A stretch of DNA of 64,000 nt from Brachybacterium endophyticum (GTDB lineage: Bacteria; Actinomycetota; Actinomycetes; Actinomycetales; Dermabacteraceae). A program made the translations under genes and the position numbers. How positions within the stretch are numbered: position 1 is the first letter of the stretch; the number at the start of each line of letters is the position of its first letter. The notes beneath the pieces are model-generated. The model saw only the letters and a list, made by a program, of their open reading frames with translations, had not been told where the DNA came from and made no database searches. Location of the stretch: positions 310,001 to 374,000 of the forward strand of contig NZ_QFKX01000002.1 in assembly GCF_003130585.1 (NCBI RefSeq), read 5' to 3'. Below are positions 1 through 64,000 of the stretch, one piece after another.

Positions 1-2
1 AC

Positions 3-476
3 GCGATGACCGAGGTCATCCGGGATCCCTCGGCAGTCGAGGGGTGGCGCGGGGAGATCCACGACGGCGAGCTCGTCACCTCCCACGAGGAGGCCCTCGA
101 CCACGAGGAGCAGGACGAGGAGACCGCGGACGGGCCTGTCGACGAGGGCCAGGACGACGCCGACGCCCCTGCCGCGGAGGACGACGAGGCAGCTGAGGCC
201 CCTGAGGCCGACGAACCGGAGGACGCCCCCGAGACCGACGAACCGGAGGATCCGGCCGCGGACGAGGACCAGGACGAAGATCCGGACGAGCCTGCCGTCG
301 AGGGCGACGAGCCCGAGGACGATCAGCCCGCCGACGAGGACGACGAGCCCGTGGACGAGGACGACCAGCCCGCCGACGAGGACGACCAGCCCGCCGAGGA
401 GGACGAGGACGTCGAGTACGAGTACGTCGACGTCCCTGCCGACGAGACCGACGAGGACCGCGACGGGCGCTCCTGA
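3..476 (+). CDS. C-terminal end of an SRPBCC-type gas vesicle cluster protein (cut by window edge)
   Basis: The reading frame is open to the left edge, so only the C-terminal part is present and the ATG at 6 is probably internal. A short conserved stretch (VEGWRGEIHDGELV) is followed by an extremely acidic Asp/Glu/Pro tail with tandem DEDDQPA-type repeats around 340-400. From memory of the family, this ending resembles the SRPBCC (polyketide-cyclase-like) proteins of actinobacterial gas vesicle clusters; the SRPBCC fold itself would lie outside the window. It lies 27 nt upstream of gvpA on the same strand, so it is probably in the gvp operon. Confidence 0.6.
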   Translation, partial: AMTEVIRDPSAVEGWRGEIHDGELVTSHEEALDHEEQDEETADGPVDEGQDDADAPAAEDDEAAEAPEADEPEDAPETDEPEDPAADEDQDEDPDEPAVEGDEPEDDQPADEDDEPVDEDDQPADEDDQPAEEDEDVEYEYVDVPADETDEDRDGRS

Positions 477-503
477 GCGTCCCGACCGAGGAAGAAGGTA
501 GTC

Positions 504-926
504 ATGAGCACGAACACGATGGAACGCTCCCGCGGAGGGTACGTCGACAGGCCGTCGTCCAGCTCGCTGGCCGACGTCGTCGAGATCATCCTGGACAAGG
601 GACTGGTCATCGACGCCTACGTCAGGGTGTCGCTGGTCGGTATCGAGATCCTCACGATCGATGCACGCATCGTCATCGCGAGCGTCGACACCTATCTCCG
701 CTTCGCGGAGGCCACGAACCGACTGGACCTGTCCCAGCAGGGAGGCCGCGACCTCCCCGAGCTGATGGGCGGCATGGCCCAGGACGGCGCGCAAGGCAAG
801 ACCAAGGGCGCCGTGGAGGGCCTCAAGGACGCCGTGACGCCGGGCAGCGACGAGAGCTCCCAGAAGCAGGAGCAGCCCCGTCGCCGCACCAAGCAGCACG
901 CCCAGCAGGGCTCGAACTCCGAGTGA
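504..926 (+). CDS. gvpA: Gas vesicle structural protein GvpA
   Basis: A 140-residue protein with the GvpA signature at residues ~20-75 ([20 protein letters not shown], then the [18 protein letters not shown] amphipathic region). GvpA is the main shell protein that forms the ribs of the gas-filled cylinder. The N-terminal ~20 residues and the Gln/Lys/Arg-rich C-terminal ~60 residues are longer than in a minimal ~75-residue GvpA, so it could instead be a minor GvpA paralogue such as GvpJ. A GAAGAAGG ribosome site precedes the ATG. It is the first complete gene of the gvp operon in the window. Confidence 0.9.
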
Positions 927-940
927 ATCGGAGCACCGGC

Positions 941-1672
941 ATGGAGACGGACCTGTACCTCTACGGCATCGTCCTGGCGGACTGCGAGGCCCCCTCGGTC
1001 GAGGGGGTGCACGGGCACGCCCCTCGCGTCGTCGGCTCCGGATCGCTGGCCGCCCTGGTCAGCGATCTGGAACCGGTGGACGCGCTCGGCGATCCCGATG
1101 ATCTCGTGGCGCACACGCAGGTGCTGGATGCCCTCGCCGAGGCGCATCCCGTCCTGCCCATGGCCTTCGGGACCGTGCTCCCGGGCGATGGCGACATCGC
1201 GGCGGATCTGCTCTCTCCCCGGGAACAGGAGTTCGTGACGGCGCTCGAGCGCCTGCGCGGACTGCAGCAGTACACGGTGCGCGTGAGGTTCGATCGGGAC
1301 GCCGCACTTCGCGAGATCCTCGAGCAGAACCCGGAGGCCATGCGGCTGCGCGAGCAGATCGCGGGCACCAGTGAGGATCAGACGAGGCCGCAGCGGATCC
1401 GGCTCGGTGAGCTCGTCGTGCAGACGTTGGAGGCCTGGCGGCCTCCGGAGTCCGAGAGCATCCTCGGCCGACTGCAGCCCACCGTCTCCGAGCTGGCCGT
1501 GCGGTCGATCGGCAGTGCCGAGGACGTCGTCGAGGCGGCCGTGCTCGTGCGCCCCGATGCCGCCGACGGCTTCGAGGCCGAGGTGGAGCGGATCGCCGAG
1601 GAACGCCACGAGCGTCTCCGCTTCCGCCTGGTCGGGCCTCAGGCACCCTACGACTTCGTCCCGCAGATGTGA
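941..1672 (+). CDS. gvpF: Gas vesicle accessory protein GvpF/GvpL family (first copy)
   Basis: A GvpF/GvpL-family protein of 243 residues beginning METDLYLYGIVLADCE, with the family hallmarks LYGIV near the N-terminus, the central VLPMAFGTVLPGD segment, and the ending LVGPQAPYDFVPQM (compare GPWPPYSF in the second copy at 4060). Family members assist shell assembly and can bind GvpA. I chose the ATG at 941 because a GGAG lies 7 nt upstream; an in-frame GTG at 923 overlaps the gvpA stop but lacks a good ribosome site. Same strand and nearly contiguous with gvpA and gvpG. Confidence 0.9.
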   Translation: METDLYLYGIVLADCEAPSVEGVHGHAPRVVGSGSLAALVSDLEPVDALGDPDDLVAHTQVLDALAEAHPVLPMAFGTVLPGDGDIAADLLSPREQEFVTALERLRGLQQYTVRVRFDRDAALREILEQNPEAMRLREQIAGTSEDQTRPQRIRLGELVVQTLEAWRPPESESILGRLQPTVSELAVRSIGSAEDVVEAAVLVRPDAADGFEAEVERIAEERHERLRFRLVGPQAPYDFVPQM

Positions 1673-1683
1673 GGTGAGTTCCG

Positions 1684-1932
1684 ATGGGGATCTTCTCCTC
1701 CTTGATCAGCGCCCCGCTGCTTCCCGTGAAGGGAACGGTGTGGGTGGCCGAGCAGGTGCGCGACGAGGCCGAGCGGCAGTACTACGACCCCGCGACGATC
1801 CGCCGCGCACTGGAAGAGGTCGGTGACGCCCGGGAGGCAGGGACGATCGGCCAGGAGGAAGCAGATCGCATGGAGAAGGCGCTCGTGCGCCGCCTGCTCG
1901 CCTCCACCCGACGCAGCACGTCGAAGGAGTGA
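1684..1932 (+). CDS. gvpG: Gas vesicle protein GvpG
   Basis: A small (82-residue) protein with the GvpG pattern: a hydrophobic N-terminus (MGIFSSLISAPLLPVKGTVW) followed by the charged helix segment AEQVRDEAERQYYDPATIRR and a Glu/Arg-rich C-terminus. GvpG is an accessory factor needed for vesicle assembly. It starts 11 nt after gvpF and is followed at 3-nt distance by gvpO, whose ribosome site (AAGGAG) lies inside the last codons of this gene, so the two are probably translationally coupled. Confidence 0.9.
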   Translation: MGIFSSLISAPLLPVKGTVWVAEQVRDEAERQYYDPATIRRALEEVGDAREAGTIGQEEADRMEKALVRRLLASTRRSTSKE

Positions 1933-1934
1933 TC

Positions 1935-2330
1935 ATGAACGACCAGAACACCGACGAGGCCCAGCAGGACGCGGACGAGTCCGTGGACACCGAGAACACC
2001 GAGCACAGCGGCGGTCACGACGCCGACACGCACGAGGAGGGACCGGACGACGGCCGGAAGCGCAAGAAGGTCGCCCGGGTCTCGGCCGCGGACGCCGTCA
2101 AGACGGCGGTGTCGCAGTTCGGAGAGCTCACCAACCGCACCCCGGAGTCGGTCATCGGGGTGCGCTGGGACGAGGACCATTGGAGCGTGCGCATCGAGGT
2201 CGTCGAGTCCCGGCGGATCCCCGATACGGCCGACCTGCTCGCGGAGTACGAGGTGGAGCTCGACCGACTGGGCCACATCACCTCCTACGACCGCAAGGAT
2301 CGCTACGTGCGCGGCCGCCCCGGCGAATGA
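1935..2330 (+). CDS. gvpO: Gas vesicle protein GvpO
   Basis: A protein of 131 residues. The first ~45 residues are acidic and probably disordered. They are followed by the GvpO domain: SAADAVKTAVSQFGELTNRT, then the VIGVRWDEDHWSVRIEVVES strand region, and LLAEYEVELDRLGHITSYDR before a YVRGR ending. GvpO is an accessory protein that in haloarchaea is also linked to gvp expression. The ATG at 1935 is used because AAGGAG (1924-1929) is 5 nt upstream; a GTG at 1929 is part of that site. Confidence 0.92.
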   Translation: MNDQNTDEAQQDADESVDTENTEHSGGHDADTHEEGPDDGRKRKKVARVSAADAVKTAVSQFGELTNRTPESVIGVRWDEDHWSVRIEVVESRRIPDTADLLAEYEVELDRLGHITSYDRKDRYVRGRPGE

Positions 2331-2364
2331 TCTGCGCAGGCGAGACGGGAAGAAGGTGTGAAGG

Positions 2365-2817
2365 ATGAGCATCGTCAATTCGACCGGCGGGCCCATGGAA
2401 CCGCAGCGGGACCGCGAGGGCACGCTGCTGCACGTCGTCGAGACGCTGCTGGACAAGGGCCTCGTGCTGAACGCGGACATCATGGTCTCGGTCGCCGGAG
2501 TGGAGCTGCTGGGGATCCGCATCCGTGCGGCCCTGGCCTCGTTCGAGACCGCCGCCCGCTACGGCCTGGACTTCCCTGCCGGCACGGACCGTGACACGGT
2601 CGCGTGGCAGGAAGCCATCGAGGCGAAGGACACCTGCCCGCAGTGCGGCAAGCGCGCCGAACTCAAGCAGCTCATGAACGAGTACTGCCCCTGGTGCGGA
2701 TGGCAGAGCGCGCGCTCGAAGGAGCTCGAGGCGAACGGACCTGCCGACAGCGCAGGGCCCGCGGTCGCCGAGCAGGGCGAGCAGGAGCTCCCCGTCTCGG
2801 CAGCGCGCGAGGACTGA
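2365..2817 (+). CDS. GvpA-like (GvpJ/S type) gas vesicle protein fused to a zinc ribbon
   Basis: Residues ~20-70 carry a GvpA-type domain (LLHVVETLLDKGLVLNADIM, VSVAGVELLGIRIRAALASF). Residues 91-111 then hold two CxxC knuckles (CPQCG at 91-95 and CPWCG at 108-112) that should form a small zinc ribbon. The last ~35 residues are acidic and probably disordered. GvpA-like minor proteins (GvpJ, M, S) cap or nucleate the vesicle; I cannot tell which of these it is. AGAAGG lies 8 nt before the ATG. The zinc ribbon is the unusual part: the canonical minor shell proteins I know have none. Confidence 0.85.
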   Translation: MSIVNSTGGPMEPQRDREGTLLHVVETLLDKGLVLNADIMVSVAGVELLGIRIRAALASFETAARYGLDFPAGTDRDTVAWQEAIEAKDTCPQCGKRAELKQLMNEYCPWCGWQSARSKELEANGPADSAGPAVAEQGEQELPVSAARED

Positions 2818-2829
2818 GCGGGCCGGGGC

Positions 2830-3756
2830 ATGGACGAACCCGCCGCTATGCAGCCGAATCGGGATCCGCGGGCGACCCTCCCGGACCTGCTCGAGGTGCT
2901 CCTGAACAAGGGGGTGCACCTCAACCTGGACCTCATCATCTCCGTCGCCGACGTGCCCCTGATCGGCGTGAACCTGCGGGCCACCATCGCCGGCATGGAG
3001 ACCATGCTCGAGTACGGGATGATGAACGCCTGGGACCGCGACACCCGTGCCTGGGTCCAGAAGTCCCTCTCGGCGCACCTGCCGCTCGCCGAGGGCGAAG
3101 AGGTGATCGCCAAGATGGCCGGTGGCCACTACCACGAGGGCTTCTACCGCACCTGGCGCCCCGGCACCGCCTACCTCACCAACCGGCGACTGATCATCCA
3201 TCGCCGGGACCCCGTGGAGACCCTGTGGCAGGCTCCACTCGCCTCCATCACGGCGATCGAGCCGATCCGGGAGCGCTCCATCGGCGGCGAGTCCCGGACG
3301 CGGCTCCATGTGACCCTCGAGGACGAGAGCCGTTCGATGCTCTCCGCGGTCGACCCGGAGCGGTTGATATCGCTGGTGCGCGGCCAGCTGGGGCACAGTC
3401 CCGCCGCGGAGGCGGACGAGCTCCCGGGCGCTGCGGACGGGCCCGTGCTCGAGGGCCCCATGTGGTACCTCGAGACCCGCGCGGAGGGCGGCACCTGGCG
3501 CGCCGGGCACGCGAGCCTCACCGAGGCCGACGGCCTGGTCTGGAAGTCCCCGCTGGACGGCCGTGCCCGGGTGCGCACCTCTCTGCTGGAGGACCCGCGC
3601 TACACGCTCGAGGAGCACGAGAACCCGACCGACGAGCAGCAGGTCCTGGTCCTCGACAGTGCGGCCGGGACGACGCGGCTCGCCGCCCCGGACGTGGTCC
3701 GATGGCACGAGGAGCTGACGACGAGGAAGGGGGCCGGAGATGGCGCTCGAGGTTGA
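2830..3756 (+). CDS. GvpA-like domain fused to a tandem PH/GRAM-like region
   Basis: A 308-residue protein, about three times the length of a GvpJ/GvpS-type protein. Residues ~16-66 are GvpA-like (LPDLLEVLLNKGVHLNLDLI, SVADVPLIGVNLRATIAGME). From ~88 the pattern GTAYLTNRRLIIHRRDP followed by ASITAIEPI is typical of bacterial PH/GRAM-like domains. A weaker second PH-like copy (HASLTEADGLVWKSPL) occupies ~200-308. The PH assignment is by pattern only. It overlaps gvpK by 17 nt, so it is clearly part of the operon. Alternative start: ATG at 2848. Confidence 0.75.
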   Translation: MDEPAAMQPNRDPRATLPDLLEVLLNKGVHLNLDLIISVADVPLIGVNLRATIAGMETMLEYGMMNAWDRDTRAWVQKSLSAHLPLAEGEEVIAKMAGGHYHEGFYRTWRPGTAYLTNRRLIIHRRDPVETLWQAPLASITAIEPIRERSIGGESRTRLHVTLEDESRSMLSAVDPERLISLVRGQLGHSPAAEADELPGAADGPVLEGPMWYLETRAEGGTWRAGHASLTEADGLVWKSPLDGRARVRTSLLEDPRYTLEEHENPTDEQQVLVLDSAAGTTRLAAPDVVRWHEELTTRKGAGDGARG

Positions 3757-4063
3757 CGAGGAGAGTCTCAAGCACGGGGTTCTGACCCTCGTGGTCACAC
3801 TCGTCGAGGTCATCCAGGAGGCACTGGAGACGCAGGCGGTGCGGCGCATGGAGGGCGGCGACCTCACCGAGGAGGAGCAGGACCGGCTCGGCGAGGCGCT
3901 GATGGAGCTGGACGAGGCGATGGACCAGATCAAGGCGGAGCACGGGATCACCCGCTCCGTCACCGACCTCCACGACGGTCTCGACGACGTCGTCGACGAG
4001 GTCGTCGACAAGCTGATCAACCCCGCGCGATGGGCCGAGGAGAACAGGAAGGACATCACATGA
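3740..4063 (+). CDS. gvpK: Gas vesicle protein GvpK
   Basis: A 107-residue protein matching GvpK: LKHGVLTLVVTLVEVIQEAL followed by QAVRRMEGGDLTEEEQDRLG and a C-terminal helix ending NPARWAEE. GvpK is a conserved accessory protein required for vesicle formation. Its start overlaps the preceding fusion gene by 17 nt and its stop overlaps the next start as ATGA, so translation is coupled on both sides. Confidence 0.93.
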   Translation: MALEVDEESLKHGVLTLVVTLVEVIQEALETQAVRRMEGGDLTEEEQDRLGEALMELDEAMDQIKAEHGITRSVTDLHDGLDDVVDEVVDKLINPARWAEENRKDIT

Positions 4064-4857
4064 GCGAGGCCGCCGATCTCTACGTGTACGCCGTGGTGGG
4101 GGACGGGGACTACCGGCCGACCGCCACCGGGATCGACGGAGCGCCTCTGCAGGTGGTCGATGCGCCGTCGGGCCTGCGGGCCGTGGTCCACGAGCACACC
4201 GCAGGGCCCTACGAGGGTCCCGACGACGACGTGAAGCGATGGATCCTCGAGCACAGCGACGCGGTCGACGACGCCTGGCAACAGTGCGGCGCGGTGCTGC
4301 CCGTCTCCTTCAACGTGATCGTCCACGGCGATCAGGAGGCCGGTTCGACCCCCGCGCAGCAGCTCGCCGACTGGCTCGAGACGAACACCTCCCTGCTGGG
4401 CCCACGTCTCGAGCACCTGGAGGGGACGACGGAGCTGCGGGTGGAGATCTCCCTGGACCGTGCGAAGCACGTGGCGGAGGACCCCGAGGTCCTTTCTCTC
4501 ACCGCGGAGATGGAGAGTCGGCCCGCCGGCGTGCGGCGACTGCTCTCCAAGCGACTGGAGAAGATGGAGAAGGACCTCGCCGATCGAGCTGCCGACGGTC
4601 TCTACCCGGACCTGCGCACGCGCCTCGCCCAGCACTGCGTGGACATCGAGGAGTACCGCCGCGCTGCGCGGGATCCGGGACTCGTCCCCGTGCTGACGGC
4701 GGCGTGCCTCGTGCGGACCGCGCAGACCGAGGGCGTGGGTGCCGAGCTCACGAGCATCCAGCAGGAGCACCCGAGCCTCAGCATCCGCTTCCTGGGGCCG
4801 TGGCCGCCCTACTCCTTCGCCGACATGACGGCGACCGAGGGATCCATGACGGCGTGA
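4060..4857 (+). CDS. gvpL: Gas vesicle accessory protein GvpF/GvpL family (second copy)
   Basis: A second GvpF/L protein (265 residues) starting MSEAADLYVYAVVGDGDY, with the family central motif (VLPVSFNVIVHGDQEA) and the ending FLGPWPPYSFADM. I assign the name GvpL only because the first copy is called GvpF; the two are paralogues. The ATG at 4060 has AGGAAGGA just upstream and overlaps the gvpK stop (ATGA). This is the last gene of the gvp operon in the window; a weak hairpin follows. Confidence 0.9.
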   Translation: MSEAADLYVYAVVGDGDYRPTATGIDGAPLQVVDAPSGLRAVVHEHTAGPYEGPDDDVKRWILEHSDAVDDAWQQCGAVLPVSFNVIVHGDQEAGSTPAQQLADWLETNTSLLGPRLEHLEGTTELRVEISLDRAKHVAEDPEVLSLTAEMESRPAGVRRLLSKRLEKMEKDLADRAADGLYPDLRTRLAQHCVDIEEYRRAARDPGLVPVLTAACLVRTAQTEGVGAELTSIQQEHPSLSIRFLGPWPPYSFADMTATEGSMTA

Positions 4858-5255
4858 GCTGAGGCGTGACCCGACGCGAGCGGGTCGGGGGGCATTCCGG
4901 GGCGTCGGGGAGCTCACCCCTGAGGCGCCCTGGGGAGGGTCGCCAACCCGCGAATCCGGGATGATCCATCATCGGTGCGGGCCGACTGGCGAAACGTCGT
5001 GGCCGCACGATCACCGATCAGGAATGTGCGGAAACGATCGCGCCGGGCGGCGCGTCAGACCCGACCAGAATGCACGCGAGTCGTGGGCCGGGCGACGCGC
5101 TGTAATCGGTTAATCTGCCACGGAGTTGGCTCGGGAGCGTCGTCCACGTGCGACGACCGAGCCTGCCGGAGCTCCAGGGCGCGAAGGCGCGCCCTCGGAC
5201 CTGATACGGGTGCGCCCGGACGGCATTTCATTCGCAGAGGGGAACGAGGGGACCA
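4858..5255. other. 398-bp gap between the gas vesicle operon and the glycopolymer locus
   Basis: No convincing gene is seen here. It holds the hairpin at 4868-4886, an AT-richer patch at about 5102-5117, and an imperfect inverted repeat at 5128-5163 (outer arms GGCTCGG/CCGAGCC, inner arms CGTCG/CGACG). The promoter of the gene starting at 5256 must lie here, but I cannot pick its -10 element with confidence. Confidence 0.5.
4868..4886 (+). terminator. Weak hairpin after the gas vesicle operon
   Basis: GACCCG and CGGGTC form a 6-bp stem with a 7-nt loop starting 11 nt after the gvpL stop. No T-tract follows, so it could be a weak or Rho-assisted terminator; the position is the main support. 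Confidence 0.35.
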
Positions 5256-6608
5256 TTGGTCGACATCTCATCAATAGGTATTCGGGAAGACGGGGACGCG
5301 CTCGTCGTCTCCGCCAACATCACCATGCCTGATCAGGAGGGTGAAGCCTGGTATCGGCTCCCGCTGAACTCACGGACAGATCTCGAGGCCGCGACAGATG
5401 CTTTCTTCACCATCGGCATGATCCTCGCCATGGGGAGCGATGGAAGGCTGACGATCGACCGACCGGTATCGAAGCGGCTGTTGTACAACAAGCGGGCGAT
5501 CCAGGACATCTTCCTGATGTGGTATCCGGAGAAGCTGCGTGCCTTCGATGTCGACGCGCCCGTACGGGATGAAGATGCTGCCCCGCAGAGAGGCACGTTC
5601 AGCTGCTTCACAGGTGGGGCGGATTCTTTCGACACTCTGATCAACAACCGGGACGACATCGACGCGATCTGCTACGTCCACGGCTACGACATCGCGCTGT
5701 CGCGCACCGAGATCCGTGATGCCACGTCGTCGCATCTTCGGGAAGTGGCGGCGGAAACGGGCAAGGAGCTCATCGAGATCTCGACGAACATCCGCCGGTT
5801 CCAGAACCGTGCGGGCTCATGGCCGCTGATCGCGCACGGGGCGGCGCTGGCATCGGTCGGGCACCTGCTCAGTGCCAGATTCGGACGCATGCTCATGCCG
5901 GGCTCGTACACGTTCGCCGACACGTTCGCGTGGGGGACCCACCCCATCCTCGACCACCGCTGGTCCACTGATCGTCTGTCCGTGGTGGACGACGGCAACG
6001 GGTCGGATCGCGTGACGAAGATCGTGGGCCTCTCCCGCGATCCTGTCGCCCAGCGGCATCTGCGCGTGTGCTGGCAGAACACCGGCAAGTACAACTGTGG
6101 TGAATGCGAGAAGTGCAAGCGCACGATGATCACGCTCGCGGTGGAAGGCGTCCTCCCCGATTTCGAGACCTTCGAATCGACGATCTCGCTCCAGGCGATT
6201 CGTGACATGAAGGTGTCGAGCGACGGCAAGCGTTCGTACGCGCAGGCGAATCTCGATCATGCGGAGGCGAAGGGTGCCACGGAGATCGCGGACGTGCTGC
6301 GCGGCCTCATCGCCGATTATGATGCGAAAGTGGAGAAGAAGGCTCAGGCCTCCGCAGCGAAAGCGCCGAAGACTCAGGCCGCGACCGGCAAAGGTGCCGG
6401 TGCCAAGCCCGCGAGCGCGACCGCGCAGACCGCGGCGTCCGGTGCAGGGGGCACGGCAGCATTGGAGAAGCGGCTGCGTGCCGTCGAGAAGCGGCTCTCC
6501 GCGACGGAGAGTCGCACTGCTGCACACGCCAAGACCCTCGACAAGATCCAGAAGCTGTGGCCGGTCCGTTCATGGGGTCGATTCGCCGCGTGGCGCCATG
6601 GCGAATAA
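5256..6608 (+). CDS. QueC-like PP-loop protein with coiled-coil tail
   Basis: A protein of 450 residues. Residues 118-124 (FTGGADS) match the PP-loop ATP-pyrophosphatase motif SGGxDS with Thr for the first Ser. Cys272, 281, 284 and 287 give the C-x8-C-x2-C-x2-C zinc pattern of 7-cyano-7-deazaguanine synthase (QueC). From ~335 there is an Ala/Lys-rich linker and then a heptad-like segment (LEKRLRAVEKRLSATESRTA). No other deazaguanine genes are visible, and the neighbours are glycopolymer genes, so a QueC role in tRNA is unlikely; the substrate is unknown. The start is TTG, with AGGGG 4 nt upstream. Confidence 0.7.
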   Translation: MVDISSIGIREDGDALVVSANITMPDQEGEAWYRLPLNSRTDLEAATDAFFTIGMILAMGSDGRLTIDRPVSKRLLYNKRAIQDIFLMWYPEKLRAFDVDAPVRDEDAAPQRGTFSCFTGGADSFDTLINNRDDIDAICYVHGYDIALSRTEIRDATSSHLREVAAETGKELIEISTNIRRFQNRAGSWPLIAHGAALASVGHLLSARFGRMLMPGSYTFADTFAWGTHPILDHRWSTDRLSVVDDGNGSDRVTKIVGLSRDPVAQRHLRVCWQNTGKYNCGECEKCKRTMITLAVEGVLPDFETFESTISLQAIRDMKVSSDGKRSYAQANLDHAEAKGATEIADVLRGLIADYDAKVEKKAQASAAKAPKTQAATGKGAGAKPASATAQTAASGAGGTAALEKRLRAVEKRLSATESRTAAHAKTLDKIQKLWPVRSWGRFAAWRHGE

Positions 6609-6711
6609 GGGAGACAGTGAGCCGGCACCGGCGGACACCGGAATCTGCTCGCCACTCACGATGTACTGGCTACCGGATGTATCCCGGCCCTGACAGAAAG
6701 GCAATTCTCCT

Positions 6712-7422
6712 GTGGAGACTCTCCGCGAGCTGATGCCGTACGACGATGTGCGCGGCAACTCGATCGACTACGACGGTGACCTGCCGGAGACCGCGAAGGT
6801 GACCATCAAACTCCGTGGTTCCGGTAACAGACTCGTGGTCGCGCGGGACGCGAAGATCGTGGATCTGATGGTCGATTTCTCCGGTGACGATGCGGTCGTC
6901 GTCATCGAAGGCACCACGGAGAGTCGCACGGGGCTGAGATTCTCCATGCGCCTCGGGCACGAGTGCACCGTCCGGATCGGAGAGAACGTGGGCACCGAGA
7001 CGAAGTCGTTCATCAGGGTCTCGGAGGGCCAGTCCGTCACGATCGGGGAGGACTGCATGATCGCCTCGGGCGTCGCCTTCCGGGCCGACGACTCGCACGC
7101 GATCTACGACGTCCGCACTGGGAAACGTTCGAACCCGGCAGGCTGCATCGACGTGGGGGAGCACGTCTGGCTCGGCAAGGACGTCGTCGTGATGGGTGGC
7201 GTGACGATCGGGCAGGGTTCCGTCGTCGGGCTGCGCGGGATCGTGACGAAGGACCTGCCCAACAACTGCGTCGCCGCCGGGGCGCCCGCGCGGGTGGTCA
7301 AGCGCGACGTCGCCTGGGAGCGCCCGATCCTGAGCTTCAGGGAGCCCGGCATCCCGGGGCTGCCACGAGGTCACAAGAAGAGCACGAAGTACTGGAACGT
7401 GACCCGAGCGGACGGCGACTGA
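6712..7422 (+). CDS. Left-handed beta-helix acyltransferase (O-acetyltransferase family)
   Basis: A 236-residue hexapeptide-repeat protein. Imperfect hexapeptide turns run through the middle, and the C-terminal half (GEHVWLGKDVVVMGGVTIGQ, then GSVVGLRGIVTKDLPNNCVA and GAPARVVK) is diagnostic of the maltose/serine O-acetyltransferase-like family. His87-type catalytic context is present in DDSHAIYD. It probably acetylates a wall glycopolymer sugar or alditol, judging from its neighbours; the acceptor is unknown. The start is GTG at 6712, with AAAGG about 10 nt upstream. Confidence 0.8.
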   Translation: METLRELMPYDDVRGNSIDYDGDLPETAKVTIKLRGSGNRLVVARDAKIVDLMVDFSGDDAVVVIEGTTESRTGLRFSMRLGHECTVRIGENVGTETKSFIRVSEGQSVTIGEDCMIASGVAFRADDSHAIYDVRTGKRSNPAGCIDVGEHVWLGKDVVVMGGVTIGQGSVVGLRGIVTKDLPNNCVAAGAPARVVKRDVAWERPILSFREPGIPGLPRGHKKSTKYWNVTRADGD

Positions 7423-7452
7423 GCAGGGGAGCGGGGCCCCGCCCAGTCGCCG
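7413..7452. terminator. Bidirectional hairpin between convergent genes
   Basis: Outer arms CGGCGACTG (7413-7421) and CAGTCGCCG (7444-7452) pair perfectly, and an inner GCGGGGCCCCGC palindrome lies between them. The left arm includes the stop region of the acyltransferase gene. It lies between two converging genes, fitting a shared terminator. Confidence 0.5.
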
Positions 7453-7467
7453 CGCTTCAGCGGTGGG

Positions 7468-9042
7468 TCAGTTCGTGTCGTTGCCTGCGGCGGCCAGATC
7501 CTTGCGTGCCTGGGCCAGTTCCTTCCGCGTCTGTGCCAACGCGACGTCCTTCTTCTTGTAGCTCTCGTAGCCGCGGCGGAGCTTCCGTCGCACCTTCCCC
7601 TGGTACTGCTCGTGCGAGGTGCCCTCGTATCGGGGGAGGTTCTTCTCGAGCTGCTCGTACGTGTAGGGGCGTGTTGCGCTCTGCGGTGCGACGACGCCCT
7701 TGATGCCCTCGAAGAGCGTCCGGTACACGTCCATCATCTCGGATGGTTTCTTCGAGACGCCCTCGTCCATCGCGCGGTCCAGCTGTGCGATCACATGGTC
7801 CGCGTTCCAATCCTCCGAGGGAATGGCCCGGTGTCCGTAGCCCACCGAGTCGTAGAAGTAGGGCACCTTGAAGTTCCAGGACAGCCCCACGCAGGGGACG
7901 GAATACGCGAAGCTGGTGATGCTTGCGTGCAGGCGGTAGGCGATCACCCCGTCGCAGGCGGTCAATTCACCGATCAGCTCTTCGGGAGAGTTCACGGTGA
8001 ACATCGTCTTGCTGATGGGGACATCGCGCTTTCGGACAATGTTATCCAGGAACACCTCGTCGGCGAAGTGGCCGGTGGTGAACAGTCGGTAGTCGTCCCC
8101 GCGCGCCTTGAGCTTCGCGATGACATCGAGCCAGAAGTCCTGTTGATCCTTCTCCGAGAAGTTGATCTTGTTGTCCTTGAAGATTCCGGCTCGAGTGACC
8201 ACGAGACCGATTCGTCGCCCCGAGGTCTTCTTCGGAGCCGCCGAGTCCCCCGCAGACGTGGCCTGCTGCGTCGCGGCCCTCGCAGCTTCCTCCTCTCGTC
8301 GGCGCGCCTGGACAGCGAGGCGGGGGAGTGCGCGGTGCGCCGTCCGGCGGGCGATCTGCTCGATCTGCCGGCGGGAGGTCGATGCGGCTCTCGAGAGTGC
8401 GGACGCGGACGTCCGCTTGGGTGCCTCGCCTGCGGGATCGCCTGCGTCGACGGGCGCGCCGAGGTTCGTGGCGGCGCTGCTCTCCTGGGGATCCGCGATC
8501 GGTCCGAACACGATGTCGGCGTAGACGGCGGGGTCGGCGACGTGTGCGGTGGGAATGCCCGTCTCCTCGGTGTACTTACGCACTGAGTCGAAGTCGTCGC
8601 GCGTGGTGATCTGGCGGACCACCGGCAGCTGCAGCGCCTGCTTGAGTCGCTGGGACTTCTCGTTCTGGGCGTCGTACTTCTCCACGCCGATGCTCGAGAA
8701 GATCACGGGGACTCCGAACTCCTGAGCAATCTCGAGAGTCGTGATGGTCTTCCGATAGAACACTTGGTAGGCGTAGTTGAAGAGCGGCGCGCCTCCGAAG
8801 ATCAGGAGGTCGGCGTTCGAGATCGCTTTGCGCGCCGCCGACAGGTGCTTGGGGTCGTTCCGCTGCAGGTACTTCTTGTTGATGATGCCCGCTGCACGGC
8901 TGTCGATGACGAACGATTCATCGTCGCGACCGAGATTCCTCATGGCGGCCTTGATCAGTGCGATCACCGAGGCCTCGATGATCTGATCTCCGACATTGTC
9001 CGAGTCGTTGTTGGTCAGCAGGAGGACCTTGAACTTGGGCAC
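7468..9042 (-). CDS. Polysaccharide pyruvyl transferase family protein with internal low-complexity insert
   Basis: The N-terminal half (LLTNNDSDNVGDQIIEASVI, then ADLLIFGGAPLFNYAY and the HVADPAVYADIVFG segment) and C-terminal half (RRIGLVVTRAGIFKD ... CDGVIAYRLHASITSFAYSV) match the PS_pyruv_trans/WcaK-CsaB family, which adds ketal pyruvate to sugars or has related glycosyltransferase-like folds. Residues ~186-274 are an Ala/Arg/Ser-rich insert between the two lobes, and a short Ala/Lys/Gln helix ends the protein; 524 residues is long for the family. The start is GTG with GGAG 6 nt upstream. It is transcribed away from the 9328 gene. Confidence 0.75.
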   Translation of the reverse strand: MPKFKVLLLTNNDSDNVGDQIIEASVIALIKAAMRNLGRDDESFVIDSRAAGIINKKYLQRNDPKHLSAARKAISNADLLIFGGAPLFNYAYQVFYRKTITTLEIAQEFGVPVIFSSIGVEKYDAQNEKSQRLKQALQLPVVRQITTRDDFDSVRKYTEETGIPTAHVADPAVYADIVFGPIADPQESSAATNLGAPVDAGDPAGEAPKRTSASALSRAASTSRRQIEQIARRTAHRALPRLAVQARRREEEAARAATQQATSAGDSAAPKKTSGRRIGLVVTRAGIFKDNKINFSEKDQQDFWLDVIAKLKARGDDYRLFTTGHFADEVFLDNIVRKRDVPISKTMFTVNSPEELIGELTACDGVIAYRLHASITSFAYSVPCVGLSWNFKVPYFYDSVGYGHRAIPSEDWNADHVIAQLDRAMDEGVSKKPSEMMDVYRTLFEGIKGVVAPQSATRPYTYEQLEKNLPRYEGTSHEQYQGKVRRKLRRGYESYKKKDVALAQTRKELAQARKDLAAAGNDTN

Positions 9043-9327
9043 TATTGCTCCGTTATCTTCGTGTTCACCGGCTTGTCGCGCGTTGTTCAGCTGGTGTCGG
9101 CGGCTACGATGTCACCTGGCGTTCAGCTTGCGTCTACCGGACGTACAGTACCCAGCGCGGGCTGGACGTGGAAGCGGCTGCGCCGCGGGCGTCGTTGCCC
9201 GCGGTGATGTGCGCCGCGCGTTTCTGCAGTTCAACGAGCTGGCAACTGTCAGCCTCGGCAGCGGTGCCGTGAGGGGACCGGGGGCGAGTGGTCGTCCGTG
9301 GAAGAAGCAAGGGAAGGGGCTTGTCGA

Positions 9328-11361
9328 GTGGCGGCACGCTTGAGAGTGGCAGAGATCTCGTGGAGTCATATCTGGGTGACGTTCAGGCTCACCTTCGATG
9401 GCATCGAGGATCCACCCGTCGCTGTTCCGGACGAAGCGCAGCCCGTAGGGGATCAACGCCTGGGGCTTCGATCCTCGCGCGCAGCCGGGAGTGCCTCCGA
9501 GGCCAGCGGCCTCCCCGACGTCTCCCCGGAGTTCGCGCGAGCCGCCGGCGAGGCGGCGACGCGGACCGGTCGTTCCGTCGAGAGCCCCTCGGAAGACGGT
9601 GCCTCACTCGAGACCGAGTCGACCGAGGCCGAGGCGATGGGCGTCGTCGAGGTGCCCGTCGAGCAGGAGGTCGCCACCGATCCCGTGGCCGTCCCCTCGG
9701 TGGAGCAGATCGAGTCCGGCGCCGTCGAGTTCATCTTCGTGGACAAGAAGAAGGTGCAGCGGGCCGAGGCGACGCACCTCGGCGGTCGCGATTACGAGAT
9801 CCGCGTGAACATCACCCGCTTCAACGGCCGGCGGCAGTTCCCCGACGGCACCTGGAGGCTCATCCCCCGGGTTGCCGGGCAGCGCGGCAAGGCCGCTACC
9901 TACAGCCTCTCCGATGCGGAGCGGCTGCCGGAGCTCTCCCGTGTCTACATGTACGACTCGAACAAGACCGGGTACACGATCTCCTTCGGGTTCTCCGAGG
10001 CGGAGGATCCGCCGATCCTGCTCATGCGCGTCTACCAGCTGTTCCGCAGGGCGAAGAAGCCGAAGAAGCCGAAGCTCTCCACCCGCATCAAGCGGTACCC
10101 CTCGACCCTGCGCAAGCGGCTGACGAGCAGGAAGAAGAAGACCGAGACGCTCACCTCGTTCTACTCCTACGTGCGCAGCCACCGACCGGAGGGCCGGAAG
10201 CCGAGGATCCTGTTCGCCTCGGAGCAGCGCCCCCGCATCAGCGGCAACCTGCTGCGCATCCGGGACCGCATGATCGAGCGCGGTCTGGACAAGGACTTCG
10301 AGTTCACCGAGTCCTTCCGCATCCCCAGCACGAGCGACAAGCGCTCGACCCTGCGTGCCGTCAAGCTGCTCGCCGAGGCCGACTTCGTCTTCATCGACGA
10401 CTACTTCGCGATGTTCGACTCCCTCAAGCTCGCGAAGGACTGCACCATCGTCCAGGTCTGGCACGCGGGCAGCGGCTTCAAGGCCGTGGGGTACAGCCGG
10501 TTCGGCAACTACGGCTCGCCGAAGCTCCAGAACGCGCACCGTCGTTACACCTACGCGATCACGGGCTCCAAGCATCTCGTCCCGGTCTACGCCGAGGTCT
10601 TCGGCATCGAGGAGGAGGCGGTCGTCCCCACCGGTCTGCCGCGCATCGATGCCTTCCTCGACCCTGAGCGCACCGAGCGCGTCAAGGAGGACTTCTACCG
10701 GGAGCATCCCGACCTCCACGGCAAGAAGCTCATCCTGTTCGCGCCGACGTTCCGCGGCCGCGGCATCAACGACGGCTACTACGACTTCGACGAGATCGAC
10801 TTCGACGCGCTGTACGAGTACTGCGGGGACGACGCCGTCGCCCTGTTCCGCATGCACCACTTCGTCAGCACGCCGATCCCGATCCCGCCCGAGTACGCCG
10901 ATCGCCTCCGCGACTTCTCCCACTTCCCCGACGGCAACGACCTGCTCCATGTCGTGGATCTGCTCATCACCGACTACTCGTCCATCATCTACGAGTACTC
11001 GCTGCTCGAGCGCCCCATGCTGTTCTTCGCCTACGACAAGGACGTGTACGCCACGACTCGTGGCTTCCACCGCGACTACGTCGAGACCGCGCCGGGCAAG
11101 GTGTGCGGCACCTTCGACGAGCTGATCTCGGCGATGAAGGACGAGGACTACGAGCAGTGGCGCCGGGAGAAGTTCGTGCGCGAGAACTTCGACCACGTCG
11201 ACACGCACTCGGCGGACCGCGTCATCGACTGGCTGCTCCTCGGTCGCCCGATCGGCAGCCCCGTCGAGGGCGAGGGCGCGATCGAGGCACAGGAGCTGAA
11301 CGATCCCGCCGCCGACGCGACGGGAACGACCCGCGAACCCGTGAAGGAGACCGCATCATGA
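9328..11361 (+). CDS. CDP-alditol phosphotransferase (TagF/TagB-like, CDP-glycerol family)
   Basis: A 677-residue protein. The first ~150 residues are a beta-rich/low-complexity region, followed by a basic stretch rich in Lys and Arg, which could contact membrane. The C-terminal ~390 residues are the Glyphos_transf domain: VQVWHAGSGFKAVGYS, GLPRIDAFL, ILFAPTFRGRG, then RMHHF and the DLLITDYSSIIYEYSLLERP nucleotide-binding region. Family enzymes transfer polyol-phosphate from a CDP-alditol to the growing teichoic acid. I chose the GTG at 9328 (GGGAAGGGG 8 nt upstream) rather than the in-frame GTG at 9298. The stop overlaps the next start (ATGA). Confidence 0.88.
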   Translation: MAARLRVAEISWSHIWVTFRLTFDGIEDPPVAVPDEAQPVGDQRLGLRSSRAAGSASEASGLPDVSPEFARAAGEAATRTGRSVESPSEDGASLETESTEAEAMGVVEVPVEQEVATDPVAVPSVEQIESGAVEFIFVDKKKVQRAEATHLGGRDYEIRVNITRFNGRRQFPDGTWRLIPRVAGQRGKAATYSLSDAERLPELSRVYMYDSNKTGYTISFGFSEAEDPPILLMRVYQLFRRAKKPKKPKLSTRIKRYPSTLRKRLTSRKKKTETLTSFYSYVRSHRPEGRKPRILFASEQRPRISGNLLRIRDRMIERGLDKDFEFTESFRIPSTSDKRSTLRAVKLLAEADFVFIDDYFAMFDSLKLAKDCTIVQVWHAGSGFKAVGYSRFGNYGSPKLQNAHRRYTYAITGSKHLVPVYAEVFGIEEEAVVPTGLPRIDAFLDPERTERVKEDFYREHPDLHGKKLILFAPTFRGRGINDGYYDFDEIDFDALYEYCGDDAVALFRMHHFVSTPIPIPPEYADRLRDFSHFPDGNDLLHVVDLLITDYSSIIYEYSLLERPMLFFAYDKDVYATTRGFHRDYVETAPGKVCGTFDELISAMKDEDYEQWRREKFVRENFDHVDTHSADRVIDWLLLGRPIGSPVEGEGAIEAQELNDPAADATGTTREPVKETAS

Positions 11362-12077
11362 GCGTCGGAGTGATCTTCGCGGGGGGCATCGGCAGCCGCA
11401 TGAACTCCCGCGCACTGCCCAAGCAGTTCCTGGAGGTGAACGGGCGGCCGATCATCGTCCACACATTGCAGCACTTCGAGGACCATCCCGAGATCGAGGC
11501 GGTCGCCGTGGCGATCCTGCCCGCGTGGCGCGATCACTTCTCGAAGCTGGTCTCGCGCTACGAGCTCACCAAGGTGAAGTGGATCGTGGACGGCGGCGGG
11601 ACGGGCCAGCAGTCCCGACACCGTGCGCTGCAGGCCGTGTCGGAGGAGCGCCCGGCGGACACCGTGGTGCTTGTCCACGACGGCGTCCGCCCGTTGATCG
11701 ACGAGGGCCTCATCTCCAGGAACATCCGTGGGGTCGAGGAGTACGGCACGGCGATCACCTGCTGCAAGGTCAACGAGACCATCGTGACCAGTGATCACGG
11801 CGAGGTCGGATCGATCATCCCGCGCGGCAACCTGTTCGCCGCCCGGGCGCCTCAGAGCTTTCGTCTCGGCGAGATCCTCGCCGCCTACGACGCGGCCGTG
11901 GCCAGCGGGGAGGACGACACCATCGACTCGTGCTCCGTCATGAAGGACTTCGGGTCCACGCCCCTGCACAGGATCGACGGCCCCGTCTCCAACATCAAGA
12001 TCACCACGGCGGAGGACTTCTACGTCTCCCGCACGTACTTCGAGCTGATCGAGAACCAGCAGATCGTGGGGTTCTGA
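11358..12077 (+). CDS. IspD/TarI-type cytidylyltransferase (first of two)
   Basis: A 239-residue IspD-family nucleotidyltransferase: the CTP-binding loop IFAGGIGSRMNSRALPKQFL, the VLVHDGVRPLID metal site, and the late NIKITTAEDF motif. IspD itself acts in isoprenoid synthesis, but here the gene overlaps a CDP-alditol transferase gene (ATGA) and precedes an NAD-dependent epimerase/reductase-type gene by 2 nt, so it more likely makes a CDP-alditol for the wall polymer. A second, distinct copy is at 13926. The activated alditol is not determined by sequence. Confidence 0.85.
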   Translation: MSVGVIFAGGIGSRMNSRALPKQFLEVNGRPIIVHTLQHFEDHPEIEAVAVAILPAWRDHFSKLVSRYELTKVKWIVDGGGTGQQSRHRALQAVSEERPADTVVLVHDGVRPLIDEGLISRNIRGVEEYGTAITCCKVNETIVTSDHGEVGSIIPRGNLFAARAPQSFRLGEILAAYDAAVASGEDDTIDSCSVMKDFGSTPLHRIDGPVSNIKITTAEDFYVSRTYFELIENQQIVGF

Positions 12078-12079
12078 CC

Positions 12080-13129
12080 ATGAGTGCTTCGACACGAGTG
12101 ATGGCCGATGACATCGCCGAGATCATCGGCCGCGACCTCCCCTGGGAGAAGCTGACGGGCACCACGGTGCTCGTGACCGGAGCGAGCGGCATGCTGCCCT
12201 CCTATGCGGTGCGCACACTGCTCCGGTTGAACGACGAGCACCAGGCGGGGATCACCGTCCTCGGACTCGTGCGCAACGAGGAGAAGGCTCATCGGGCGCT
12301 GTCCGACGTCGTCGAGCGGACGGACTTCCGTCTGATCGTGCAGGACGTCTCGGCGCCCCTGGATCTCGAGGGCCCCTTGGATCTGATCATCCACGGTGCG
12401 AGCGCGGCGCGGCCGTCGCTGCACAGTGCGGATCCGATCGGCACCATGAAGGCGAACCTCCTGGGGACCATGAACCTCCTGGACCTCGCCGCGCGCACGG
12501 GCAGCACCTTCTCGCTGATGTCCTCGGCCGAGGTCTACGGCTCCCAAGCAGCGGACGTCGAGCTGATCGGGGAGAACAGCTACGGCGGCTTCGACATCCT
12601 CAACCCTCGTTCCTGCTACTCCGAGGGCAAGCGTGCAGCGGAGACCCTCTGCTCCGCGTACGCCGCGCAGCACGGGATCACCTGCAGGATCGCCCGCTTC
12701 GGGCACATCTACGGTCCGGGCATGGCGCTGGACGACGGTCGCGTGCAGGCGGAGTTCACGGCGAAGGTCCTGGCCGGCGAGGACATCGTGCTGAACAGCG
12801 ACGGCAGCGCGCAGCGCACCTACACCTACGTCGGCGACGCGATCGCAGGTCTCTTCTTCATCCTGCTGACGGGGGAGGAGATGGTCTACAACATCTCCGA
12901 CGTCGACGGCCTCACCTCCATCCGCGGTCTGGCGGAAGCGTTCACCACCGTGCGCCCCGAGCTCGGTCTGCAGGTGCACACCAAGCCCTCGGACACGGGC
13001 AGCCGCTACGCGGCGGCGAAGGCGCAGGGCCTGGACAGCGCACGGCTGCTCGCGCTGGGATGGCGCCCGCTGGTCGATCTCTCGTCCGGGCTCGCCCGGA
13101 CGGTCCGCAGCCACGCCGACGAGGCCTGA
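12080..13129 (+). CDS. NAD-dependent epimerase/dehydratase-type oxidoreductase
   Basis: A 349-residue extended SDR protein: nucleotide-binding loop VLVTGASGMLPSYAV (GxxGxxP-like), DLIIHGASAARPS, the MSSAEVYG serine region, and the catalytic YSEGK (Tyr-x3-Lys). It begins 2 nt after the preceding cytidylyltransferase, so the two probably act together. In several capsule loci an IspD-type enzyme paired with such an oxidoreductase supplies CDP-linked mannitol or arabinitol; that analogy is from memory and would make this the sugar-phosphate reductase. UDP-sugar epimerase is the alternative. Confidence 0.8.
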   Translation: MSASTRVMADDIAEIIGRDLPWEKLTGTTVLVTGASGMLPSYAVRTLLRLNDEHQAGITVLGLVRNEEKAHRALSDVVERTDFRLIVQDVSAPLDLEGPLDLIIHGASAARPSLHSADPIGTMKANLLGTMNLLDLAARTGSTFSLMSSAEVYGSQAADVELIGENSYGGFDILNPRSCYSEGKRAAETLCSAYAAQHGITCRIARFGHIYGPGMALDDGRVQAEFTAKVLAGEDIVLNSDGSAQRTYTYVGDAIAGLFFILLTGEEMVYNISDVDGLTSIRGLAEAFTTVRPELGLQVHTKPSDTGSRYAAAKAQGLDSARLLALGWRPLVDLSSGLARTVRSHADEA

Positions 13130-13157
13130 TCCTCCGGCGCCCGCCACAGGGCGAACG

Positions 13158-13199
13158 GGAAGGGGCCGGGTGCAGCGTGTGCTGCACCCGGCCCCTTCC
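13158..13199. terminator. Strong bidirectional terminator, 19-bp stem
   Basis: Arms 13158-13176 and 13181-13199 pair perfectly over 19 bp around a GTGT loop (core GGGGCCGGGTGCAGC). It sits between the converging epimerase and SDR genes and terminates both. Confidence 0.85.
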
Positions 13200-13225
13200 T
13201 CATCCGCCGCGGAGGCGTCGATCGC

Positions 13226-13933
13226 TCACTGGCGGACGACGATGTTCTCCGAGTCGATGAAGCGGCCCACGGGCGAGGCGAAGGTCTCGATGACCCGCGC
13301 GACGTGCTCGGGCTGCATGATCGTGTCCGGGTCCTCGTCGGGCGCGAGCGTGCGACGCAGGGCCGTCGCCGTGCGACCGGGGGACAGGCAGACCACGCGG
13401 GTGCCGTAGATCGCGAGCTCCTCGCGCATCACCTGGCTCATGTTGATCACGGCCGCCTTGGAGGCCGAGTAGGTGAGCCAGCCCGAGCGCCCGTTGATGC
13501 CGGCGGTCGAGGCGATGTTGACGATCAGCTTGAAGACGTTGCCCTTGTTCAGCAGCGTCTTGACGATCAGGAACGGCGCGTAGACGTTCACGTTCATCGT
13601 CTTCTCGAAGTCCTCGATCTCCGCCTGCTGCAGCGGGATCGGGTTCGTGTAGCCCGCGTTGTTGACGAGGATGTCGATGTTGCCGACCTCCTCGTGCACG
13701 GACTCGAGGTTCTCGATCAGCGAGTCGCGATCGCCCACGTCGACGTAGCGCGTGATGATCTTGCGGCCCACGGGGCTCGAGGAGCGCAGCTCCTCGACGG
13801 CCTCGTCGAAGTCGTCGGACTTGCGGGCGAACATCACGACGGTGGTGATGTCCTCGCTGTTGTGGATGAAGCGGTGCACGGTCTCCAGACCGATCCCGCG
13901 CGAAGCACCGGTGACGAGAGCGGTCTTAGTCAT
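13226..13933 (-). CDS. Classical SDR reductase paired with a cytidylyltransferase
   Basis: A 235-residue short-chain dehydrogenase: TGASRGIG cofactor loop, DILVNNAG, IASTAGIN serine region and the catalytic YSASK. It overlaps the upstream IspD-type gene by 8 nt, in the same order (cytidylyltransferase then SDR) as the two domains of the fused Haemophilus Bcs1/Acs1 enzyme, which reduces ribulose 5-phosphate and makes CDP-ribitol. By that analogy this is the ribulose-5-phosphate reductase. The substrate is inferred from the fusion precedent, not shown by the sequence. Confidence 0.78.
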   Translation of the reverse strand: MTKTALVTGASRGIGLETVHRFIHNSEDITTVVMFARKSDDFDEAVEELRSSSPVGRKIITRYVDVGDRDSLIENLESVHEEVGNIDILVNNAGYTNPIPLQQAEIEDFEKTMNVNVYAPFLIVKTLLNKGNVFKLIVNIASTAGINGRSGWLTYSASKAAVINMSQVMREELAIYGTRVVCLSPGRTATALRRTLAPDEDPDTIMQPEHVARVIETFASPVGRFIDSENIVVRQ

Positions 13934-14612
13934 CGTCTTCCTCCTCCGGGCGCAGGAGGAAGCCCGCCATGCGCAGATCAGTGGGCGTGGTGACCTTGAA
14001 GTTCACGTCCGAGCCGTCGATGAAGTACACCGGGTGGCCGGCGACGGCGACCAGGGTCGCGTCTTCCGTGAAGACCTTCTTGTCCTTCTCCGCCTGGGAG
14101 TGGGCGTCGACCAGATCGGCCTTGGAGAACTTCTGCGGCAGCTGCACGTTGCGCAGCTGATCGCGCTCCAGGGAGCCCGTGACCTCGCGCGTGTCCGGGT
14201 CGACCGGAGCCACCGTGAAGGAGATCGGGGTCATCAGCGAGACGTTCGCGTGCTGGTCCTCGATGAGGTCCTCGAAGTTCTTCTTCGTCACCAGCGGGCG
14301 CGCGGCCTCGTGGATGATCACGTTCTCGTTCGTGCAGTGCGGGAGCATCGCTGCGACGGAGGAGTGGCGCGAGTCGCCGGCCTCGACGAGCGTGACCGGG
14401 GTGGAGATCGCGTAGTCCTCGAGCACCTGCTCGACGGACTCCTTCCACTCCGGCGGGTAGTTCAGGACGATCTGGTCGATCTTCTCGACACGGTTCGCCA
14501 TGACCAGTGCGTAGACGAGGATCGGGATGCCGCGGAGCTTCAGCAGCTGCTTCGGCTGGTTCGCGCCGACGCGGGTCCCGATCCCTCCGTTCAGCAGGAT
14601 CAGTGAGTACAT
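13926..14612 (-). CDS. IspD/TarI-type cytidylyltransferase (second of two), probable CDP-ribitol synthase
   Basis: A 228-residue IspD-fold protein: ILLNGGIGTRVGANQPKQLL (nucleotide loop), VIIHEAARPLVT metal site and VNFKVTTPTDLRMA near the end. The C-terminus carries an acidic run (EEEDDD). It is translationally coupled (8-nt overlap) to the SDR gene that follows, making a split version of the bifunctional CDP-ribitol enzymes. It differs clearly in sequence from the copy at 11358, so the two probably act on different alditol phosphates. Confidence 0.8.
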   Translation of the reverse strand: MYSLILLNGGIGTRVGANQPKQLLKLRGIPILVYALVMANRVEKIDQIVLNYPPEWKESVEQVLEDYAISTPVTLVEAGDSRHSSVAAMLPHCTNENVIIHEAARPLVTKKNFEDLIEDQHANVSLMTPISFTVAPVDPDTREVTGSLERDQLRNVQLPQKFSKADLVDAHSQAEKDKKVFTEDATLVAVAGHPVYFIDGSDVNFKVTTPTDLRMAGFLLRPEEEDDD

Positions 14613-14882
14613 GGATGTTCCTTCGGGCAGTCGAGGTCGCGCGCCACGACGCTGCGGACTGGCCGCATCATCGGGGTCACGCGACTGCTACGTCGGTCGA
14701 CCGGGATTTCACCTCCCGGACATGTGCCCGTCACCCTACAAGACGGCCTGTGCAGATCCTGCGAGGGTGTCGCGCTGTGCGGGATACCACCGCTGACCGT
14801 GGTGGGGCCGGCGTTAGGATGAGGAACGCTCGGCCGACGGACGGCCACCCTGCCCCGGAGCCTCGGAGATTGGTACGGCCTG

Positions 14883-15821
14883 TTGACTGCTAGCGAACCG
14901 GCGACCCCCGCTGTGCCCCCACCCCTGGAGCGCACCTACGCCCCGGAGTGGGTGGAGACCACCGCGCGGCAGAACGGCCTGGATCGGATGGGCGTGCGCC
15001 CCTCGCTGCGGGAGTACATCCCGGAGCTGTGGAAGCGACGCACCTTCATCCGGGTGCTGGCGATCTCGAAGGCCCAGGCCAAGAACCAGAACACCTACCT
15101 CGGTCAGGTCTGGGCGCTGCTCACGCCGATCCTGAACGCCTTCGTCTACATCCTCATCTTCGGCTTCATCCTGCAGGTGGGCCGCGCGGGGATCGAGAAC
15201 ACGATCGCGTTCATCGTGGTCGGCGTCTTCATGTTCCGCTTCTTCGAGATGTCGCTGACGGCGGGCTCCAAGGCGATCCGCACCAACATGAACCTGGTGC
15301 GCTCGGTGCACTTCCCGCGTGCCGTGCTGCCGATCGCGGGCGTGGCGGCGGAGCTGACCACGCTGGCGCCGGCGCTGGTGGTCATGTGCGTGATCGCCTA
15401 CTTCTCCGGGCTGCTGCCCAACGAGGGCGCGGTGCCGCTCGCATGGCGGTGGCTGCTGCTGGTCCCGGCGGTGCTGCTGCTGTGGTGCTTCTGCACCGGC
15501 GTCTCCTTCATCATGGCGCGCGTGGTCGCGCAGACCCCGGACATCGACAACCTGATCCCCTTCGGCGCGCGCATCCTCATGTACGCCTCCGGCGTGATCT
15601 TCTCCATCGACCACTTCGTCGGGAAGTTCTCCTGGGGATGGGTCATGGAGTACCAGCCGGTGGCCGTGTACCTCTCGCTCGCGCGATCGAGCATCCTGAA
15701 CGAACCCGCCTACCCGCTGGATCCGGTCATGTGGCTCGTCGGCCTGGGATGGGCCGCCGTGTTCCTCGTGGGCGGGTTCCTCTACTTCTGGCAGGGGGAA
15801 GAGACCTATGGCCGCAATTGA
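14883..15821 (+). CDS. Teichoic acid/polysaccharide ABC exporter, permease (TagG-like)
   Basis: A 312-residue ABC-2 type permease. A ~60-residue cytoplasmic N-terminus (REYIPELWKRRTFIRVLA) precedes about six membrane segments, including FVYILIFGFIL, TIAFIVVGVFMFRFF, LVVMCVIAYF and the final VMWLVGLGWAAVFLVGG. It forms the channel that flips lipid-linked polymer. It overlaps the ATPase gene by 14 nt. The assigned start is TTG at 14883 with a poorly spaced GGAG; an in-frame GTG further on is possible. Confidence 0.88.
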   Translation: MTASEPATPAVPPPLERTYAPEWVETTARQNGLDRMGVRPSLREYIPELWKRRTFIRVLAISKAQAKNQNTYLGQVWALLTPILNAFVYILIFGFILQVGRAGIENTIAFIVVGVFMFRFFEMSLTAGSKAIRTNMNLVRSVHFPRAVLPIAGVAAELTTLAPALVVMCVIAYFSGLLPNEGAVPLAWRWLLLVPAVLLLWCFCTGVSFIMARVVAQTPDIDNLIPFGARILMYASGVIFSIDHFVGKFSWGWVMEYQPVAVYLSLARSSILNEPAYPLDPVMWLVGLGWAAVFLVGGFLYFWQGEETYGRN

Positions 15822-16686
15822 CACCGACGAGGACGACTTCGAGGTCGATGCCGAGGACCTCGACAACACTCCCGTCGCCGAGAGCGACTCCGAGCGCCTC
15901 TCCCTGCTGGTCAACGACCTGCACGTGACCTATCGCGTCTTCGGCGCGAAGAAGGTGGGCCACGGCCCCGCCAAGAAGCAGACCGCCCTGCAGAAGTTCC
16001 TCAGCCGGGGTGCCTCCCAGCAGGGCGTGCGCGAGGTGAAGGCGGTGCGCGGCATCTCCTTCAGCGCGCGCCACGGCGAGTCCATCGGCATCATCGGCGT
16101 CAACGGCTCGGGCAAGTCCACGCTGCTGCGCGCCATCGCCGGGCTGATCCCGCCCGCCTCCGGCTCCGTCTACGTCGCGGGCGATCCCGCCCTGCTGGGC
16201 GTGAACGCCGTGCTGATGGGGGACCTGAGCGGCGAGCGCAACATCATGATCGGCGGTCTCGCCCTGGGCCTCACCCAGCAGCAGGTCAAGGACCGCTACC
16301 AGGACGTCGTCGACTTCGCCGAGATCGGCGAGTTCGTGAACCTGCCGATGAAGTCCTACTCCTCAGGCATGGGGGCGCGGCTGCGCTTCGCGATCTCCGC
16401 GAGCGCCGTGCCCGACATCCTGATGATCGACGAGGCGCTCTCGACCGGCGATGCCGGGTTCCGTGCCAAGAGCAAGGCCCGGATCAACGAGGTCCGCGAG
16501 TCGGCCGGGACCGTGTTCCTGGTCAGTCACTCGCTGGCGACCGTGAAGAGCATGTGCGAGCGCGTGCTGTGGGTGCACAAGGGGCAGCTCGTCATGGACG
16601 GGCCCGCGGACGAGGTCTGCAAGCACTACAAGAAGTTCGTCAACGAGACGAAGAAGCTCGCGGAGGAGCGCGCCGCGGAGAAGTGA
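15808..16686 (+). CDS. Teichoic acid/polysaccharide ABC exporter, ATPase (TagH-like)
   Basis: A 292-residue ATPase: Walker A GVNGSGKST, signature YSSGMGARLRFAIS, Walker B ILMIDEALS and the switch histidine in VSHS, with a characteristic TagH/Wzt-like insertion before the Walker A. The first ~35 residues are acidic. It powers export with the 14883 permease, whose last 14 nt it overlaps. No C-terminal sugar-recognition domain like that of Wzt is present, which fits teichoic acid rather than O-antigen export. Confidence 0.9.
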   Translation: MAAIDTDEDDFEVDAEDLDNTPVAESDSERLSLLVNDLHVTYRVFGAKKVGHGPAKKQTALQKFLSRGASQQGVREVKAVRGISFSARHGESIGIIGVNGSGKSTLLRAIAGLIPPASGSVYVAGDPALLGVNAVLMGDLSGERNIMIGGLALGLTQQQVKDRYQDVVDFAEIGEFVNLPMKSYSSGMGARLRFAISASAVPDILMIDEALSTGDAGFRAKSKARINEVRESAGTVFLVSHSLATVKSMCERVLWVHKGQLVMDGPADEVCKHYKKFVNETKKLAEERAAEK

Positions 16687-16879
16687 TCCCGGGAACGGGA
16701 GCGGCGGGACCGGACATGGGCCGGTGCCGCCGGCGCTCCCCGCGCGCATCGCCGGTGGGTGGCGGTGGAGTCGAGGGGATCGCGAGGGGTGGTCCGGGCG
16801 CCGTGCCCGTGACACCGTGACCACGAGGAGCCCGCGCGGGGGAGAACGCGCCGGGTTCCCTGCACCGAGGGGGAAGACG

Positions 16880-18697
16880 ATGACCCAGCCAGAGGTCTCC
16901 GAGAAGACCGAGCCGGAAGGCTCCGGGAGCACCGGGCCGGAGGTCTCCGTGATCATGGCCGTCTACAACGCCGGGACGTATCTCGAGGATGCGCTCGGAT
17001 CGACGATGCAGCAGGGCCTCGGCGCGACGCAGATCGAGGTGATCGCCGTCGACGACGGATCGACCGACGGCTCCGCCGACGTGCTCGACCGCTTCGCGTC
17101 CGCGCATCCGAACGTCCGGGTGATCCACCAGGAGAACTCGGGAGGCCCGGGCGGTCCCCGCAACACGGGCCTCGACCTCGCCACGGGCCGCTACGTCTTC
17201 TTCCTCGACGCCGACGACCTGCTCGCCGAGAACGGCCTGCGCGAACTGGTCGCCGTCGCGGACGAGCAGGGGTCCGACGTCGTCCTCGGCCAGGTGCACG
17301 GCATCGACGGGCGCTCCGCGCGTGGAGCGACGTTCCCGGCGACGCGCCTGCACGTGGACCTGATGGAGGACAGGATCTTCCGCACCCTCGGTCCGTGGAA
17401 GCTCTTCCGACGTGAGCTCCTCGAGCAGCACGGCATGCGCTTCCGCACCGACGTGAAGGTCGCGGAGGACCAGCTGCTGGTCGCCCAGGCCTACCTCACG
17501 GCCTCCGTCATCAGCATCTGTGCCGACCGCGACTACTACTACCTGCGCCAGCGCGAGGACGGCGGCAACGTCACCCGCACCAAGCGCGGGCCCGTTGAGC
17601 TCGTCGACGCCTTCACCCGGCTGACGGAGGTCGTCGTGGCGAACACCGAGCCGGGGCCGCTCCGCGACGCGGTGATGTGGCGCTCGGTGACCTGGTCGCT
17701 CGGCAAGCCCCTGGACGCCCGGTTCCTGCAGGGCAGCGAGCGTGACCAGCAGTACGTGGTGGACAGGATCCGTGCCGTGCTCGCCCCGGTCTACACGCCC
17801 GGCGCGGCGGAGCACCAGGAGCCCCTGCTGCGCCTGAAGACCGAGCTCGCCCTGGCGGGGGAGACGGACACCCTCCGCCGCGTCATCGAATGGCAGAAGC
17901 CGCGTCTGAAGCCCCCGCGGCTGCTGCGGCTCACCGACGACGGCGCGGCCTACGACCTGCCCGAGGACCTCGCCCGCCAGATCGGCCCGGAGCGCCTCCC
18001 GCCGCCGCCCCTCAGTGCGAAGGGGATGCTCCTGGGCATCGAGGTGGAGGGCGACAGGGTCCTCGTGCGCGGGGCGGCCCGGATCCGACGCGCCGTGAAC
18101 CCGGCACCGCAGACGCTCCTGCGTCTGCGCGAGCGCGAGAGCCGACAGGTGATCGATGTGGCGGCGCGCCTGCGGAGAGCCGAGGAGCACAAGGACGGTG
18201 TCGGGGCCGAGTTCGACCTCGCCGTCGAGACCGATCGGCTTCCCGAGGGCGTCTGGGACGCCTGGATCGTCCAGCGCGCCGGGGAGTCCGAGGCCGTGCG
18301 ACGGTTCGGCGGTGCGCGGGCCGCCGACGTGGAGACCGGGCAGCGGGAGCTGACGGACGCGGACGGTCGTGCCCGCGGGATCGTCTACTTCACCAAGAAG
18401 GCGTCGAACCTCTCGATCGACATCGGCTTCCAGCTGCATCCCGATCCGAACGCTCCGGAGGAGCCGGAGGAGGAGCAGGCGGAGCAGGCGGAAGCGGAGC
18501 AGGGGGAGACGCCCGAAGGACCCTCTGCCGCCGGGACACCGGCCGAGGCGACGTCGGCCGACGCGGACGTCCGCGGCACCGCCCCCTCGGACCGCGACCG
18601 TGAGGGTCACCGGACGGATGCCGAGGGAGACGCGCAGACCGATCGCAGGCGCGGCGGGATCCGCGGCGCCGTCCGCAGGATCCTCGGCGGGCGCTGA
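16880..18697 (+). CDS. GT2 family glycosyltransferase with long C-terminal region
   Basis: The N-terminal ~230 residues are a GT-A glycosyltransferase: VSVIMAVYNAGTYLEDAL, VDDGSTDGS, and FLDADD (the DXD-type metal/nucleotide site). About 250 residues follow with no recognised domain, then a Glu/Ala-rich acidic tail (~500-590) and a basic RRGGIRGAVRRILGGR end. The ATG at 16880 has GAGGGGGAAG just upstream. It lies 193 nt after tagH on the same strand, so it may be part of the export operon. The sugar is unknown. Confidence 0.82.
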   Translation: MTQPEVSEKTEPEGSGSTGPEVSVIMAVYNAGTYLEDALGSTMQQGLGATQIEVIAVDDGSTDGSADVLDRFASAHPNVRVIHQENSGGPGGPRNTGLDLATGRYVFFLDADDLLAENGLRELVAVADEQGSDVVLGQVHGIDGRSARGATFPATRLHVDLMEDRIFRTLGPWKLFRRELLEQHGMRFRTDVKVAEDQLLVAQAYLTASVISICADRDYYYLRQREDGGNVTRTKRGPVELVDAFTRLTEVVVANTEPGPLRDAVMWRSVTWSLGKPLDARFLQGSERDQQYVVDRIRAVLAPVYTPGAAEHQEPLLRLKTELALAGETDTLRRVIEWQKPRLKPPRLLRLTDDGAAYDLPEDLARQIGPERLPPPPLSAKGMLLGIEVEGDRVLVRGAARIRRAVNPAPQTLLRLRERESRQVIDVAARLRRAEEHKDGVGAEFDLAVETDRLPEGVWDAWIVQRAGESEAVRRFGGARAADVETGQRELTDADGRARGIVYFTKKASNLSIDIGFQLHPDPNAPEEPEEEQAEQAEAEQGETPEGPSAAGTPAEATSADADVRGTAPSDRDREGHRTDAEGDAQTDRRRGGIRGAVRRILGGR

Positions 18698-18750
18698 GCG
18701 CGAGCGCCCCACCTGCCTCGGCCACGCCGGCTTCTCCAGCCACTCCACGA

Positions 18751-18795
18751 CGACGGACGGGCCGTGCACCGATGCGGTGCACGGCCCGTCCGTCG
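18751..18795. terminator. Strong bidirectional terminator, 20-bp perfect stem
   Basis: Arms 18751-18770 and 18776-18795 are perfectly complementary over 20 bp around a 5-nt loop (GATGC). It sits between the converging GT2 gene and the 18823 gene. Confidence 0.88.
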
Positions 18796-18822
18796 ATCCG
18801 GGGGATCAGGGCAGGGGGACGG

Positions 18823-20682
18823 TCAGTCCTCCTCGTCCTCGTTCTCGCCCTCGGCGTCCTCGCCGGCGCTGCCGGTGTCCTCGGCCGCAGCGGCCCGGCT
18901 GTTCCGGGACTCGTCCACACCCTCGTCGGCGCCCTCGGTGACGGCGTTCAGCGCCGCGACGGGCTTGCGCTCGTGCAGCACGACGTTGCGGGCCGCATCG
19001 ACGAAGGCGTCGGCGTAGTTCTCCGCCGGGAACGGGCCCAGGTAGTCCACGCGCGTCTGCTTGCGCTGGTTCCCCTTGGGGTCGGTGACCAGCAGTCCCT
19101 CGAGCATCTCGTCGAGATTCGAGAGGTCCTCGGCGATCACGTACGCCGAGCGGGCCAGCGGGAACATCCGCTCGAACTCCGCGATCGAGTAGGACATCGT
19201 GACCAGGCCGTAGGGCTTGCCGGAGTACAGGAAGTCCGGCACCACGGAGGAGACGTCGGAGATCATCGCATCGGCCGCGTTGAAGCAGCCGAAGGCGTCG
19301 AGGTCCTTCTCCGCTGCCCTGCCCCACAGGTGCTCGCGGCCACTCGCCTCCTGGTCCTCGCGCAGCATCTGCTTGATGGCGCTGATGTTCTGGCGGGCCG
19401 CGGGGTTGCGGTAGCTGAAGGGGTGCGGGCGGAAGACGACCGTGATCCCGCGGTCCAGCAGCTCGCGGATGATCTGCGGACCCACCGGGAGCGAGCCGTA
19501 GTTCGTGTCCGCGTAGTGCCCCTCCCAGGTGGGGGCGTACAGCACGGTGCGCACGGGGAGGTTCTCCGGGCCCTGCTGCTCGACGGTCTCCACCTGCGGG
19601 CGGCCCACGATCGTGAACTTCTCCTGGGGGATGTCCACGCCGTTGTTCTCGTAGCGGTCGATCGCCGCCTGGCCGGCCACGAACACCTTGTCGTACAGGG
19701 CGGTGACGGGGTTGAAGCTCGAGGCCTTGTCGCTGTCCCCGTGCAGCAGCTGCACGTGGGTGATCTGCGGGTAGCGCACCAGGTGCACGTTGGGCGCCGA
19801 GTTGTTGACGTAGAAGGCGGTGGTGATCGACGGGGTGATGACGTCGTCGAGCTGCCAGATGTTCGTGCGCACCACGACGGGGGCGTCGGTCAGGCGTCGG
19901 ATCTCGCGGAAGGCGGAGGTCTTGCGCAGCACCACGATGAAGGGCTCGCCGATCCGCTCGAGGTACTCGATCCACATGCCCACCTGGTAGGCGGACCCGG
20001 CGGGGACGCCGTAGTAGAGCACGAACTTCGGAGCGTAGGCCTCGACGGCCGCGTAGAGGTTGTTGTCGGCGTTCACCGAGTCGCGCACGCGGCGGAAGGA
20101 ATCCAGCGCGTGGTAGCCGGCGACGGCGAGGGCGATCAGCGGCAGCACCAGCAGGGCGCCGGCCGGCACGCCCACCAGCAGCAGGAGAGAGGCGAGGGCG
20201 GTCAGCGAGAGGTCGACGACCAGCACGACGTTCACGGGGAAGGCCGGACCGCGGTGATCGGGGATGCCCGGCAGGTTCGCCACCCGCAGCTTGCGGCCGG
20301 GGGCGACCCTCGTGACGACGGGCTCGGAGAGCGGCACCAGGGCGAACAGGGTCGCGGTGATCCAGCCGACCACGCCCGTGGAACCCTCGGCCCAGCAGAT
20401 GGCCAGCGGCAGCAGTCCCAGCAGCAGACGGATCCCGTGCTCCCCGGCCAGCGCGGCACGGCCGACGTGCTTGCGCAGACGCCGGTAGCCGCGGCGGATC
20501 AGGATGAAGAACGGGTAGACCGCCGGGATCGCGGCGATCGCCGGATGCACGCCGATCGCCATCAGCACGAACGGGGCGATCGCGAAGATCGTCTGGGTCA
20601 GGCGCCGGCGCAGACCGGCCATGCGCTGCCACGGCACGGACATCCGGTGCGTCGTTGCCGAGGGGTTCGAGGATTCTGTCAT
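18823..20682 (-). CDS. CDP-alditol phosphotransferase with N-terminal membrane segments
   Basis: A 619-residue protein. Residues ~20-210 hold several hydrophobic segments (FAIAPFVLMAIGVHPAIAAI, AALLVLPLIALAVAG type), so it is probably membrane-bound. The rest is the CDP-glycerol glycerophosphotransferase domain: VQLLHGDSDKASSFN, FVAGQAAIDRY, GRPQVETV, VLYAPTWEGHY, FRPHPFSYRN, ISDVSSVVPDFLYSGKP. The tail is very acidic. Start: ATG at 20682, with AGAAGG about 9 nt upstream. It shares several blocks with the 20866 gene, so the two are likely paralogues. Confidence 0.85.
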   Translation of the reverse strand: MTESSNPSATTHRMSVPWQRMAGLRRRLTQTIFAIAPFVLMAIGVHPAIAAIPAVYPFFILIRRGYRRLRKHVGRAALAGEHGIRLLLGLLPLAICWAEGSTGVVGWITATLFALVPLSEPVVTRVAPGRKLRVANLPGIPDHRGPAFPVNVVLVVDLSLTALASLLLLVGVPAGALLVLPLIALAVAGYHALDSFRRVRDSVNADNNLYAAVEAYAPKFVLYYGVPAGSAYQVGMWIEYLERIGEPFIVVLRKTSAFREIRRLTDAPVVVRTNIWQLDDVITPSITTAFYVNNSAPNVHLVRYPQITHVQLLHGDSDKASSFNPVTALYDKVFVAGQAAIDRYENNGVDIPQEKFTIVGRPQVETVEQQGPENLPVRTVLYAPTWEGHYADTNYGSLPVGPQIIRELLDRGITVVFRPHPFSYRNPAARQNISAIKQMLREDQEASGREHLWGRAAEKDLDAFGCFNAADAMISDVSSVVPDFLYSGKPYGLVTMSYSIAEFERMFPLARSAYVIAEDLSNLDEMLEGLLVTDPKGNQRKQTRVDYLGPFPAENYADAFVDAARNVVLHERKPVAALNAVTEGADEGVDESRNSRAAAAEDTGSAGEDAEGENEDEED

Positions 20683-20841
20683 CGAGGGGGATCCTTCTTG
20701 TGCGGTCAGCATCGTGAGGCGTGCTCGGACGGCGTGGTGTCGGCGGCCGGGGTCAGCCCGGACGGACACCGCCGCGAGAGTACTCGGTGGGTATCGGATG
20801 GCGACGGCGGGAACGGGACTCCGTGATCCAGCCCATGCCCT

Positions 20842-20857
20842 GGGCAGAGCGCTGCCC
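20842..20857 (-). terminator. Short hairpin downstream of the 20866 gene
   Basis: GGGCAG and CTGCCC form a 6-bp stem with an AGCG loop, ending just past the stop of the minus-strand gene at 20866. Weak, no T-tract. Confidence 0.3.
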
Positions 20858-20865
20858 GCGAGCGG

Positions 20866-22116
20866 TCACCGGGGGTCCTCCTGGATCTGGTTCTGCTGGA
20901 TCGAGGCCCACAGCTCGTCCCGCAGCACGGCGAGGTCGTCGCAGGCCTTCAGGAAGCGCTCCAGGGATGCGCCCGGGGTGGTGTCCCCCAGGTAGTACTC
21001 GGTGAGCGCGCGACGCTCGTCGGCGAGCGGATCCTCCGTGATCTGCTCGTTCGCGACCTCCCCGGCGCGCGGGGCGTCCTGCGCGCTCAGGCGCGGTGCC
21101 ATCTGCAGCAGGCGGGTCGCGGCCTCGCGCGGCCCCTCGGGGGAGGCGGCCCGGGTGACGATCAGCGGCTTGCGCGTGGACAGCCAGTCCGTCGCCACGG
21201 CGGAGACGTCACAGATCATCAGGTCCGCGCGGGCGAAGTCCTCCTGGGTGCTGTGGCCCTCCGAGACCTCCTGGCCGTGCTCGACGAGCAGCTCGCGCAG
21301 GCGGGCGTCGGCCTCCCCGTACTCGGGCAGGCGCACGCCGGTCAGCGGATGCGGGCGGTAGATCACGCGCAGCCCGGCGGCGAGCAGGGAGTGGACGATC
21401 ATCTCGGACTGCGTGGTCAGCGAGGAGTAGGCGACGCTCGCCTGCCCGCCCTCCCAGGTCGGTGCGTAGAGCACGGCGGGCGGCGACCCCTCGGGGCGCG
21501 CGGGCAGGGTCACCCGGTCGGTGTCCAGGCTCGGACGGCCGACGGGGATGCAGCGGGTGCGGGCGTCGAACAGGGTCGAGTAGCGCTCGATGCGGTCGAT
21601 CGCCGCCTGCCCGGCCACGAAGGAGAAGTCGTAGGCCTTGATCTGGTTCGAGACCGAGACCCCCTTGTCGCTGTCACCGTGCAGGAGGGAGACGTGGAGC
21701 GCCGAACGGCTGCGCAGCGGCGCCGTGTTCAGCGGGTTGTAGTTGACGTACAGGATCAGCCGGGTGCTGCTGCGCAGGATCAGCGCATCCAGCGTCGCGT
21801 CCCGCGCGACCGTGATCACCGGCATGGTCACCATGTCGCGCAGCCGTGCCGCGACCCGCGAGTCCATGCAGATGATGGTGACGCCGCGCCGGGCGTGCAG
21901 CTCCTTGAGGGGGCCGAACCAGTCGCGCAGCTGGTAGAGGCTCTCGAGGGTGTCGGGGAAGTAGAGGACGACGTCGCCCTCGAGCACCGTGTCGGTCAGG
22001 CGGTCGTCGTCGCCCAGGCCGTCGGGCACGCCGCCGGGCAGCAGCCCGAACCGGCGCAGGAGGCGTCCGCCGGTGCTGCGCACCCTGCGCTTCAGAGAAT
22101 TGCCGCGAGGGGCCAT
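20866..22116 (-). CDS. CDP-alditol phosphotransferase family protein (soluble form)
   Basis: A 416-residue Glyphos_transf protein lacking the membrane region of its neighbour: VSLLHGDSDKGVSVSNQIK, FVAGQAAIDRIERY, VGRPSLDTDR, VLYAPTWEGGQ, YRPHPLTG, ICDVSAVATDWLSTRKPL. The HGDSDK and GQAAIDR blocks are shared with the 18823 protein. It may be a primase-like (TagB) or alternate polymerase; sequence does not decide. The start overlaps the stop of the 22116 gene by 1 nt (TGATG), and GGGAGG lies upstream, so translation is coupled. Confidence 0.83.
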   Translation of the reverse strand: MAPRGNSLKRRVRSTGGRLLRRFGLLPGGVPDGLGDDDRLTDTVLEGDVVLYFPDTLESLYQLRDWFGPLKELHARRGVTIICMDSRVAARLRDMVTMPVITVARDATLDALILRSSTRLILYVNYNPLNTAPLRSRSALHVSLLHGDSDKGVSVSNQIKAYDFSFVAGQAAIDRIERYSTLFDARTRCIPVGRPSLDTDRVTLPARPEGSPPAVLYAPTWEGGQASVAYSSLTTQSEMIVHSLLAAGLRVIYRPHPLTGVRLPEYGEADARLRELLVEHGQEVSEGHSTQEDFARADLMICDVSAVATDWLSTRKPLIVTRAASPEGPREAATRLLQMAPRLSAQDAPRAGEVANEQITEDPLADERRALTEYYLGDTTPGASLERFLKACDDLAVLRDELWASIQQNQIQEDPR

Positions 22117-23846
22117 CAGCGACCTCCCTTCCCGTTGCTGTCGTCCCTGGTCTCGTTGCCGCTGCCGTTGCCGGTGGCGTCGGCGAGGATCCGCCGCCAG
22201 GCCACGTCGGTGGTCCAGGCCGGGAGGGCCCGGGCGTAGCGCCGGCGCAGGCGCCCCCAGCGCGCCCCGAGACCCGCGTGGGTGCGCAGGACCCGGAGCA
22301 GGAGCGCGCGATCATCGTGGCCGTCGATCGTGAAGGCGTCGATCCTCGCGCCGTCCGGGGAGGTGATGATCACCCCGTCCGCCCCGAGCGTGGTGCGCCA
22401 GGAGATCTCCTCGGCCGGCAGCGCGAGAACCTCCTGGGGCGTGCGGGACGGCGCCAGCAGGCGGCGCTGGGCGCGCAGAGCGCCCGCGGGCAGGGAGAAG
22501 GGTGCCGTCCGGGTGGGGGAGAGGTCGGCGGTGCGTGCCTGCTGGCGCTCGCGCCAGTCGTCCACGATCCGCTGGCCGTCCTGGCGGGCACGCCCGAGGT
22601 CCTTCCCCAGCCACGATTCCGGACCGCTCAGCGCGGCGCGGGCGCCGTCGTCCCACAGCAGCGCGGTCAGGTGCAGTCCGGAGAGCACGTGCTTGGCCTG
22701 GTGGAGCAGCGAGTGGACGAGCACTCCCGGCCCCGCTCCGCAGGCGGCGGCGGTCGCCAGCCGGTTGCGGTGCAGGATCCGCGCGCTCCAGCTCATCTGG
22801 GTGCGGTAGGCGTCCCACGAGGGATGGGTGACCGACGCACCGGGCAGCACGGCCGTGCTGTAGCCGTTGCGGGTGGCCCGCAGGCCGTACTCGGCGTCGT
22901 CCCACTTCAGGAAGTACGGGGCGGGCAGGCCCAGCAGACCGACCGCTCCGGGCGGCAGCAGCGTGCCCCACCAGCCGGTGTAGTCCGGTGCGGTGCGGGG
23001 CAGCAGCGCGTCCCAGTCGGCGGGGGTGGTGCCGCGCAGGTCCAGCGGGCCCTCCATGCCGTCGGCGGGGCGCCAGAAGAACGGGGTCCTGTCCACGTGC
23101 TCGGCGTGGGCGAGCAGGGTGCCGGGCGCGTCGGCCGCGAGCAGTCCGGTGCCCACGATCGTGGGGGCCTCGGCAAGCGTCTGGAAGGTGAGGATCCTGC
23201 GCATCGACTCCGCCGAGATCACGGCGTCGTCGTCGGAGAGGAACACCGCCTGGGAGGGGTCGCTCAGGGAGGCGAGCATGCCACGGGCGTAGCCTCCCGA
23301 TCCGCCCAGGTTCGGCTGCTCGATGAGCTCGATCGAGGGCTGTTGCTCCCGCAGCTCGGTGAAGGGGGCGTGGGAGGCCAGCGTGCCGGCCTGGTCGATC
23401 ACGAGCACGCGGGCCACGTGCTCCATCGCCGCGAAGGCGGCCGCCTGCGCGGTCGCGTCCTGCTCACGACGGAACGTGGGGACCACGGCGGTCACCTGCG
23501 GGAGCGTGAGCGCGCGTCGGGCGCCTCCTGCGCTGCCGGCGGGCTCACGGTCCGAGACCTCGACGCTCCAGCGCACGCTCGAGGCGCCGGCGACCCACAG
23601 CCACGGGGGCGTCGTCGGGTCCGTGAGGTCGAGGGTGCGAGGGTTCGCGCCGAGCTCGCCGAGATCCTCGATCACCCCGTCCCGTCCCCCGAGCAGGCGC
23701 GCAGGCGTGCTCGGGTCGGCTGCTCGGGCCGTGACCTGCACGGGCCGGGCGCCCACCGCGGGGCGCCAGGCCCAGGCGGCGAAGGTCTGCTCCCACAGCG
23801 GGGTGTCCTCGCCGGTGGTCTGCTGCAGCGTCGTTCCGACGTGCAC
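22116..23846 (-). CDS. GlfT2-like galactofuranosyltransferase (GT2)
   Basis: A 576-residue protein with the GlfT2 architecture: an N-terminal beta domain, then IEQPNLGGSGGYARGM, FLSDDDAVI (the DDx metal site), YTGWWGTLLPPGAVG and FLKWDDAEYGLRATRNGYST, and a C-terminal helical tail. Mycobacterial GlfT2 builds the galactofuran of arabinogalactan from UDP-galactofuranose. No glf (UDP-galactopyranose mutase) is in the window. I chose the GTG at 23846 because GAGGAGG lies 4 nt upstream; an in-frame GTG at 23864 is further up. Confidence 0.85.
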   Translation of the reverse strand: MHVGTTLQQTTGEDTPLWEQTFAAWAWRPAVGARPVQVTARAADPSTPARLLGGRDGVIEDLGELGANPRTLDLTDPTTPPWLWVAGASSVRWSVEVSDREPAGSAGGARRALTLPQVTAVVPTFRREQDATAQAAAFAAMEHVARVLVIDQAGTLASHAPFTELREQQPSIELIEQPNLGGSGGYARGMLASLSDPSQAVFLSDDDAVISAESMRRILTFQTLAEAPTIVGTGLLAADAPGTLLAHAEHVDRTPFFWRPADGMEGPLDLRGTTPADWDALLPRTAPDYTGWWGTLLPPGAVGLLGLPAPYFLKWDDAEYGLRATRNGYSTAVLPGASVTHPSWDAYRTQMSWSARILHRNRLATAAACGAGPGVLVHSLLHQAKHVLSGLHLTALLWDDGARAALSGPESWLGKDLGRARQDGQRIVDDWRERQQARTADLSPTRTAPFSLPAGALRAQRRLLAPSRTPQEVLALPAEEISWRTTLGADGVIITSPDGARIDAFTIDGHDDRALLLRVLRTHAGLGARWGRLRRRYARALPAWTTDVAWRRILADATGNGSGNETRDDSNGKGGR

Positions 23847-23963
23847 GGGGCCTCCTCGGAACACGCGTGGAAGTGGTCGGGCGGTCGGGTCCCTCGGGCC
23901 TGCCCGACGGGACCGATCCGAGGTTACAGCAGGGCGAACGGGCGACGAACGAGGCGTGATCGA

Positions 23964-24368
23964 TCAGGCGTCGGGCGCGGGCGCGGGCGCGGGCTGTTCG
24001 GGCGGATCCGCGCCTTCGGGCGGGTTCTCGTGCTCGGGCAGGTCGGCCCAGACGCGCTCGGCGTCGGCCGAGAGCTGGCCGTGATCGGCCCGGTAGCGCC
24101 GCATCCGGCATCCGCGACCGTTCGGCTTCAGCTCGATCCCCTCCTCGTCCCAGCGGACGCGGGCGCGCGCGACGAGGGGGACGGGCAGATCGCCGTCGGC
24201 CGAGGTCACCCGCCACCACGGCACGCCCGAGCCCCACTGGCTCATGATCCGACCCACCTGGCGCGCGCCGAGCCCGCACACATCGCCCACCTGTCCGTAG
24301 CTGGCGACACGGCCGGGCGGTATCACCTCGACGGTGCGCAGCACGCGCTCCACGGTGAGATCGTCCAT
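23964..24368 (-). CDS. Alkyltransferase-like protein (ATL), cysteine-less MGMT homologue
   Basis: A 134-residue DNA-binding domain of the O6-methylguanine-DNA methyltransferase family: VLRTVEVIPPGRVASYGQVG, the ARQVGRIMSQ recognition helix, and PWWRV in place of the active-site PCHRV. ATL proteins have Trp for the reactive Cys, so it should bind alkylated guanine without transferring the alkyl group and pass damage to nucleotide excision repair. The second W in PWWRV instead of PWHRV is unusual. An acidic, proline-rich tail follows. Divergent from the jetB gene. Confidence 0.85.
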   Translation of the reverse strand: MDDLTVERVLRTVEVIPPGRVASYGQVGDVCGLGARQVGRIMSQWGSGVPWWRVTSADGDLPVPLVARARVRWDEEGIELKPNGRGCRMRRYRADHGQLSADAERVWADLPEHENPPEGADPPEQPAPAPAPDA

Positions 24369-24386
24369 GGCGCCCAGTCTCGCAGG

Positions 24387-24392
24387 TACCCT
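24387..24392 (+). promoter_or_regulatory. Candidate leaderless -10 element for the jetB gene
   Basis: TACCCT (TANNNT type) ends 8 nt before the GTG start at 24401, and there is no ribosome site, which fits a leaderless mRNA. A similar TACCCT lies before the jetC gene. Confidence 0.45.
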
Positions 24393-24400
24393 CGTGAACC

Positions 24401-25210
24401 GTGACCACCGCGACCTCCTCCGCCATGCCCGGCTCGTCGTCCTCCGCGAACGAGGACCAGGACCCGGCCGCACCCACCACCTCGGGCCTGGGAGCACTGG
24501 TCGACGACTCCCGGCGCGTCCTGGTGGCCCTGCTGCAGGGGCCCTTCGTCGACGGCCGACGTGAGCCCCAGCGCTACGGGCAGCTGTTGCGGGACCGCCC
24601 GGCGATCGAGGCGCGGCTGGCGGACATGTTCCTCGAGCTCGTCCTGGACGACGACGCCCAGGTCGCCTTCGTGCGCCAGAGCGAGGAGGACCCCGACGCC
24701 CCCAAGCTGCTGCGGCGCCTCTCGGGCCTGAACCGACTTGATTCCGTGCTGCTGCTGGTGCTGCGTCAGATGCTGCTCACGCAGTCCTCCCGCGGTCAGC
24801 GAGCCGTGGTCTCCGAGGCCGAGATCCAGCAGGCGCTCGCCGCCTACCGTCGTTCCACGTCGACCGACGAGGCGGGCTTCGCCAAGGAGGTGCGCGCCTC
24901 GATCACCAAGATCCAGCGCGCCGGCCTGCTCGAGGAGCAGGGCGATTCCTACGAGGTCTCCCCGGTGCTGCGCCTGATGATCGGCCCGGACACCGCACGC
25001 GAGTTCATCGCGCTGTACCGTGAGGCGGGAGCCGACACCCTGGCCGACCCGGCCGATGCCGACGAGGACATCGACGTCGACGAGGGCAGTGACGCGGACG
25101 AGCACGTCGGCGCGGAAGGAGAACGTGAATCCGCGGACGACATCGAGGGTGACGACGAGGGGGCGGAGCCGGCAGGTACGCGGGGCAGCGGTGACGACGG
25201 GAACAGTTAG
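24401..25210 (+). CDS. jetB: JetB / MksE-like condensin accessory subunit (DUF4194)
   Basis: A 269-residue protein. Residues ~35-205 match the JetB/MksE (DUF4194) pattern: VLVALLQGPFVDGRREPQRY, AFVRQSEEDPDAPKLLRRLS, LLLVLRQMLLTQ, EVRASITKIQRAGLLEEQGD and SYEVSPVLRLMIG. A long acidic tail follows. In Wadjet/MksBEF systems this protein is the KITE-like subunit that binds the kleisin JetA and works with the SMC-like ATPase. JetC is 3.3 kb away at 28542, with no JetA between or nearby. Start: leaderless GTG at 24401. Confidence 0.8.
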   Translation: MTTATSSAMPGSSSSANEDQDPAAPTTSGLGALVDDSRRVLVALLQGPFVDGRREPQRYGQLLRDRPAIEARLADMFLELVLDDDAQVAFVRQSEEDPDAPKLLRRLSGLNRLDSVLLLVLRQMLLTQSSRGQRAVVSEAEIQQALAAYRRSTSTDEAGFAKEVRASITKIQRAGLLEEQGDSYEVSPVLRLMIGPDTAREFIALYREAGADTLADPADADEDIDVDEGSDADEHVGAEGERESADDIEGDDEGAEPAGTRGSGDDGNS

Positions 25211-25349
25211 GACCGGGCCGGGCGAGGGGTGCGCGAGTCAGGATGACGCCGGCTGAGCGGGCGACGCCGGCACCTCGCTCGGCGTGCGTGAGATGGGCTG
25301 GCTCCTCCGCGCCGCGCCTGGGGACGCCCCGGAGGAAGAGCGCAGAGCC

Positions 25350-25568
25350 TCATCCGGAGGATCTGTTCCTCTTCATCGCCTTGTGGGTACCGTCGCACCA
25401 TGGCTTGATGGCCGACCCTCCGCACATGCAGACCGCGCTGACCGGGCGTCGGGTCGCGTGCTGGTTGCCCTCGGTGTCCTGCACGAGGTGATCCCCCCGC
25501 ACGAGCAGGGGCCCGCCAGGGCAGAGAACGAGATCAGGTCCCGGCTCGTTGGTGCCCTCAGCACCCAT
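25350..25568 (-). CDS. CDGSH iron-sulfur domain protein
   Basis: A 72-residue protein carrying the CDGSH motif CMCGGSAIKPWCDGTH, which ligates a labile [2Fe-2S] cluster through three Cys and one His. The N-terminal part (GPDLVLCPGGPLLVRGDHL) is typical of small bacterial CDGSH proteins. Its ATG overlaps the stop of the upstream gene by 1 nt (TGATG), so it is co-translated with the iron-containing redox enzyme at 25568. Likely role: electron or Fe-S transfer to that enzyme (inference). Confidence 0.88.
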   Translation of the reverse strand: MGAEGTNEPGPDLVLCPGGPLLVRGDHLVQDTEGNQHATRRPVSAVCMCGGSAIKPWCDGTHKAMKRNRSSG

Positions 25569-26506
25569 CACGACCACTCCTCGAGCATGCGCGTCGCGTA
25601 CCGGTCCTCGACGTGCAGGCACGTCCAGGCACCGAAGTAGATGTTCGGGTAATGATCGGGGGACTCCTGCAGCAGCGGCTCACAGATGTTCCGGACCGCG
25701 AGCTGCTCGTGGACGGCATCGGCCTCGACGTGCTCGGTGTAGTACGCGGCCATCTGGGGTGGGAAACCGAGACGCGCGAGACCTCCGGCGATCTTTCGGC
25801 AGGGAGCCGAGCTCGTGGCTTCGAAAGCGGCGAGGAAGCCGAGCGAAGCCGCCCGCAGACGGCGATTGAGCCCGAACATGCTCATGGCGTTGTCCTGCTC
25901 GAGGATCTCGAGCGGTGCCTCGTCGATGTAGGCGCCGTACGCGGCCGAGAGCCCGCTCGCCTCGAGCCCGCGAGCGAAGAGGTGCGCGTGAAGGCGGTGC
26001 GGGTCGCCCGCCCCGTACTCGTCGTACTGCAGCTCGACCACGGCGGCCTTGACGCGGTGTGAGAGACGCGGGACCGTCCACATCGTGTGGTCGGACTCCT
26101 TGAGCGAGTAGATCGACTTGTGCCTCAGGAACTGCTGCATCTGCTCGGCGGTGGCTGAACTCCGCAGCCGGCCGACGAGGGAGGGGCCGTCGTGCCCGGC
26201 GATGAACGCGAAGAAGTCCTCGGCGAACCGTCCCGGTCTCGGGATCTCCGGCTGGCGGTCACGCAGTTCTTGCTCGTATGCGTGCTCGATCTCGCGGCGC
26301 AGCGAGATCAGCGCGGGAGCCCATTCGAGGTCGTCGACCGCATCGTCGAAGCCTTGGTGGTGCAATGCGTACAGGATCCACAAGGCGATCTGGCTGTCCT
26401 CCGCGCTGTCAGGAGCGGGGGCGTTCTCGACGTCCCGTGGGTTGCCGGAGCGCAGAGCGTCGGCGAGAACACCGCTCAGAGAGCCCCGTGCGGAGGGGAT
26501 CAGCAT
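25568..26506 (-). CDS. Iron-containing redox enzyme family protein (haem-oxygenase-like diiron oxidase)
   Basis: A 312-residue all-helical protein of the Haem_oxygenase_2/diiron (HDO-type) family: FLRHKSIYSLKESDHTMWTV, VELQYDEYGAGDPHRLHAHL and YYTEHVEADAVHEQL supply the His/Glu/Asp ligands expected for a non-haem diiron site. Known HDOs carry out oxidative chemistry on amino acids or fatty acids; the substrate here is unknown. It is coupled to the CDGSH gene. Start: ATG at 26506; a GTG at 26512 with an upstream AAGGA is an alternative. The 107-bp divergent gap to 26620 should hold promoters for both directions. Confidence 0.8.
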   Translation of the reverse strand: MLIPSARGSLSGVLADALRSGNPRDVENAPAPDSAEDSQIALWILYALHHQGFDDAVDDLEWAPALISLRREIEHAYEQELRDRQPEIPRPGRFAEDFFAFIAGHDGPSLVGRLRSSATAEQMQQFLRHKSIYSLKESDHTMWTVPRLSHRVKAAVVELQYDEYGAGDPHRLHAHLFARGLEASGLSAAYGAYIDEAPLEILEQDNAMSMFGLNRRLRAASLGFLAAFEATSSAPCRKIAGGLARLGFPPQMAAYYTEHVEADAVHEQLAVRNICEPLLQESPDHYPNIYFGAWTCLHVEDRYATRMLEEWS

Positions 26507-26619
26507 GGTCACCGTGTCCTTCGTGTTGGCGTGGCGAACAGCCGGGCTGGCCTCCTGTTACTGAATCACCACGATATAGGGTCGGTGGCACATCGCAGCA
26601 GGAACAAGGAGTGGCCACC
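26507..26619. promoter_or_regulatory. Divergent promoter region
   Basis: AT-richer than its surroundings and flanked by diverging starts. TAGGGT at 26577-26582 is a plausible -10 for the plus-strand lipoprotein gene, with TGTTAC at 26556-26561 as a weak -35; no clear minus-strand promoter was found. The ribosome site AAGGAG is at 26606-26611. Confidence 0.35.
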
Positions 26620-27108
26620 GTGCTCATACCGTCCCGACGCGCCATGCTGCTACTCGCGGGAGCTACAGCCCTGACTTCGTCAGGATGCGCCGGCACCGTG
26701 CCGCTCGACGCGAAGGGGGCTCTGAAGCGCGCGACCAACGGGCCTCTCTACGTCGGCGCCGCCGAGAACCTGCCGTGGACGCGGGTCGCGGACGACGGAA
26801 CCGTCAGCGGCCCTGAGGCCGATCTGATCAGGGACTATGCCTCCGGGATCGGCGCTCGCATCCACTGGACGCGAGACGCTGTGAGCGAGCTGGCCCGGAG
26901 GATGAAGGACGACCAGCTCGACCTCGTCATCGGGGGGCTGGCGGCCGACACCCCCTGGTCGGACAAGATCGCCCCGACCCGCCCCTACCGAACGGTTCGT
27001 TCCGCGGACGGCTCGAAGCAGAAGCTCGTGATCGGAGTCCGCCCGGGGGAGAACGCTCTGCAGGTCTCGCTCGAACGGTTCCTCGCGAGGAGGTCGGGAG
27101 AGCTGTGA
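26620..27108 (+). CDS. Half-size solute-binding lipoprotein (SBP family 3, lobe 1 only)
   Basis: A 162-residue lipoprotein: signal MLIPSRRAMLLLAGATALTS with lipobox Cys in SSGCAG. The mature part matches lobe 1 of an amino-acid-type periplasmic binding protein (LYVGAAENLPWTRV, VSGPEADLIRDYAS, MKDDQLDLVIGGLAADTPWS) and then jumps from the APTRPY segment straight to the family's C-terminal return strand (KQKLVIGVRPGENALQVSLE). Lobe 2 is missing, yet the frame is clean. Start: GTG at 26620 with AAGGAG upstream; GTG at 26611 is the alternative. It overlaps the CDF gene by 4 nt (GTGA). Confidence 0.75.
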   Translation: MLIPSRRAMLLLAGATALTSSGCAGTVPLDAKGALKRATNGPLYVGAAENLPWTRVADDGTVSGPEADLIRDYASGIGARIHWTRDAVSELARRMKDDQLDLVIGGLAADTPWSDKIAPTRPYRTVRSADGSKQKLVIGVRPGENALQVSLERFLARRSGEL

Positions 27109-28115
27109 GCGGGAACCGACGCGGTGAGCCGGCACCGGAGAAGACATCGCCCTCGGGGCGTGACGCGCTGCCGGAGGAACAGCGACGGGTGCTCCGGAAG
27201 GCGATCCGCTTGGAGTGGTTCTCGCTGGTCTTCCTCGCGGTCACGGTCACCCTGGTCGCTCTCGTGTCGGGGCAGTCCCAGGCCATGAAGGCGGCGTGGC
27301 TCGAGGATTCGATGTCGCTGCTGCCGCCGATCGCCTTCCTCGTCGCCGCCCGCATGATCGGCAAGAGCTCCGATCGGCACCACCCCTACGGTCATCACCG
27401 CTCGATCGGTGTGGCGCACGTGGTCTCGGCGGCGGCGCTGCTGGGCATGGGGATCTTCCTCGTGGTGGATTCGCTGACCACGCTCGTGACGGTCGAGCGT
27501 CCATCAGTGGGGCTCACGGTGGTGCTCGGACACGGGTTCTGGGCGGGCTGGTCGATGATCGCGGTCATGGTCGTCACCAACATCCCGCCGATCTTCATCG
27601 GTCGCGCCAAGATGAAGCTCGCGGAGCCGCTGCACGACAAGGTCCTGTACGCCGATGCCGACATGAACAAGGCCAACTGGACCTCGGCGCTGGCCACGGT
27701 GATCGGTGTGCTGGGCATCGGTGTGGGGTTGTGGTGGGCCGATTCCGTCGCCGCGATCCTGGTCTCGATCTCGATCCTCCATGACGGAGTGAAGAACCTG
27801 CGTGCCTCGATCCTCGGCCTCACCGACAGCGAGGCGCGGACCTTCGACGACAAGGCGCCCCATCCCCTGATCGACGAGGTCGAGCGGGTCGCGCGGGAGG
27901 CCGAATGGGTCGCCGACGCCGCGAGCCGTGTGCGGGACGAGGGGCATGTCTTCCATGTCGAGATGTTCGTGGTCCCCGCCCCCGGGGCCGCTGTGACCGG
28001 CGCGCGCTGCGAGGAGCTGCGCACGGCCCTGCGCGGCGTGGACTGGAAGGTGCACGACGTCGTGATCGCCCCCGTCGCCCGAATACCAGCCGACCAGGCA
28101 TTCCGAGGCGAGTGA
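27105..28115 (+). CDS. Cation diffusion facilitator (CDF) family transporter
   Basis: A 336-residue CDF-type exporter with about five to six membrane segments (LVFLAVTVTLVALVSG, HVVSAAALLGMGIFLVV, WSMIAVMVVTNIPPIF and others) and family motifs LEDSMSLLPP, SSDRHHPYGHHRSI and YADADMNKANWTSAL, followed by a ~85-residue cytoplasmic domain. The metal-site residues are atypical (Asn and Asp rather than the usual His/Asp set), so the metal cannot be called. It is coupled by GTGA to the half-size binding protein at 26620. Confidence 0.82.
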   Translation: MSGNRRGEPAPEKTSPSGRDALPEEQRRVLRKAIRLEWFSLVFLAVTVTLVALVSGQSQAMKAAWLEDSMSLLPPIAFLVAARMIGKSSDRHHPYGHHRSIGVAHVVSAAALLGMGIFLVVDSLTTLVTVERPSVGLTVVLGHGFWAGWSMIAVMVVTNIPPIFIGRAKMKLAEPLHDKVLYADADMNKANWTSALATVIGVLGIGVGLWWADSVAAILVSISILHDGVKNLRASILGLTDSEARTFDDKAPHPLIDEVERVAREAEWVADAASRVRDEGHVFHVEMFVVPAPGAAVTGARCEELRTALRGVDWKVHDVVIAPVARIPADQAFRGE

Positions 28116-28165
28116 CGTGGGCAGCATCGAGAACGTCACCGAGTACGCCGAACACGTCGCCGCAA

Positions 28166-28201
28166 AGCACGCAGAGCACGCAGAGCACGCAGAGCACGCA
28201 G
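28166..28201. repeat. 9-bp tandem repeat, four copies
   Basis: AGCACGCAG is repeated four times without interruption, shortly after the CDF stop, in otherwise non-coding DNA. Confidence 0.8.
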
Positions 28202-28234
28202 GGTCGCTGGGGCTCCGCGGCGCCTGACGGCCGG

Positions 28235-28305
28235 GCCCGCCCGGACCGGCGCCCTTGGCTCGCCCGGGCCGGCACGCTTGGCCCGCCCGGGCCGGCGCGC
28301 CGCCG
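28235..28305. repeat. Degenerate ~23-bp tandem repeat
   Basis: Two to three copies of a 23-bp unit of the form GCCCGCCCGGRCCGGCRCSC(T/C)TTG (28235-28257, 28258-28280, then a diverged third) fill the gap before the large palindrome. Confidence 0.6.
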
Positions 28306-28345
28306 GACCGCGTGGGCCAGCGCGATGCCGGACCGCGTGGCTACT

Positions 28346-28403
28346 TCTATAGGACAGTTCCGAGCCAAATCGGCCCCGATTCGGCTCGGAACTGTCCTAT
28401 AGA
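28346..28403. repeat. 58-bp near-perfect palindrome upstream of the jetC gene
   Basis: Arms 28346-28373 and 28376-28403 pair over 28 bp with one mismatch (28367/28382) and a 2-nt centre, starting TCTATAGGACAGTTCC and ending with its complement. Coding genes do not extend into it. A loop this short and the absence of a T-tract argue against an ordinary terminator. Confidence 0.85.
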
Positions 28404-28529
28404 GGGTCTGGGCGCCCATGTGGGCAGACTCCCCGCCAGCCTGGAGCGTGTGTCTGCCCACTCGCAGGGGCTGCCCGCCCCGTCGTGCCCCGCGCACCCC
28501 GCCCGCACCCCGCGCCCCGCCGTCCCCGG

Positions 28530-28535
28530 TACCCT
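28530..28535 (+). promoter_or_regulatory. Candidate leaderless -10 element for jetC
   Basis: TACCCT ends 6 nt before the GTG start at 28542, with no ribosome site between, fitting a leaderless transcript. It resembles the element before the jetB gene (24387). Confidence 0.5.
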
Positions 28536-28541
28536 TCTGGG

Positions 28542-31500
28542 GTGGATTCCGATGCAACGACCCTCGACCTGCCGGGCCTCGCCGAGGAGACCGGCGAGAG
28601 CGCCGCTCCCGCGCAGACCGATCCGGAGCACCCGCACCCCGGCCAGTGGCGCCTGGTGCACGTGCAGGTGTCGAACTGGGGGACCTTCCACGGCACCCAC
28701 GACCTCGAGATCTCCCCGCGCGGCTACTTCCTGACCGGCGGCCCCGGCACCGGCAAGTCCACGTTGCTGGACGCGATCAGCGCGCTGCTCACCCCGCCGC
28801 GCACCCTCCACTTCAACGCCGCCGCGTCGGACGCCGGCCCCGCCCGCTCGAAGTACCGCCGCACCGTCGCCAGCTACGTGCGCGGCGCCTGGGCGATGCA
28901 CTACGACGCCGCGACCGGCGAGTTCAGCCAGGAGGTGCTGCGCGAGAAGACCACGCTGACGGTCCTCACGCTGCGCTTCTCGGACGGGCAGGGCGGCACC
29001 GTCCAGCTCTCGCGTCTGCTGCTGCTGCAGGCCGGTCACACGTCGGACTCGGACGTGAAGAGCCTGTACGTGATCGCCCGCAAGCCCCTGGACACGACGG
29101 ACCTGCGCCAGTTCGTCTCCAGTCAGATCGAGGGACGTGCCCTCGAGGCCGCCCAACCCGGCACCGAGACCTTCCGCCAGTTCCGCGAGTACCGCGCGAA
29201 GTTCTGCCAGCTCCTGGGCATCCCCGACGAGAAGGCGCTGGGCCTGCTCCACAAGATCCAGAGCGCCAAGGAGCTCGGCGACGTCAACGCCCTGCTGCGC
29301 GACTACATGCTCGACGAGCCCCGCACCTTCGAGCTCGCCGATCAGGCGCTGACGAACTTCCACAACCTCTCCGAGGTCTACGACGCACTGATCACCGCGC
29401 GCGAGCAGCGGGACCTGCTGCGGGGCCTGCGGGACGCCCACACCTCCTGGAAGGAGATGCGCCAGCGGGGCGGGGAGCTCGTGGACCGTCGCAGCGACAT
29501 CGACGTCTACGCCGCCCAGCACCTGGTCCGCCTCCTCGAGGGCGAGCAGGAGCGCCTGCAGCTCGAGCGGGACCGTGTGGGCGCCCAGCAGCGTCGCCTG
29601 ACCCAGGACCTCGCCGATTCCCGCGCCGACCTCGTCCAGCTCAAGGAGCAGCGCCGTCGGGCCGGTGGTGGCGAGATCGACGACTGGAAGCAGCAGATCG
29701 CCGGCCTGGACGTCGAACGCGAGCGCCGTAAGGAGAGGGCCGCGGAATTCGCCTCCCAGCTCGCGACCGTCGAGCTGCGCACGCCTGTCAGCGAGGACCT
29801 GTTCCTGGCCACCCAGCGCGAGGTCGACCAGCTGCGGCGCACCCTGGAGAGCGAGGAGAAGGGTGCCGACGAGAACCGCTGGCAGGCCGAGGCGAAGGTC
29901 CGCGACCTCCAGAAGGACCTCCAGCAGACCGTCGCGGAGCTGGAGTCGCTGACCTCCCGCGCCTCCAACCTGCACTCCGAGGACATCACGGTGCGCGACA
30001 TGATCGCCCGCGAGGTCGGCGTCGCCCCCACCGACCTCCCCTTCGCGGCCGAGCTGCTGCAGGTCAGCAGCGGCGAGGAGGAATGGACCGCCGCCGCCGA
30101 GCAGGCCCTGCGCGGGCTCGCCCGCTCGATCCTCGTGCCCGAGCGGGTCTACCGGGAGGTCGCCGGCGTCATCGATCGCACCCGGCTGCGCCGCCGCATC
30201 TCCTACAACCGGGTCAACACCGATCTCACCCGGCCCGCACGGCGGATCGATCCGGCCACGCTCGCGGCGAAGCTCGACGTCAAGGACGGCGAGTTCCACA
30301 CCTGGCTCAGCGGGGAGATCGCCTCGCGCATGGACTACGTGTGCGCGGAGGACCTCGGCGAGTTCACCCGCCTGAACCGGGCCGTGCTGCGCTCGGGACA
30401 GATCAAGCATTCGGCCTCGCGGCACGAGAAGAACACCGACCGGGCGATCAACGACCGCTCCCAGTGGGTGCTGGGCTTCGACAACCGCGGCAAGCGCGCC
30501 GTCTTCGAGAGCGAGCGCACCCGCGCCGAGCAGGCCCTGTTCGAGGCGCAGGCCCAGCGCAAGGACGTCGAGAACGAGGCCGAGCGGCGCCGTGAGCGCC
30601 TGTTCGCCCTGCAGGCGCTCGCCGCCGTGGAATGGGACGACATCGACGCGGCGTCGGTCGCTCGGCGCATCGCGAACCTCCGGGACATGGTGCGGGCGGC
30701 CGAGTCCGGCTCCGAGGCCCTCGCCGACCTCGCCCGGCAGATCGACGACGTCGAGCAGTCCATCACCGACGCCGACGAGGAGCTCCTCGAGGTCGCACGC
30801 AGTGTCGGCAAGCTCGGTGAGCAGGCCGAGCGGGCCGGCGAACGGCTCGCCAAGGCCAAGGAGCGGCTGAGCGAGCGCTCGCTCACCCCGGAGGTCGAGG
30901 AGGAGCTCTCCGAGCGCTTCCACGCGATCGCGCCCACCATCGTGCTCTCCACGATCGACCAGGTCACCAAGGACGCCTCGGCGACCCTGGACGCCGAGCT
31001 GGTGGACCTGACCAAGCGCACCTCCCGGGCCGAGGAGGACATGCGCACCGCGATGCGCGAGTTCGCCCGACGCTGGCCCGCCGAGGCCGGTGACACGGAT
31101 GTCTCCCTCGACGCCGCCGGCGACCACCTCGCCATCCTGCAGCGCATCGAGGAGGAGAAGCTCCCGGACGTCGAGGACCGCTTCTTCGAGTTCTTCACCG
31201 GCAACACCCTCGGGGACGTGCAGGCGCTGGCGACCGCCATCGCCCGCGAGCCCGCGGAGATCAAGAAGCGCCTGCAGCGCATCAACGCGCTGCTCTCGCA
31301 GGTCGAGTTCCATTCCGGCCGGTACCTGCAGCTGTCCATGCGGCCGGTGCACCTGGCGGCGCTCGACGAGTTCAAGAAGGCCCTCGAGGACGCCGTCGCC
31401 GGGACCATCGAGAACGACATCACCCGGGACCGGGAGAAGGCCGAGGAACGCTTCGTCTCCCTGCGTCACCTGATGGAGCTGATCGCCGGTGCCCGCACCA

Positions 31501-31928
31501 AGGACGACCAGGTCTCCCGGGCGATCCTGGACGTGCGCCGCCACGTGCACTTCCACGCCGAGGAGGTCGACGGCGAGGGCAACGTCGTCCACGCTCACGA
31601 GTCCGGCGGCCCGCTCTCGGGCGGTCAGAACGAGCGGCTGACCACGTTCTGCCTGGCCGCGGCCCTGCGCTACCAGCTCGCGGGGACCGGCATCGATGTG
31701 CCCCGCTACGCGCCGATCATCATCGACGAGGCGTTCTCGAAGGGCGCGGGCAAGTTCATCACCGCCGCGATGGAGTCGTTCCGCCACTTCGGCTTCCAGG
31801 TGGTGCTGGCGAACCCCGGCAAGAACCCGCAGGCCCTGGCCCCGTTCATCGGCGGCGTGGGCGTGGTCTCGATCCGCGAGGACCGCTACTCCCAGATCAG
31901 CCCCATCGAGTTCGTCGCCGCCGAGTGA
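28542..31928 (+). CDS. jetC: JetC/MksB-like SMC-family ATPase
   Basis: A protein of 1128 residues. N-terminal ATPase half: VQVSNWGTFHGTHDLEISPR, Walker A GGPGTGKST at ~65, then a long run of heptad-rich coiled coil (residues ~280-930, broken by a hinge-like region around 480-620). C-terminal half: signature GGPLSGGQNERLTTFCLAAA and Walker B PIIIDEAFS. This is the MukB/JetC type of condensin motor; in Wadjet it extrudes DNA loops and, with the JetD nuclease, cleaves small circular DNA. I see no JetA kleisin or JetD nuclease in the window. Start: leaderless GTG 28542. Confidence 0.88.
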   Translation: MDSDATTLDLPGLAEETGESAAPAQTDPEHPHPGQWRLVHVQVSNWGTFHGTHDLEISPRGYFLTGGPGTGKSTLLDAISALLTPPRTLHFNAAASDAGPARSKYRRTVASYVRGAWAMHYDAATGEFSQEVLREKTTLTVLTLRFSDGQGGTVQLSRLLLLQAGHTSDSDVKSLYVIARKPLDTTDLRQFVSSQIEGRALEAAQPGTETFRQFREYRAKFCQLLGIPDEKALGLLHKIQSAKELGDVNALLRDYMLDEPRTFELADQALTNFHNLSEVYDALITAREQRDLLRGLRDAHTSWKEMRQRGGELVDRRSDIDVYAAQHLVRLLEGEQERLQLERDRVGAQQRRLTQDLADSRADLVQLKEQRRRAGGGEIDDWKQQIAGLDVERERRKERAAEFASQLATVELRTPVSEDLFLATQREVDQLRRTLESEEKGADENRWQAEAKVRDLQKDLQQTVAELESLTSRASNLHSEDITVRDMIAREVGVAPTDLPFAAELLQVSSGEEEWTAAAEQALRGLARSILVPERVYREVAGVIDRTRLRRRISYNRVNTDLTRPARRIDPATLAAKLDVKDGEFHTWLSGEIASRMDYVCAEDLGEFTRLNRAVLRSGQIKHSASRHEKNTDRAINDRSQWVLGFDNRGKRAVFESERTRAEQALFEAQAQRKDVENEAERRRERLFALQALAAVEWDDIDAASVARRIANLRDMVRAAESGSEALADLARQIDDVEQSITDADEELLEVARSVGKLGEQAERAGERLAKAKERLSERSLTPEVEEELSERFHAIAPTIVLSTIDQVTKDASATLDAELVDLTKRTSRAEEDMRTAMREFARRWPAEAGDTDVSLDAAGDHLAILQRIEEEKLPDVEDRFFEFFTGNTLGDVQALATAIAREPAEIKKRLQRINALLSQVEFHSGRYLQLSMRPVHLAALDEFKKALEDAVAGTIENDITRDREKAEERFVSLRHLMELIAGARTKDDQVSRAILDVRRHVHFHAEEVDGEGNVVHAHESGGPLSGGQNERLTTFCLAAALRYQLAGTGIDVPRYAPIIIDEAFSKGAGKFITAAMESFRHFGFQVVLANPGKNPQALAPFIGGVGVVSIREDRYSQISPIEFVAAE

Positions 31929-31937
31929 GCCGGCCGC

Positions 31938-31969
31938 GCTGCCGATGGGGACTTCTCCCCATCGGCAGC
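31938..31969 (+). terminator. Terminator of jetC
   Basis: A perfect 14-bp stem (31938-31951 with 31956-31969) around a stable CTTC tetraloop, starting 10 nt after the jetC stop. No long T-tract, as is usual in high-GC actinobacteria. Confidence 0.75.
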
Positions 31970-32070
31970 AGCAGGTGCTCGTGGATAGCGTGGGGCCGTC
32001 CGCGCGAGCCCCGCGCAGACCCGGGTGCGCAGCCGGGGGAGAGCGCGAGCCGCTGAGCGGAGGTGGCCGG

Positions 32071-32604
32071 ATGATTGGAGTGCCCACCGGTCCCACGTCG
32101 GCGCTGCCGCGGATCGCCACCCCGCAGGATGCCCGTGCCCGGGTGCGTGAGATCCTCGGCGCCCTGCTCTCCGCGCTGCGCGAGACCGGCCGGAGCGCGC
32201 CCGCGCCGACCCCGGCCCTCGAGTTCTCCGAGCACCGGGCGGGGCGCGACCGTCCCACCGGTCTGCAGTGGCGCGGTGACCCCACCTTCCTGCACGTCAG
32301 CGCCTTGATAGCCTCCGACGGCCCGGCCCCTGGGGAGAGCTCCGTGCGACGCCTCCTCGAGGGTGCCGCCCACGCCGCCGGGGACCTGGGGCTGCGTGCT
32401 GCCGGGGCCCGGGACGTCAGCGAGGTCCATGAGCGCCTCTGGCAGGGAGGGGAGGGGGAGCGCGCCGAGGTGGTCGTCGGCGCGCGGATCCTGCTGCGCG
32501 CCCACAGCGGACCGTTCCTGCCGGGTCCCGAGCACACCCCGATCTCCACCACACCGGCGGAGGTCGCCCGTGGTCTGCGCCCTTCCCTGCTGCGGCCCCG
32601 CTGA
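32071..32604 (+). CDS. Protein of unknown function (177 residues)
   Basis: A soluble protein with no signal peptide or membrane segment that I can see. It begins MIGVPTGPTSALPRIATPQD, has a regular Ala/Arg/Leu-rich helical middle (DARARVREILGALLSALRET) and ends ARGLRPSLLRPR. A strong ribosome site (GGAGG, 7 nt before ATG) and intact codon use argue that it is real. It lies between jetC and a surface protein gene; no family is recognised, so I give no function. Confidence 0.6.
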   Translation: MIGVPTGPTSALPRIATPQDARARVREILGALLSALRETGRSAPAPTPALEFSEHRAGRDRPTGLQWRGDPTFLHVSALIASDGPAPGESSVRRLLEGAAHAAGDLGLRAAGARDVSEVHERLWQGGEGERAEVVVGARILLRAHSGPFLPGPEHTPISTTPAEVARGLRPSLLRPR

Positions 32605-32664
32605 GGGCACCGGGACGTCGTCCCCTCCCGGGAACGAGACCGCAGGATGCGGCGTTCCTGCTGG

Positions 32665-32670
32665 TACCGT
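32665..32670 (+). promoter_or_regulatory. Candidate leaderless -10 element for the CshA-like gene
   Basis: TACCGT (TANNNT) ends 6 nt before the GTG start at 32677 (sequence GACCGG between). This supports the 32677 start over the upstream ATG at 32647. Confidence 0.45.
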
Positions 32671-32676
32671 GACCGG

Positions 32677-34959
32677 GTGCCCGGCACGGATGCGACCCCG
32701 CCGCCCACGCGCGCCGCGCGCGTGGCGCTGCCGCGACCCGTCCCGCACCGGGAACGCCCCGATCGCACCGCGCCGCCCGACGAGTCGCCGCGCCGCACCG
32801 CGGCCCTCCGGTCCGCGAGCAGGCGTTCGCTGCGCCTCGGCCTGGTCCTCGTGCTCGGACTGATGATCTCGCTCGTCAGCCCGTCGGCCGCCCTCGCGCT
32901 CGGGGAGAAGGGTCCCTTCGAGCTGCCGCTCTCGCGCGACTCGATCACGGTCGCTCCCGGCGTGGTCAACCGTGTCCCCCTCAGCAGCCTGCTGGAGGAC
33001 GGCGCGGAGGACCAGCTGCAGCTGGACACGGCGAGACTGGCCGTCCCCTCGGAGGCCAGCGGATCCCAGCTCGATGCGATGACGCTCGCCTCCGACGGCT
33101 CGTCCTTGTCGGTCGAGGGGCAGGGCACCTGGACCGTCCAGGGCGAGAGCCTGGTCTACACCCCGGCCTCCGACTCCGACGGGAGCGACCCCGCCCCGAT
33201 AGCGATCACCGTGGAGGCCACCAACGGCGTCCGCTCCCATGCGGTCGACCTGGAGGTCGATCCCAGCGCCGTCACCGAGAAGGACGTCACCGCCCCCGCC
33301 GGCACCACCGTGAGCCTGCCGCTGAACGGGAAGCTGGTGCCCGAGGGGACCGCGCGGATCCGGCTGCTGCTGGACACGATGCCCGCCGGCAGCTCGCTGT
33401 CGGGCGACGGGCGACGCCTGTTCGTCGCCGACGAGGGCATCTGGCAGCTCTCCCCGGACAACAGCTCGCTCACCTTCATCCCCTCCTCCGGGCACCTGGG
33501 CCGCTCGCCGGAGCCCGCCCGCTTCGTCACCGAGTCGAAGGACGGCTCCATCCTGAGCACCGGCGTCGTCGGCCTGAGCACCCCGGTGCTCACCGACATG
33601 GTGCGCGCCTCCGCCTATGGCGACCCCGTCGACTTCGCGGTCGGCGAGGACCAGGAGGACGTCGATGCCTCGACGTTGCGTCTGGTCCCGCTGGAGAGCA
33701 TCAAGACCTCGGACGGCTCCGATGCGAGCGGATCCGACGGCGGCTCCGGGAGCGGGTCCGACTCCGGGAGCGCGACCGGGGAGCAGGGCGGCCAGGAGCA
33801 GGCCGGCGGCGACCAGGGCAGCGGGCAGGACGCGGACGACGCAGGAGACGGCGCGACCACCTCGGACGGCGGTGCGGCGGGCGACGGCGCGAAGGGCTCC
33901 GGGGCCGTCACCGTCACCGATGACGGCACCCGTGCGAAGGTGGCGGGCCAGGGCACCTGGACCCTCGACCGCTCGGACCAGCGCGTCCGCTTCACCCCCG
34001 AGGACGACGGGGTGACCGAGGCCGACCCCATCGGTGTGACCGGCCGCGACGACGACGGGAACACGGCAGGCGTGGCCACGTTGAGCCCCGGGTATCCCGC
34101 GATGCTGGACCAGACCGAGGTCGGTGCCGGCGGCAACACCATCGGCTTCGACCCCATGGACGCCTCCCACTACGTCCAGGCCGACTCGCTGCGCTTCTCG
34201 GACAAGGACCTGCCGGACGGCGCGGAGCTCGACGACAGCGGGCGCGAGCTGCGCATACCCGACCAGGGCACCTGGGAGATCGACGTGGACTCCCGCCTGG
34301 TGACCTTCGATCCCGTCCAGGGCGCCCGCAACGGCCTGCGCAGCCAGGTCTCGCTGACGGGGAGCGGCTCCTACGCCGACGACACCACCGCCACCAGCAC
34401 GCTGACCGCGCTGGTCTCCGACACCGGGGCCGTGCTGCGCGACGACGACCTGCGCACCGCTCCGGGGCGCACCGTCCAGGTCGATCTGCTGGCCAACGAC
34501 ACCGCCGGTGCGACGACGGCCCCGCTCGCCCCGGCGACGGTGCGGATCAGCGCGCTGGACGCCGCCAACCTCGACGAGCTCGACCGCTACTCGGGCACCC
34601 ATCTGGTGGTGCCGGGGGAGGGGGAGTACCGCGTGGGCAGCGACGGCGTGCTCACGTTCGTGCCCGCCGACGGCTTCCGGGGCCGCACCTCGCCGGTCGA
34701 CTACACCGTCGAGGACGACGACGGCGTCCGCTACCGCGCGACCGTGACCGTGCACGTGGATCCGCAGCTCGCGAGCTCCTCGGGTCCGCGGGCCGACAGC
34801 AGCGCCGGCATCAACACGATGCTGTCCGGACTGATGCCCAGCTCCCGCTCCACCTCCGCGGTGTTCCTGACCATCGTGGTGCTGATCGGATTCGCGGGTG
34901 TGATGAGCCTGTTCATCGGCTCCCGAATGGAGTCCGACCGCCGCACCTGGAAGGACTGA
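32677..34959 (+). CDS. CshA-like repeat surface protein with N- and C-terminal membrane segments
   Basis: A 760-residue protein: an ~40-residue basic N-terminus followed by a signal/TM segment (LRLGLVLVLGLMISLVSPSA), then at least five CshA-type fibril repeats with the recurring pattern [G/E]QGTW...VxFxP (GQGTWTVQ, EGIWQLSP, GQGTWTLDR, DQGTWEIDV, GEGEYRVG), and a C-terminal TM segment (AVFLTIVVLIGFAGVMSLFI) with a short basic tail. A Gly/Ser/Asp/Gln-rich linker sits at ~355-415. CshA repeats are found in adhesive surface fibrils. It is not an LPxTG protein. The TACCGT element at 32665 suggests a leaderless start at 32677. Confidence 0.72.
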   Translation: MPGTDATPPPTRAARVALPRPVPHRERPDRTAPPDESPRRTAALRSASRRSLRLGLVLVLGLMISLVSPSAALALGEKGPFELPLSRDSITVAPGVVNRVPLSSLLEDGAEDQLQLDTARLAVPSEASGSQLDAMTLASDGSSLSVEGQGTWTVQGESLVYTPASDSDGSDPAPIAITVEATNGVRSHAVDLEVDPSAVTEKDVTAPAGTTVSLPLNGKLVPEGTARIRLLLDTMPAGSSLSGDGRRLFVADEGIWQLSPDNSSLTFIPSSGHLGRSPEPARFVTESKDGSILSTGVVGLSTPVLTDMVRASAYGDPVDFAVGEDQEDVDASTLRLVPLESIKTSDGSDASGSDGGSGSGSDSGSATGEQGGQEQAGGDQGSGQDADDAGDGATTSDGGAAGDGAKGSGAVTVTDDGTRAKVAGQGTWTLDRSDQRVRFTPEDDGVTEADPIGVTGRDDDGNTAGVATLSPGYPAMLDQTEVGAGGNTIGFDPMDASHYVQADSLRFSDKDLPDGAELDDSGRELRIPDQGTWEIDVDSRLVTFDPVQGARNGLRSQVSLTGSGSYADDTTATSTLTALVSDTGAVLRDDDLRTAPGRTVQVDLLANDTAGATTAPLAPATVRISALDAANLDELDRYSGTHLVVPGEGEYRVGSDGVLTFVPADGFRGRTSPVDYTVEDDDGVRYRATVTVHVDPQLASSSGPRADSSAGINTMLSGLMPSSRSTSAVFLTIVVLIGFAGVMSLFIGSRMESDRRTWKD

Positions 34960-34961
34960 TC

Positions 34962-34976
34962 AGCCCTTCGCGGGCT
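34962..34976. terminator. Small hairpin between convergent genes
   Basis: AGCCC and GGGCT form a 5-bp stem around TTCGC. It lies 3 nt after the CshA-like stop and 14 nt from the LytR_C stop, so it could serve both. Weak. Confidence 0.35.
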
Positions 34977-34989
34977 CCATCGATCCTTC

Positions 34990-35643
34990 TCAGCCCGCCG
35001 CGCCGCCGTCCGATGCGCCCGTGGTGGCGCCGGAGCACCCGGACGGCACGGCCGCGGCCTTCGTCCGTGTCTCGGCGGCCTTCGACTTCGCCCGCAGGTC
35101 CTTGAAACCGTCGCCGATCAGCACGTCGACCGTCGAGTCCTCCCGATCCTCCTCGAGGCGGAGGCTGGGGTCGTCGAACTCTGCGGCGACGCTCGTGGCC
35201 GCGAGATATCCGGAGGGTCCGTAGACGATCGTCACCGGGCCGGAGGAGGCCTTGGTGTTGCCGGCCTTCCCGGGGTCGAATCCACGGTCCTCGAGAGTGC
35301 CCGCGACGTCCGCGGCCAGCCCGCTGCGCGAGGTCCCGTTCAGCACCGTGACGCTGACGTCCTCGGGTGCGACGGGCTTGGACCCGGGCGCAGGGCACTG
35401 CACGCCGTCCGCGCCGAGGGGGACGCTGGTGCCCGCATCGGAGGGTCCGGCGGCGGTGCCGCCGTCCTCCGTGAGCTGCCGGAGCGCATACGCGAGCGCG
35501 CAGACGATCCCGATCATCGCCACGGAGAACACGATCAGCTGGGTGATCCGGACCCGGCGCTGACGGCGGCGCCGCGCATCGCGGCGCCGCACGTCCACGT
35601 TCGAGCGCCCGTAGGGATGCGCATCCCGGTGCGAGGAGCTCAT
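34990..35643 (-). CDS. LytR_C-domain membrane protein
   Basis: A 217-residue protein: a basic N-terminus, one TM segment (ITQLIVFSVAMIGIVCALAY at ~35-53), a linker, and a LytR C-terminal domain (SVTVLNGTSRSGLAADVAGT, LEDRGFDPGKAG, TIVYGPSGYLAATSVAAEF, VDVLIGDGFKDL). LytR_C domains occur at the end of LytR-CpsA-Psr wall-polymer ligases; here the catalytic LCP domain is absent, so it is not itself a ligase and may bind wall polymer. The stop is close to the CshA-like gene; the start is 12 nt from the hexosaminidase stop, so the two may be co-transcribed. Confidence 0.75.
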   Translation of the reverse strand: MSSSHRDAHPYGRSNVDVRRRDARRRRQRRVRITQLIVFSVAMIGIVCALAYALRQLTEDGGTAAGPSDAGTSVPLGADGVQCPAPGSKPVAPEDVSVTVLNGTSRSGLAADVAGTLEDRGFDPGKAGNTKASSGPVTIVYGPSGYLAATSVAAEFDDPSLRLEEDREDSTVDVLIGDGFKDLRAKSKAAETRTKAAAVPSGCSGATTGASDGGAAG

Positions 35644-35655
35644 GGTGGCCCCGTA

Positions 35656-37065
35656 TCAGTCCAGAGGACGGTACGAGACGCCCAGGGCGTCCAGGCGGGG
35701 GAGGTGACCGCGCAGTCGCTCCTCGAACTGCGAGAACGACTGCTCGGGCGAGCCCCAGGCCCGCTCGGCCAGCGCGCAGACGCGCGGGAAGGCCATGTAG
35801 CCGAGCTGCTCGGGGGTGGCGATGTACTCGGTCCACACCTGGCCCTGGACGCCCAGGACCAGCGCCGAGGTCCCCTCGTCGAGCTTCTTGGGCAGCAGCT
35901 GGTCGGTGTAGACGTCCTTGAGGGAGAGGTCCCCGCCGATCGCGAGCGGCTCCTTCTTCGGATTGCCCTGGTAGTAGTCGAAGTACAGGTGGGAGCTGGT
36001 GGAGACGACGGTGCGGAAGCCGCGGTCCAGCGACTCCTTCAGGCCGTCGTCCGTGCGCCAGTTCATGACGACCACGTCGTCGGGCACGTGGGACTCCAGG
36101 ACCTCGTCCCAGGCGACCACCGTCTTGCCCTGCTCGGCCAGCACGTCGCTCGCGAACCGGGTGAAGCGGCCCTGGATCTCGGAGACGCGGGTCAGGCCCC
36201 ACTCGTTCATCTTGTTGCGGGCGTCGCTCGAGCGCTCCCACTCCGTGCGCGGGCACTCGTCGCCGCCGATGTGGAAGAAGGGTGCGGGGAAGATGCCGGC
36301 GACCTGCTCGAGCACATCGCGCACGAAGTCGAAGGCCTGGTCGGAGACGCCGAGCACGTGGTCGGAGATGCCCCAGACCTGCCGCACCTCGATCTGCTGG
36401 TTCGGGAAGTTCCCCAGCTCGGGGTAGGAGGCGATCGCGGCCTGCATGTGCCCGGGCAGATCGATCTCCGGGACGATCATGACGCCGCGGTTCTGGGCGT
36501 AGGTCACCAGCTCGCGCAGCTCGTCCTGGGTGTAGAAGCCCTCGTGAGGGGTGTCGTCGAACTCCCAGGACTCCGGCTCGCCGCTCATGTGGCCGACGAG
36601 CGTGCGCTCTCGCCGCGAGCCGAACTCCGTGAGCTTCGGGTATCCCTTGATCTCGACGCGCCAGCCCTGATCATCGGTCAGGTGCAGGTGGAGCACGTTC
36701 AGGCGGTGCAGCGCGAGGGCGTCGATGAAGCGGTGGAGCGTCTCGACGTCGAAGAAGTGCCGTGCGACGTCCAGGTGCACTCCGCGCCATGCGTGCTCCG
36801 GGCTGTCGGAGATGGTGACGCAGGGGATCGAGCCGTCGGCGGTGAGGACGATCTGGTTGAAGGTGTTGCGGCCGTCGGCCAGCGCGGCCTCGCTGCCGGC
36901 GCTCAGATGCGCACCGGAAGGGGTGATCGACAGGGCGTACTCGGTGCGCGGCAGATCCTCCGAGATCCCGACCGAGAGGCCTTCCCAGGGGTCGGTGGTC
37001 TCCCACGTGCCCGAGGACCAGATGACGGAGCGGGGGAGCGGAACCAGACTGATCGGGTCGGACAT
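35656..37065 (-). CDS. GH20 beta-N-acetylhexosaminidase
   Basis: A 469-residue GH20 enzyme. An N-terminal alpha/beta domain leads into the catalytic barrel: RGVHLDVARHFFDVETLHRF, LNVLHLHLTDDQGWRVEIKG, VPEIDLPGHMQAA and the active-site FHIGGDECP (Asp-Glu pair), with EQLGYMAFPRVCALAERAW at the end. It removes terminal GlcNAc/GalNAc. No signal peptide is apparent, so it is probably cytoplasmic and could act in wall-fragment recycling. Ribosome site AGAGAGGA precedes the ATG at 37065. Confidence 0.9.
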   Translation of the reverse strand: MSDPISLVPLPRSVIWSSGTWETTDPWEGLSVGISEDLPRTEYALSITPSGAHLSAGSEAALADGRNTFNQIVLTADGSIPCVTISDSPEHAWRGVHLDVARHFFDVETLHRFIDALALHRLNVLHLHLTDDQGWRVEIKGYPKLTEFGSRRERTLVGHMSGEPESWEFDDTPHEGFYTQDELRELVTYAQNRGVMIVPEIDLPGHMQAAIASYPELGNFPNQQIEVRQVWGISDHVLGVSDQAFDFVRDVLEQVAGIFPAPFFHIGGDECPRTEWERSSDARNKMNEWGLTRVSEIQGRFTRFASDVLAEQGKTVVAWDEVLESHVPDDVVVMNWRTDDGLKESLDRGFRTVVSTSSHLYFDYYQGNPKKEPLAIGGDLSLKDVYTDQLLPKKLDEGTSALVLGVQGQVWTEYIATPEQLGYMAFPRVCALAERAWGSPEQSFSQFEERLRGHLPRLDALGVSYRPLD

Positions 37066-37160
37066 GCGGATGGATCCTCTCTGACCTGGACGGCGTGCAT
37101 GGCAAGTCTGTCACAGGTGCGAGGGCATGCCGGGGTCTTCGCCGCTCGACGTCCGGCCCC

Positions 37161-37229
37161 CGGACACAGAGGAGCCCGGCCACGAAGGACGCCGGACATG
37201 GACGAGCCCGGACACAGAGGAGCCCGGCC
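37161..37229. repeat. Direct repeats in the gap upstream of the hexosaminidase gene
   Basis: Two copies of a 21-bp block beginning CGGACACAGAGGAGCCCGG lie at 37161-37181 and 37209-37229, with a partial related copy (CGGACATGGACGAGCCCGG) between them. The second copy also forms the left arm of the hairpin at 37217-37250. Confidence 0.75.
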
Positions 37230-37250
37230 GGCGGACCGACCGGGCTCCTC
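37217..37250 (-). terminator. Hairpin downstream of the NlpC/P60 gene
   Basis: GAGGAGCCCGG and CCGGGCTCCTC form an 11-bp stem with a 12-nt loop; it lies beyond the minus-strand stop at 37336, so it probably terminates that gene. Confidence 0.5.
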
Positions 37251-37335
37251 ACACGCCGTCCTGCTCCTTCCCGTTGGTGCTCACAGCACCGAGCAGGCAT
37301 GACGTGGTCTCTAGGACCTCACGCGGATCAGGGGA

Positions 37336-38431
37336 TCAGCGGTAGGTCACGAAGACGTGGGGGGCGCTCCAGATGGTGCGCTCCACGACCCTCTGCTGCG
37401 AACCAGAGGCATCGATGATCTGGTTGTTACCCACATAGATGCCGATGTGTCCGTAGTCGTTGCCGGTGAACGCCACCAGGTCGCCGGGCTTCGCCTGCGA
37501 CTGGGAGATGATCCGGCCGCCGAAGGTCAGCTGCTTAGCTGTCCGCGGCACCGTGATGCCGTGGGCGTTGTAGGCGTACTTGACCAGGCCCGAGCAGTCG
37601 AAACCGGTCGACGGGCTCGAACCCCCCCCACTTGTAGGGGGACCCCTTCACGCTGCGGGCGGTGTTGATGATGCCCTGGCCGTTGAAGGAGCCGCTCGAG
37701 GAGCCGCCTCCCGAACCGCCGATGTTCGCGCTCGAGGACGAGAGCTTCGCCCACGTGTTCGTGCCGACCACGCCGTCGGCGGAGATGCCGGCTGCGCGCT
37801 GGAAGGCCTTGACGGAGCTCAGGGTCCGGGACCCGAAGACGCCGTCGACCGAGATGCCTGCACCGTGCTCGTTCAGGGAGCGCTGCAGGGTCTTGACCGC
37901 CGAGCCGCTCGAGCCGCTGCGCAGCTTCGGGTGGCTGGACGAGGAGGAGCCGGAGCCCGAGGACGACCCGAGCTTGCCCCAGGTGGACGGGCCGACGACG
38001 CCGTCCACGTGGATCCCAGCGCTGCGCTGGAACGACTTCACGGCGCTGAGGGTCTTGGAACCGAAGACGCCGTCCGTGGCGAGCCGCGCACCCTTGGCGT
38101 TGAGGCTCTTCTGGAGCGACGAGACGGCCGAACCGCGTGCGCCGAAGCGCAGCTTGACGTTCTTGTAGGCGGCGGGGGCGGGCGTCGACTTGGCTGCGGC
38201 GACGGCGGAACCCGCGACGGGGGCCGACGGAGCAGTCGTCGAGGGGTGGGCAGGTGCCGGAGCGGTCGCGGCATCAGCGGAGCCCATGGCCTGCAGGGAG
38301 GCCGTTGCCGTCACGGCGCCGACGACGGCCATGCCGCCGACGGTGCGACCGACGGGGGTCGTCAGACCCCGGTAGTCGATCACGGCTGGACCCGCAGCAC
38401 GATGCGTGCGCCGGGTGCTGGTGCGGAACAT
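37336..38431 (-). pseudogene. NlpC/P60 endopeptidase with two peptidoglycan-binding domains, frameshifted in a G8 run
   Basis: Without the shift this is a ~364-residue secreted wall hydrolase: a long N-region and signal (GGMAVVGAVTATASLQAMGSA), two PG_binding_1 domains (LQKSLNAKGARLATDGVFGS and LQRSLNEHGAGISVDGVFGS), a Ser/Gly linker, then NlpC/P60 (KGSPYKWGG, FDCSGLVKYAYNAHG, GHIGIYVG). The frame breaks at 37622-37629: eight G on the coding strand, where seven would read W-G-G-S-S-P-S-T-G-F-D-C. The Cys, His and rest of the domain are intact in the other frame, so a sequencing error or a slip site is likely. Start ATG 38431; a GTG at 38461 is in frame. Confidence 0.8.
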
Positions 38432-38813
38432 AGGTTGCAGTCGCTTTCTCTGTCGCCGCACAGTGTCCCGCCCACGGGAAGCGACACCCTAGGGGTTCGC
38501 TGCGCCCGCCACCCAGGGAAGTGAGGAAGTGGGTCGAGAACGGTGGCGGGAGCGACTTCTCGACCGGTACCTGGGGAGAGGCACCGTGGTCACTCTAGGC
38601 GGACGCCTTCTGTACTTACGTAGGGCCTTTACGGCCACTATCTGATCCCTTTGCCAAGATTTTAAGTATTCCAGCCATTTCCGCCGTGTCGAAGACACGA
38701 TGTCCGATTTTCGTGTGGTAATCACACCGTTGTGATTCAGGGTTTCTCGCGGGGTGGTTAGACCGTTTTCTTCGGTTTTCCCGGGCGGCGGGAATGCGGG
38801 GGAAGCGGCGCCA
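38432..38813. other. AT-richer promoter region of the NlpC/P60 gene
   Basis: No gene is seen. About 38600-38760 is much lower in GC than the rest of the window, as expected of a promoter. It contains two short inverted repeats, CGTGTC-GAA-GACACG (38685-38699) and GTGTG-GTAAT-CACAC (38713-38727), whose centres are 28 bp apart. They are plausible operators for the minus-strand gene. I looked for a c-di-AMP (ydaO) riboswitch here because many actinobacterial wall-hydrolase genes have one, and found none. Confidence 0.45.
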
Positions 38814-38888
38814 GGTCGGGTCAGGGTAGGGGCGGGTCGGGTCGGGTCGGGCAGGGGCGGGGCAGGGGCGGGGGCGGCAGGGGGGGGC
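38814..38888 (+). repeat. G-rich GGGTC/GGGGC repeat tract with G-quadruplex potential
   Basis: The plus strand is a run of GGGTC, GGGGC and similar units (eight or more G-tracts of three or more), ending in a G8 run. Several four-tract sets with short loops could form G-quadruplexes. Confidence 0.65.
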
Positions 38889-38929
38889 CGGGTGTTGGCG
38901 CGGAGCGGTCGCGGGCCTGCGAGGGACTC

Positions 38930-38969
38930 ATAGCGCACGCTGTGCCATATATGGCAGGGCGTGCGCTAT
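38930..38969. repeat. 40-bp loopless palindrome
   Basis: Arms 38930-38949 and 38950-38969 pair over 20 bp with two internal mismatches, with the perfect centre TGCCATATATGGCA and the ends ATAGCGCACGC/GCGTGCGCTAT. Situated between the NlpC/P60 gene and tRNA-Pro. Confidence 0.8.
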
Positions 38970-39094
38970 ATGTCCATCCGCGGCCACAAACATCCATGGC
39001 CCGACGGCTTGAGGCCCACTGCCCGACGGTTCGAGGGTCGCGGTCCGACGGCTCGCCGTCCACGGCGCGACGCCCGCGGCCAGTTGATCCGCTG

Positions 39095-39136
39095 GCCGAC
39101 GCCGACGCCGACACCGACGCCGACGCAGACGCAGAC
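39095..39136. repeat. 6-bp tandem repeat (GCCGAC), seven copies
   Basis: GCCGAC repeated with small changes (ACCGAC once, GCAGAC twice) over 42 bp. Non-coding. Confidence 0.6.
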
Positions 39137-39175
39137 GGTCCTCGCGGCCCGACCGCCCGCCACCGCCGAACACGC

Positions 39176-39205
39176 GAAGGGCCCCTGCCGAAGCAGGGGC
39201 CCTTC
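39176..39205. terminator. Terminator of tRNA-Pro
   Basis: A perfect 13-bp stem (GAAGGGCCCCTGC, 39176-39188, with 39193-39205) around CGAA, 10 nt past the 3' end of the minus-strand tRNA. Confidence 0.8.
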
Positions 39206-39211
39206 ATGACG

Positions 39212-39289
<78 letters not shown>

Positions 39290-39392
39290 AGGTCTGGGTC
39301 GGTGAGCGGTCCGCGGTGGTTCGCCGAGGCGATGCCGTGTGCCGTTCTCCGACGGGAAACGATACCAAGCCCGCGCGAGTGGTCGCGACCTG

Positions 39393-40409
39393 TCAGGGCA
39401 GGCGAGAGCGCAACGTGAGCAACGTCGCCTCCGGAGGGTTCGCGAAGCGGAAGTTCGAGTACGGGCTCGCGCCGAGCCCTCCGCTCACGTTCAGAGGTAC
39501 ACCTCGCCAGGTCGAGAGGCCGCGCGCCTGCCGACGGGGCAGGTCGCAGTTCGTGACCAGGGCGCCGAAGCCGGGCACCCGGAGCTGTCCACCGTGCGTG
39601 TGCCCGGCGAAGATCAGGTCGACGCCGTCCTCCACGAACGCATCGAGCACGCGCTGGTACGGGGCGTGCGCGACCCCGATCCGCAGCGAGCCCGGAGCGG
39701 CCCCCTCCGTAGCGACCTCATCCGTCGCGGTCCCGCTCGGTGAGACCTCATCCGCAGCGACCTCACCCGAAGCGGCTCCACCCGAAGCGACTCCTTCCCG
39801 AGTGGACGCCGCCCGGGCCGGGAACTCGTCGCGCTCCAGGTGGGGGTCGTCGACCCCCACCAGGTCCACCTGCAGGCCCGTCAGCGCGAGACTCCCGCGA
39901 GTGTTCGTGAGGTCCACCCAGCCGTGGGCGGAGAGGGCGGACCGCAGCGCGCCGACGGGGAGGTCGGGCTCGCGGTCGGGACCGGTGAATCCCTGGGGGC
40001 GCGGGTCGGACAGGAAATAGCGCAGCGGGTTCTTCGGGTGCGGGGCGTACATGTCGTTCGACCCCATGACAAAGGCGCCGGGCCGGCGCAGCAGGGGGTC
40101 GATCGCGTCGGCCAGCACCGGGATCGACGCCGCCGAGGCGATGTTGTCGCCGGTGTCGATCACCAGGTGCGGCTTGAGCGTCTCGAGATGGCGCAGGAAG
40201 CTCAGCTTGCGCTGCTGATCCGGCACCAGGTGGGCGTCGCTGATGTGCAGGATCCGCACCGGGCGGGCGCCCGGCCGGAGGATCCGCAGCTCGTGCTCGC
40301 GAACGGTGAACCGGTCGATCTCGATGTGACGGGACCAGACGTGCGCCGCGGCGGCAGCGAGCACCCCGCCCCCCGCCACCGCGATCGCTGCTGTGCGGGC
40401 GCGGGTCAT
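39393..40409 (-). CDS. Membrane-anchored metallophosphoesterase with a pentapeptide-repeat insert
   Basis: A 338-residue calcineurin-like phosphoesterase: an N-terminal TM/signal anchor (TAAIAVAGGGVLAAAAAHVW), then ILHISDAHLVPDQQ, VIDTGDNIAS, GSNDMYAP and FAGHTHGGQLRVPG, which form the two-metal site (YkuE-like subgroup). Residues ~205-240 are an extra segment made of six 5-residue repeats (EVAAD/EVATE-type), encoded by six 15-bp units at 39706-39795. A conserved GSND and HTHGG suggest an active enzyme. Its start is 2 nt after the PBP stop, so the two are probably co-transcribed. Confidence 0.85.
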   Translation of the reverse strand: MTRARTAAIAVAGGGVLAAAAAHVWSRHIEIDRFTVREHELRILRPGARPVRILHISDAHLVPDQQRKLSFLRHLETLKPHLVIDTGDNIASAASIPVLADAIDPLLRRPGAFVMGSNDMYAPHPKNPLRYFLSDPRPQGFTGPDREPDLPVGALRSALSAHGWVDLTNTRGSLALTGLQVDLVGVDDPHLERDEFPARAASTREGVASGGAASGEVAADEVSPSGTATDEVATEGAAPGSLRIGVAHAPYQRVLDAFVEDGVDLIFAGHTHGGQLRVPGFGALVTNCDLPRRQARGLSTWRGVPLNVSGGLGASPYSNFRFANPPEATLLTLRSRLP

Positions 40410-40411
40410 CC

Positions 40412-42781
40412 TCAGTCGCCCGTGTCCTGCTGGTCCTGGCCCTGCTGGCCCTGCTGGCCACCCTGGCCCTGCTGGCCGCCCTGGCCGCCGCCCTGCTGGC
40501 CACCCTCAGCGCCGCCGGTGTCGTTCGTCCCGGCGTTGGAGCCGCCGGTGTTCACGCGGCCGCCGCCACCCTTGCCCGGATCGGTCTCCTTGGGCGCGCC
40601 CTTGGGCTGCTTCGGGAACTTCTCGTTCGGCAGGTTCTTCTTCTTGTGCGCGTCGATCATGAACTCCTGCCACGTGGGCAGGGAGACCGTGTTGCCCCAG
40701 ACCTCGCCGCGCTTGAGCATCTCGCCGTCGACCTTGAAGCCGGCGGGCCGCACGTTGCGGGTGGGGTTGCCGAACCAGACGGCGGTGCTCATCTGCCGCG
40801 TGAAGCCCACGTACCAGGTGTGGTACTGCGAGCCGGAGGTGCCGGTCTTCCCGCCAGCGTCGTGCCCGGGGATCACCTTGCCCTTGCCGGTCGCTCGAGG
40901 ATCCTTGAGGTCCTGCTTGAGCACCCAGGAGACCTTGTCGGCCGTGGACTTGGAGATCTTCTGCTCGCACTGCCCGGCGCCGACGTCCTTCATCTTCTTG
41001 CCGTCGCGGTCGATGACCTCGTCGATGCCGGTGGGCTTGCAGTAGGTGCCCTCGGCCGCGTACGTCGCGTACGCCGCCGCCTGGTCGAGAGCGGAGATGC
41101 GCAGCTCCCCGAGGACGACCACGGAGGGGGCCAGCTCGGTCTTGTACATCTCCTCGATCGGCATGTCCGACGTGGACTTCTCGTAGGGGCTGTAGGTCGC
41201 GGGGATCGCGCCCAGGGAGCGGGCCTGCTCGGCGATGTCGCACAGGTCCAGTTCGCGGGCCATGTTGGCGTATGCGGTGTTGACCGAGAACTTCGTCGCG
41301 TTCAGCACGGTCTCCTGGGCCGACAGCGGCACGGAGACCGCGTTGTCGGGGTTGTAGCCCTGGGTCTCGAACCAGCGGCCCTTGCTCAGGCACTGCGCCG
41401 GGAAGGTCCTCATCTTCTTGCGGGCGGTGCCGACCTTGTCGTAGATCGACTTGCCGTGCTCGAGCCAGTCGGTGAGCACGTAAGGCTTGAACGTCGAGCC
41501 CACGGGGAAGCCGCTCGACCCGCCGAGCGCCTGCGGGACGTTGTAGTTCAGGGAGGTCTTGCCGCCCTCGGCGCCGGCGTGCGGGTCGAAGGTGCGGTTC
41601 TCGGCCATCACCAGCACCTTGCCCGTGCCCGGCTCGACGGTGACGATCGAGTGCCCGAATCCGCTCGGGTCGTCCTGCGGGACCTTGCGGTCCACGATCT
41701 TCTGGGCGTCCTTCTGGAGCTTCGGATCCAGCGTGGTCTTGATCGTGAGCCCGCCGCCGTACAGCAGCTTCTGGCGGTCCTCGTAGGTCTTGCCGAAGGA
41801 GGGGTCGTTCAGCAGGGTCCGGGTCACGTAGTCGCAGAAGAAGCCGTTGGAGCCCGCGTCGCCGCAGCCGGCCTGGATGTTCTTGACGTCCAGCATGTCG
41901 TCGATGGACTGCTGGGAGTACGTGTCGTAGTCCTTCTGCGAGATGTGGTCGTAGCGCAGCATCGCCGAGAGCACTTCGTTGCGCCGCTTCTCGGCCTGCT
42001 TCGGGTTCGTCTTGGGGTCGTTGCCGTTGGGGCTGTTCGTGATGCCGGCCAGCAGCGCCGCCTCACCGGGGTTGAGGTCCTTGGCGTCCTTGGAGAAGTA
42101 GTGCTGGGCGCCCGTCTGCACCCCGTACTGGGAAGGCCCGAACTGGGCGACGTTGAGGTAGGCGTTGAGGACCTCGTCCTTGCTCCAGCGTTTCTCGAGG
42201 GAGATCGCGAGCTTGGCCTCGCGCAGCTTGCGGCCGTAGCTCTGCTCGGTCGCCTCCGCCACCGCCTTCTTGTCGTGCTTCTGCTCGGCGTCCATCAGCA
42301 GGGCGTTCTTGACGTACTGCTGGGTGAGCGTGGATCCGCCCTGGGTGGCGCCGGACGCGGCGTTGTTCGCGAGGGCGCGGACGGTGCCCTGGAAGTCCAT
42401 GCCGCCGTGGTCGTAGAAGCGGTGGTCCTCGATGTCGACGACGGCGTGCTGGACGTTCGGCGAGATCTCGTCCAGCGGCACCATGATCCGGTTCTCGCTG
42501 TAGAACGTCGCGAGCAGGGAACCGTCGGAGGCCTCGATCCGGCTCGCCTCGTTCAGCGGCTGCGTCTCCAGCTCCGAGGGCAGGGAGTCGAACAGGTCCG
42601 CGCCGTCCTTGGCGACGGCCGACGTCATCGAGACCGCCGGGAGGAAGAACGCCGCCAGCAGCACCCCGGCGATGCCGGCCACGGCGAGCATGCCCAGCAG
42701 CAGCGAGAAGACGCGCAGCAGGGCACCAGGCACCGAGGCGGGGCCGGCAGATCCACGAGGGGCGGAGTCAGGGGCAACCAT
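40412..42781 (-). CDS. Class A penicillin-binding protein (PonA-like)
   Basis: A 789-residue bifunctional PBP: one TM segment (VFSLLLGMLAVAGIAGVLLA) near residue 35, transglycosylase domain with the catalytic EDHRFYDHGGMD and GGSTLTQQYVKN, then the transpeptidase with STFK (GSTFKPYVLT), SVN (KFSVNTAY) and KTGT (GGKTGTSGS) motifs. The C-terminal ~45 residues are Gly/Gln-rich and probably disordered. It polymerises and cross-links peptidoglycan outside the membrane. I chose the ATG at 42781 because TACTGT ends 6 nt before it (leaderless). whiB lies upstream on the other strand, as with ponA2/whiB4 in mycobacteria. Confidence 0.92.
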   Translation of the reverse strand: MVAPDSAPRGSAGPASVPGALLRVFSLLLGMLAVAGIAGVLLAAFFLPAVSMTSAVAKDGADLFDSLPSELETQPLNEASRIEASDGSLLATFYSENRIMVPLDEISPNVQHAVVDIEDHRFYDHGGMDFQGTVRALANNAASGATQGGSTLTQQYVKNALLMDAEQKHDKKAVAEATEQSYGRKLREAKLAISLEKRWSKDEVLNAYLNVAQFGPSQYGVQTGAQHYFSKDAKDLNPGEAALLAGITNSPNGNDPKTNPKQAEKRRNEVLSAMLRYDHISQKDYDTYSQQSIDDMLDVKNIQAGCGDAGSNGFFCDYVTRTLLNDPSFGKTYEDRQKLLYGGGLTIKTTLDPKLQKDAQKIVDRKVPQDDPSGFGHSIVTVEPGTGKVLVMAENRTFDPHAGAEGGKTSLNYNVPQALGGSSGFPVGSTFKPYVLTDWLEHGKSIYDKVGTARKKMRTFPAQCLSKGRWFETQGYNPDNAVSVPLSAQETVLNATKFSVNTAYANMARELDLCDIAEQARSLGAIPATYSPYEKSTSDMPIEEMYKTELAPSVVVLGELRISALDQAAAYATYAAEGTYCKPTGIDEVIDRDGKKMKDVGAGQCEQKISKSTADKVSWVLKQDLKDPRATGKGKVIPGHDAGGKTGTSGSQYHTWYVGFTRQMSTAVWFGNPTRNVRPAGFKVDGEMLKRGEVWGNTVSLPTWQEFMIDAHKKKNLPNEKFPKQPKGAPKETDPGKGGGGRVNTGGSNAGTNDTGGAEGGQQGGGQGGQQGQGGQQGQQGQDQQDTGD

Positions 42782-42787
42782 GAGGAC

Positions 42788-42793
42788 ACAGTA
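42788..42793 (-). promoter_or_regulatory. Candidate leaderless -10 element for the PBP gene
   Basis: On the minus strand TACTGT is followed after 6 nt (GTCCTC) by the ATG at 42781. No ribosome site is present, as expected for a leaderless mRNA. Confidence 0.5.
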
Positions 42794-42935
42794 CGGCGCT
42801 CGGGGGTCGGGAGCCACGAGGCCGACGGGCGCGTCCCGCGCGCAGTGCGTGACGTCCGTCGGAAGGAGGCCGGAGGGGGACGGGGCGGTGGCCCTTGCCC
42901 GTAACCCGGTGCCGTAACCCGGGCACGGGCCGCGA

Positions 42936-42991
42936 CGGGACGAATAGCGCATCATCTGCGAGATATTGCAGATGATGCGCTATTCGTCCCG
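42936..42991. repeat. 56-bp perfect palindromic hairpin between the PBP gene and whiB
   Basis: Arms 42936-42959 and 42968-42991 are perfectly complementary over 24 bp (outer part CGGGACGAATAGCGCATC) around an 8-nt GAGATATT loop. It is 155 nt upstream of the PBP start and about 300 bp from whiB. No T-tract, no adjacent gene end. Confidence 0.85.
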
Positions 42992-43176
42992 CGCAGGCCC
43001 ACCTGCGGGGCGGATGGTCCGGGGCTGCGGTGCTGCGGGGCTGCAAGACCGGCGAGCTGAGCGCCTCGGCTCGAGCCAGCGGATCCGTGGCCCCGGCCAT
43101 CGATGCGGAGTCCTGCGCCGGCGATCCTCCGCACGGGTCCCGGAAAGCTCCGACGGTACGGGCCGCCAAAGCCGTT

Positions 43177-43225
43177 CGTCCCCACTCGTTTAACGGGATT
43201 CGTACCCACTCGTTCACGGGGGATT
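43177..43225 (+). repeat. Tandem ~24-bp direct repeat upstream of the whiB promoter
   Basis: Two adjacent copies of CGT(C/A)CCCACTCGTT(T/C)... ending GGGATT (43177-43200 and 43201-43225). With the -10 below, they lie from about -83 to -35 relative to the predicted start, where activators or repressors bind. Confidence 0.65.
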
Positions 43226-43247
43226 GGCGCTGTGGTGAGGATCTCGA

Positions 43248-43253
43248 TACGCT
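43248..43253 (+). promoter_or_regulatory. Candidate -10 element for whiB
   Basis: TACGCT (TANNNT) about 45 nt before the GTG; start of transcription would be near 43260, giving a ~40-nt leader with a good ribosome site (AGAGGGG). Confidence 0.45.
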
Positions 43254-43299
43254 GACGCACCAGAACGGATCGATGTGGATTCGAGAAGAGGGGACATTC

Positions 43300-43602
43300 G
43301 TGACGATCAGTAGGATCCGCGGCACGGATGATCGCAGCTGGGCGGCCCGGGGGGCATGCACTCAGCTGGATCCGGACGGTTTTTTCGTCCAAGGCGCCGA
43401 CCAGCAGAAGATCAAGACCGCGTGCCAGGGGTGCCCGGTGCGGATGGAGTGTCTGGCCGATGCGCTGGACAACCGCATCGAGTTCGGCGTCTGGGGCGGG
43501 ATGACCGAGCGTGAGCGCCGCAGGCTGCTGCGCCAGCATCCGGGCATCCAGGACTGGTACGCCGTGCTGGACCGCACCGCCGCCCGCGCCTCCGGCGACT
43601 GA
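43300..43602 (+). CDS. WhiB-family iron-sulfur transcription factor
   Basis: A 100-residue WhiB-like protein with the four conserved Cys: one near the N-terminus (RGACTQLDP) and the CQGCPVRMEC cluster, which bind a [4Fe-4S] cluster, plus GVWGGMTERERRRL, the Wbl turn and basic DNA-binding region. WhiB proteins work with the primary sigma factor. The PBP gene lies divergently upstream, as at mycobacterial ponA2/whiB4, so a wall or redox role is plausible. I chose the GTG at 43300 for its AGAGGGG site; the ATG at 43273 is the alternative. Confidence 0.9.
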   Translation: MTISRIRGTDDRSWAARGACTQLDPDGFFVQGADQQKIKTACQGCPVRMECLADALDNRIEFGVWGGMTERERRRLLRQHPGIQDWYAVLDRTAARASGD

Positions 43603-43689
43603 CCGCAGCGCGGACCCGGCCGACGATCCGAACGCTCGAGCACGCTCCCGACGCCGAGGACCGGGTCCCGACGGCGGACCCGATCCCGG

Positions 43690-43695
43690 TAGGCT
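43690..43695 (+). promoter_or_regulatory. Candidate leaderless -10 element for the 43702 gene
   Basis: TAGGCT ends 6 nt (CGCGCC) before the ATG at 43702; no ribosome site lies between. Confidence 0.45.
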
Positions 43696-43701
43696 CGCGC
43701 C

Positions 43702-43872
43702 ATGAGTTCCATGACGCGCTTCGAGTACCTCACCGTGCCGCTGATCATCCATGCCACCAAGCAGATCCTGGACAACTACGGATCCGACGGGTGGGAGCTC
43801 GTCCAGGTCGTGCCGGGGCCGAACCCCGAGAACCTGGTCGCCTACATGAAGCGTCCGCTCACGGACTCCTGA
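43702..43872 (+). CDS. Small DUF4177-like protein (56 residues)
   Basis: A short conserved protein: MSSMTRFEYLTVPLIIHATK, then QILDNYGSDGWELVQVV and VAYMKRPLTDS. The FEYLTVP...GWELVQV layout is that of the small DUF4177 proteins found next to MBL hydrolase, crp and whiB genes in many actinobacteria. Function unknown. A leaderless start is likely (TAGGCT at 43690), and the MBL gene follows 16 nt later on the same strand. Confidence 0.82.
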   Translation: MSSMTRFEYLTVPLIIHATKQILDNYGSDGWELVQVVPGPNPENLVAYMKRPLTDS

Positions 43873-43888
43873 GCGAGGAGGACTCCTG

Positions 43889-44704
43889 ATGGAGGAGGAC
43901 TCCTTCCAGCGCGATCCGGCGGCACCGGGTGTCGAGCTCGAGCTGATCCGGGCCGACAACCCCGGCCCGATGACCCTGCAGGGCACCAACACGTACGTGC
44001 TGCGTGACGGCGAGCAGAGCTGGGTCGTGGATCCCGGGCCGCTCGACGTCCCGCACCTGACGGCCGTGATCCGCGCCTGTGGCCCGCGGCCGATGGGCGT
44101 GCTGGTCACCCACCGCCACGACGATCACACCGCGGGCGCCGGGACGCTGCGCCGACAGCTGCAGAACCGCACCGGCTGCGAGGTGCGGCTGTGGGCGGCC
44201 GATCCTCGCGCGGTGGCGGGGGCGCAGACCCCTCCTTCCGAGCTCATCAGCGAGAACGGGATCGTCGGCCACGTGATCCACCTGCCGGGGCACACCGCCG
44301 ATTCCGTCGGCCTGCTCGTCGAGGGCGGCCGCATGCTCACCGGGGACACCCTGCTGGGGGACGGCTCCTCGACGGTCATCTCCCCGCCGGACGGCAGTCT
44401 CACCGAGCACCTGCAGTCCCTCGCGGTGATGCGGGCGCTGGCGACCGACGGCCGGATCTCCTCGCTGCACCCGGGTCACGGGTCCGTCGCCGAGAGCCCG
44501 CTCGAGGCGCTCGAGGCGATCGAGTCGATGATCGCCCACCGCGAGGAGCGCATCGATCAGGTGCGGCAGGCCCGGGCGGCCGGTGCGCTGAGCATGGACC
44601 GACTGCTGCGGGCCGTGTACGGGGAGGCGCTGGACCCCGGCCTGCGCGGAGCGGCCGAGGACTCCCTGCGGGCGGTCCTGGACCACATCTCCCGCACCCG
44701 CTGA
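43889..44704 (+). CDS. Metallo-beta-lactamase fold hydrolase (LACTB2/RNase-Z-like)
   Basis: A 271-residue MBL-fold enzyme with all metal motifs: HRHDDHTAGAG (HxHxDH), LPGHTADSVG, MLTGDTLLG and the final LHPGHG. The GPMTLQGTNTYVL beginning and long C-terminal helices (LLRAVYGEALDPGLR) match the LACTB2-type subgroup, whose members are often endoribonucleases or thioester hydrolases; the substrate here is unknown. It sits 16 nt after the DUF4177-like gene and converges with crp across a strong terminator. Start: ATG 43889. Confidence 0.88.
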   Translation: MEEDSFQRDPAAPGVELELIRADNPGPMTLQGTNTYVLRDGEQSWVVDPGPLDVPHLTAVIRACGPRPMGVLVTHRHDDHTAGAGTLRRQLQNRTGCEVRLWAADPRAVAGAQTPPSELISENGIVGHVIHLPGHTADSVGLLVEGGRMLTGDTLLGDGSSTVISPPDGSLTEHLQSLAVMRALATDGRISSLHPGHGSVAESPLEALEAIESMIAHREERIDQVRQARAAGALSMDRLLRAVYGEALDPGLRGAAEDSLRAVLDHISRTR

Positions 44705-44837
44705 GAACGGGGCGCGCTGAGCGCTGAGCGCCGAGCACACGCGTCCGGCTGCGTCCGGAGCCGTCTGCCCCGAGCGTTCTCCGCAGGGCCTTCGCCGCAG
44801 AGCCTTCTCCCCAGAGCCTTCCCCGTCGGACGACACG

Positions 44838-44877
44838 ACAGGGCCGGGTCACCGCATCAGCGGCGACCCGGCCCTGT
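44838..44877. terminator. Bidirectional terminator between MBL and crp genes
   Basis: A 13-bp stem (44838-44850 with 44865-44877) whose loop contains a further CCGC-ATCA-GCGG stem. It lies between the convergent MBL and crp genes. Confidence 0.8.
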
Positions 44878-44917
44878 TCATCGATCCGGGATCCTCGGAG
44901 TCGAGCGAGGTCAGGAG

Positions 44918-45595
44918 TCAGCGGGCGCGGCGGCGCAGGCGCTCGACGTCGATCAGCAGCACCGCGCGGGCCTCGAGCCGGATCCAGCTCCGGGAGGCGA
45001 AGTCCGCGAGCGCCTTGTTGACGGTCTCGCGGGAGGCGCCCACGAGCTGGGCGAGCTCCTCCTGCGTGAGGCCGTGGGAGACCATCACGCCGTCGTCGGT
45101 CTGACGACCGAAGCGCTGGGCCAGGTCGAGCAGGTTCTTGGCGACGCGGCCGGGCACGTCGGCGAAGACGAGGTCGGCCAGCGACTCGTTGGTCTTGCGC
45201 AGGCGTCGGGCGAGCGAGGCCAGCAGGTGGCGCGCCACCTCGGGACGCTGCGAGAGCACCCGGTAGAGATCCTGCTGGGTCAGCGAGTACAGGGTGGACT
45301 CGGCGACCGCGGTGGCCGTGGCGTTGCGCGGCGCGGGGTCGAACAGCGAGAGCTCACCGAGGGTCTCACCCGGGCCGAGGACGGCCAGCAGGTTCTCGCG
45401 GCCGTCGCCGGAGGCGTGTCCGACCTTCACCTTGCCGGCGCCGATGATGAACAGGCGGTCGCCCTGGTCGCCCTCACGGAAGATCACCGCACCGCGGTGG
45501 TAGTCCTCCTGCGACATCGATGCGAGCACGGCCTGCTTGCCGTCGTCGTCGAGCGCCGCGAAGAGCGGGGATGAACGTACGATGTTCTCGTCCAC
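44918..45595 (-). CDS. crp: Crp/Fnr-family cAMP-receptor-type regulator
   Basis: A 225-residue regulator with a cyclic-nucleotide-binding domain (VIFREGDQGDRLFIIGAGKV, LLAVLGPGETLGELSLFD, RNATATAVAE) and a C-terminal winged helix-turn-helix (LTQEELAQLVGASRETVNKA). It corresponds to mycobacterial Crp (Rv3676) and corynebacterial GlxR. The GTG at 45595 has AGGAGG 5 nt upstream; an upstream in-frame extension exists but would add a weakly conserved leader. A TGTGA half-site at 45652-45656, upstream of its start, may mean autoregulation. Confidence 0.93.
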   Translation of the reverse strand: MDENIVRSSPLFAALDDDGKQAVLASMSQEDYHRGAVIFREGDQGDRLFIIGAGKVKVGHASGDGRENLLAVLGPGETLGELSLFDPAPRNATATAVAESTLYSLTQQDLYRVLSQRPEVARHLLASLARRLRKTNESLADLVFADVPGRVAKNLLDLAQRFGRQTDDGVMVSHGLTQEELAQLVGASRETVNKALADFASRSWIRLEARAVLLIDVERLRRRAR

Positions 45596-45880
45596 GGAAC
45601 CTCCTGATCTCGGTGATCCCGTCGGGGCCGGGACCGTCTTCTTGGGGACCATTGTGACCGATACGGCGCGCGAATGCGTGCTTGCTATCACGTTCCGTGC
45701 GTCGCATGCCGCAACGTACGTGGTCACGAGGATGACAGGCTACCCGTCCGCGCCGCGGGCCCGCACCCGGGGGCGCACGAGGGGCGCAGCGGCCCCTCGG
45801 GCGCGGCGGCCCCCTCGGGCGACACCGGGGCCGGAGCAGAACGACGGGGTCGCAGTCCGACGGCCCGGGAGGAGGAATGC
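45596..45880. other. Divergent gap between crp and the Nudix gene
   Basis: A 285-bp divergent promoter region. A Crp-like TGTGA half-site sits at 45652-45656; a good second half (TCACA) is not at the expected spacing. The Nudix ribosome site (GGGAGGAGG) is at 45868-45876. Confidence 0.4.
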
Positions 45881-46663
45881 GTGGCCAGCACGATCTCGCC
45901 CACACCGGGCACCGAGGACGTCCCCGGGTTCCTCCGCTCCTTCGCAGAGCAGGCCCGTTCCGGATCGGTGCCGCTCGCCGCCCCGCGCAGCCCGGGGCCC
46001 GCCAGACCCCTGACCCGCCGCAGTGCCGTCCTGCTCCTGGTCACGGGGGAGGAGATCGACCAGGCGCAGGTCGTCGTGGAGGAGCGGGGGCACCGCATGC
46101 GCTCCCAGCCCGGCCAGTTCGCGCTGCCGGGCGGCGGCGTCGAGCCGGAGGACGCCGACGTCCGGGCGACCGCGCTGAGAGAGGCGCAGGAGGAGACCGG
46201 CCTGGACCCCGAGGAGGTGCGGGTGCTCGGGGAGTTCGCCCCCATCCCGATGCCGTGGCGCGGCCAGGTCGTCCACCCCGTCGCCGCCTGGGCGCCGCAT
46301 CATCCGGCGCTCGAGGCCCGCGATCCGCTGGAGGTCGAACGGGTCGTCCGCCTGCCCCTGATCGGTGAGGACTCGCTGACCGACCGCCGGTGTCGCTTCG
46401 CCGGCAGGTATGACGGCCGGGACGTGGGTCCCGTGTTCTCCCTCAGTGACGACCGGTTCGTCTGGGGTTTCACCGCGATGCTCCTCGAGGGGGCGCTCGG
46501 GTTGCTCGGCCTGGAGGGCGAGGCGGCGGGCGCTGTCGGTGCCGTTCCTCCGGGCACCGGGGGACGGACTGAGCAGGGTGCGGAGCAGGGAGCTGCGGGC
46601 CGGAGAGGATGGCCCCGCATCGAGATCCCGCTCGCCCGACGGCGCGAGGATCTCCCGCGCTGA
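45881..46663 (+). CDS. Nudix hydrolase (CoA-pyrophosphatase-like)
   Basis: A 260-residue Nudix protein. The box is G-x5-E-x7-REAQEETGL (within GGGVEPEDADVRATALREAQ) and is preceded by the RMRSQPGQFALPGGG segment that marks the CoA-pyrophosphatase subgroup (UPF0035). The last ~70 residues are an extension rich in Gly/Ala/Arg. It would cleave nucleoside or CoA diphosphate linkages; the true substrate is not determined. The GTG at 45881 follows GGGAGGAGG; the nearby ATG at 45877 is in another frame. Confidence 0.87.
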   Translation: MASTISPTPGTEDVPGFLRSFAEQARSGSVPLAAPRSPGPARPLTRRSAVLLLVTGEEIDQAQVVVEERGHRMRSQPGQFALPGGGVEPEDADVRATALREAQEETGLDPEEVRVLGEFAPIPMPWRGQVVHPVAAWAPHHPALEARDPLEVERVVRLPLIGEDSLTDRRCRFAGRYDGRDVGPVFSLSDDRFVWGFTAMLLEGALGLLGLEGEAAGAVGAVPPGTGGRTEQGAEQGAAGRRGWPRIEIPLARRREDLPR

Positions 46664-46677
46664 TCGGACTCCGGTCC

Positions 46678-46705
46678 CCGGGCCGGGCCCCGGGCCCCGG
46701 CCCGG
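46678..46705 (+). terminator. GC-rich hairpin after the Nudix gene
   Basis: A 10-bp stem (CCGGGCCGGG with CCCGGCCCGG) and an 8-nt loop, starting 15 nt after the stop. Confidence 0.55.
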
Positions 46706-46768
46706 TGTCCCGATGCGTCCCCGCTCACGGAGGCCGAAAAGCCGAGGCGATCGTGCTTGCGCGCGCGG

Positions 46769-46774
46769 TAGACT
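46769..46774 (+). promoter_or_regulatory. Candidate -10 element for the csp gene
   Basis: TAGACT (TANNNT) lies about 105 nt before the GTG of the cold-shock gene; a ~100-nt leader would be usual for cold-shock mRNAs. No clear -35 was found. Confidence 0.3.
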
Positions 46775-46880
46775 TGAGCGTCGCGCGTGTGCCCGAGAGG
46801 CGGACGCGCGGGCCAGCATCACCAGATGGTCGACACCGTTCGGCCGACACCAGACGACTCCGTGAAGGACAGGGATCCGC

Positions 46881-47267
46881 GTGCCTCGTGGCAAGGTCAA
46901 GTTCTACGACGCCGAGAAGGGCTTCGGCTTCGTGCGGGACGACGAGTCCGGCGAGAGCGTGTACGTGCACGCCTCGACGCTGCCCGAGGGAGCCGAGACC
47001 CTGCGCCCCGGCACCCGTGTCGAGTTCGACGTCGCCGACGGCCGCCGCGGCCCGCAGGCGCTCTCGCTGCGCCTGCTCGAGGCCGCCCCGTCGGTCAGCC
47101 GGGCACGCCGGCCCAAGCCGGATGACATGGCGACCATGGTCGAGGACGTGATCCGTCTGCTGGACGATGCCGGGAACGGACTGCGCAAGGGGCGCTACCC
47201 GGACGCCGGGCACTCCCACAAGATCGCGACCGTCCTGCGCGCCGTCGCCGACAACTTCGAGGCCTGA
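46881..47267 (+). CDS. Cold-shock-domain protein (CspA-like with C-terminal extension)
   Basis: A 128-residue protein. Residues 1-~67 are the cold-shock domain: GKVKFYDAEKGFGFVRDDES (RNP1) and VYVHASTL (RNP2). About 55 residues follow (RARRPKPDDMATMVEDVIRL...), an actinobacterial extension of unknown role. It binds single-stranded RNA/DNA. It lies 13 nt upstream of the DUF3027 gene on the same strand. The start is GTG with AAGGA upstream. Confidence 0.93.
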   Translation: MPRGKVKFYDAEKGFGFVRDDESGESVYVHASTLPEGAETLRPGTRVEFDVADGRRGPQALSLRLLEAAPSVSRARRPKPDDMATMVEDVIRLLDDAGNGLRKGRYPDAGHSHKIATVLRAVADNFEA

Positions 47268-47280
47268 GGACACCCACCGC

Positions 47281-48327
47281 ATGCCGATGACTGCCGATAC
47301 CGATCCCAGCACCACGCCCGAGAGCGGCTCGACCGCCGCTCCGGAGGAGAAGGCCGCCGCACGCCCCGCAGCGTCGACGCGCCGCCCCCGCACCCGCAGC
47401 GCCCGGCCCAAGCTCGACGCCGTCAGCGCCGCGGCCGTCGACCTCGCCCGTGACGCCCTGATCGAGGTCACCGGACCCGGGCAGGTCGGGGAGCACCTGG
47501 GCGTCGAGGCCAGCGGGGAGCGCCTGGTCACGCACATCTTCGCGTGCGAGATGCCGGATTATCGCGGCTGGTCGTGGAACGTGGTCCTCGCCCGTGCGCC
47601 CCGCGCCAAGCAGGCGACCGTCTGCGAGACCGTGCTGCTCCCGGGTGACGGGGCGCTGCTGGCGCCCGACTGGGAGCCCTGGTCCGAGCGCCTGAAGCCC
47701 TCGGACGTGGGCTCCGAGGACCTGCTGCCCTTCGAGGAGACCGACGAGCGCCTCGAGCCGGGCTACGAGCAGACCGACGACGAGGAGGCCGACCGCGTCG
47801 CCCAGTGGGAGCTGGGACTGGGGCGCCCGCGCGTGCTCTCGCCGGAGGGACGCGAGGAGGCCGCCGAGCGCTGGGCCCACGGCGAGTTCGGGCCCCGCCA
47901 GACCTCGACCCGGCGTCGGCGCGGCACCGTCACGGCGACCTGCTCCTCCTGCGGGTTCCTCACCCTGTTGAACGGATCGCTGCGCACCGAGTTCGGGGTG
48001 TGCACGAACGAGTGGTCCGTGGCCGACGGTCACGTGGTCCACATGGAGTACGGCTGCGGCTCGCACTCGGAGACCGGCAAGGAGGACCCCCGCCCGCAGG
48101 CCGAGACCGGCGAGGGCGTGGTCGTGGACGAGTTCACGGTCGACCTGGACCGTTCGGCCTCCGGCACGGCGGCGAGCGGGGCGGACGATGCCGGCGGCGC
48201 CGACGCGGCCGGCACCGCAGCCCCGGAGGACGCCTCGGACGCCGCTCCGGAGGGCACCGGGCAGCAGGACGACGCCACCCAGCAGGACGACGCCACCCAG
48301 CAGGACGAGGCGCCGGCGGGGAGCTGA
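47281..48327 (+). CDS. DUF3027 family protein
   Basis: A 348-residue actinobacterial protein of unknown function. After a low-complexity N-terminal ~45 residues comes the DUF3027 core (LIEVTGPGQVGEHLGVEASG, FACEMPDYRGWSWNVVLARA, LLAPDWEPWSERLKPSDVG) and a possible zinc site (CSSCG and two later Cys near VCTNEWSVADGHVVHMEYGC). The tail is Ala/Gly/Asp/Gln-rich and encoded partly by an 18-bp tandem repeat (48262-48315; QQDDAT units). It directly follows csp, an association seen in related genomes. It converges with holB with only 10 nt between. Confidence 0.8.
   Translation: MPMTADTDPSTTPESGSTAAPEEKAAARPAASTRRPRTRSARPKLDAVSAAAVDLARDALIEVTGPGQVGEHLGVEASGERLVTHIFACEMPDYRGWSWNVVLARAPRAKQATVCETVLLPGDGALLAPDWEPWSERLKPSDVGSEDLLPFEETDERLEPGYEQTDDEEADRVAQWELGLGRPRVLSPEGREEAAERWAHGEFGPRQTSTRRRRGTVTATCSSCGFLTLLNGSLRTEFGVCTNEWSVADGHVVHMEYGCGSHSETGKEDPRPQAETGEGVVVDEFTVDLDRSASGTAASGADDAGGADAAGTAAPEDASDAAPEGTGQQDDATQQDDATQQDEAPAGS
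48262..48315 (+). repeat. 18-bp tandem repeat in the DUF3027 gene
   Basis: Three copies of CAGCAGGACGACGCCACC (the last diverged) encode the QQDDAT repeats in the C-terminal tail. Copy number may vary between strains. Confidence 0.75.
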
Positions 48328-48337
48328 CGCCGCCTGT

Positions 48338-49534
48338 TCAGCCGGAGCGCACGGCGATCCTGGCCAGCAGCGCCTCGGTCGCCAGCAGCGGCGGGACGTT
48401 GCCCGCGATCCGTGCGCGCGCCTGCTGGACGGCGTCCAGCAGGGCGAGGGTGACCTGCGGGTCGCCGCCCTGGGCGGCGTGCATGATCTCCTCGCGCACA
48501 CCGGGGTTCACCAGGTCCGCCTCCGTGCCCAGCTGCACCACCAGCACGTCGCGCAGCACCGAGTGGGCATCCAGGAGATAGCGGTCCAGGACGTCGCGCA
48601 CGAGTCGGGTGCGACGACGCTTCGCATCCTCCTCGAGCTGGCGCATCTGACCACGCAGCGACGGCGGGATCTTGCCGTCCTCGATGCCGGCAGAGCGCAG
48701 GAAGGCTTCCTTCCGCGCTGCGGCGTCGTCGTCCGCGGACGCGGCCGCCTCGGCGTTCGCACGCTCCACCAGTGATCCGGCGGCGAGCACGGCCTGCCCG
48801 CTGCTGCGCAGCCCCAGCAGCGTGCGTGCCGATTCCTCGCGCGCCTCGAGCTCCCCGGGCCGGGTCGCGTACCGCAGCGCGAGACCGATGTGGCCCTGGG
48901 CGGCGCGCGCGGCGCGGTCGGCCAGCGCGGGATCCGCGCCATCGCGGCGCACCAGCAGCTCGGCGACCTGCTCGGGCCGCGGGATGGCGAGCGAGACCAC
49001 GCGGCAGCGGGAGCGGATGGTCGAGGCGAGATCCTCCGCCGAGGGTGCGCACAGCATCCAGACCGTGTGCGGAGGCGGCTCCTCGATCGACTTCAGCAGC
49101 ACGTTGAAGGTGCCGGCGCTCATGCGGTCGGCGTCCTCGATGATGATCACCCGTTGGGCGCCGGTGGCGGGGGAGCGCTGCGCGGTCATCACCAGCGAGC
49201 GCACCTCGTCCTTGGAGATCGAGAGCTTGTCGGTCGCCACGGCCGTGACGTCCGGATGGGTGCCGGAGAGCACCGTGCGACAGGCGTGGCAGCGACCGCA
49301 TCCCGTCCCCCTCTCGCACTCCAGGGTCGCGGCGAAGGCGCGTGCCGCGGTGGAGCGCCCGGATCCGGGCGGGCCGGTGATCAGCCAGGCCTGCGCGAGG
49401 GACCCCTCCGGGGAGGCTGCTCGACGGAACTGGGCGACGGCGGCCTCCTGGCCGACGACGTCCTGCCAGACGGTGCCCGCCGTCCCCGCCGTTTCTGCCG
49501 CCCCCGCTGCGTCCACCTCGTCGACCGTGCTCAT
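48338..49534 (-). CDS. holB: DNA polymerase III subunit delta prime
   Basis: A 398-residue clamp-loader subunit of the AAA+ fold: VVGQEAAVAQFRRA, P-loop GPPGSGRST, a zinc module (CERGTGCGRCHACR) and IIIEDADRMSAGTFNVLLKS (Walker B/sensor region, with the conserved SIEEPP). It loads the beta clamp during replication. The ATG at 49534 overlaps the tmk stop (ATGA), so the two are translationally coupled. Convergent with the DUF3027 gene. Confidence 0.93.
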   Translation of the reverse strand: MSTVDEVDAAGAAETAGTAGTVWQDVVGQEAAVAQFRRAASPEGSLAQAWLITGPPGSGRSTAARAFAATLECERGTGCGRCHACRTVLSGTHPDVTAVATDKLSISKDEVRSLVMTAQRSPATGAQRVIIIEDADRMSAGTFNVLLKSIEEPPPHTVWMLCAPSAEDLASTIRSRCRVVSLAIPRPEQVAELLVRRDGADPALADRAARAAQGHIGLALRYATRPGELEAREESARTLLGLRSSGQAVLAAGSLVERANAEAAASADDDAAARKEAFLRSAGIEDGKIPPSLRGQMRQLEEDAKRRRTRLVRDVLDRYLLDAHSVLRDVLVVQLGTEADLVNPGVREEIMHAAQGGDPQVTLALLDAVQQARARIAGNVPPLLATEALLARIAVRSG

Positions 49535-50265
49535 CGCTCGTCGGCCCCCGGATGGGTGGAGTCGGGCTCGAAGGTCGGGTCCAGCTGCGCGAGGTCCTCG
49601 CCGATGGCGGCGAGCACGTCCTGATGGACCTCCTGCGGAGTGCGCGAGGCGTCCACGATCACGAAGCGCTCCGGCTCGGCCTGCGCGAGGTCGAGGAACT
49701 CGGTGCGCACGGCGTCGTGGAACTCCCGGCCCTCGCGCTCCAGTCGGTCCAGGGAATGGGCCTCGCGCCTGTCCGAGAGCGCATCGGGCGGCAGGTCCAG
49801 CAGGATCGTGCGATGAGGCAGCAGCCCGTCGGTCGCCCAGAGGTTCAGGGCGGCGATCTGGTCCTGCTTGAGGTCGCGTCCCACGCCCTGATAGGCGATG
49901 GAGGAGTCGAGGTAGCGGTCGGCGAGCACGAGGCCGCCCCGCGCCAGGTGCGGTCGCACCACGGTCTCGATGTGGTGGGCGCGATCGGCCGCGTACATCA
50001 GGGCCTCCGCACGGGGGGTGACGTCGCCGCCGTGCAGCAGAAGACCGCGGATCGAGGTGCCCAGCTCCGTGCCCCCGGGCTCGCGCGTGGTGAGCACGAG
50101 ATCCTCGGAGACCTCGCGCTCGGTGAGCAGGTGCTCGCGCAGCAGACCGATCTGGGTGGTCTTGCCGGCGGCCTCGCCTCCCTCGAAGGAGATGAAGATG
50201 CCGCGCCGCGGCGGACGGGGACTGGGCACGAGCAGGGTGCGCATGCCGATCGACGTGGCGGTCAT
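49531..50265 (-). CDS. tmk: Thymidylate kinase
   Basis: A 244-residue thymidylate kinase: P-loop FEGGEAAGKTT, TTREPGGTELGTSIRGLLL, the DR(Y)-type RYLDSSIAYQGVGRDL lid region and a C-terminal acidic tail. It phosphorylates dTMP to dTDP. The gene order tmk-holB is conserved in bacteria. It overlaps the upstream oxidoreductase stop (ATGA at 50262-50265) and the downstream holB start. AGGAGG lies 11 nt before the ATG. Confidence 0.95.
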   Translation of the reverse strand: MTATSIGMRTLLVPSPRPPRRGIFISFEGGEAAGKTTQIGLLREHLLTEREVSEDLVLTTREPGGTELGTSIRGLLLHGGDVTPRAEALMYAADRAHHIETVVRPHLARGGLVLADRYLDSSIAYQGVGRDLKQDQIAALNLWATDGLLPHRTILLDLPPDALSDRREAHSLDRLEREGREFHDAVRTEFLDLAQAEPERFVIVDASRTPQEVHQDVLAAIGEDLAQLDPTFEPDSTHPGADER

Positions 50266-51329
50266 GGGCGGGGTGCCTCCTGGCGGTCGTCGTCCCCCTG
50301 CGGGGTGACCTGGGTGCGCACCGCATCGACGGCGGTCATCACGGACAGGGTGTCCTCCCAGGTCATGAGTGGTGATTGTGTGTCGCCGGCTGCGATCCGG
50401 CGTGCCGCCTCGGCGGCTTCGTAGGCGAGGCCGTCGTCGGGCACGACCGGATCGGCGGCGACGGCGCGCCCTCCGTCGTGCAGCTCGACGATCACCTCAC
50501 CGGGAGCGAGGAACATGTCCGGCAGGTGGATGCGGCCGAGCGTCCCCAGGATCGTCGCATCGTTGGCACCCCGAGCGGCGAGCGTGGTCTCCAGCGAGGC
50601 GCGCGCCCGGGGATGCGCGGAGGAGGACGCCAGGACGTGCACGGTCTCGTCGACGCCGGCAGGTGTGAGGGTGCCGCTCGCGGTGACCTCCTGCAGGTCG
50701 CCCAGCACCATCTGGGCGAAGCTGAGCGGGTAGATCCCCAGGTCCAACAGGGCGCCGCCGCCCAGCTCCGGGGCGTGCAGGCGATGCGAGGGGTCGAAGG
50801 GGAAGTGCTGGCCGTGGCTCGCGCGCAGCGACACGATCTCCCCGATGGTCCCGGCCATGAGGACCTGGCGCACGATGTCGAAGCGGGGCAGGAACCGCGA
50901 CCACATGGCCTCCATCAGGAACAGGCCGCGCTCTCGCGCGAGCTCGACGAGGTCGCGGGCCTGGGCGGCGTCCATCGTGAAGGCCTTCTCGAGCAGCACC
51001 GGGAACCCCGCCTCGAGCACCGCGCGAGCCATCTCGTGGTGGGAGGTGTGGGGAGAGGCGATGTACACCGCGTCGAAGCCCCCGGTCGCGAGCATCCGCG
51101 GCAGCGAGTCGTACGCCGCGTCCACGCCGTGGGTGGTCGCGAACTCCTGGGCGCGCTCGGCCGAGCGCGAGGTCACGGCCACCACCCGCGAGGCGGTGGC
51201 ACGGTGGACGGTCTCGGTGAACTGGGTGGCGATGTGCCCCGGCGAGACCACGGCCCAGCGCACGGCGGGTGCCTGCATCGGGTCCGGGACCGTCGTGGCC
51301 GGCAGGTCCGGATCGGGGCTCGGGGTCAT
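50262..51329 (-). CDS. Gfo/Idh/MocA-family oxidoreductase
   Basis: A 355-residue NAD(P)-dependent sugar or diol dehydrogenase-like protein: Rossmann loop (VRWAVVSPGHIATQF), DAVYIASPHTSHHEMARAVL and LLEKAFTMDAAQARDL (Lys in the usual EKP region, here EKA), then LGGGALLDLGIYPLSFAQMV, typical of the C-terminal alpha/beta domain. Closest to dimeric dihydrodiol dehydrogenase-like members; the substrate is unknown. It heads the operon with tmk and holB. It has a leaderless promoter (TAGATT, 51336-51341, 6 nt before the ATG). Confidence 0.85.
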   Translation of the reverse strand: MTPSPDPDLPATTVPDPMQAPAVRWAVVSPGHIATQFTETVHRATASRVVAVTSRSAERAQEFATTHGVDAAYDSLPRMLATGGFDAVYIASPHTSHHEMARAVLEAGFPVLLEKAFTMDAAQARDLVELARERGLFLMEAMWSRFLPRFDIVRQVLMAGTIGEIVSLRASHGQHFPFDPSHRLHAPELGGGALLDLGIYPLSFAQMVLGDLQEVTASGTLTPAGVDETVHVLASSSAHPRARASLETTLAARGANDATILGTLGRIHLPDMFLAPGEVIVELHDGGRAVAADPVVPDDGLAYEAAEAARRIAAGDTQSPLMTWEDTLSVMTAVDAVRTQVTPQGDDDRQEAPRP

Positions 51330-51335
51330 GACACC

Positions 51336-51341
51336 AATCTA
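51336..51341 (-). promoter_or_regulatory. Candidate leaderless -10 element for the oxidoreductase-tmk-holB operon
   Basis: On the minus strand TAGATT is followed after 6 nt (GGTGTC) by the ATG at 51329; no ribosome site is present. It is one of the better matches to the TANNNT consensus in this window. Confidence 0.55.
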
Positions 51342-51532
51342 TCGGGCACGGCCGACGAACGCTCCGGGACGTGGACGCCGCACGGCCGACCGGCCGCGGT
51401 GATTCGCAGCGGTCGGCCGCACCGGGGGACGGGCGAGCGGTTACCGACCGTGCAGGTCACGGATAGATTGCGAAATGCCCCGAATGTCGGCTGAGACCCA
51501 CTGCACACGCGAGCCCGGGGTTACTCTCGCCT

Positions 51533-51562
51533 CCTGCGGCGACCGACGGAGGTCGCTGCAGG
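51533..51562 (+). promoter_or_regulatory. Leader hairpin upstream of the sugar-binding protein gene
   Basis: CCTGCGGCGACC and GGTCGCTGCAGG pair over 12 bp (one G-U) around GACGGA. It lies about 62 nt before the ATG at 51624, probably in the 5' leader; TACTCT at 51522-51527 is a possible -10 just before it. Its role (stability, attenuation or protein binding) is not known. Confidence 0.4.
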
Positions 51563-51623
51563 TGGGCGGCGATCGGCCGGCCCCGCAGGTCTCGATGTGG
51601 TCGTGGAACGAAGGAGTCCCAGC

Positions 51624-52946
51624 ATGAGCACAAGCACCCATTCCCTCCCTCGCCGTTCGCTGCTCGCGGCGGGCGGGCTCGGCGCGTCGGCGTTGGGTCT
51701 CGCAGCCTGCGGAGGGTCCGACGACTCCTCGTCCTCCGGCGGCGGAGGCGGCGCCACGGCGAACTTCGACGAGCGAGGCCCGATCACGTTCGCCACCGGC
51801 AAGGACACCAGCGGCGTGCTCAAGGAGTTCCTCGAGCGCTGGAACAAGGACCACGAGGACGAGAAGGTGACCCTGGTCGAGCTGCCCGAGAGCGCCGACG
51901 ACCAGCGCAGCCAGTTCATCAACAATGCGCAGGCGAAGTCCGACGCCTACTCCGTGCTGGGCCTGGACGTCGTGTGGACCGCGGAGTTCGCGGCCAACCA
52001 GTGGGTCGTCGAGCTGCCGAAGGACAAGCTGCCGATCGACGCCATGATCCCGGCGACCGTCGAGACCGCCACCTACTTCGGCAAGCTCTACGCGATGCCG
52101 TTCGCGACCAACGGCCAGCTGCTGTTCTCGCGCAAGGACCTGCTGGAGGACGCCGGGGTGAGCGAACCGCCCGCCACCTACGACGAGATGTACCAGATCA
52201 TCGAGAAGGTGCAGGGCTCGAACGAGGGGATGAACGGCTTCGGCGGCCAGTTCTCCAAGTACGAGGGCCTGACCTGCCAGATCTCCGGTGTCGTGAAGTC
52301 CGCCGGAGGCGAGCTGTTCGACAAGGACGGCAAGCCCCATGCCGACAGCAAGGAGGCCGTGGAGGGACTGCAGGTCCTGCGCGACGGCTTCGACAAGAAG
52401 TACATCCCCCAGGAGGCGCTGACCTACAAGGAGGAGGAGTCGCGCCAGGCGTTCCAGGACGGCAAGCTCGTCTTCCTGCAGAACTGGCCCTACGTCTACG
52501 AGAAGTTCGAGGCCGACGACGGCTCCTCGAAGGTCAACGGCAAGGTCCTCGTGTCCCTGGTCCCCGCCGTCACCGGCGAAGGCACCTCGACGGTCGGCGG
52601 ACTGAACTACGCGATCAGTGCGTTCGCGAAGAACATGGGGACCGCTCTGGACTTCATCGCGTTCATGGGCGCGCCCGAGCAGCAGAAGGCCTGGTTCGAG
52701 CAGACCAGCAACCCGACCGCGTCGAAGGCCGTCTTCGAGGACGCCGATCTGAAGAAGAAGTACCCGTTCCTGGCCACGCTCAAGGACTCGATCGACAAGG
52801 GCGCGGTGCGTCCGCAGGTCGTCAAGTACGGCGAGGTCACCCAGGCCATCCAGGAAGCGGCCTACGGATGCCTCTCGGGTGACACCGACGCCAAGGCGGC
52901 GATGAGCGACCTGCAGAAGCAGCTGACCGACCTGACCAAGGGGTGA
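51624..52946 (+). CDS. Sugar ABC transporter substrate-binding lipoprotein
   Basis: A 440-residue extracytoplasmic binding protein: a signal with twin-Arg-like start (LPRRSLLAAGGLGASALGLA) and lipobox LAAC, Gly/Ser linker, then ITFATGKDTSGVLKEFLERW, AMPFATNGQLLFSRKDLLED, VFLQNWPYVYEKFE and GGLNYAISAFAKN, as in trehalose/maltose-type (ThuE/MalE-like) proteins. The sugar is inferred only from the family. AAGGAG lies 7 nt before the ATG. The two permeases follow at once; no ATPase gene is present. Confidence 0.88.
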   Translation: MSTSTHSLPRRSLLAAGGLGASALGLAACGGSDDSSSSGGGGGATANFDERGPITFATGKDTSGVLKEFLERWNKDHEDEKVTLVELPESADDQRSQFINNAQAKSDAYSVLGLDVVWTAEFAANQWVVELPKDKLPIDAMIPATVETATYFGKLYAMPFATNGQLLFSRKDLLEDAGVSEPPATYDEMYQIIEKVQGSNEGMNGFGGQFSKYEGLTCQISGVVKSAGGELFDKDGKPHADSKEAVEGLQVLRDGFDKKYIPQEALTYKEEESRQAFQDGKLVFLQNWPYVYEKFEADDGSSKVNGKVLVSLVPAVTGEGTSTVGGLNYAISAFAKNMGTALDFIAFMGAPEQQKAWFEQTSNPTASKAVFEDADLKKKYPFLATLKDSIDKGAVRPQVVKYGEVTQAIQEAAYGCLSGDTDAKAAMSDLQKQLTDLTKG

Positions 52947-53939
52947 GTGGTGGCCGCACAGCATTCCCGCCGGGTCACGGCGGGCGAGGGCCGCATGGCC
53001 TACCTCCTGCTGCTGCCGACCCTGGTGCTGCTCGCACTCGTGGTCGGCTTCCCGCTCGTGCTCTCCGCCTGGCAGTCGCTGACCCAGTCCGGCGGTGACA
53101 TCGACCCCGCGACAGGGATCATCAAGCAGGGCGACAGCTTCGTCGGCCTGCAGAACTACGCCGACGCGTTCAGCGGTGCGGGTGCCGGTGCCGGGTTCTG
53201 GAACGCCTTCTGGAACACGACGCTGTTCACCGTGGTGGGCGTGAGCATCGAGACCGTGCTGGGCGTCTCGATGGCCCTGATCATGGCGCGGGCGATGCGA
53301 TCGACCGGCATCGTGCGGGCCTCGATCCTGGTGCCCTGGGCGATCCCGACCGTGGTCTCGGCGCTCATGTGGCAGCTGATCTTCGACGCCAACGGCATCT
53401 TCAACCGGGTCATCCACTACCAGGTGCTGTGGACCACCGAGGGATGGCAGGCGAAGGCCGCCGTGCTGGTGGCCGACATCTGGAAGACCGCGCCGTACAT
53501 CGGCCTGCTCACCCTCGCCGGTCTGCAGACGATCGACGACCAGGTCTACGAGGCGGCGACCATGGACGGGGCGAACCGCTGGAGCACGTTCTGGAAGATC
53601 ACGCTCCCGCTGGTGCGGCCCGTGCTCGTGGTCGCCGTGCTCTTCCGTCTGCTCGACGCGATGCGCATGTTCGACCTTCCCTACGTCCTGCTGGGCAGGC
53701 TCGAGTCGGGGCAGACGCTCTCGATGCTGGCCTCCGATGCGGCGAGCAAGACCAACTACGGGCTCGCCTCGGCCTACTCGATGATCCTGTTCGCCTACAT
53801 CTGCCTGGTCGCCTTCGTGTTCATCCGGGTGCTCGGGGCCGACGTCATCGGCGCGCAGAACAAGCCCGCCAAGCGTGGAGGGCGGTCCGCGCGGGCCGCT
53901 CGCAGACTGCGCACCACCACCGAGGGGAGCATGGCATGA
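52947..53939 (+). CDS. Sugar ABC transporter permease 1 (MalF/ThuF-like)
   Basis: A 330-residue inner-membrane permease with six membrane segments (AYLLLLPTLVLLALVVGFPL first) and the EAA loop (EAATMDGANRWSTFWKITLP). It forms the channel with the 53936 gene. The GTG at 52947 directly follows the binding protein stop; the next GTG (52950) is equally possible. The C-terminus is basic (RGGRSARAARRL). Confidence 0.9.
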   Translation: MVAAQHSRRVTAGEGRMAYLLLLPTLVLLALVVGFPLVLSAWQSLTQSGGDIDPATGIIKQGDSFVGLQNYADAFSGAGAGAGFWNAFWNTTLFTVVGVSIETVLGVSMALIMARAMRSTGIVRASILVPWAIPTVVSALMWQLIFDANGIFNRVIHYQVLWTTEGWQAKAAVLVADIWKTAPYIGLLTLAGLQTIDDQVYEAATMDGANRWSTFWKITLPLVRPVLVVAVLFRLLDAMRMFDLPYVLLGRLESGQTLSMLASDAASKTNYGLASAYSMILFAYICLVAFVFIRVLGADVIGAQNKPAKRGGRSARAARRLRTTTEGSMA

Positions 53940-54850
53940 GCAGCGCAGCCGCCGGCACGCAGATCCGCTCGCGCACGGGCGAGGTGCTCTCGCCCAAGAA
54001 GATCAAGAAAGGACGCGCCGGCTCGATCGTGATCGCGATCGGCATGGCCTTCATCCTCGTCTACTGCCTGCTGCCGTTCTACTGGATGGCCGTCTCCTCC
54101 CTGCGCCTACCCAGCGAGGGCCGCTCCACCGAGCTGATCCCCAACCCGATCAGCGTCCAGAACTACGTGGCCGTGTTCGACCCGGACAACCACTTCGGGC
54201 GGGCGCTGATCAACTCCCTCGTGGTCGCCGGAGGCACGACGCTGCTGGTGCTCCTGCTGGGGACGTTCGGCGCCTACGCGCTGGCCCGGCTGGACTTCTT
54301 CGGCAAGGTGCTGGTGATGTTCATGATCGTCGCCACCTCGATGTTCCCCGTCATCACGCTCGTGGTCCCGCTGCTGAAGCTGTTCAGCGGCGGCTTCGAG
54401 TGGTGGCCGGTCAACTGGATCAACAGCTATCAGGCGATGATCCTGCCCACGATGTCCTTCGCGCTGCCGCTGGCGGTGTGGAACCTCAACGCCTTCTTCC
54501 GGCAGCTGCCCGTCGAGCTCGAGCAGGCGGCGATGGTGGACGGCACCACGCGCTTCGGGGCGTTCTGGCGGATCATCCTGCCGCTGGCCACCCCGGGTGT
54601 GTTCACCACGGCGATCATCACCTTCATCGCGGCGTGGAACGAGTTCCTGATCGCCCTGACGATGGTGAACCAGCCCGCGATGCAGACCGCGAACGTGGCG
54701 ATCTCGAAGTTCACCGGCTCCTCGCAGTTCGACACCCCGTACGGCACCAAGATGGCCGCCGGGGTGATCGTGACGGTGCCGCTGATCATCCTCGTGCTGA
54801 TCTTCCAGCGACGGATCATCGGCGGGCTGGCGGCCGGGTCCGTGAAGTAG
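53936..54850 (+). CDS. Sugar ABC transporter permease 2 (MalG/ThuG-like)
   Basis: A 304-residue permease with six membrane segments (VIAIGMAFILVYCLLPFYWM first) and the EAA loop EQAAMVDGTTRFGAFWRIIL, ending with AAGVIVTVPLIILVLIFQRR. The start overlaps the preceding stop (ATGA). Like many actinobacterial sugar importers it probably shares a multitasking ATPase (MsiK type) encoded elsewhere; none is in the window. Confidence 0.9.
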   Translation: MSSAAAGTQIRSRTGEVLSPKKIKKGRAGSIVIAIGMAFILVYCLLPFYWMAVSSLRLPSEGRSTELIPNPISVQNYVAVFDPDNHFGRALINSLVVAGGTTLLVLLLGTFGAYALARLDFFGKVLVMFMIVATSMFPVITLVVPLLKLFSGGFEWWPVNWINSYQAMILPTMSFALPLAVWNLNAFFRQLPVELEQAAMVDGTTRFGAFWRIILPLATPGVFTTAIITFIAAWNEFLIALTMVNQPAMQTANVAISKFTGSSQFDTPYGTKMAAGVIVTVPLIILVLIFQRRIIGGLAAGSVK

Positions 54851-54881
54851 GTCCGCTGAGGAGATTCGCGAAGCAGCGACT

Positions 54882-54915
54882 GCCGGGGGTGGGCTCTGAG
54901 GGGTCCGCCCCCGGC
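54882..54915 (+). terminator. Terminator after the sugar ABC operon
   Basis: A 13-bp stem (GCCGGGGGTGGGC with GTCCGCCCCCGGC; two G-U pairs) and an 8-nt loop, 32 nt after the last stop. Confidence 0.6.
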
Positions 54916-55075
54916 GACGCTGACGGGGGCGGACGATCGATCACGGCGAGGGGACGCGGTGCGCGCCACGGCCTCACCGTGATGTCGCCACCCTAGGCCT
55001 TCCGGGTGAGCAGGGACACACCGGACACGGGGGATTGATCGGTTTCGTTGCGAGGTCGTGACCTCGCGGTCCCGG

Positions 55076-57805
55076 TCAGCTCTTCTTCGTCGAGGTGGAC
55101 TTCTTCGACGTCGTGGACTTCTTCGAGGTCGAGCTGCTCTTGCGGGTGGTGCTGCGCCCACCCTTCTTCGCCGGGCCCTTGGCGCGCTTCTCCGCGAGAC
55201 GCTCGACGGCGACCTCGTGGGTGAGGGCCTCGAGCGAGTCGTCCCGTCGCAGCGTCACGTTGGTGGTGCCGTCGGTGATGTAGGCACCGAAGCGGCCGTC
55301 CTTGACCACGATCGGCTTCTCGCTCGTGGGGTCGGTGCCCAGCTCCTTGAGCGGCGGCTTCGCGGCCGCGCGGCCGCGCTGCTTGGGCTGCGCGTAGATG
55401 GCCTTCGCCTCGTCGAGGGTGATCGAGAAGATCTGCTCCTCGGTCTCCAGGGAGCGCGAGTCGGTGCCCTTCTTGAGGTAGGGACCGTAGCGCCCGTTCT
55501 GGGCGGTGATCTCGGTGCCCTCCTCGTCGGTACCGACCACGCGGGGCAGCGAGAGCAGTTTGAGGGCGTCCTCGATCCCGACGGTGGCCAGGTCCATGGA
55601 CTGCAGCAGGGACGCGGTGCGCGGCTTCGGTCGCTTGGACTTCGGGGTCTTGTCCTCCGGGTCCTCGGGGAGGACCTCGGTGACGTACGGGCCGTAGCGG
55701 CCGTCCTTGACGATGACGTCGTGACCGGTCGCGGGATCCTGACCCAGCACGCGGCCGTCGTCCTTCTGCCGCTCCAGCAGCTCCCGTGCCCGCTCGACGG
55801 TGAGCTCGTCGGGCGCGAGGTCGTCGGGCAGGCTCGCACGCTGCGGCGGGGTCTCGCTCTCGCCCGAGCTCGTCGAACCGGCCTCCGCATCGGGATGGGC
55901 CCGCTCCACGTAGGCGCCGTAGCGGCCCACGCGCAGGGTGATGCCCTCGCCGATCGGGATCGAGTTGATCTGGCGGGCGTCGATGTCGCCCTGCTGCTCG
56001 ACCATGGGCTTCAGGCCGATCGGCCCGTCGGTGCCGTCGGAGGTGTAGAAGTCCTGCAGGTACTCGCTGCGCCCGATGTCGCCGCGGGCCATGCGGTCGA
56101 GCTGCTCCTCCATCTGGGCGGTGAAGTCGTAGTCGATGAACGGCCCGAAGTGCTCCTCGAGCAGCTTGACGACCGCGAACGCGGTCCACGAGGGCACCAG
56201 CGCGCTGCCGCGCCGCAGCACGTAGCCGCGGTCCTGGATGGTGGTGACCGTGGAGGCATAGGTCGAGGGGCGACCGATGCCGCGCTCCTCGAGCGCGCGC
56301 ACCAGCGAGGCCTCGGTGTACCGGGGCGGCGGGGTGGTGGTGTGGCCGTCGGGCACGAGCTCCTGGACGTCGAGCTCGTCGCCCTCGCTCATCTGCGGCA
56401 GACGCTTGTCGTTCTCGTCCTGGTCGCCGTAGCGGGAGGCGTCCCGGCCCTCCTCGTAGGCGGCCATGAAGCCGCGGAAGGTGATCACGGTGCCCGAGGC
56501 GCGGAAGGTCGCGGCGCGACCGCCCTGCTCGAGGGCGAGCTCGACCGAGCTCGTGGTGCCCTTGGCGTCGGCCATCTGCGAGGCGACGGTGCGCTTCCAG
56601 ATCAGCTCGTAGAGGCGGAAGTCGTCGCCCGAGAGCTGGCCCGCGACCTGGGCGGGGGTGCGGAAGCGGTCGCCCGCGGGGCGGATCGCCTCGTGCGCCT
56701 CCTGGGCGTTCTGCGACTTGGTCTGGTAGTGCCGGGGCTTGTCGGGCACGTACTGCGAGCCGTAGAGCTCGGCGGCCTGCGCACGCGAGGCGCTGATCGC
56801 CTCGCTCGAGAGCGCGACCGAGTCCGTACGCATGTAGGTGATGTAGCCGTTCTCGTACAGACCCTGGGCCACGCGCATGGTCTGACGGGCGCCCAGGCGC
56901 AGCTTGCGCGAGGCCTCCTGCTGCAGGGAGGAGGTCGTGAACGGGGCGGCGGGGCGCCGCGTGTAGGGCTTGGACTCGAGGCTCGCGACCCGTGCCTTCG
57001 CGCCCTCCAGGGCCGTGACCAGAGCGGTCGCGGACTCCTCGGTGAGCACGGTGGCCGAGGCGGCCTTCTTCTTCAGCGTGCCGTCGTCGGCGAAGTCCGA
57101 TCCGGTCGCGACCCGCGAGCCGTCGACCGTGGAGATGCGAGCGGTGAATGCCGCGTCCTCGCCCGAGAAGGTGCCGGTGACGTCCCAGTAGTCCGAGGGC
57201 ACGAAGGCCATCCGCTCGCGTTCGCGCTCGACGACCAGGCGGGTGGCCACGGACTGCACGCGGCCGGCGGAGAGGGAGGGGCGGATCTTGCGCCACAGCA
57301 CGGGGGAGAGCTCGAAGCCGACCAGACGGTCCAGGATGCGCCGGGTCTCCTGCGCATCGACCAGATGGTCGTCGATCTCGCGGGTGTTCGTCAGCGCCGC
57401 CTGGATCGCGTCGCGCGTGATCTCGTGGAAGACCATCCGGTGCACCGGGAGGGACTTCTTGGGCTTGAGCGTCTCCAGCAGGTGCCAGGCGATCGCCTCG
57501 CCCTCACGGTCCTCATCGGTCGCGAGGTAGAGGGTGTCGGCATCCTTCAGCTGCTTCTTCAGCTCGGCGACGGTCTTCTTCTTGTCCGGGCTGACCACGT
57601 AGTAGGGGTCGAAGCCGTTCTCGACATCCACCCCGAACTTGCCGTAGGGCCCCTTCTTCATGTCCGTGGGCAGATCCCGGGGCACGGGGATGTCACGGAT
57701 ATGTCCGACGGACGCCTCGACGACGTAGTCGTCCCCGAGGTACCGGGCGATCGTCCGTGCCTTGGCAGGGGACTCCACGATCACGAGATGGCGCGAGCCG
57801 GGCAC
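55076..57805 (-). CDS. topA: DNA topoisomerase I
   Basis: A 909-residue type IA topoisomerase. Toprim: LVIVESPAKARTIARYLGDD and LATDEDREGEAIAWHL; active-site Tyr in GYITYMRTDS. The C-terminal part carries four Topo_C repeats (VGRYGAYVERA, DGRYGPYVTE, NGRYGPYLKKG, DGRFGAYITDG) and a Lys/Ser/Thr-rich basic tail; no zinc fingers are seen. It relaxes negative supercoils. The GTG at 57805 has GGAAGGA 8 nt upstream; an upstream in-frame ATG at 57940 would add an unlikely 45-residue leader. Confidence 0.95.
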   Translation of the reverse strand: MPGSRHLVIVESPAKARTIARYLGDDYVVEASVGHIRDIPVPRDLPTDMKKGPYGKFGVDVENGFDPYYVVSPDKKKTVAELKKQLKDADTLYLATDEDREGEAIAWHLLETLKPKKSLPVHRMVFHEITRDAIQAALTNTREIDDHLVDAQETRRILDRLVGFELSPVLWRKIRPSLSAGRVQSVATRLVVERERERMAFVPSDYWDVTGTFSGEDAAFTARISTVDGSRVATGSDFADDGTLKKKAASATVLTEESATALVTALEGAKARVASLESKPYTRRPAAPFTTSSLQQEASRKLRLGARQTMRVAQGLYENGYITYMRTDSVALSSEAISASRAQAAELYGSQYVPDKPRHYQTKSQNAQEAHEAIRPAGDRFRTPAQVAGQLSGDDFRLYELIWKRTVASQMADAKGTTSSVELALEQGGRAATFRASGTVITFRGFMAAYEEGRDASRYGDQDENDKRLPQMSEGDELDVQELVPDGHTTTPPPRYTEASLVRALEERGIGRPSTYASTVTTIQDRGYVLRRGSALVPSWTAFAVVKLLEEHFGPFIDYDFTAQMEEQLDRMARGDIGRSEYLQDFYTSDGTDGPIGLKPMVEQQGDIDARQINSIPIGEGITLRVGRYGAYVERAHPDAEAGSTSSGESETPPQRASLPDDLAPDELTVERARELLERQKDDGRVLGQDPATGHDVIVKDGRYGPYVTEVLPEDPEDKTPKSKRPKPRTASLLQSMDLATVGIEDALKLLSLPRVVGTDEEGTEITAQNGRYGPYLKKGTDSRSLETEEQIFSITLDEAKAIYAQPKQRGRAAAKPPLKELGTDPTSEKPIVVKDGRFGAYITDGTTNVTLRRDDSLEALTHEVAVERLAEKRAKGPAKKGGRSTTRKSSSTSKKSTTSKKSTSTKKS

Positions 57806-57985
57806 TTGTACCGTCCTTCCGGGGGTTCTGGTGGACCCCGGTTCGCAGTCGGGGATCCATGGGCGGGGCCTGGGTGGCTCCGGCGTGCTCACCGTACACG
57901 CTCCGTCGGAACGTGCACGGGGACTCTCGTCCCGGCTCACACGAGCGAGGGGCGGGCGTCTCGGCGGGTGGTGGACGCTGCGGCC

Positions 57986-59116
57986 TCAGGCCACCTCGCG
58001 GAGGGGCCGGCGGCGCTGGTCCGGGACACGGAGCCCGAGCGCGGCGGCGGTGAGGATGCCGACGCAGCCGGGGATCACGAGCACCGTGGCGAGGTAGGAG
58101 CGCGCCTGGTGGCCGGTGTCGGTGAGGTCGAGCGGGGTGGGGACGGTGGCCAGCACCACCATCCCGCCGGCGATCGCGATCGCCCCGAGCACGGCGAGCG
58201 TGCCCGCGACCCCGTGCCCGGAGCCCACGTCCCGGGGATCGGCGAGGCCCTCGGCCGTGCGCGGGGTGCGGATCAGCGCGAACACCGCATCGATCGCGAG
58301 CAGCAGGAAGGTCCAGGCCCCGGTGACGAGCAGGGCGCCCAGGACGTCGCTGGGACGGTGCCAGCCACCGGCGATGGTGCCGACCCCGGCGGCCGCCACC
58401 CACGCCGTGCCCAGCACGGTGACCAGCCCGCGGATCCGGGCCGGGCACACCAGGATCAGGGCGAGGGCGACGGAGATCGCCAGCGCCGTGTGGCCGGAGG
58501 GGAAGGAGTTCGGCGTGACGTCGATGTCCTTGGCCAGCGCCGTACGGGTGACGACGACGTCCTTGACCACCTGCACCGTGATGTTCGCCCCGGCGACGAT
58601 CACCAGGATCTGCAGCAGCAGGGACGGTCGACGACGCGCGAGGGCGAAGATCGCGGCGAGGGCGAGCAGGATCAGCACCACGGGGACCGTCACCGTGTTC
58701 AGCACGGGGAAGACGGCATCGGCGATCGGGCTGGTGTCGTTCTGGGCGGCCGAGAGGATGAGCTGGTCCAGACGCTGCCCGCGGGCGGAGCCGACGGCGG
58801 CGCGGGCCAGCATCACCGCGAGGGCCGTGCAGGCGATCGCGCCCAGCAGGCCCACCAGCAGCCGCGGGATCAGGCCGCGTCGGCGGTGCGTGGGCGGGAG
58901 CGCACCCGGCCCGACCTCGGGATCCAGCCGCGTGGAGCCGCGGTCGTCCTCCGCGTCGGGCGCCCGGTGCTCGGACCGCTGCTCGTGGTGGCGCGGGTCG
59001 TCGGGCTCTCGGGGGCCCCGGACGCCGTCGGGCTCCTGGGGTCCCCGGGGCTCCCAGTGGTCCATGGGGTCCCGGGGGTCTCGGGGCTCTCGGGGCGTCT
59101 CGAACTCGGTGTTCAC
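57986..59116 (-). CDS. PAP2-family membrane phosphatase
   Basis: A 376-residue protein. The first ~80 residues are Pro/Glu/Arg-rich and probably cytoplasmic, followed by six or more membrane segments with the PAP2 sites: motif 2 SFPSGHTA and motif 3 GWHRPSDVLG. Motif 1 (K-x6-RP) is degenerate (KDVVVTRTAL). It could dephosphorylate a lipid diphosphate such as undecaprenyl-PP or phosphatidic acid; a loss in motif 1 makes activity uncertain. The start overlaps the methyltransferase stop by 4 nt. Confidence 0.8.
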   Translation of the reverse strand: MNTEFETPREPRDPRDPMDHWEPRGPQEPDGVRGPREPDDPRHHEQRSEHRAPDAEDDRGSTRLDPEVGPGALPPTHRRRGLIPRLLVGLLGAIACTALAVMLARAAVGSARGQRLDQLILSAAQNDTSPIADAVFPVLNTVTVPVVLILLALAAIFALARRRPSLLLQILVIVAGANITVQVVKDVVVTRTALAKDIDVTPNSFPSGHTALAISVALALILVCPARIRGLVTVLGTAWVAAAGVGTIAGGWHRPSDVLGALLVTGAWTFLLLAIDAVFALIRTPRTAEGLADPRDVGSGHGVAGTLAVLGAIAIAGGMVVLATVPTPLDLTDTGHQARSYLATVLVIPGCVGILTAAALGLRVPDQRRRPLREVA

Positions 59117-60684
59117 AGCGTCACCATCCCGGTGCGGATCAGCTCGCGCATTGTCGGGAGCAGTCGTTCGCGGGCCGACGGCTCGTCCTCGTCGGTGAGA
59201 GCGCAGACGGCACCGATGATCTGGCCGAGCGTCAGCGTCCCCTCCAGCGCGCCGACCACGCCGGCCGTCAGCTGGTCCGCGCGCTGGACACGGGCGAAGC
59301 CGGCGCCCTGCACGAGCTCGATGAGCATCGGGTCGTACTCGCCGGGGGTGAGGAAGCGGCGCTCGACGAGGTCCTCTGCGCGCACCGGCCGCGAGTCCAG
59401 CAGCTCCTGGTCGCTCAGGCGCGCGAGGCGGTCGATCGCCACGAGGCTCGCCCCCAGGTGCTCGCCGAGGGTGCCGCTGCCGCGTCCCCTGGCGTCCTCG
59501 CAGATCACCTCGGCGTCCTCGGGGCGTGCGGACTCCGGGCGGTGCAGGAGGATGTAGCCGAAGCCGATCGCGGCGGTCCCGCGGGCGGCGAAGTCGTCCA
59601 GCCAGGCCTCCTGGAGGGTGTCCCAGGCGGCGTCGCGCACGGTGACACCGCCGTCGCGCGCCCAGGTCTCGGCGTACTGCGCGCAGTCCTCGCTCTCCCT
59701 CTGGATCACCCAGGCATCGAGGCCCGCTTCGCGGACAGGTGCGAGCCAGGCCTGCGGATGCGCCTGCCAGTCGGGGTCGGGACCCTCGGCGATCTCCCAG
59801 TTCGAGAGCATGACGGCGCGACCTCCCGGTGCCACGTGCTCGGGCAGGGCCGCGAGCAGCTCGGCGGTCAGCACGTCACCGGCGCGACCTCCGTCGCGAT
59901 AGGTCCAGGTCGCGAACCCGTCGCCGCGCGGCGTGATCACGAAGGGCGGGTTGCTCACCACCAGGTCGAAGACCTCGCCGGCGACCGGCTCGAGCAGGGA
60001 GCCCTGGCGCAGGTCCAGGTCGATCCCGTTCAGCGCCGCGTTGAAGGCCGCGAAGGCCAACGCGCGTTCGGAGAGGTCGGTGGCGACCACCTCACGGGCA
60101 TGGCGGGAGGCGTGCATCGCCTGGATCCCGCCCCCGCAGCCCACGTCCAGGACGCGCCCGACGGCCTCCCGCGGCGTGATCCGCGCGAGCGTCAGGGAGG
60201 CACCGCCCACACCGAGCACATGATCGGGGACGAGCGGCTGCCCGGTCGCCAGCTCGGAGAGGTCGGAGGCGATCCACCAGCGCACCTCGCCGGCGTCGTC
60301 GGAAGCGGTGTAGGTCGAGAGGTCCAGGCACGCACGCATGGTCGTGGCGTCGGCGTCGACGGCGGCGAGCAGCCCGAGGTCGATCGCTCCGTCGATGCCG
60401 AGTGAGGGCAGTGCGCGCGAGACCTGCTCACGGGGGAGCACGGCGCCGAGGGTGAACAGCGAGAGCAGGGTCGCCGTGGGGCCGTCGTCCCCGGCGAGCA
60501 CCCGGCGCGCCGGGATCGGGTTCTCGCGCGAGAGCGCCTCGCTCGCGAGCTCGCCCAGCAGCTCGCCGACCGCGTCGGTCGTATACGGAGCGGACTCCAG
60601 ATCGCTGCGCAGAGCGCTGAGCAGGGCCTCGTCCGTGTGCGGGGGCGCGGGAGCGAGCGACGCGGGAGCGGTGTCCGAGGGCAT
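59113..60684 (-). CDS. Class I SAM-dependent methyltransferase with NPPF motif
   Basis: A 523-residue protein. An N-terminal ~160-residue domain is followed by the Rossmann methyltransferase domain: VLDVGCGGGIQAMHASRHA (motif I), DLDLRQGS and VSNPPFV (motif IV). NPPF is found in N6-adenine and glutamine methyltransferases such as RlmG/HemK types. A C-terminal ~150 residues of unknown fold follow (DUF7059-type layout). The substrate is probably rRNA or protein. Divergent from the helicase gene with 87 bp between starts. Confidence 0.82.
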   Translation of the reverse strand: MPSDTAPASLAPAPPHTDEALLSALRSDLESAPYTTDAVGELLGELASEALSRENPIPARRVLAGDDGPTATLLSLFTLGAVLPREQVSRALPSLGIDGAIDLGLLAAVDADATTMRACLDLSTYTASDDAGEVRWWIASDLSELATGQPLVPDHVLGVGGASLTLARITPREAVGRVLDVGCGGGIQAMHASRHAREVVATDLSERALAFAAFNAALNGIDLDLRQGSLLEPVAGEVFDLVVSNPPFVITPRGDGFATWTYRDGGRAGDVLTAELLAALPEHVAPGGRAVMLSNWEIAEGPDPDWQAHPQAWLAPVREAGLDAWVIQRESEDCAQYAETWARDGGVTVRDAAWDTLQEAWLDDFAARGTAAIGFGYILLHRPESARPEDAEVICEDARGRGSGTLGEHLGASLVAIDRLARLSDQELLDSRPVRAEDLVERRFLTPGEYDPMLIELVQGAGFARVQRADQLTAGVVGALEGTLTLGQIIGAVCALTDEDEPSARERLLPTMRELIRTGMVTL

Positions 60685-60771
60685 GGCTACGATTGTGCCC
60701 CAGCCGCCCGGACGTCAGCGGGACGTCCCCTGGACGCCGCCCGGCGACAGGACCGGGGGAGAGGAGAGCGG

Positions 60772-63243
60772 GTGCGCACAGGCCGTGCCGACGAGCTGCT
60801 GCGGGAACTCAGCGCTCCCCTGCAGCGACGCACCTGCCTCACCCACGTCGAGCACGTGCCTGCGAGGCCGGGCCGCACCGGGGCCTTCCCGGAGTGGACG
60901 GATCCCCGGCTGATCGAGCACCTCGCCGCCGGCGGCATCACGGCGCCCTGGACCCATCAGGAGCAGGCGGCCAGGCTCGCGCACGACGGGTCGCACGTCG
61001 TGCTCTCGACGGCGACGGCCTCCGGGAAGTCGCTGGCCTACCTGCTGCCCTCGCTGAGCGCGATCGGCGCGCGGGAGCTCGATGCGACCGCGCCCCGGGC
61101 GACGGCGCTGTATCTCGCTCCCACCAAGGCGCTGGCCGCCGACCAGCTGACGAACATCACGGGCCTGGCCGACGGAGCGGGTCTGCGCGCGGCCCGGGTC
61201 GCTGTCTACGACGGCGACACCCCCACCGAGCAGCGCCGGTGGATCCGCCGCCACGGGAGCTTCGTGCTCACCAACCCCGACATGCTGCACTTCGGGATCC
61301 TGCCCGGGCACGAGCAGTGGGCCGGGTTCTTCCGCGCCCTGCGGTACGTGATCGTCGACGAGTGCCACAGCTACCGCGGAGTCTTCGGCAGCCACGTGTC
61401 GATGGTGATGCGGCGACTGCGACGGGTCGCGGCGGCCTACCGCAGCTCGCCGACCTTCGTCCTCGCCTCGGCGACCACCGCGAATCCGGAGCTCTCGGCC
61501 TCACGCCTGGTCGGCCAGGACGTCACCGCCGTCACCGAGGACGGCTCCCCGCGCGGCGGCGTCACCTTCGGCCTGTGGGAGCCCGGCACGAAGTCCGTGG
61601 TCGACGGCCGTGCTCCCCGGGAGGGCGGCGTCGCCGCCGAGCCGGCGAGCAGCCCCCGGGCGGAGTCCGCGGGCGATCATCCCGAGGACGCTGCGAGCGG
61701 TCGCAGCGAGGAGCCGCTGCGGCGCTCGGCCACCAGCGAGGCGGGCGCCCTGCTCGCCGATCTCGTGCACCGCGACGTCCAGACCCTCGTCTTCGCGCGC
61801 TCGCGACGCGGGGCGGAGCTGGTCTCCACGGGTGCCCAGCGTCTGCTCGGCCAGGAGGCCGAGCAGACCATGGACGGCGCGCTCGCCGACCGGGCCGGAC
61901 GCATCGCGGCCTATCGCGGCGGCTACCTCGCCCAGGAGCGTCGCGACCTCGAGGACGCCCTGCGCAGCGGCAAGCTGCGGGCTCTGGCCTCGACGAACGC
62001 GCTCGAGCTGGGCATCGACATCTCGGGGCTGGACGCGGTGCTGATCGCCGGCTGGCCGGGGACCCGGGCCTCCCTGTGGCAGCAGGCCGGACGGGCAGGC
62101 CGCAGCCAGGAGGGTGATGCGCTCGCCCTGTTCATCGCCCGTGAGGACCCCTTGGACACCTACGTCGTCCACCACCCCCGCTCGGTCTTCGGGCAGGAGG
62201 TCGAGGCGGCCGTGTTCGACCCCCACAACCCCTATGTGATGACGCCGCACCTGTGCGCCGCGGCGGCCGAGCTGCCGCTGCGCGACGGGGAGGAGGAGAT
62301 CTTCGGGCCCAGCGCCCACGAGCTCCTGGACACCCTCGTGGCTCGCGGCGTGCTGCGACGCCGGCCGACGGGCTGGTACTGGACGATGACCGAGAGCGCT
62401 CACGCCCTCACGGACCTGCGCGGCAGCGGAGGAGAGCCGGTGCGGATCGTGGAGGGGTCCAGCGGCGCCCTGCTGGGCACTGTCGACGCGGGCAGCGCCC
62501 ACACCCAGGTCCACGACGGCGCGGTCTACCTGCACCAGGGAAGGACCTTCGTGGTCGACCACCTGGACGTCGAGCGGGCGGTCGCGCTCGTGCACCGCGA
62601 GGATCCCCTGCATTCCACGCACCCGCAGTCCACCTCGACGATCCGCATCCGCGCCACCGAGCGCGAGGAGGAGTGGAAGGACGGGGTGCGCCTGTGCTTC
62701 GGGACCGTGGACGTGACCGACCAGGTGACCGGGTACCAGGTGCGCGACGTCTACACCCAGGCGGTCCTCGGCCAGCATCCGCTGGATCTCCCGCCGCGCA
62801 CGCTGACCACGCGGGCGGTGTGGTTCGTCCTGCCGGAGGAGCTCACCGAGCGTGAGGACATCCCCGGCGAGCTCCTGCCCGGCGCGCTGCACGCGGCCGA
62901 GCACGCCGCGATCTCGATGCTGCCGTTGCTGGCCACGTGCGATCGCTGGGACATCGGTGGGGTGTCTACCGCCCGTCACGAGGACACCGGCGAGCCGACG
63001 ATCTTCGTGTACGACGGCGCGCCCGGCGGCGCCGGGTTCGCCCAGCGCGGCGCGGAGGACGCCGGCGCCTGGATCCGGGCCACGGCCGACATGATCGGCG
63101 AGTGCGACTGCGAGGCGGGCTGCCCCGCCTGCGTGGTCTCCCCGAAGTGCGGCAACGGCAACGAGCCGCTGTCGAAGTCGGGGGCGCTCGCCGTGCTCGG
63201 ACTGCTCGAGGGCGCCGGGCCGCCGCGGGCCCGCGAGGTCTGA
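60772..63243 (+). CDS. DEAH/DECH-box helicase with C-terminal cysteine cluster (MrfA/DUF1998-like)
   Basis: An 823-residue SF2 helicase: Q-like TAPWTHQEQAARL, Walker A ATASGKSLAY, VDECHSYRG (DECH box), ASATT motif III, and ALELGIDISGLDAVLIAGWP plus QQAGRAGR (motifs V/VI). A ~90-residue insert at ~275-325 is Gly/Ala/Ser-rich. The C-terminal DUF1998 region ends with CDCEAGCPACVVSPKCGNGN. The family includes the MrfA DNA-repair helicase and the 'helicase/secretion neighborhood' helicases. The start is GTG with AGGAG 5 nt upstream; TadE-like genes lie next to it on the other strand. Confidence 0.9.
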   Translation: MRTGRADELLRELSAPLQRRTCLTHVEHVPARPGRTGAFPEWTDPRLIEHLAAGGITAPWTHQEQAARLAHDGSHVVLSTATASGKSLAYLLPSLSAIGARELDATAPRATALYLAPTKALAADQLTNITGLADGAGLRAARVAVYDGDTPTEQRRWIRRHGSFVLTNPDMLHFGILPGHEQWAGFFRALRYVIVDECHSYRGVFGSHVSMVMRRLRRVAAAYRSSPTFVLASATTANPELSASRLVGQDVTAVTEDGSPRGGVTFGLWEPGTKSVVDGRAPREGGVAAEPASSPRAESAGDHPEDAASGRSEEPLRRSATSEAGALLADLVHRDVQTLVFARSRRGAELVSTGAQRLLGQEAEQTMDGALADRAGRIAAYRGGYLAQERRDLEDALRSGKLRALASTNALELGIDISGLDAVLIAGWPGTRASLWQQAGRAGRSQEGDALALFIAREDPLDTYVVHHPRSVFGQEVEAAVFDPHNPYVMTPHLCAAAAELPLRDGEEEIFGPSAHELLDTLVARGVLRRRPTGWYWTMTESAHALTDLRGSGGEPVRIVEGSSGALLGTVDAGSAHTQVHDGAVYLHQGRTFVVDHLDVERAVALVHREDPLHSTHPQSTSTIRIRATEREEEWKDGVRLCFGTVDVTDQVTGYQVRDVYTQAVLGQHPLDLPPRTLTTRAVWFVLPEELTEREDIPGELLPGALHAAEHAAISMLPLLATCDRWDIGGVSTARHEDTGEPTIFVYDGAPGGAGFAQRGAEDAGAWIRATADMIGECDCEAGCPACVVSPKCGNGNEPLSKSGALAVLGLLEGAGPPRAREV

Positions 63244-63566
63244 TCCGGCAGGATCCCCGCAGGGGTGCTCACCTCGACGATCGCGTCCTCGCCCTCGATG
63301 CGGCACGAGGTCATCCGGGCCCGGTTGCGGGAGACGGCCTCCGCGGCGACCTGGCACGGCGACGACCCGCCGACCGCGAGGGAGTCCGCCCCGGCGAGCG
63401 CCCCCAGGTCCGCGGCGGTGTCCGCACGCGAGGAGGCGAGCAGTCCCTGACCGATCAGGATCACCGCCGCGAGGACCGCGGTCATGGCTCCGGTGTAGGC
63501 CAGCACGCTGGCCGGCGCGGACCCCTCCTCGCCGAATGATCGACGAAGCCCTCGCCCTCGCCTCAT
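62976..63566 (-). CDS. TadE-like pilus-assembly neighbour protein (overlaps the helicase 3' end)
   Basis: A 196-residue frame. The first ~105 residues look real: a TM segment (ASVLAYTGAMTAVLAAVILI) followed by the small-Ala pattern RADTAADLGALAGADSLAVG, as in the TadE-like 'helicase/secretion neighborhood' proteins. The start overlaps the preceding TadE gene (ATGA). From about 63243 the frame runs on antisense into the helicase gene for 268 nt with Pro/Ser-rich sequence that is not family-like; no earlier in-frame stop exists. The true C-terminal end is therefore doubtful. Confidence 0.6.
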   Translation of the reverse strand: MRRGRGLRRSFGEEGSAPASVLAYTGAMTAVLAAVILIGQGLLASSRADTAADLGALAGADSLAVGGSSPCQVAAEAVSRNRARMTSCRIEGEDAIVEVSTPAGILPDQTSRARGGPAPSSSPSTASAPDFDSGSLPLPHFGETTQAGQPASQSHSPIMSAVARIQAPASSAPRWANPAPPGAPSYTKIVGSPVSS

Positions 63567-64000
63567 GGCGACTGCCCGCCGGCGTCGTCCCCCACCAGGT
63601 GCGGCTCGCGGCGAGCCGAGGCGCTGCCCGTGAGCTGCCAGTGGCCGCCCGCGAGCGGGCCCGAGTCCACCTGCGGGGCGCGCGTGACCGTGACCTCCAC
63701 CCATGCTCCGTCGCTGTGGAAGCTCACCTGCGCGTCCTCACCCGCGATCCGCTGCGCGGTCCGGGTGGCCTCCCCTTCGCTCTGCCCTCGGGCCATCTCC
63801 CGTGCGGCGCCTCGCGCGGCGGACTGCAGACCCACCTCGGTGCCGATCCCGATCCCCGCCACCAGGATCACCAGCACCATCGCGACGATCACCGGCAGCA
63901 CGACGGCCGCCTCCGCCGTGACGGATCCCCGCGTGCAGGACAGTCCCGGGCAGGGCAGTCCTCGGCGGGCGCCCCGTGGGGACGTGCGTCGGCCCGGGCG
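63563..64000 (-). CDS. TadE-family pseudopilin-like protein (cut by window edge)
   Basis: On the minus strand the frame reads RGSVTAEAAVVLPVIVAMVL then LVILVAGIGIGTEVGLQSAA, the classic TadE-like short N-region plus TM segment, followed by ~75 residues including AQRIAGEDAQVSFHSDGAW. The GTG at 63901 used by naive calling would cut the conserved TAEAAVVLP stretch; no ATG or GTG start is found upstream to the edge, so the true start lies outside the window or uses CTG. Part of a Tad-type locus that continues off the right end. Confidence 0.75.
   Translation of the reverse strand, partial: RPGRRTSPRGARRGLPCPGLSCTRGSVTAEAAVVLPVIVAMVLVILVAGIGIGTEVGLQSAARGAAREMARGQSEGEATRTAQRIAGEDAQVSFHSDGAWVEVTVTRAPQVDSGPLAGGHWQLTGSASARREPHLVGDDAGGQSP

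Follow-up and report, generated by a model that had tools for sequence, protein, structure and literature searches.

The wall-polymer gene cluster of Brachybacterium endophyticum analysed here contains two convergent IspD-family (PF01128) cytidylyltransferase genes, each coupled to its own, different reductase, and in our best reading it is probably fed by two independent CDP-alditol routes. The cluster lies on contig NZ_QFKX01000002.1 of assembly GCF_003130585.1 (host genome completeness 99.89%), and all positions refer to the window, i.e. the whole stretch of 64,000 nucleotides that was analysed (310,001-374,000, forward strand). The features concerned are the following:

6712-7422, plus strand: protein resembling hexapeptide acyltransferases, close to the IspDa module (PF00132, 37 bits)
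7468-9042, minus strand: polysaccharide pyruvyl transferase, adjoining the IspDa module (PF04230, 70.6 bits)
9298-11361, plus strand: TarL-like alditol-phosphate polymerase of the Glyphos_transf family (PF04464, 239 bits); longest frame, true start uncertain (9328 in the first-pass annotation)
11358-12077, plus strand: IspDa, cytidylyltransferase with a predicted ketose phosphate substrate (PF01128, 143.2 bits)
12080-13129, plus strand: epimerase-type (extended) SDR, predicted CDP-ketose reductase (PF01370 Epimerase, 133.5 bits)
13157-13200: perfect hairpin separating the two convergent gene pairs; may act as a terminator in both directions
13226-13933, minus strand: classical SDR, predicted reductase of a second alditol route (PF00106 adh_short, 155.4 bits)
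13926-14612, minus strand: IspDb, cytidylyltransferase of a divergent subfamily marked by an NGG loop and HE..RP (PF01128, 142.7 bits)
14883-15821, plus strand: ABC exporter membrane subunit, TagG-like (PF01061, 41.8 bits)
15808-16686, plus strand: ABC exporter ATPase, TagH-like (PF00005, 63.9 bits)
16724-18697, plus strand: TarS-like family 2 glycosyltransferase (PF00535, 113 bits; PF22181 TarS_linker, 45 bits)
18823-20769, minus strand: GlyPT2, remote Glyphos_transf protein with hydrophobic N-terminal part (PF04464, 34 bits, partial profile)
20866-22116, minus strand: GlyPT3, remote Glyphos_transf protein (PF04464, 33 bits, partial profile; from the neighbour map)

The four genes of the two pairs, IspDa with the epimerase-type SDR (pair A) and IspDb with the classical SDR (pair B), are open frames at these coordinates, and all four proteins exceed the curated Pfam cut-offs. 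The two reductases are SDRs of different kinds (PF01370 versus PF00106). Together with the separate clades of the two cytidylyltransferases described below, this confirms the proposal of the first-pass annotation that two distinct IspD-type enzymes with different reductase partners are encoded here.

Neither cytidylyltransferase serves isoprenoid synthesis

IspD is the best match of both IspDa and IspDb in Pfam as well as in NCBIfam, and the host genome has no other IspD, its PF01128 matches being these two plus GlmU and no further one. One of the two might thus be taken for the isoprenoid IspD of the genome, a reading that we regard as extremely improbable. Since the host genome gave no match for IspF and none for DXR but one for HMG-CoA reductase, neither protein is the isoprenoid IspD, in support of what had been proposed from the window, and neither can serve the MEP pathway in B. 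endophyticum. The same proposal had named as counter-evidence a genome in which one of the two is the only IspD; this is almost literally the case, the sole other PF01128 match being GlmU, yet in a genome lacking the MEP pathway the objection carries no weight. The NCBIfam ispD scores of IspDa and IspDb, 150 and 160, lie under the cut-off of 181, but the three canonical Brachybacterium IspDs that were scanned (154-169) likewise fall short, which makes this point neutral.

A survey of 38 Brachybacterium genomes agrees with this assignment. DXR was found in 26 and HMG-CoA reductase in 16 of them, and all 12 genomes lacking DXR carry HMG-CoA reductase. The canonical IspD of the genus forms a clade of its own and tracks DXR, being present in 25/26 genomes with DXR and in 0/12 without; these 25 proteins match the canonical type at 69-100%, as against 27-32% for IspDa and IspDb. 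IspD-like genes in polysaccharide loci sometimes carry the name of the isoprenoid enzyme (e.g. ispD in a capsule-type locus), and in a mevalonate-type genome with two such genes this label is wrong for both.

Phylogeny and motifs of IspDa and IspDb

For the tree, HSP rows were kept if they were stop-free and had at least 150 aligned residues, a filter that removed locus L083; the tree had 71 rows. IspDa, IspDb, the genus IspD, TarI and the fused IspD-SDR proteins formed separate supported clades: IspDa with 10 rows (100/99), IspDb with 21 rows (100/100), TarI apart from both (100/99) and the fused type with nine rows, among them two pairs of identical rows from the same genomes. TarI, the fused type and IspDa share a superclade (98/92), the union of IspDa with TarI alone reaching just 60/10. 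In AU tests, none of the sister placements of IspDb was rejected (IspDa, p 0.137; fused type, p 0.12; canonical IspD, p 0.20). In the best tree, IspDa and IspDb group apart from each other and neither groups with canonical IspD, the AU test allowing the latter placement for IspDb.

IspDa shows the motifs AGG.G.R, HDGVRP and NIK. In IspDb, NGG and HE..RP occur in 21/21 rows of the motif table and of alignment A1, which cover part of the IspDb loci (alignment A4 was made without L135), so that Glu replaces the Asp of the HD motif, which is kept in 38/38 rows of the other enzyme groups, 12 degenerate C rows being set apart. Another 26 IspDb frames that were checked are no test of NGG, because this motif was the criterion by which they had been picked. 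The Glu raises the question whether catalysis in IspDb is lost or changed, in which case the IspDb-SDR pair would make a non-alditol CDP compound or be regulatory and the alditol would come from route A only. We consider this improbable, since IspDb retains the other signature stretches (GG.G.R, PKQ, the PQ stretch and K.T), has a dN/dS of 0.25-0.37 against five relatives, is constantly paired with the SDR, frequently lies near Glyphos_transf genes at the fetched loci, and is carried by 9/12 Brachybacterium genomes without DXR. In view of the same dN/dS values, the reading of IspDb as a decayed gene was dropped. By its sequence, IspDb is a narrow subfamily, the two-gene IspDb-SDR set being known here from some Micrococcales only, and the substrate of this subfamily is directly assayable. 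Structure prediction was poor for IspDb and for the reductase of route A, with mean pLDDT of 46.6 and 46.2 from shallow alignments of six and three rows, respectively.

Pair A

The ATG of IspDa (11358) overlaps the stop codon of the TarL-like gene (11359-11361), and a TarL-like gene lies directly upstream of IspDa at 6/6 loci for which this region was covered and its genes named (the window, L046, L049, L056, L080 and L135), in contrast to the IspDa loci of lactic acid bacteria. The order TarL-like gene, IspDa, reductase recurs on a Streptomyces plasmid and at L135. Among the genes scanned beside IspDa there was no ribulose-phosphate 3-epimerase; one is present at the Parabacteroides locus L089. 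A pyruvyl transferase gene is found at 4/4 Brachybacterium IspDa loci, the window included, and a hexapeptide gene also occurs near IspDa at L046, L049, L056, L080 and L135, and at L125, where IspDa was not seen.

Abp1/Abp2 of Streptococcus pneumoniae, which provide CDP-D-arabinitol, use xylulose-5-phosphate as substrate. IspDa (239 aa) was compared with this system by length only and is similar to abpA, given as 240 aa in excerpts of PMC10118250. As in Campylobacter jejuni HS5.18/HS5.17 (CDP-6-D-glucitol) and S. pneumoniae 35A Mnp1/Mnp2 (CDP-D-mannitol), for which excerpts of PMC10918830 state a pairing of PF01128 with PF01370, the PF01128 gene of pair A adjoins one for a PF01370 reductase; the likeness to HS5.18, Mnp1 and Mnp2 is one of domain pairing, and the direct alignment is that of the reductase with 8V4G, the C. 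jejuni CDP-6-glucitol synthase. In this alignment (98 bits) the Y...K pair, the Arg and the Glu are kept, E151, R177, Y180 and K184 falling on Glu140, Arg164, Tyr167 and Lys171 of the enzyme in the excerpts of PMC10918830. Unlike these systems, pair A belongs to a cluster for a wall polymer, in which a TarL-like polymerase, a pyruvyl transferase and a hexapeptide transferase are also encoded. We infer CDP-mannitol, CDP-glucitol or CDP-arabinitol as its product. The C. jejuni and S. pneumoniae 35A routes start from fructose-6-phosphate and CTP and then consume NADPH. Of the solved structures, a UDP-glucuronate decarboxylase scores highest with the reductase (149 bits), above the CDP-glucitol synthase, which counts against the two-route reading.

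Pair B

The IspDb and SDR genes overlap by 8 nt in the window, as they do at 24/24 measured loci (search-pattern matches, of 33 scanned), and a classical SDR adjoins IspDb at 32/32 fetched loci, the SDR of L052 being aligned in part only. Haemophilus Bcs1, of the Bcs1/Acs1 type, is a fused IspD-SDR CDP-ribitol synthase. Pair B has the same order, cytidylyltransferase then classical SDR, and shares with this type, represented in the comparison by Parabacteroides L084 and actinobacterial fusions, the motif P.RT.T..R near the SDR C-terminus (12/12 split SDRs, 4/4 full fused proteins, 0/4 PDB SDRs compared). By analogy, its product is perhaps CDP-ribitol. Unlike the fused type, however, pair B consists of two genes and not of one polypeptide, and IspDb has its own clade and its NGG and HE motifs, a joint clade with the fused type having p 0.12 in the AU test. 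A profile built on the SDR of route B gave 70-96 bits for the SDR domains of fused-type proteins (17 bits where a contig end truncates the domain) and up to 113 bits for structures of ordinary SDRs. It failed to separate the two groups, and that the fused type ranks no higher counts against the two-route reading.

In Microbacterium L008, a fused IspD-SDR and a split IspDb-SDR lie within one gene string, and the two types may therefore differ in their products. We regard it as doubtful that IspDb-SDR is a new two-gene type of CDP-alditol synthase with Glu in the HD motif and a product other than CDP-ribitol, which together with route A would leave the wall without glycerol but with two unusual alditols. 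The glycerol-3-phosphate cytidylyltransferase gave no match in the host genome at E 1e-3, and glycerol was therefore dropped as a third alditol.

Between the two pairs, the hairpin at 13157-13200 has 20 perfect pairs and a 4-nt loop. The 86-nt stretch containing it has an MFE of -62.5 kcal/mol versus -39.5 (sd 3.1) in 200 shuffles (z -7.5). The first-pass annotation had described a 19-bp terminator; the hairpin folds as claimed, with 20 bp instead of 19, but because it has no T-run and is not listed by the terminator scan, its role as a terminator is plausible.

Polymerases, independent occurrence and a two-route reading

The host genome has three Glyphos_transf genes, every one inside the wall locus. 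Their description as three CDP-alditol transferases stands insofar as all exceed the PF04464 cut-off of 22.1 bits, but they are very unequal: the TarL-like protein reaches 239 bits (NCBIfam TarL 330, far under the cut-off of 1000) and GlyPT2 and GlyPT3 34 and 33 bits over partial profiles. A GlyPT2 homologue lies near IspDb at 9/11 fetched loci outside the genus. In the TarS-like protein, PF18674 TarS_C1 scores 22.3 bits, under its cut-off of 26.3.

Elsewhere, each pair is also found in genomes that lack the other. IspDb is found in 22 of the 38 Brachybacterium genomes, 18 of them without IspDa (G014 is counted by match pattern alone, and the matches G014:C32 and G031:C174 lie outside the fetched loci), and IspDa without IspDb in G076 and G406 of the class sample, G406 being 63% complete. 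Within the genus, the four genomes with IspDa all carry IspDb as well, which counts against the two-route reading. Both pairs are present in B. subflavum and B. halotolerans, IspDb alone in B. squillarum.

TarI of S. aureus and B. subtilis, an IspD-fold alditol-phosphate cytidylyltransferase of a teichoic acid locus, resembles IspDa and IspDb. Its partner TarJ is a zinc-type alcohol dehydrogenase and thus of another reductase family. Both pairs differ from TarI/TarJ in having SDRs as reductases and cytidylyltransferases outside the TarI clade. According to excerpts of PMC1458327, S. aureus has duplicated tarIJL, two sets leading to one product; this precedent and the coexistence at L008 count against two routes. 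Both pairs could likewise make the same CDP-alditol (e.g. CDP-ribitol) as convergent sets, for a redundant or separately regulated supply, and the superclade of TarI, the fused type and IspDa would fit this. We nevertheless find a single product rather unlikely, as the reductases are of different SDR kinds, the TarL-like polymerase accompanies IspDa as described, and the modules are found apart.

In the two-route reading, IspDa would couple CTP with a ketose phosphate, either fructose-6-phosphate or xylulose-5-phosphate. Reduction of the CDP-ketose by the epimerase-type SDR would then give the alditol form for polymerisation by the TarL-like enzyme encoded in this operon, with possible decoration by the pyruvyl and hexapeptide transferases. 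Route B, consisting of IspDb and its SDR, would supply the second CDP-alditol to the two remote Glyphos_transf enzymes, with decoration by the TarS-like glycosyltransferase and export by the TagGH-like ABC transporter. The first-pass interpretation is thus supported in part: the two alditols may differ, and they may be built into a single mixed polymer, as it proposed, or into two separate ones. In excerpts of PMC10918830, PMC10118250, PMC6801904, PMC1458327 and PMC10234575, two IspD-type CDP-alditol pairs in one locus were not found. Excerpts of PMC10234575 link strain-variable tarI/tarJ of Eggerthella lenta to a pentitol. For a Brachybacterium wall, those of PMC5766140 state teichoic acids, glucosamine, galactose and glucose but no alditol, and those of PMC6113628 hold nothing on the genus. 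With genomes carrying IspDb alone, both pairs or neither, Brachybacterium offers a natural comparison of gene content with wall chemistry.

Two opposed cytidylyltransferase and reductase pairs

The genome of B. endophyticum (3.55 Mb in 17 contigs) carries at this locus two IspD-family genes, each followed by an SDR gene of a different kind, and the description of two distinct, opposed cytidylyltransferase and oxidoreductase pairs in the first-pass annotation is therefore sound. The following features were found:

11358-13129, + strand: IspDa, then an epimerase-type SDR (route A); IspD-family (PF01128) and SDR domain matches
14612-13226, - strand: IspDb, then a classical SDR (route B); IspD-family (PF01128) and SDR domain matches
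between both pairs: hairpin of 20 bp, fold z -7.5, T-run absent

Of the 19-bp terminator previously placed between the pairs, the hairpin stands, while its length and the missing T-run depart from that description. IspDb is 90%, 88%, 86% and 80% identical to its closest named relatives, those in B. subflavum, B. halotolerans, Brachybacterium sp. EE-P12 and B. squillarum, respectively. Elsewhere, the window holds gas vesicle genes (Gas_vesicle, GvpL/GvpF; 2830-4857) and, by domain matches, a DUF4194/MksE-like protein with a large SbcC-like ATPase (24401-31928), which we take to resemble a Mks/Wadjet-type condensin set.

Relation to isoprenoid synthesis

In the window's genome, the MEP pathway was judged by IspF and DXR and the other isoprenoid route by HMG-CoA reductase (HMGR). 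Neither IspF nor DXR was found in this genome, HMGR is present, and PF01128 matched IspDa, IspDb, GlmU and nothing else. Since IspF and DXR are absent, HMGR is present and the tree places the two proteins apart from canonical IspD, neither IspDa nor IspDb is the isoprenoid IspD. Among 38 Brachybacterium genomes, including the window's own, DXR occurs in 26 and HMGR in 16 (22 DXR only, 12 HMGR only, 4 both), and all 12 genomes lacking DXR carry HMGR. The genus's MEP-type gene, canonical IspD, is present in 25 of the 26 genomes with DXR and in none of the 12 without; the sole exception, G026, is 88% complete and in about 750 contigs. In L063, the one locus scanned for ispF, this gene adjoins canonical IspD. 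The NCBIfam ispD cut-off of 181 cannot discriminate, as the three canonical genus genes scanned also fall below it (154-169); pathway presence and the tree, unlike this cut-off, separate canonical IspD from IspDa and IspDb. Within a few hundred bases of canonical IspD, L063 also holds a degenerate IspD-like gene (L063:7556-8281, +) in which the GG.G.R loop, PKQ and NIK motifs are no longer present; 11 other tree loci of MEP-type Brachybacterium have equivalents of it.

Phylogeny and distribution

In a tree of 71 rows, IspDb (21 rows, support 100/100), IspDa (10 rows, 100/99), canonical IspD (12 rows, 100/100), TarI (4 rows, 100/99) and the fused IspD-SDR type (9 rows, 7 different, 100/100) form clades, and IspDa, TarI, the fused type and an IspD-like gene of a Parabacteroides plasmid (L089) join at 98/92. 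A long branch leads to IspDb, the tree program warns of long branches meeting, and AU tests did not reject clades that join IspDb to the fused type (p 0.12), to IspDa (p 0.137) or to canonical IspD (p 0.20). The tree placement proposed earlier thus yields separate clades for IspDa, IspDb and canonical IspD, but leaves a joint clade of IspDb with either of the others unrejected. Every one of the 21 IspDb rows carries NGG in its first loop and HE where other enzymes have HD. This was seen in 0 of 38 rows of other enzyme groups (in 3 of these, the first loop is missing from the aligned stretch). The aspartate of HD binds metal. There is good support for the core inference, namely that the locus holds two CDP-alditol routes and that neither belongs to isoprenoid synthesis.

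IspDa is present in 4 of the 38 genus genomes (the window's, G002, G010 and G034) and IspDb in 22, 13 with and 9 without DXR. Among 394 genomes of the class, the IspDa profile gave 7 matches, 4 in the fused clade and 3 left, and the IspDb profile at E 1e-45 matched the window's genome only. At E 1e-40, IspDb was found in 27 of 396 genomes of the order, 16 from the genus and 11 from five other genera, and it also occurs in one Microbacterium (67% identity). G031 has two IspDb-type matches (G031:C88:3595-4245, G031:C174:1364-2014), the first of which was retrieved with its locus.

Route A

A TarL-like Glyphos_transf gene directly precedes IspDa in the window (ending at 11361, +), three other Brachybacterium, one Streptomyces plasmid and G076, and two plasmids of lactic acid bacteria carry IspDa-clade genes with an oxidoreductase or an epimerase-family gene in capsule-type loci. 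A hexapeptide transferase lies near IspDa in the four Brachybacterium and in loci L080 and L135, and also in L125, where no IspDa was seen; a pyruvyl transferase lies near it in 4/4 Brachybacterium and was not seen in L080 and L135. Pyruvylation fits a mannitol- or ribitol-type polymer and does not choose between them, because excerpts of one paper report it both on the 1,6-poly(mannitol phosphate) that accompanies a glycerol teichoic acid in Brevibacterium iodinum and on the poly(ribitol phosphate) of Nocardiopsis metallicus (PMC6801904).

Excerpts of PMC10918830 describe how C. jejuni makes CDP-6-D-glucitol, by cytidylyl transfer to fructose-6-phosphate followed by NADPH reduction; on this analogy, IspDa would place the cytidylyl group on fructose-6-phosphate and the reductase would then use NADPH. 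Tyr167...Lys171, Arg164 and Glu140 of the C. jejuni enzyme align with Y180...K184, R177 and E151 of the route A reductase; however, the latter scores higher with UDP-glucuronate decarboxylase than with the C. jejuni CDP-6-glucitol synthase (149 vs 98 bits), which counts against the analogy. On the Parabacteroides plasmid (L089:4001-8657), the IspD-like gene and an oxidoreductase are accompanied by a ribulose-phosphate 3-epimerase gene as well as by two genes resembling CDP-glycerol transferases, a set that suggests a xylulose-5-phosphate route.

Route B

In most of 20 genus loci, the IspDb-SDR pair lies near a TagGH-like exporter, GlfT2-like and TarS-like glycosyltransferases and remote Glyphos_transf genes. 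In six genomes of one further genus, one of the latter, GlyPT2 (18823-20769, - strand, in the window), was the sole neighbour found of 16 query proteins. Fused IspD-SDR genes, too, have GlyPT2-like genes nearby, both in Microbacterium L008 and in L138, and, reading the locus by eye, a similar gene comes after the Nonomuraea gene in L087. In Microbacterium sp. TNHR37B (L008:6778-11390), fused IspD-SDR, GlyPT2-like and split IspDb and SDR genes are consecutive on one strand. Mainly because of the GlyPT2-like genes near fused IspD-SDR genes and the TarS-like glycosyltransferase (TarS acts on ribitol phosphate), our guess by analogy is that the alditol of route B may be ribitol. Modelled on Bcs1, for which a reference title within PMC10918830 gives reduction before cytidylyl transfer, route B may proceed in this order.

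Alditol chemistry and precedents

The three CDP-alditol transferases proposed earlier correspond to three Glyphos_transf genes at the locus, the full set of the genome, in which a search for glycerol-3-phosphate cytidylyltransferase at E 1e-3 gave no match. Therefore, wall-alditol chemistry seems to run through the two pairs and three transferases. The products of the two pairs probably differ, and they may enter one mixed polymer, as proposed earlier, or two polymers. This kind of phenomenon is already known, since excerpts of the respective papers describe a Brevibacterium iodinum strain whose two teichoic acids differ in their alditol (PMC6801904), duplicated tarIJL with one alditol in S. 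aureus (PMC1458327) and tarI/tarJ swapped against tarD/tagF among Eggerthella lenta strains (PMC10234575). New relative to the literature searched are the IspDb subfamily and the presence of two IspD-type routes as a pair.
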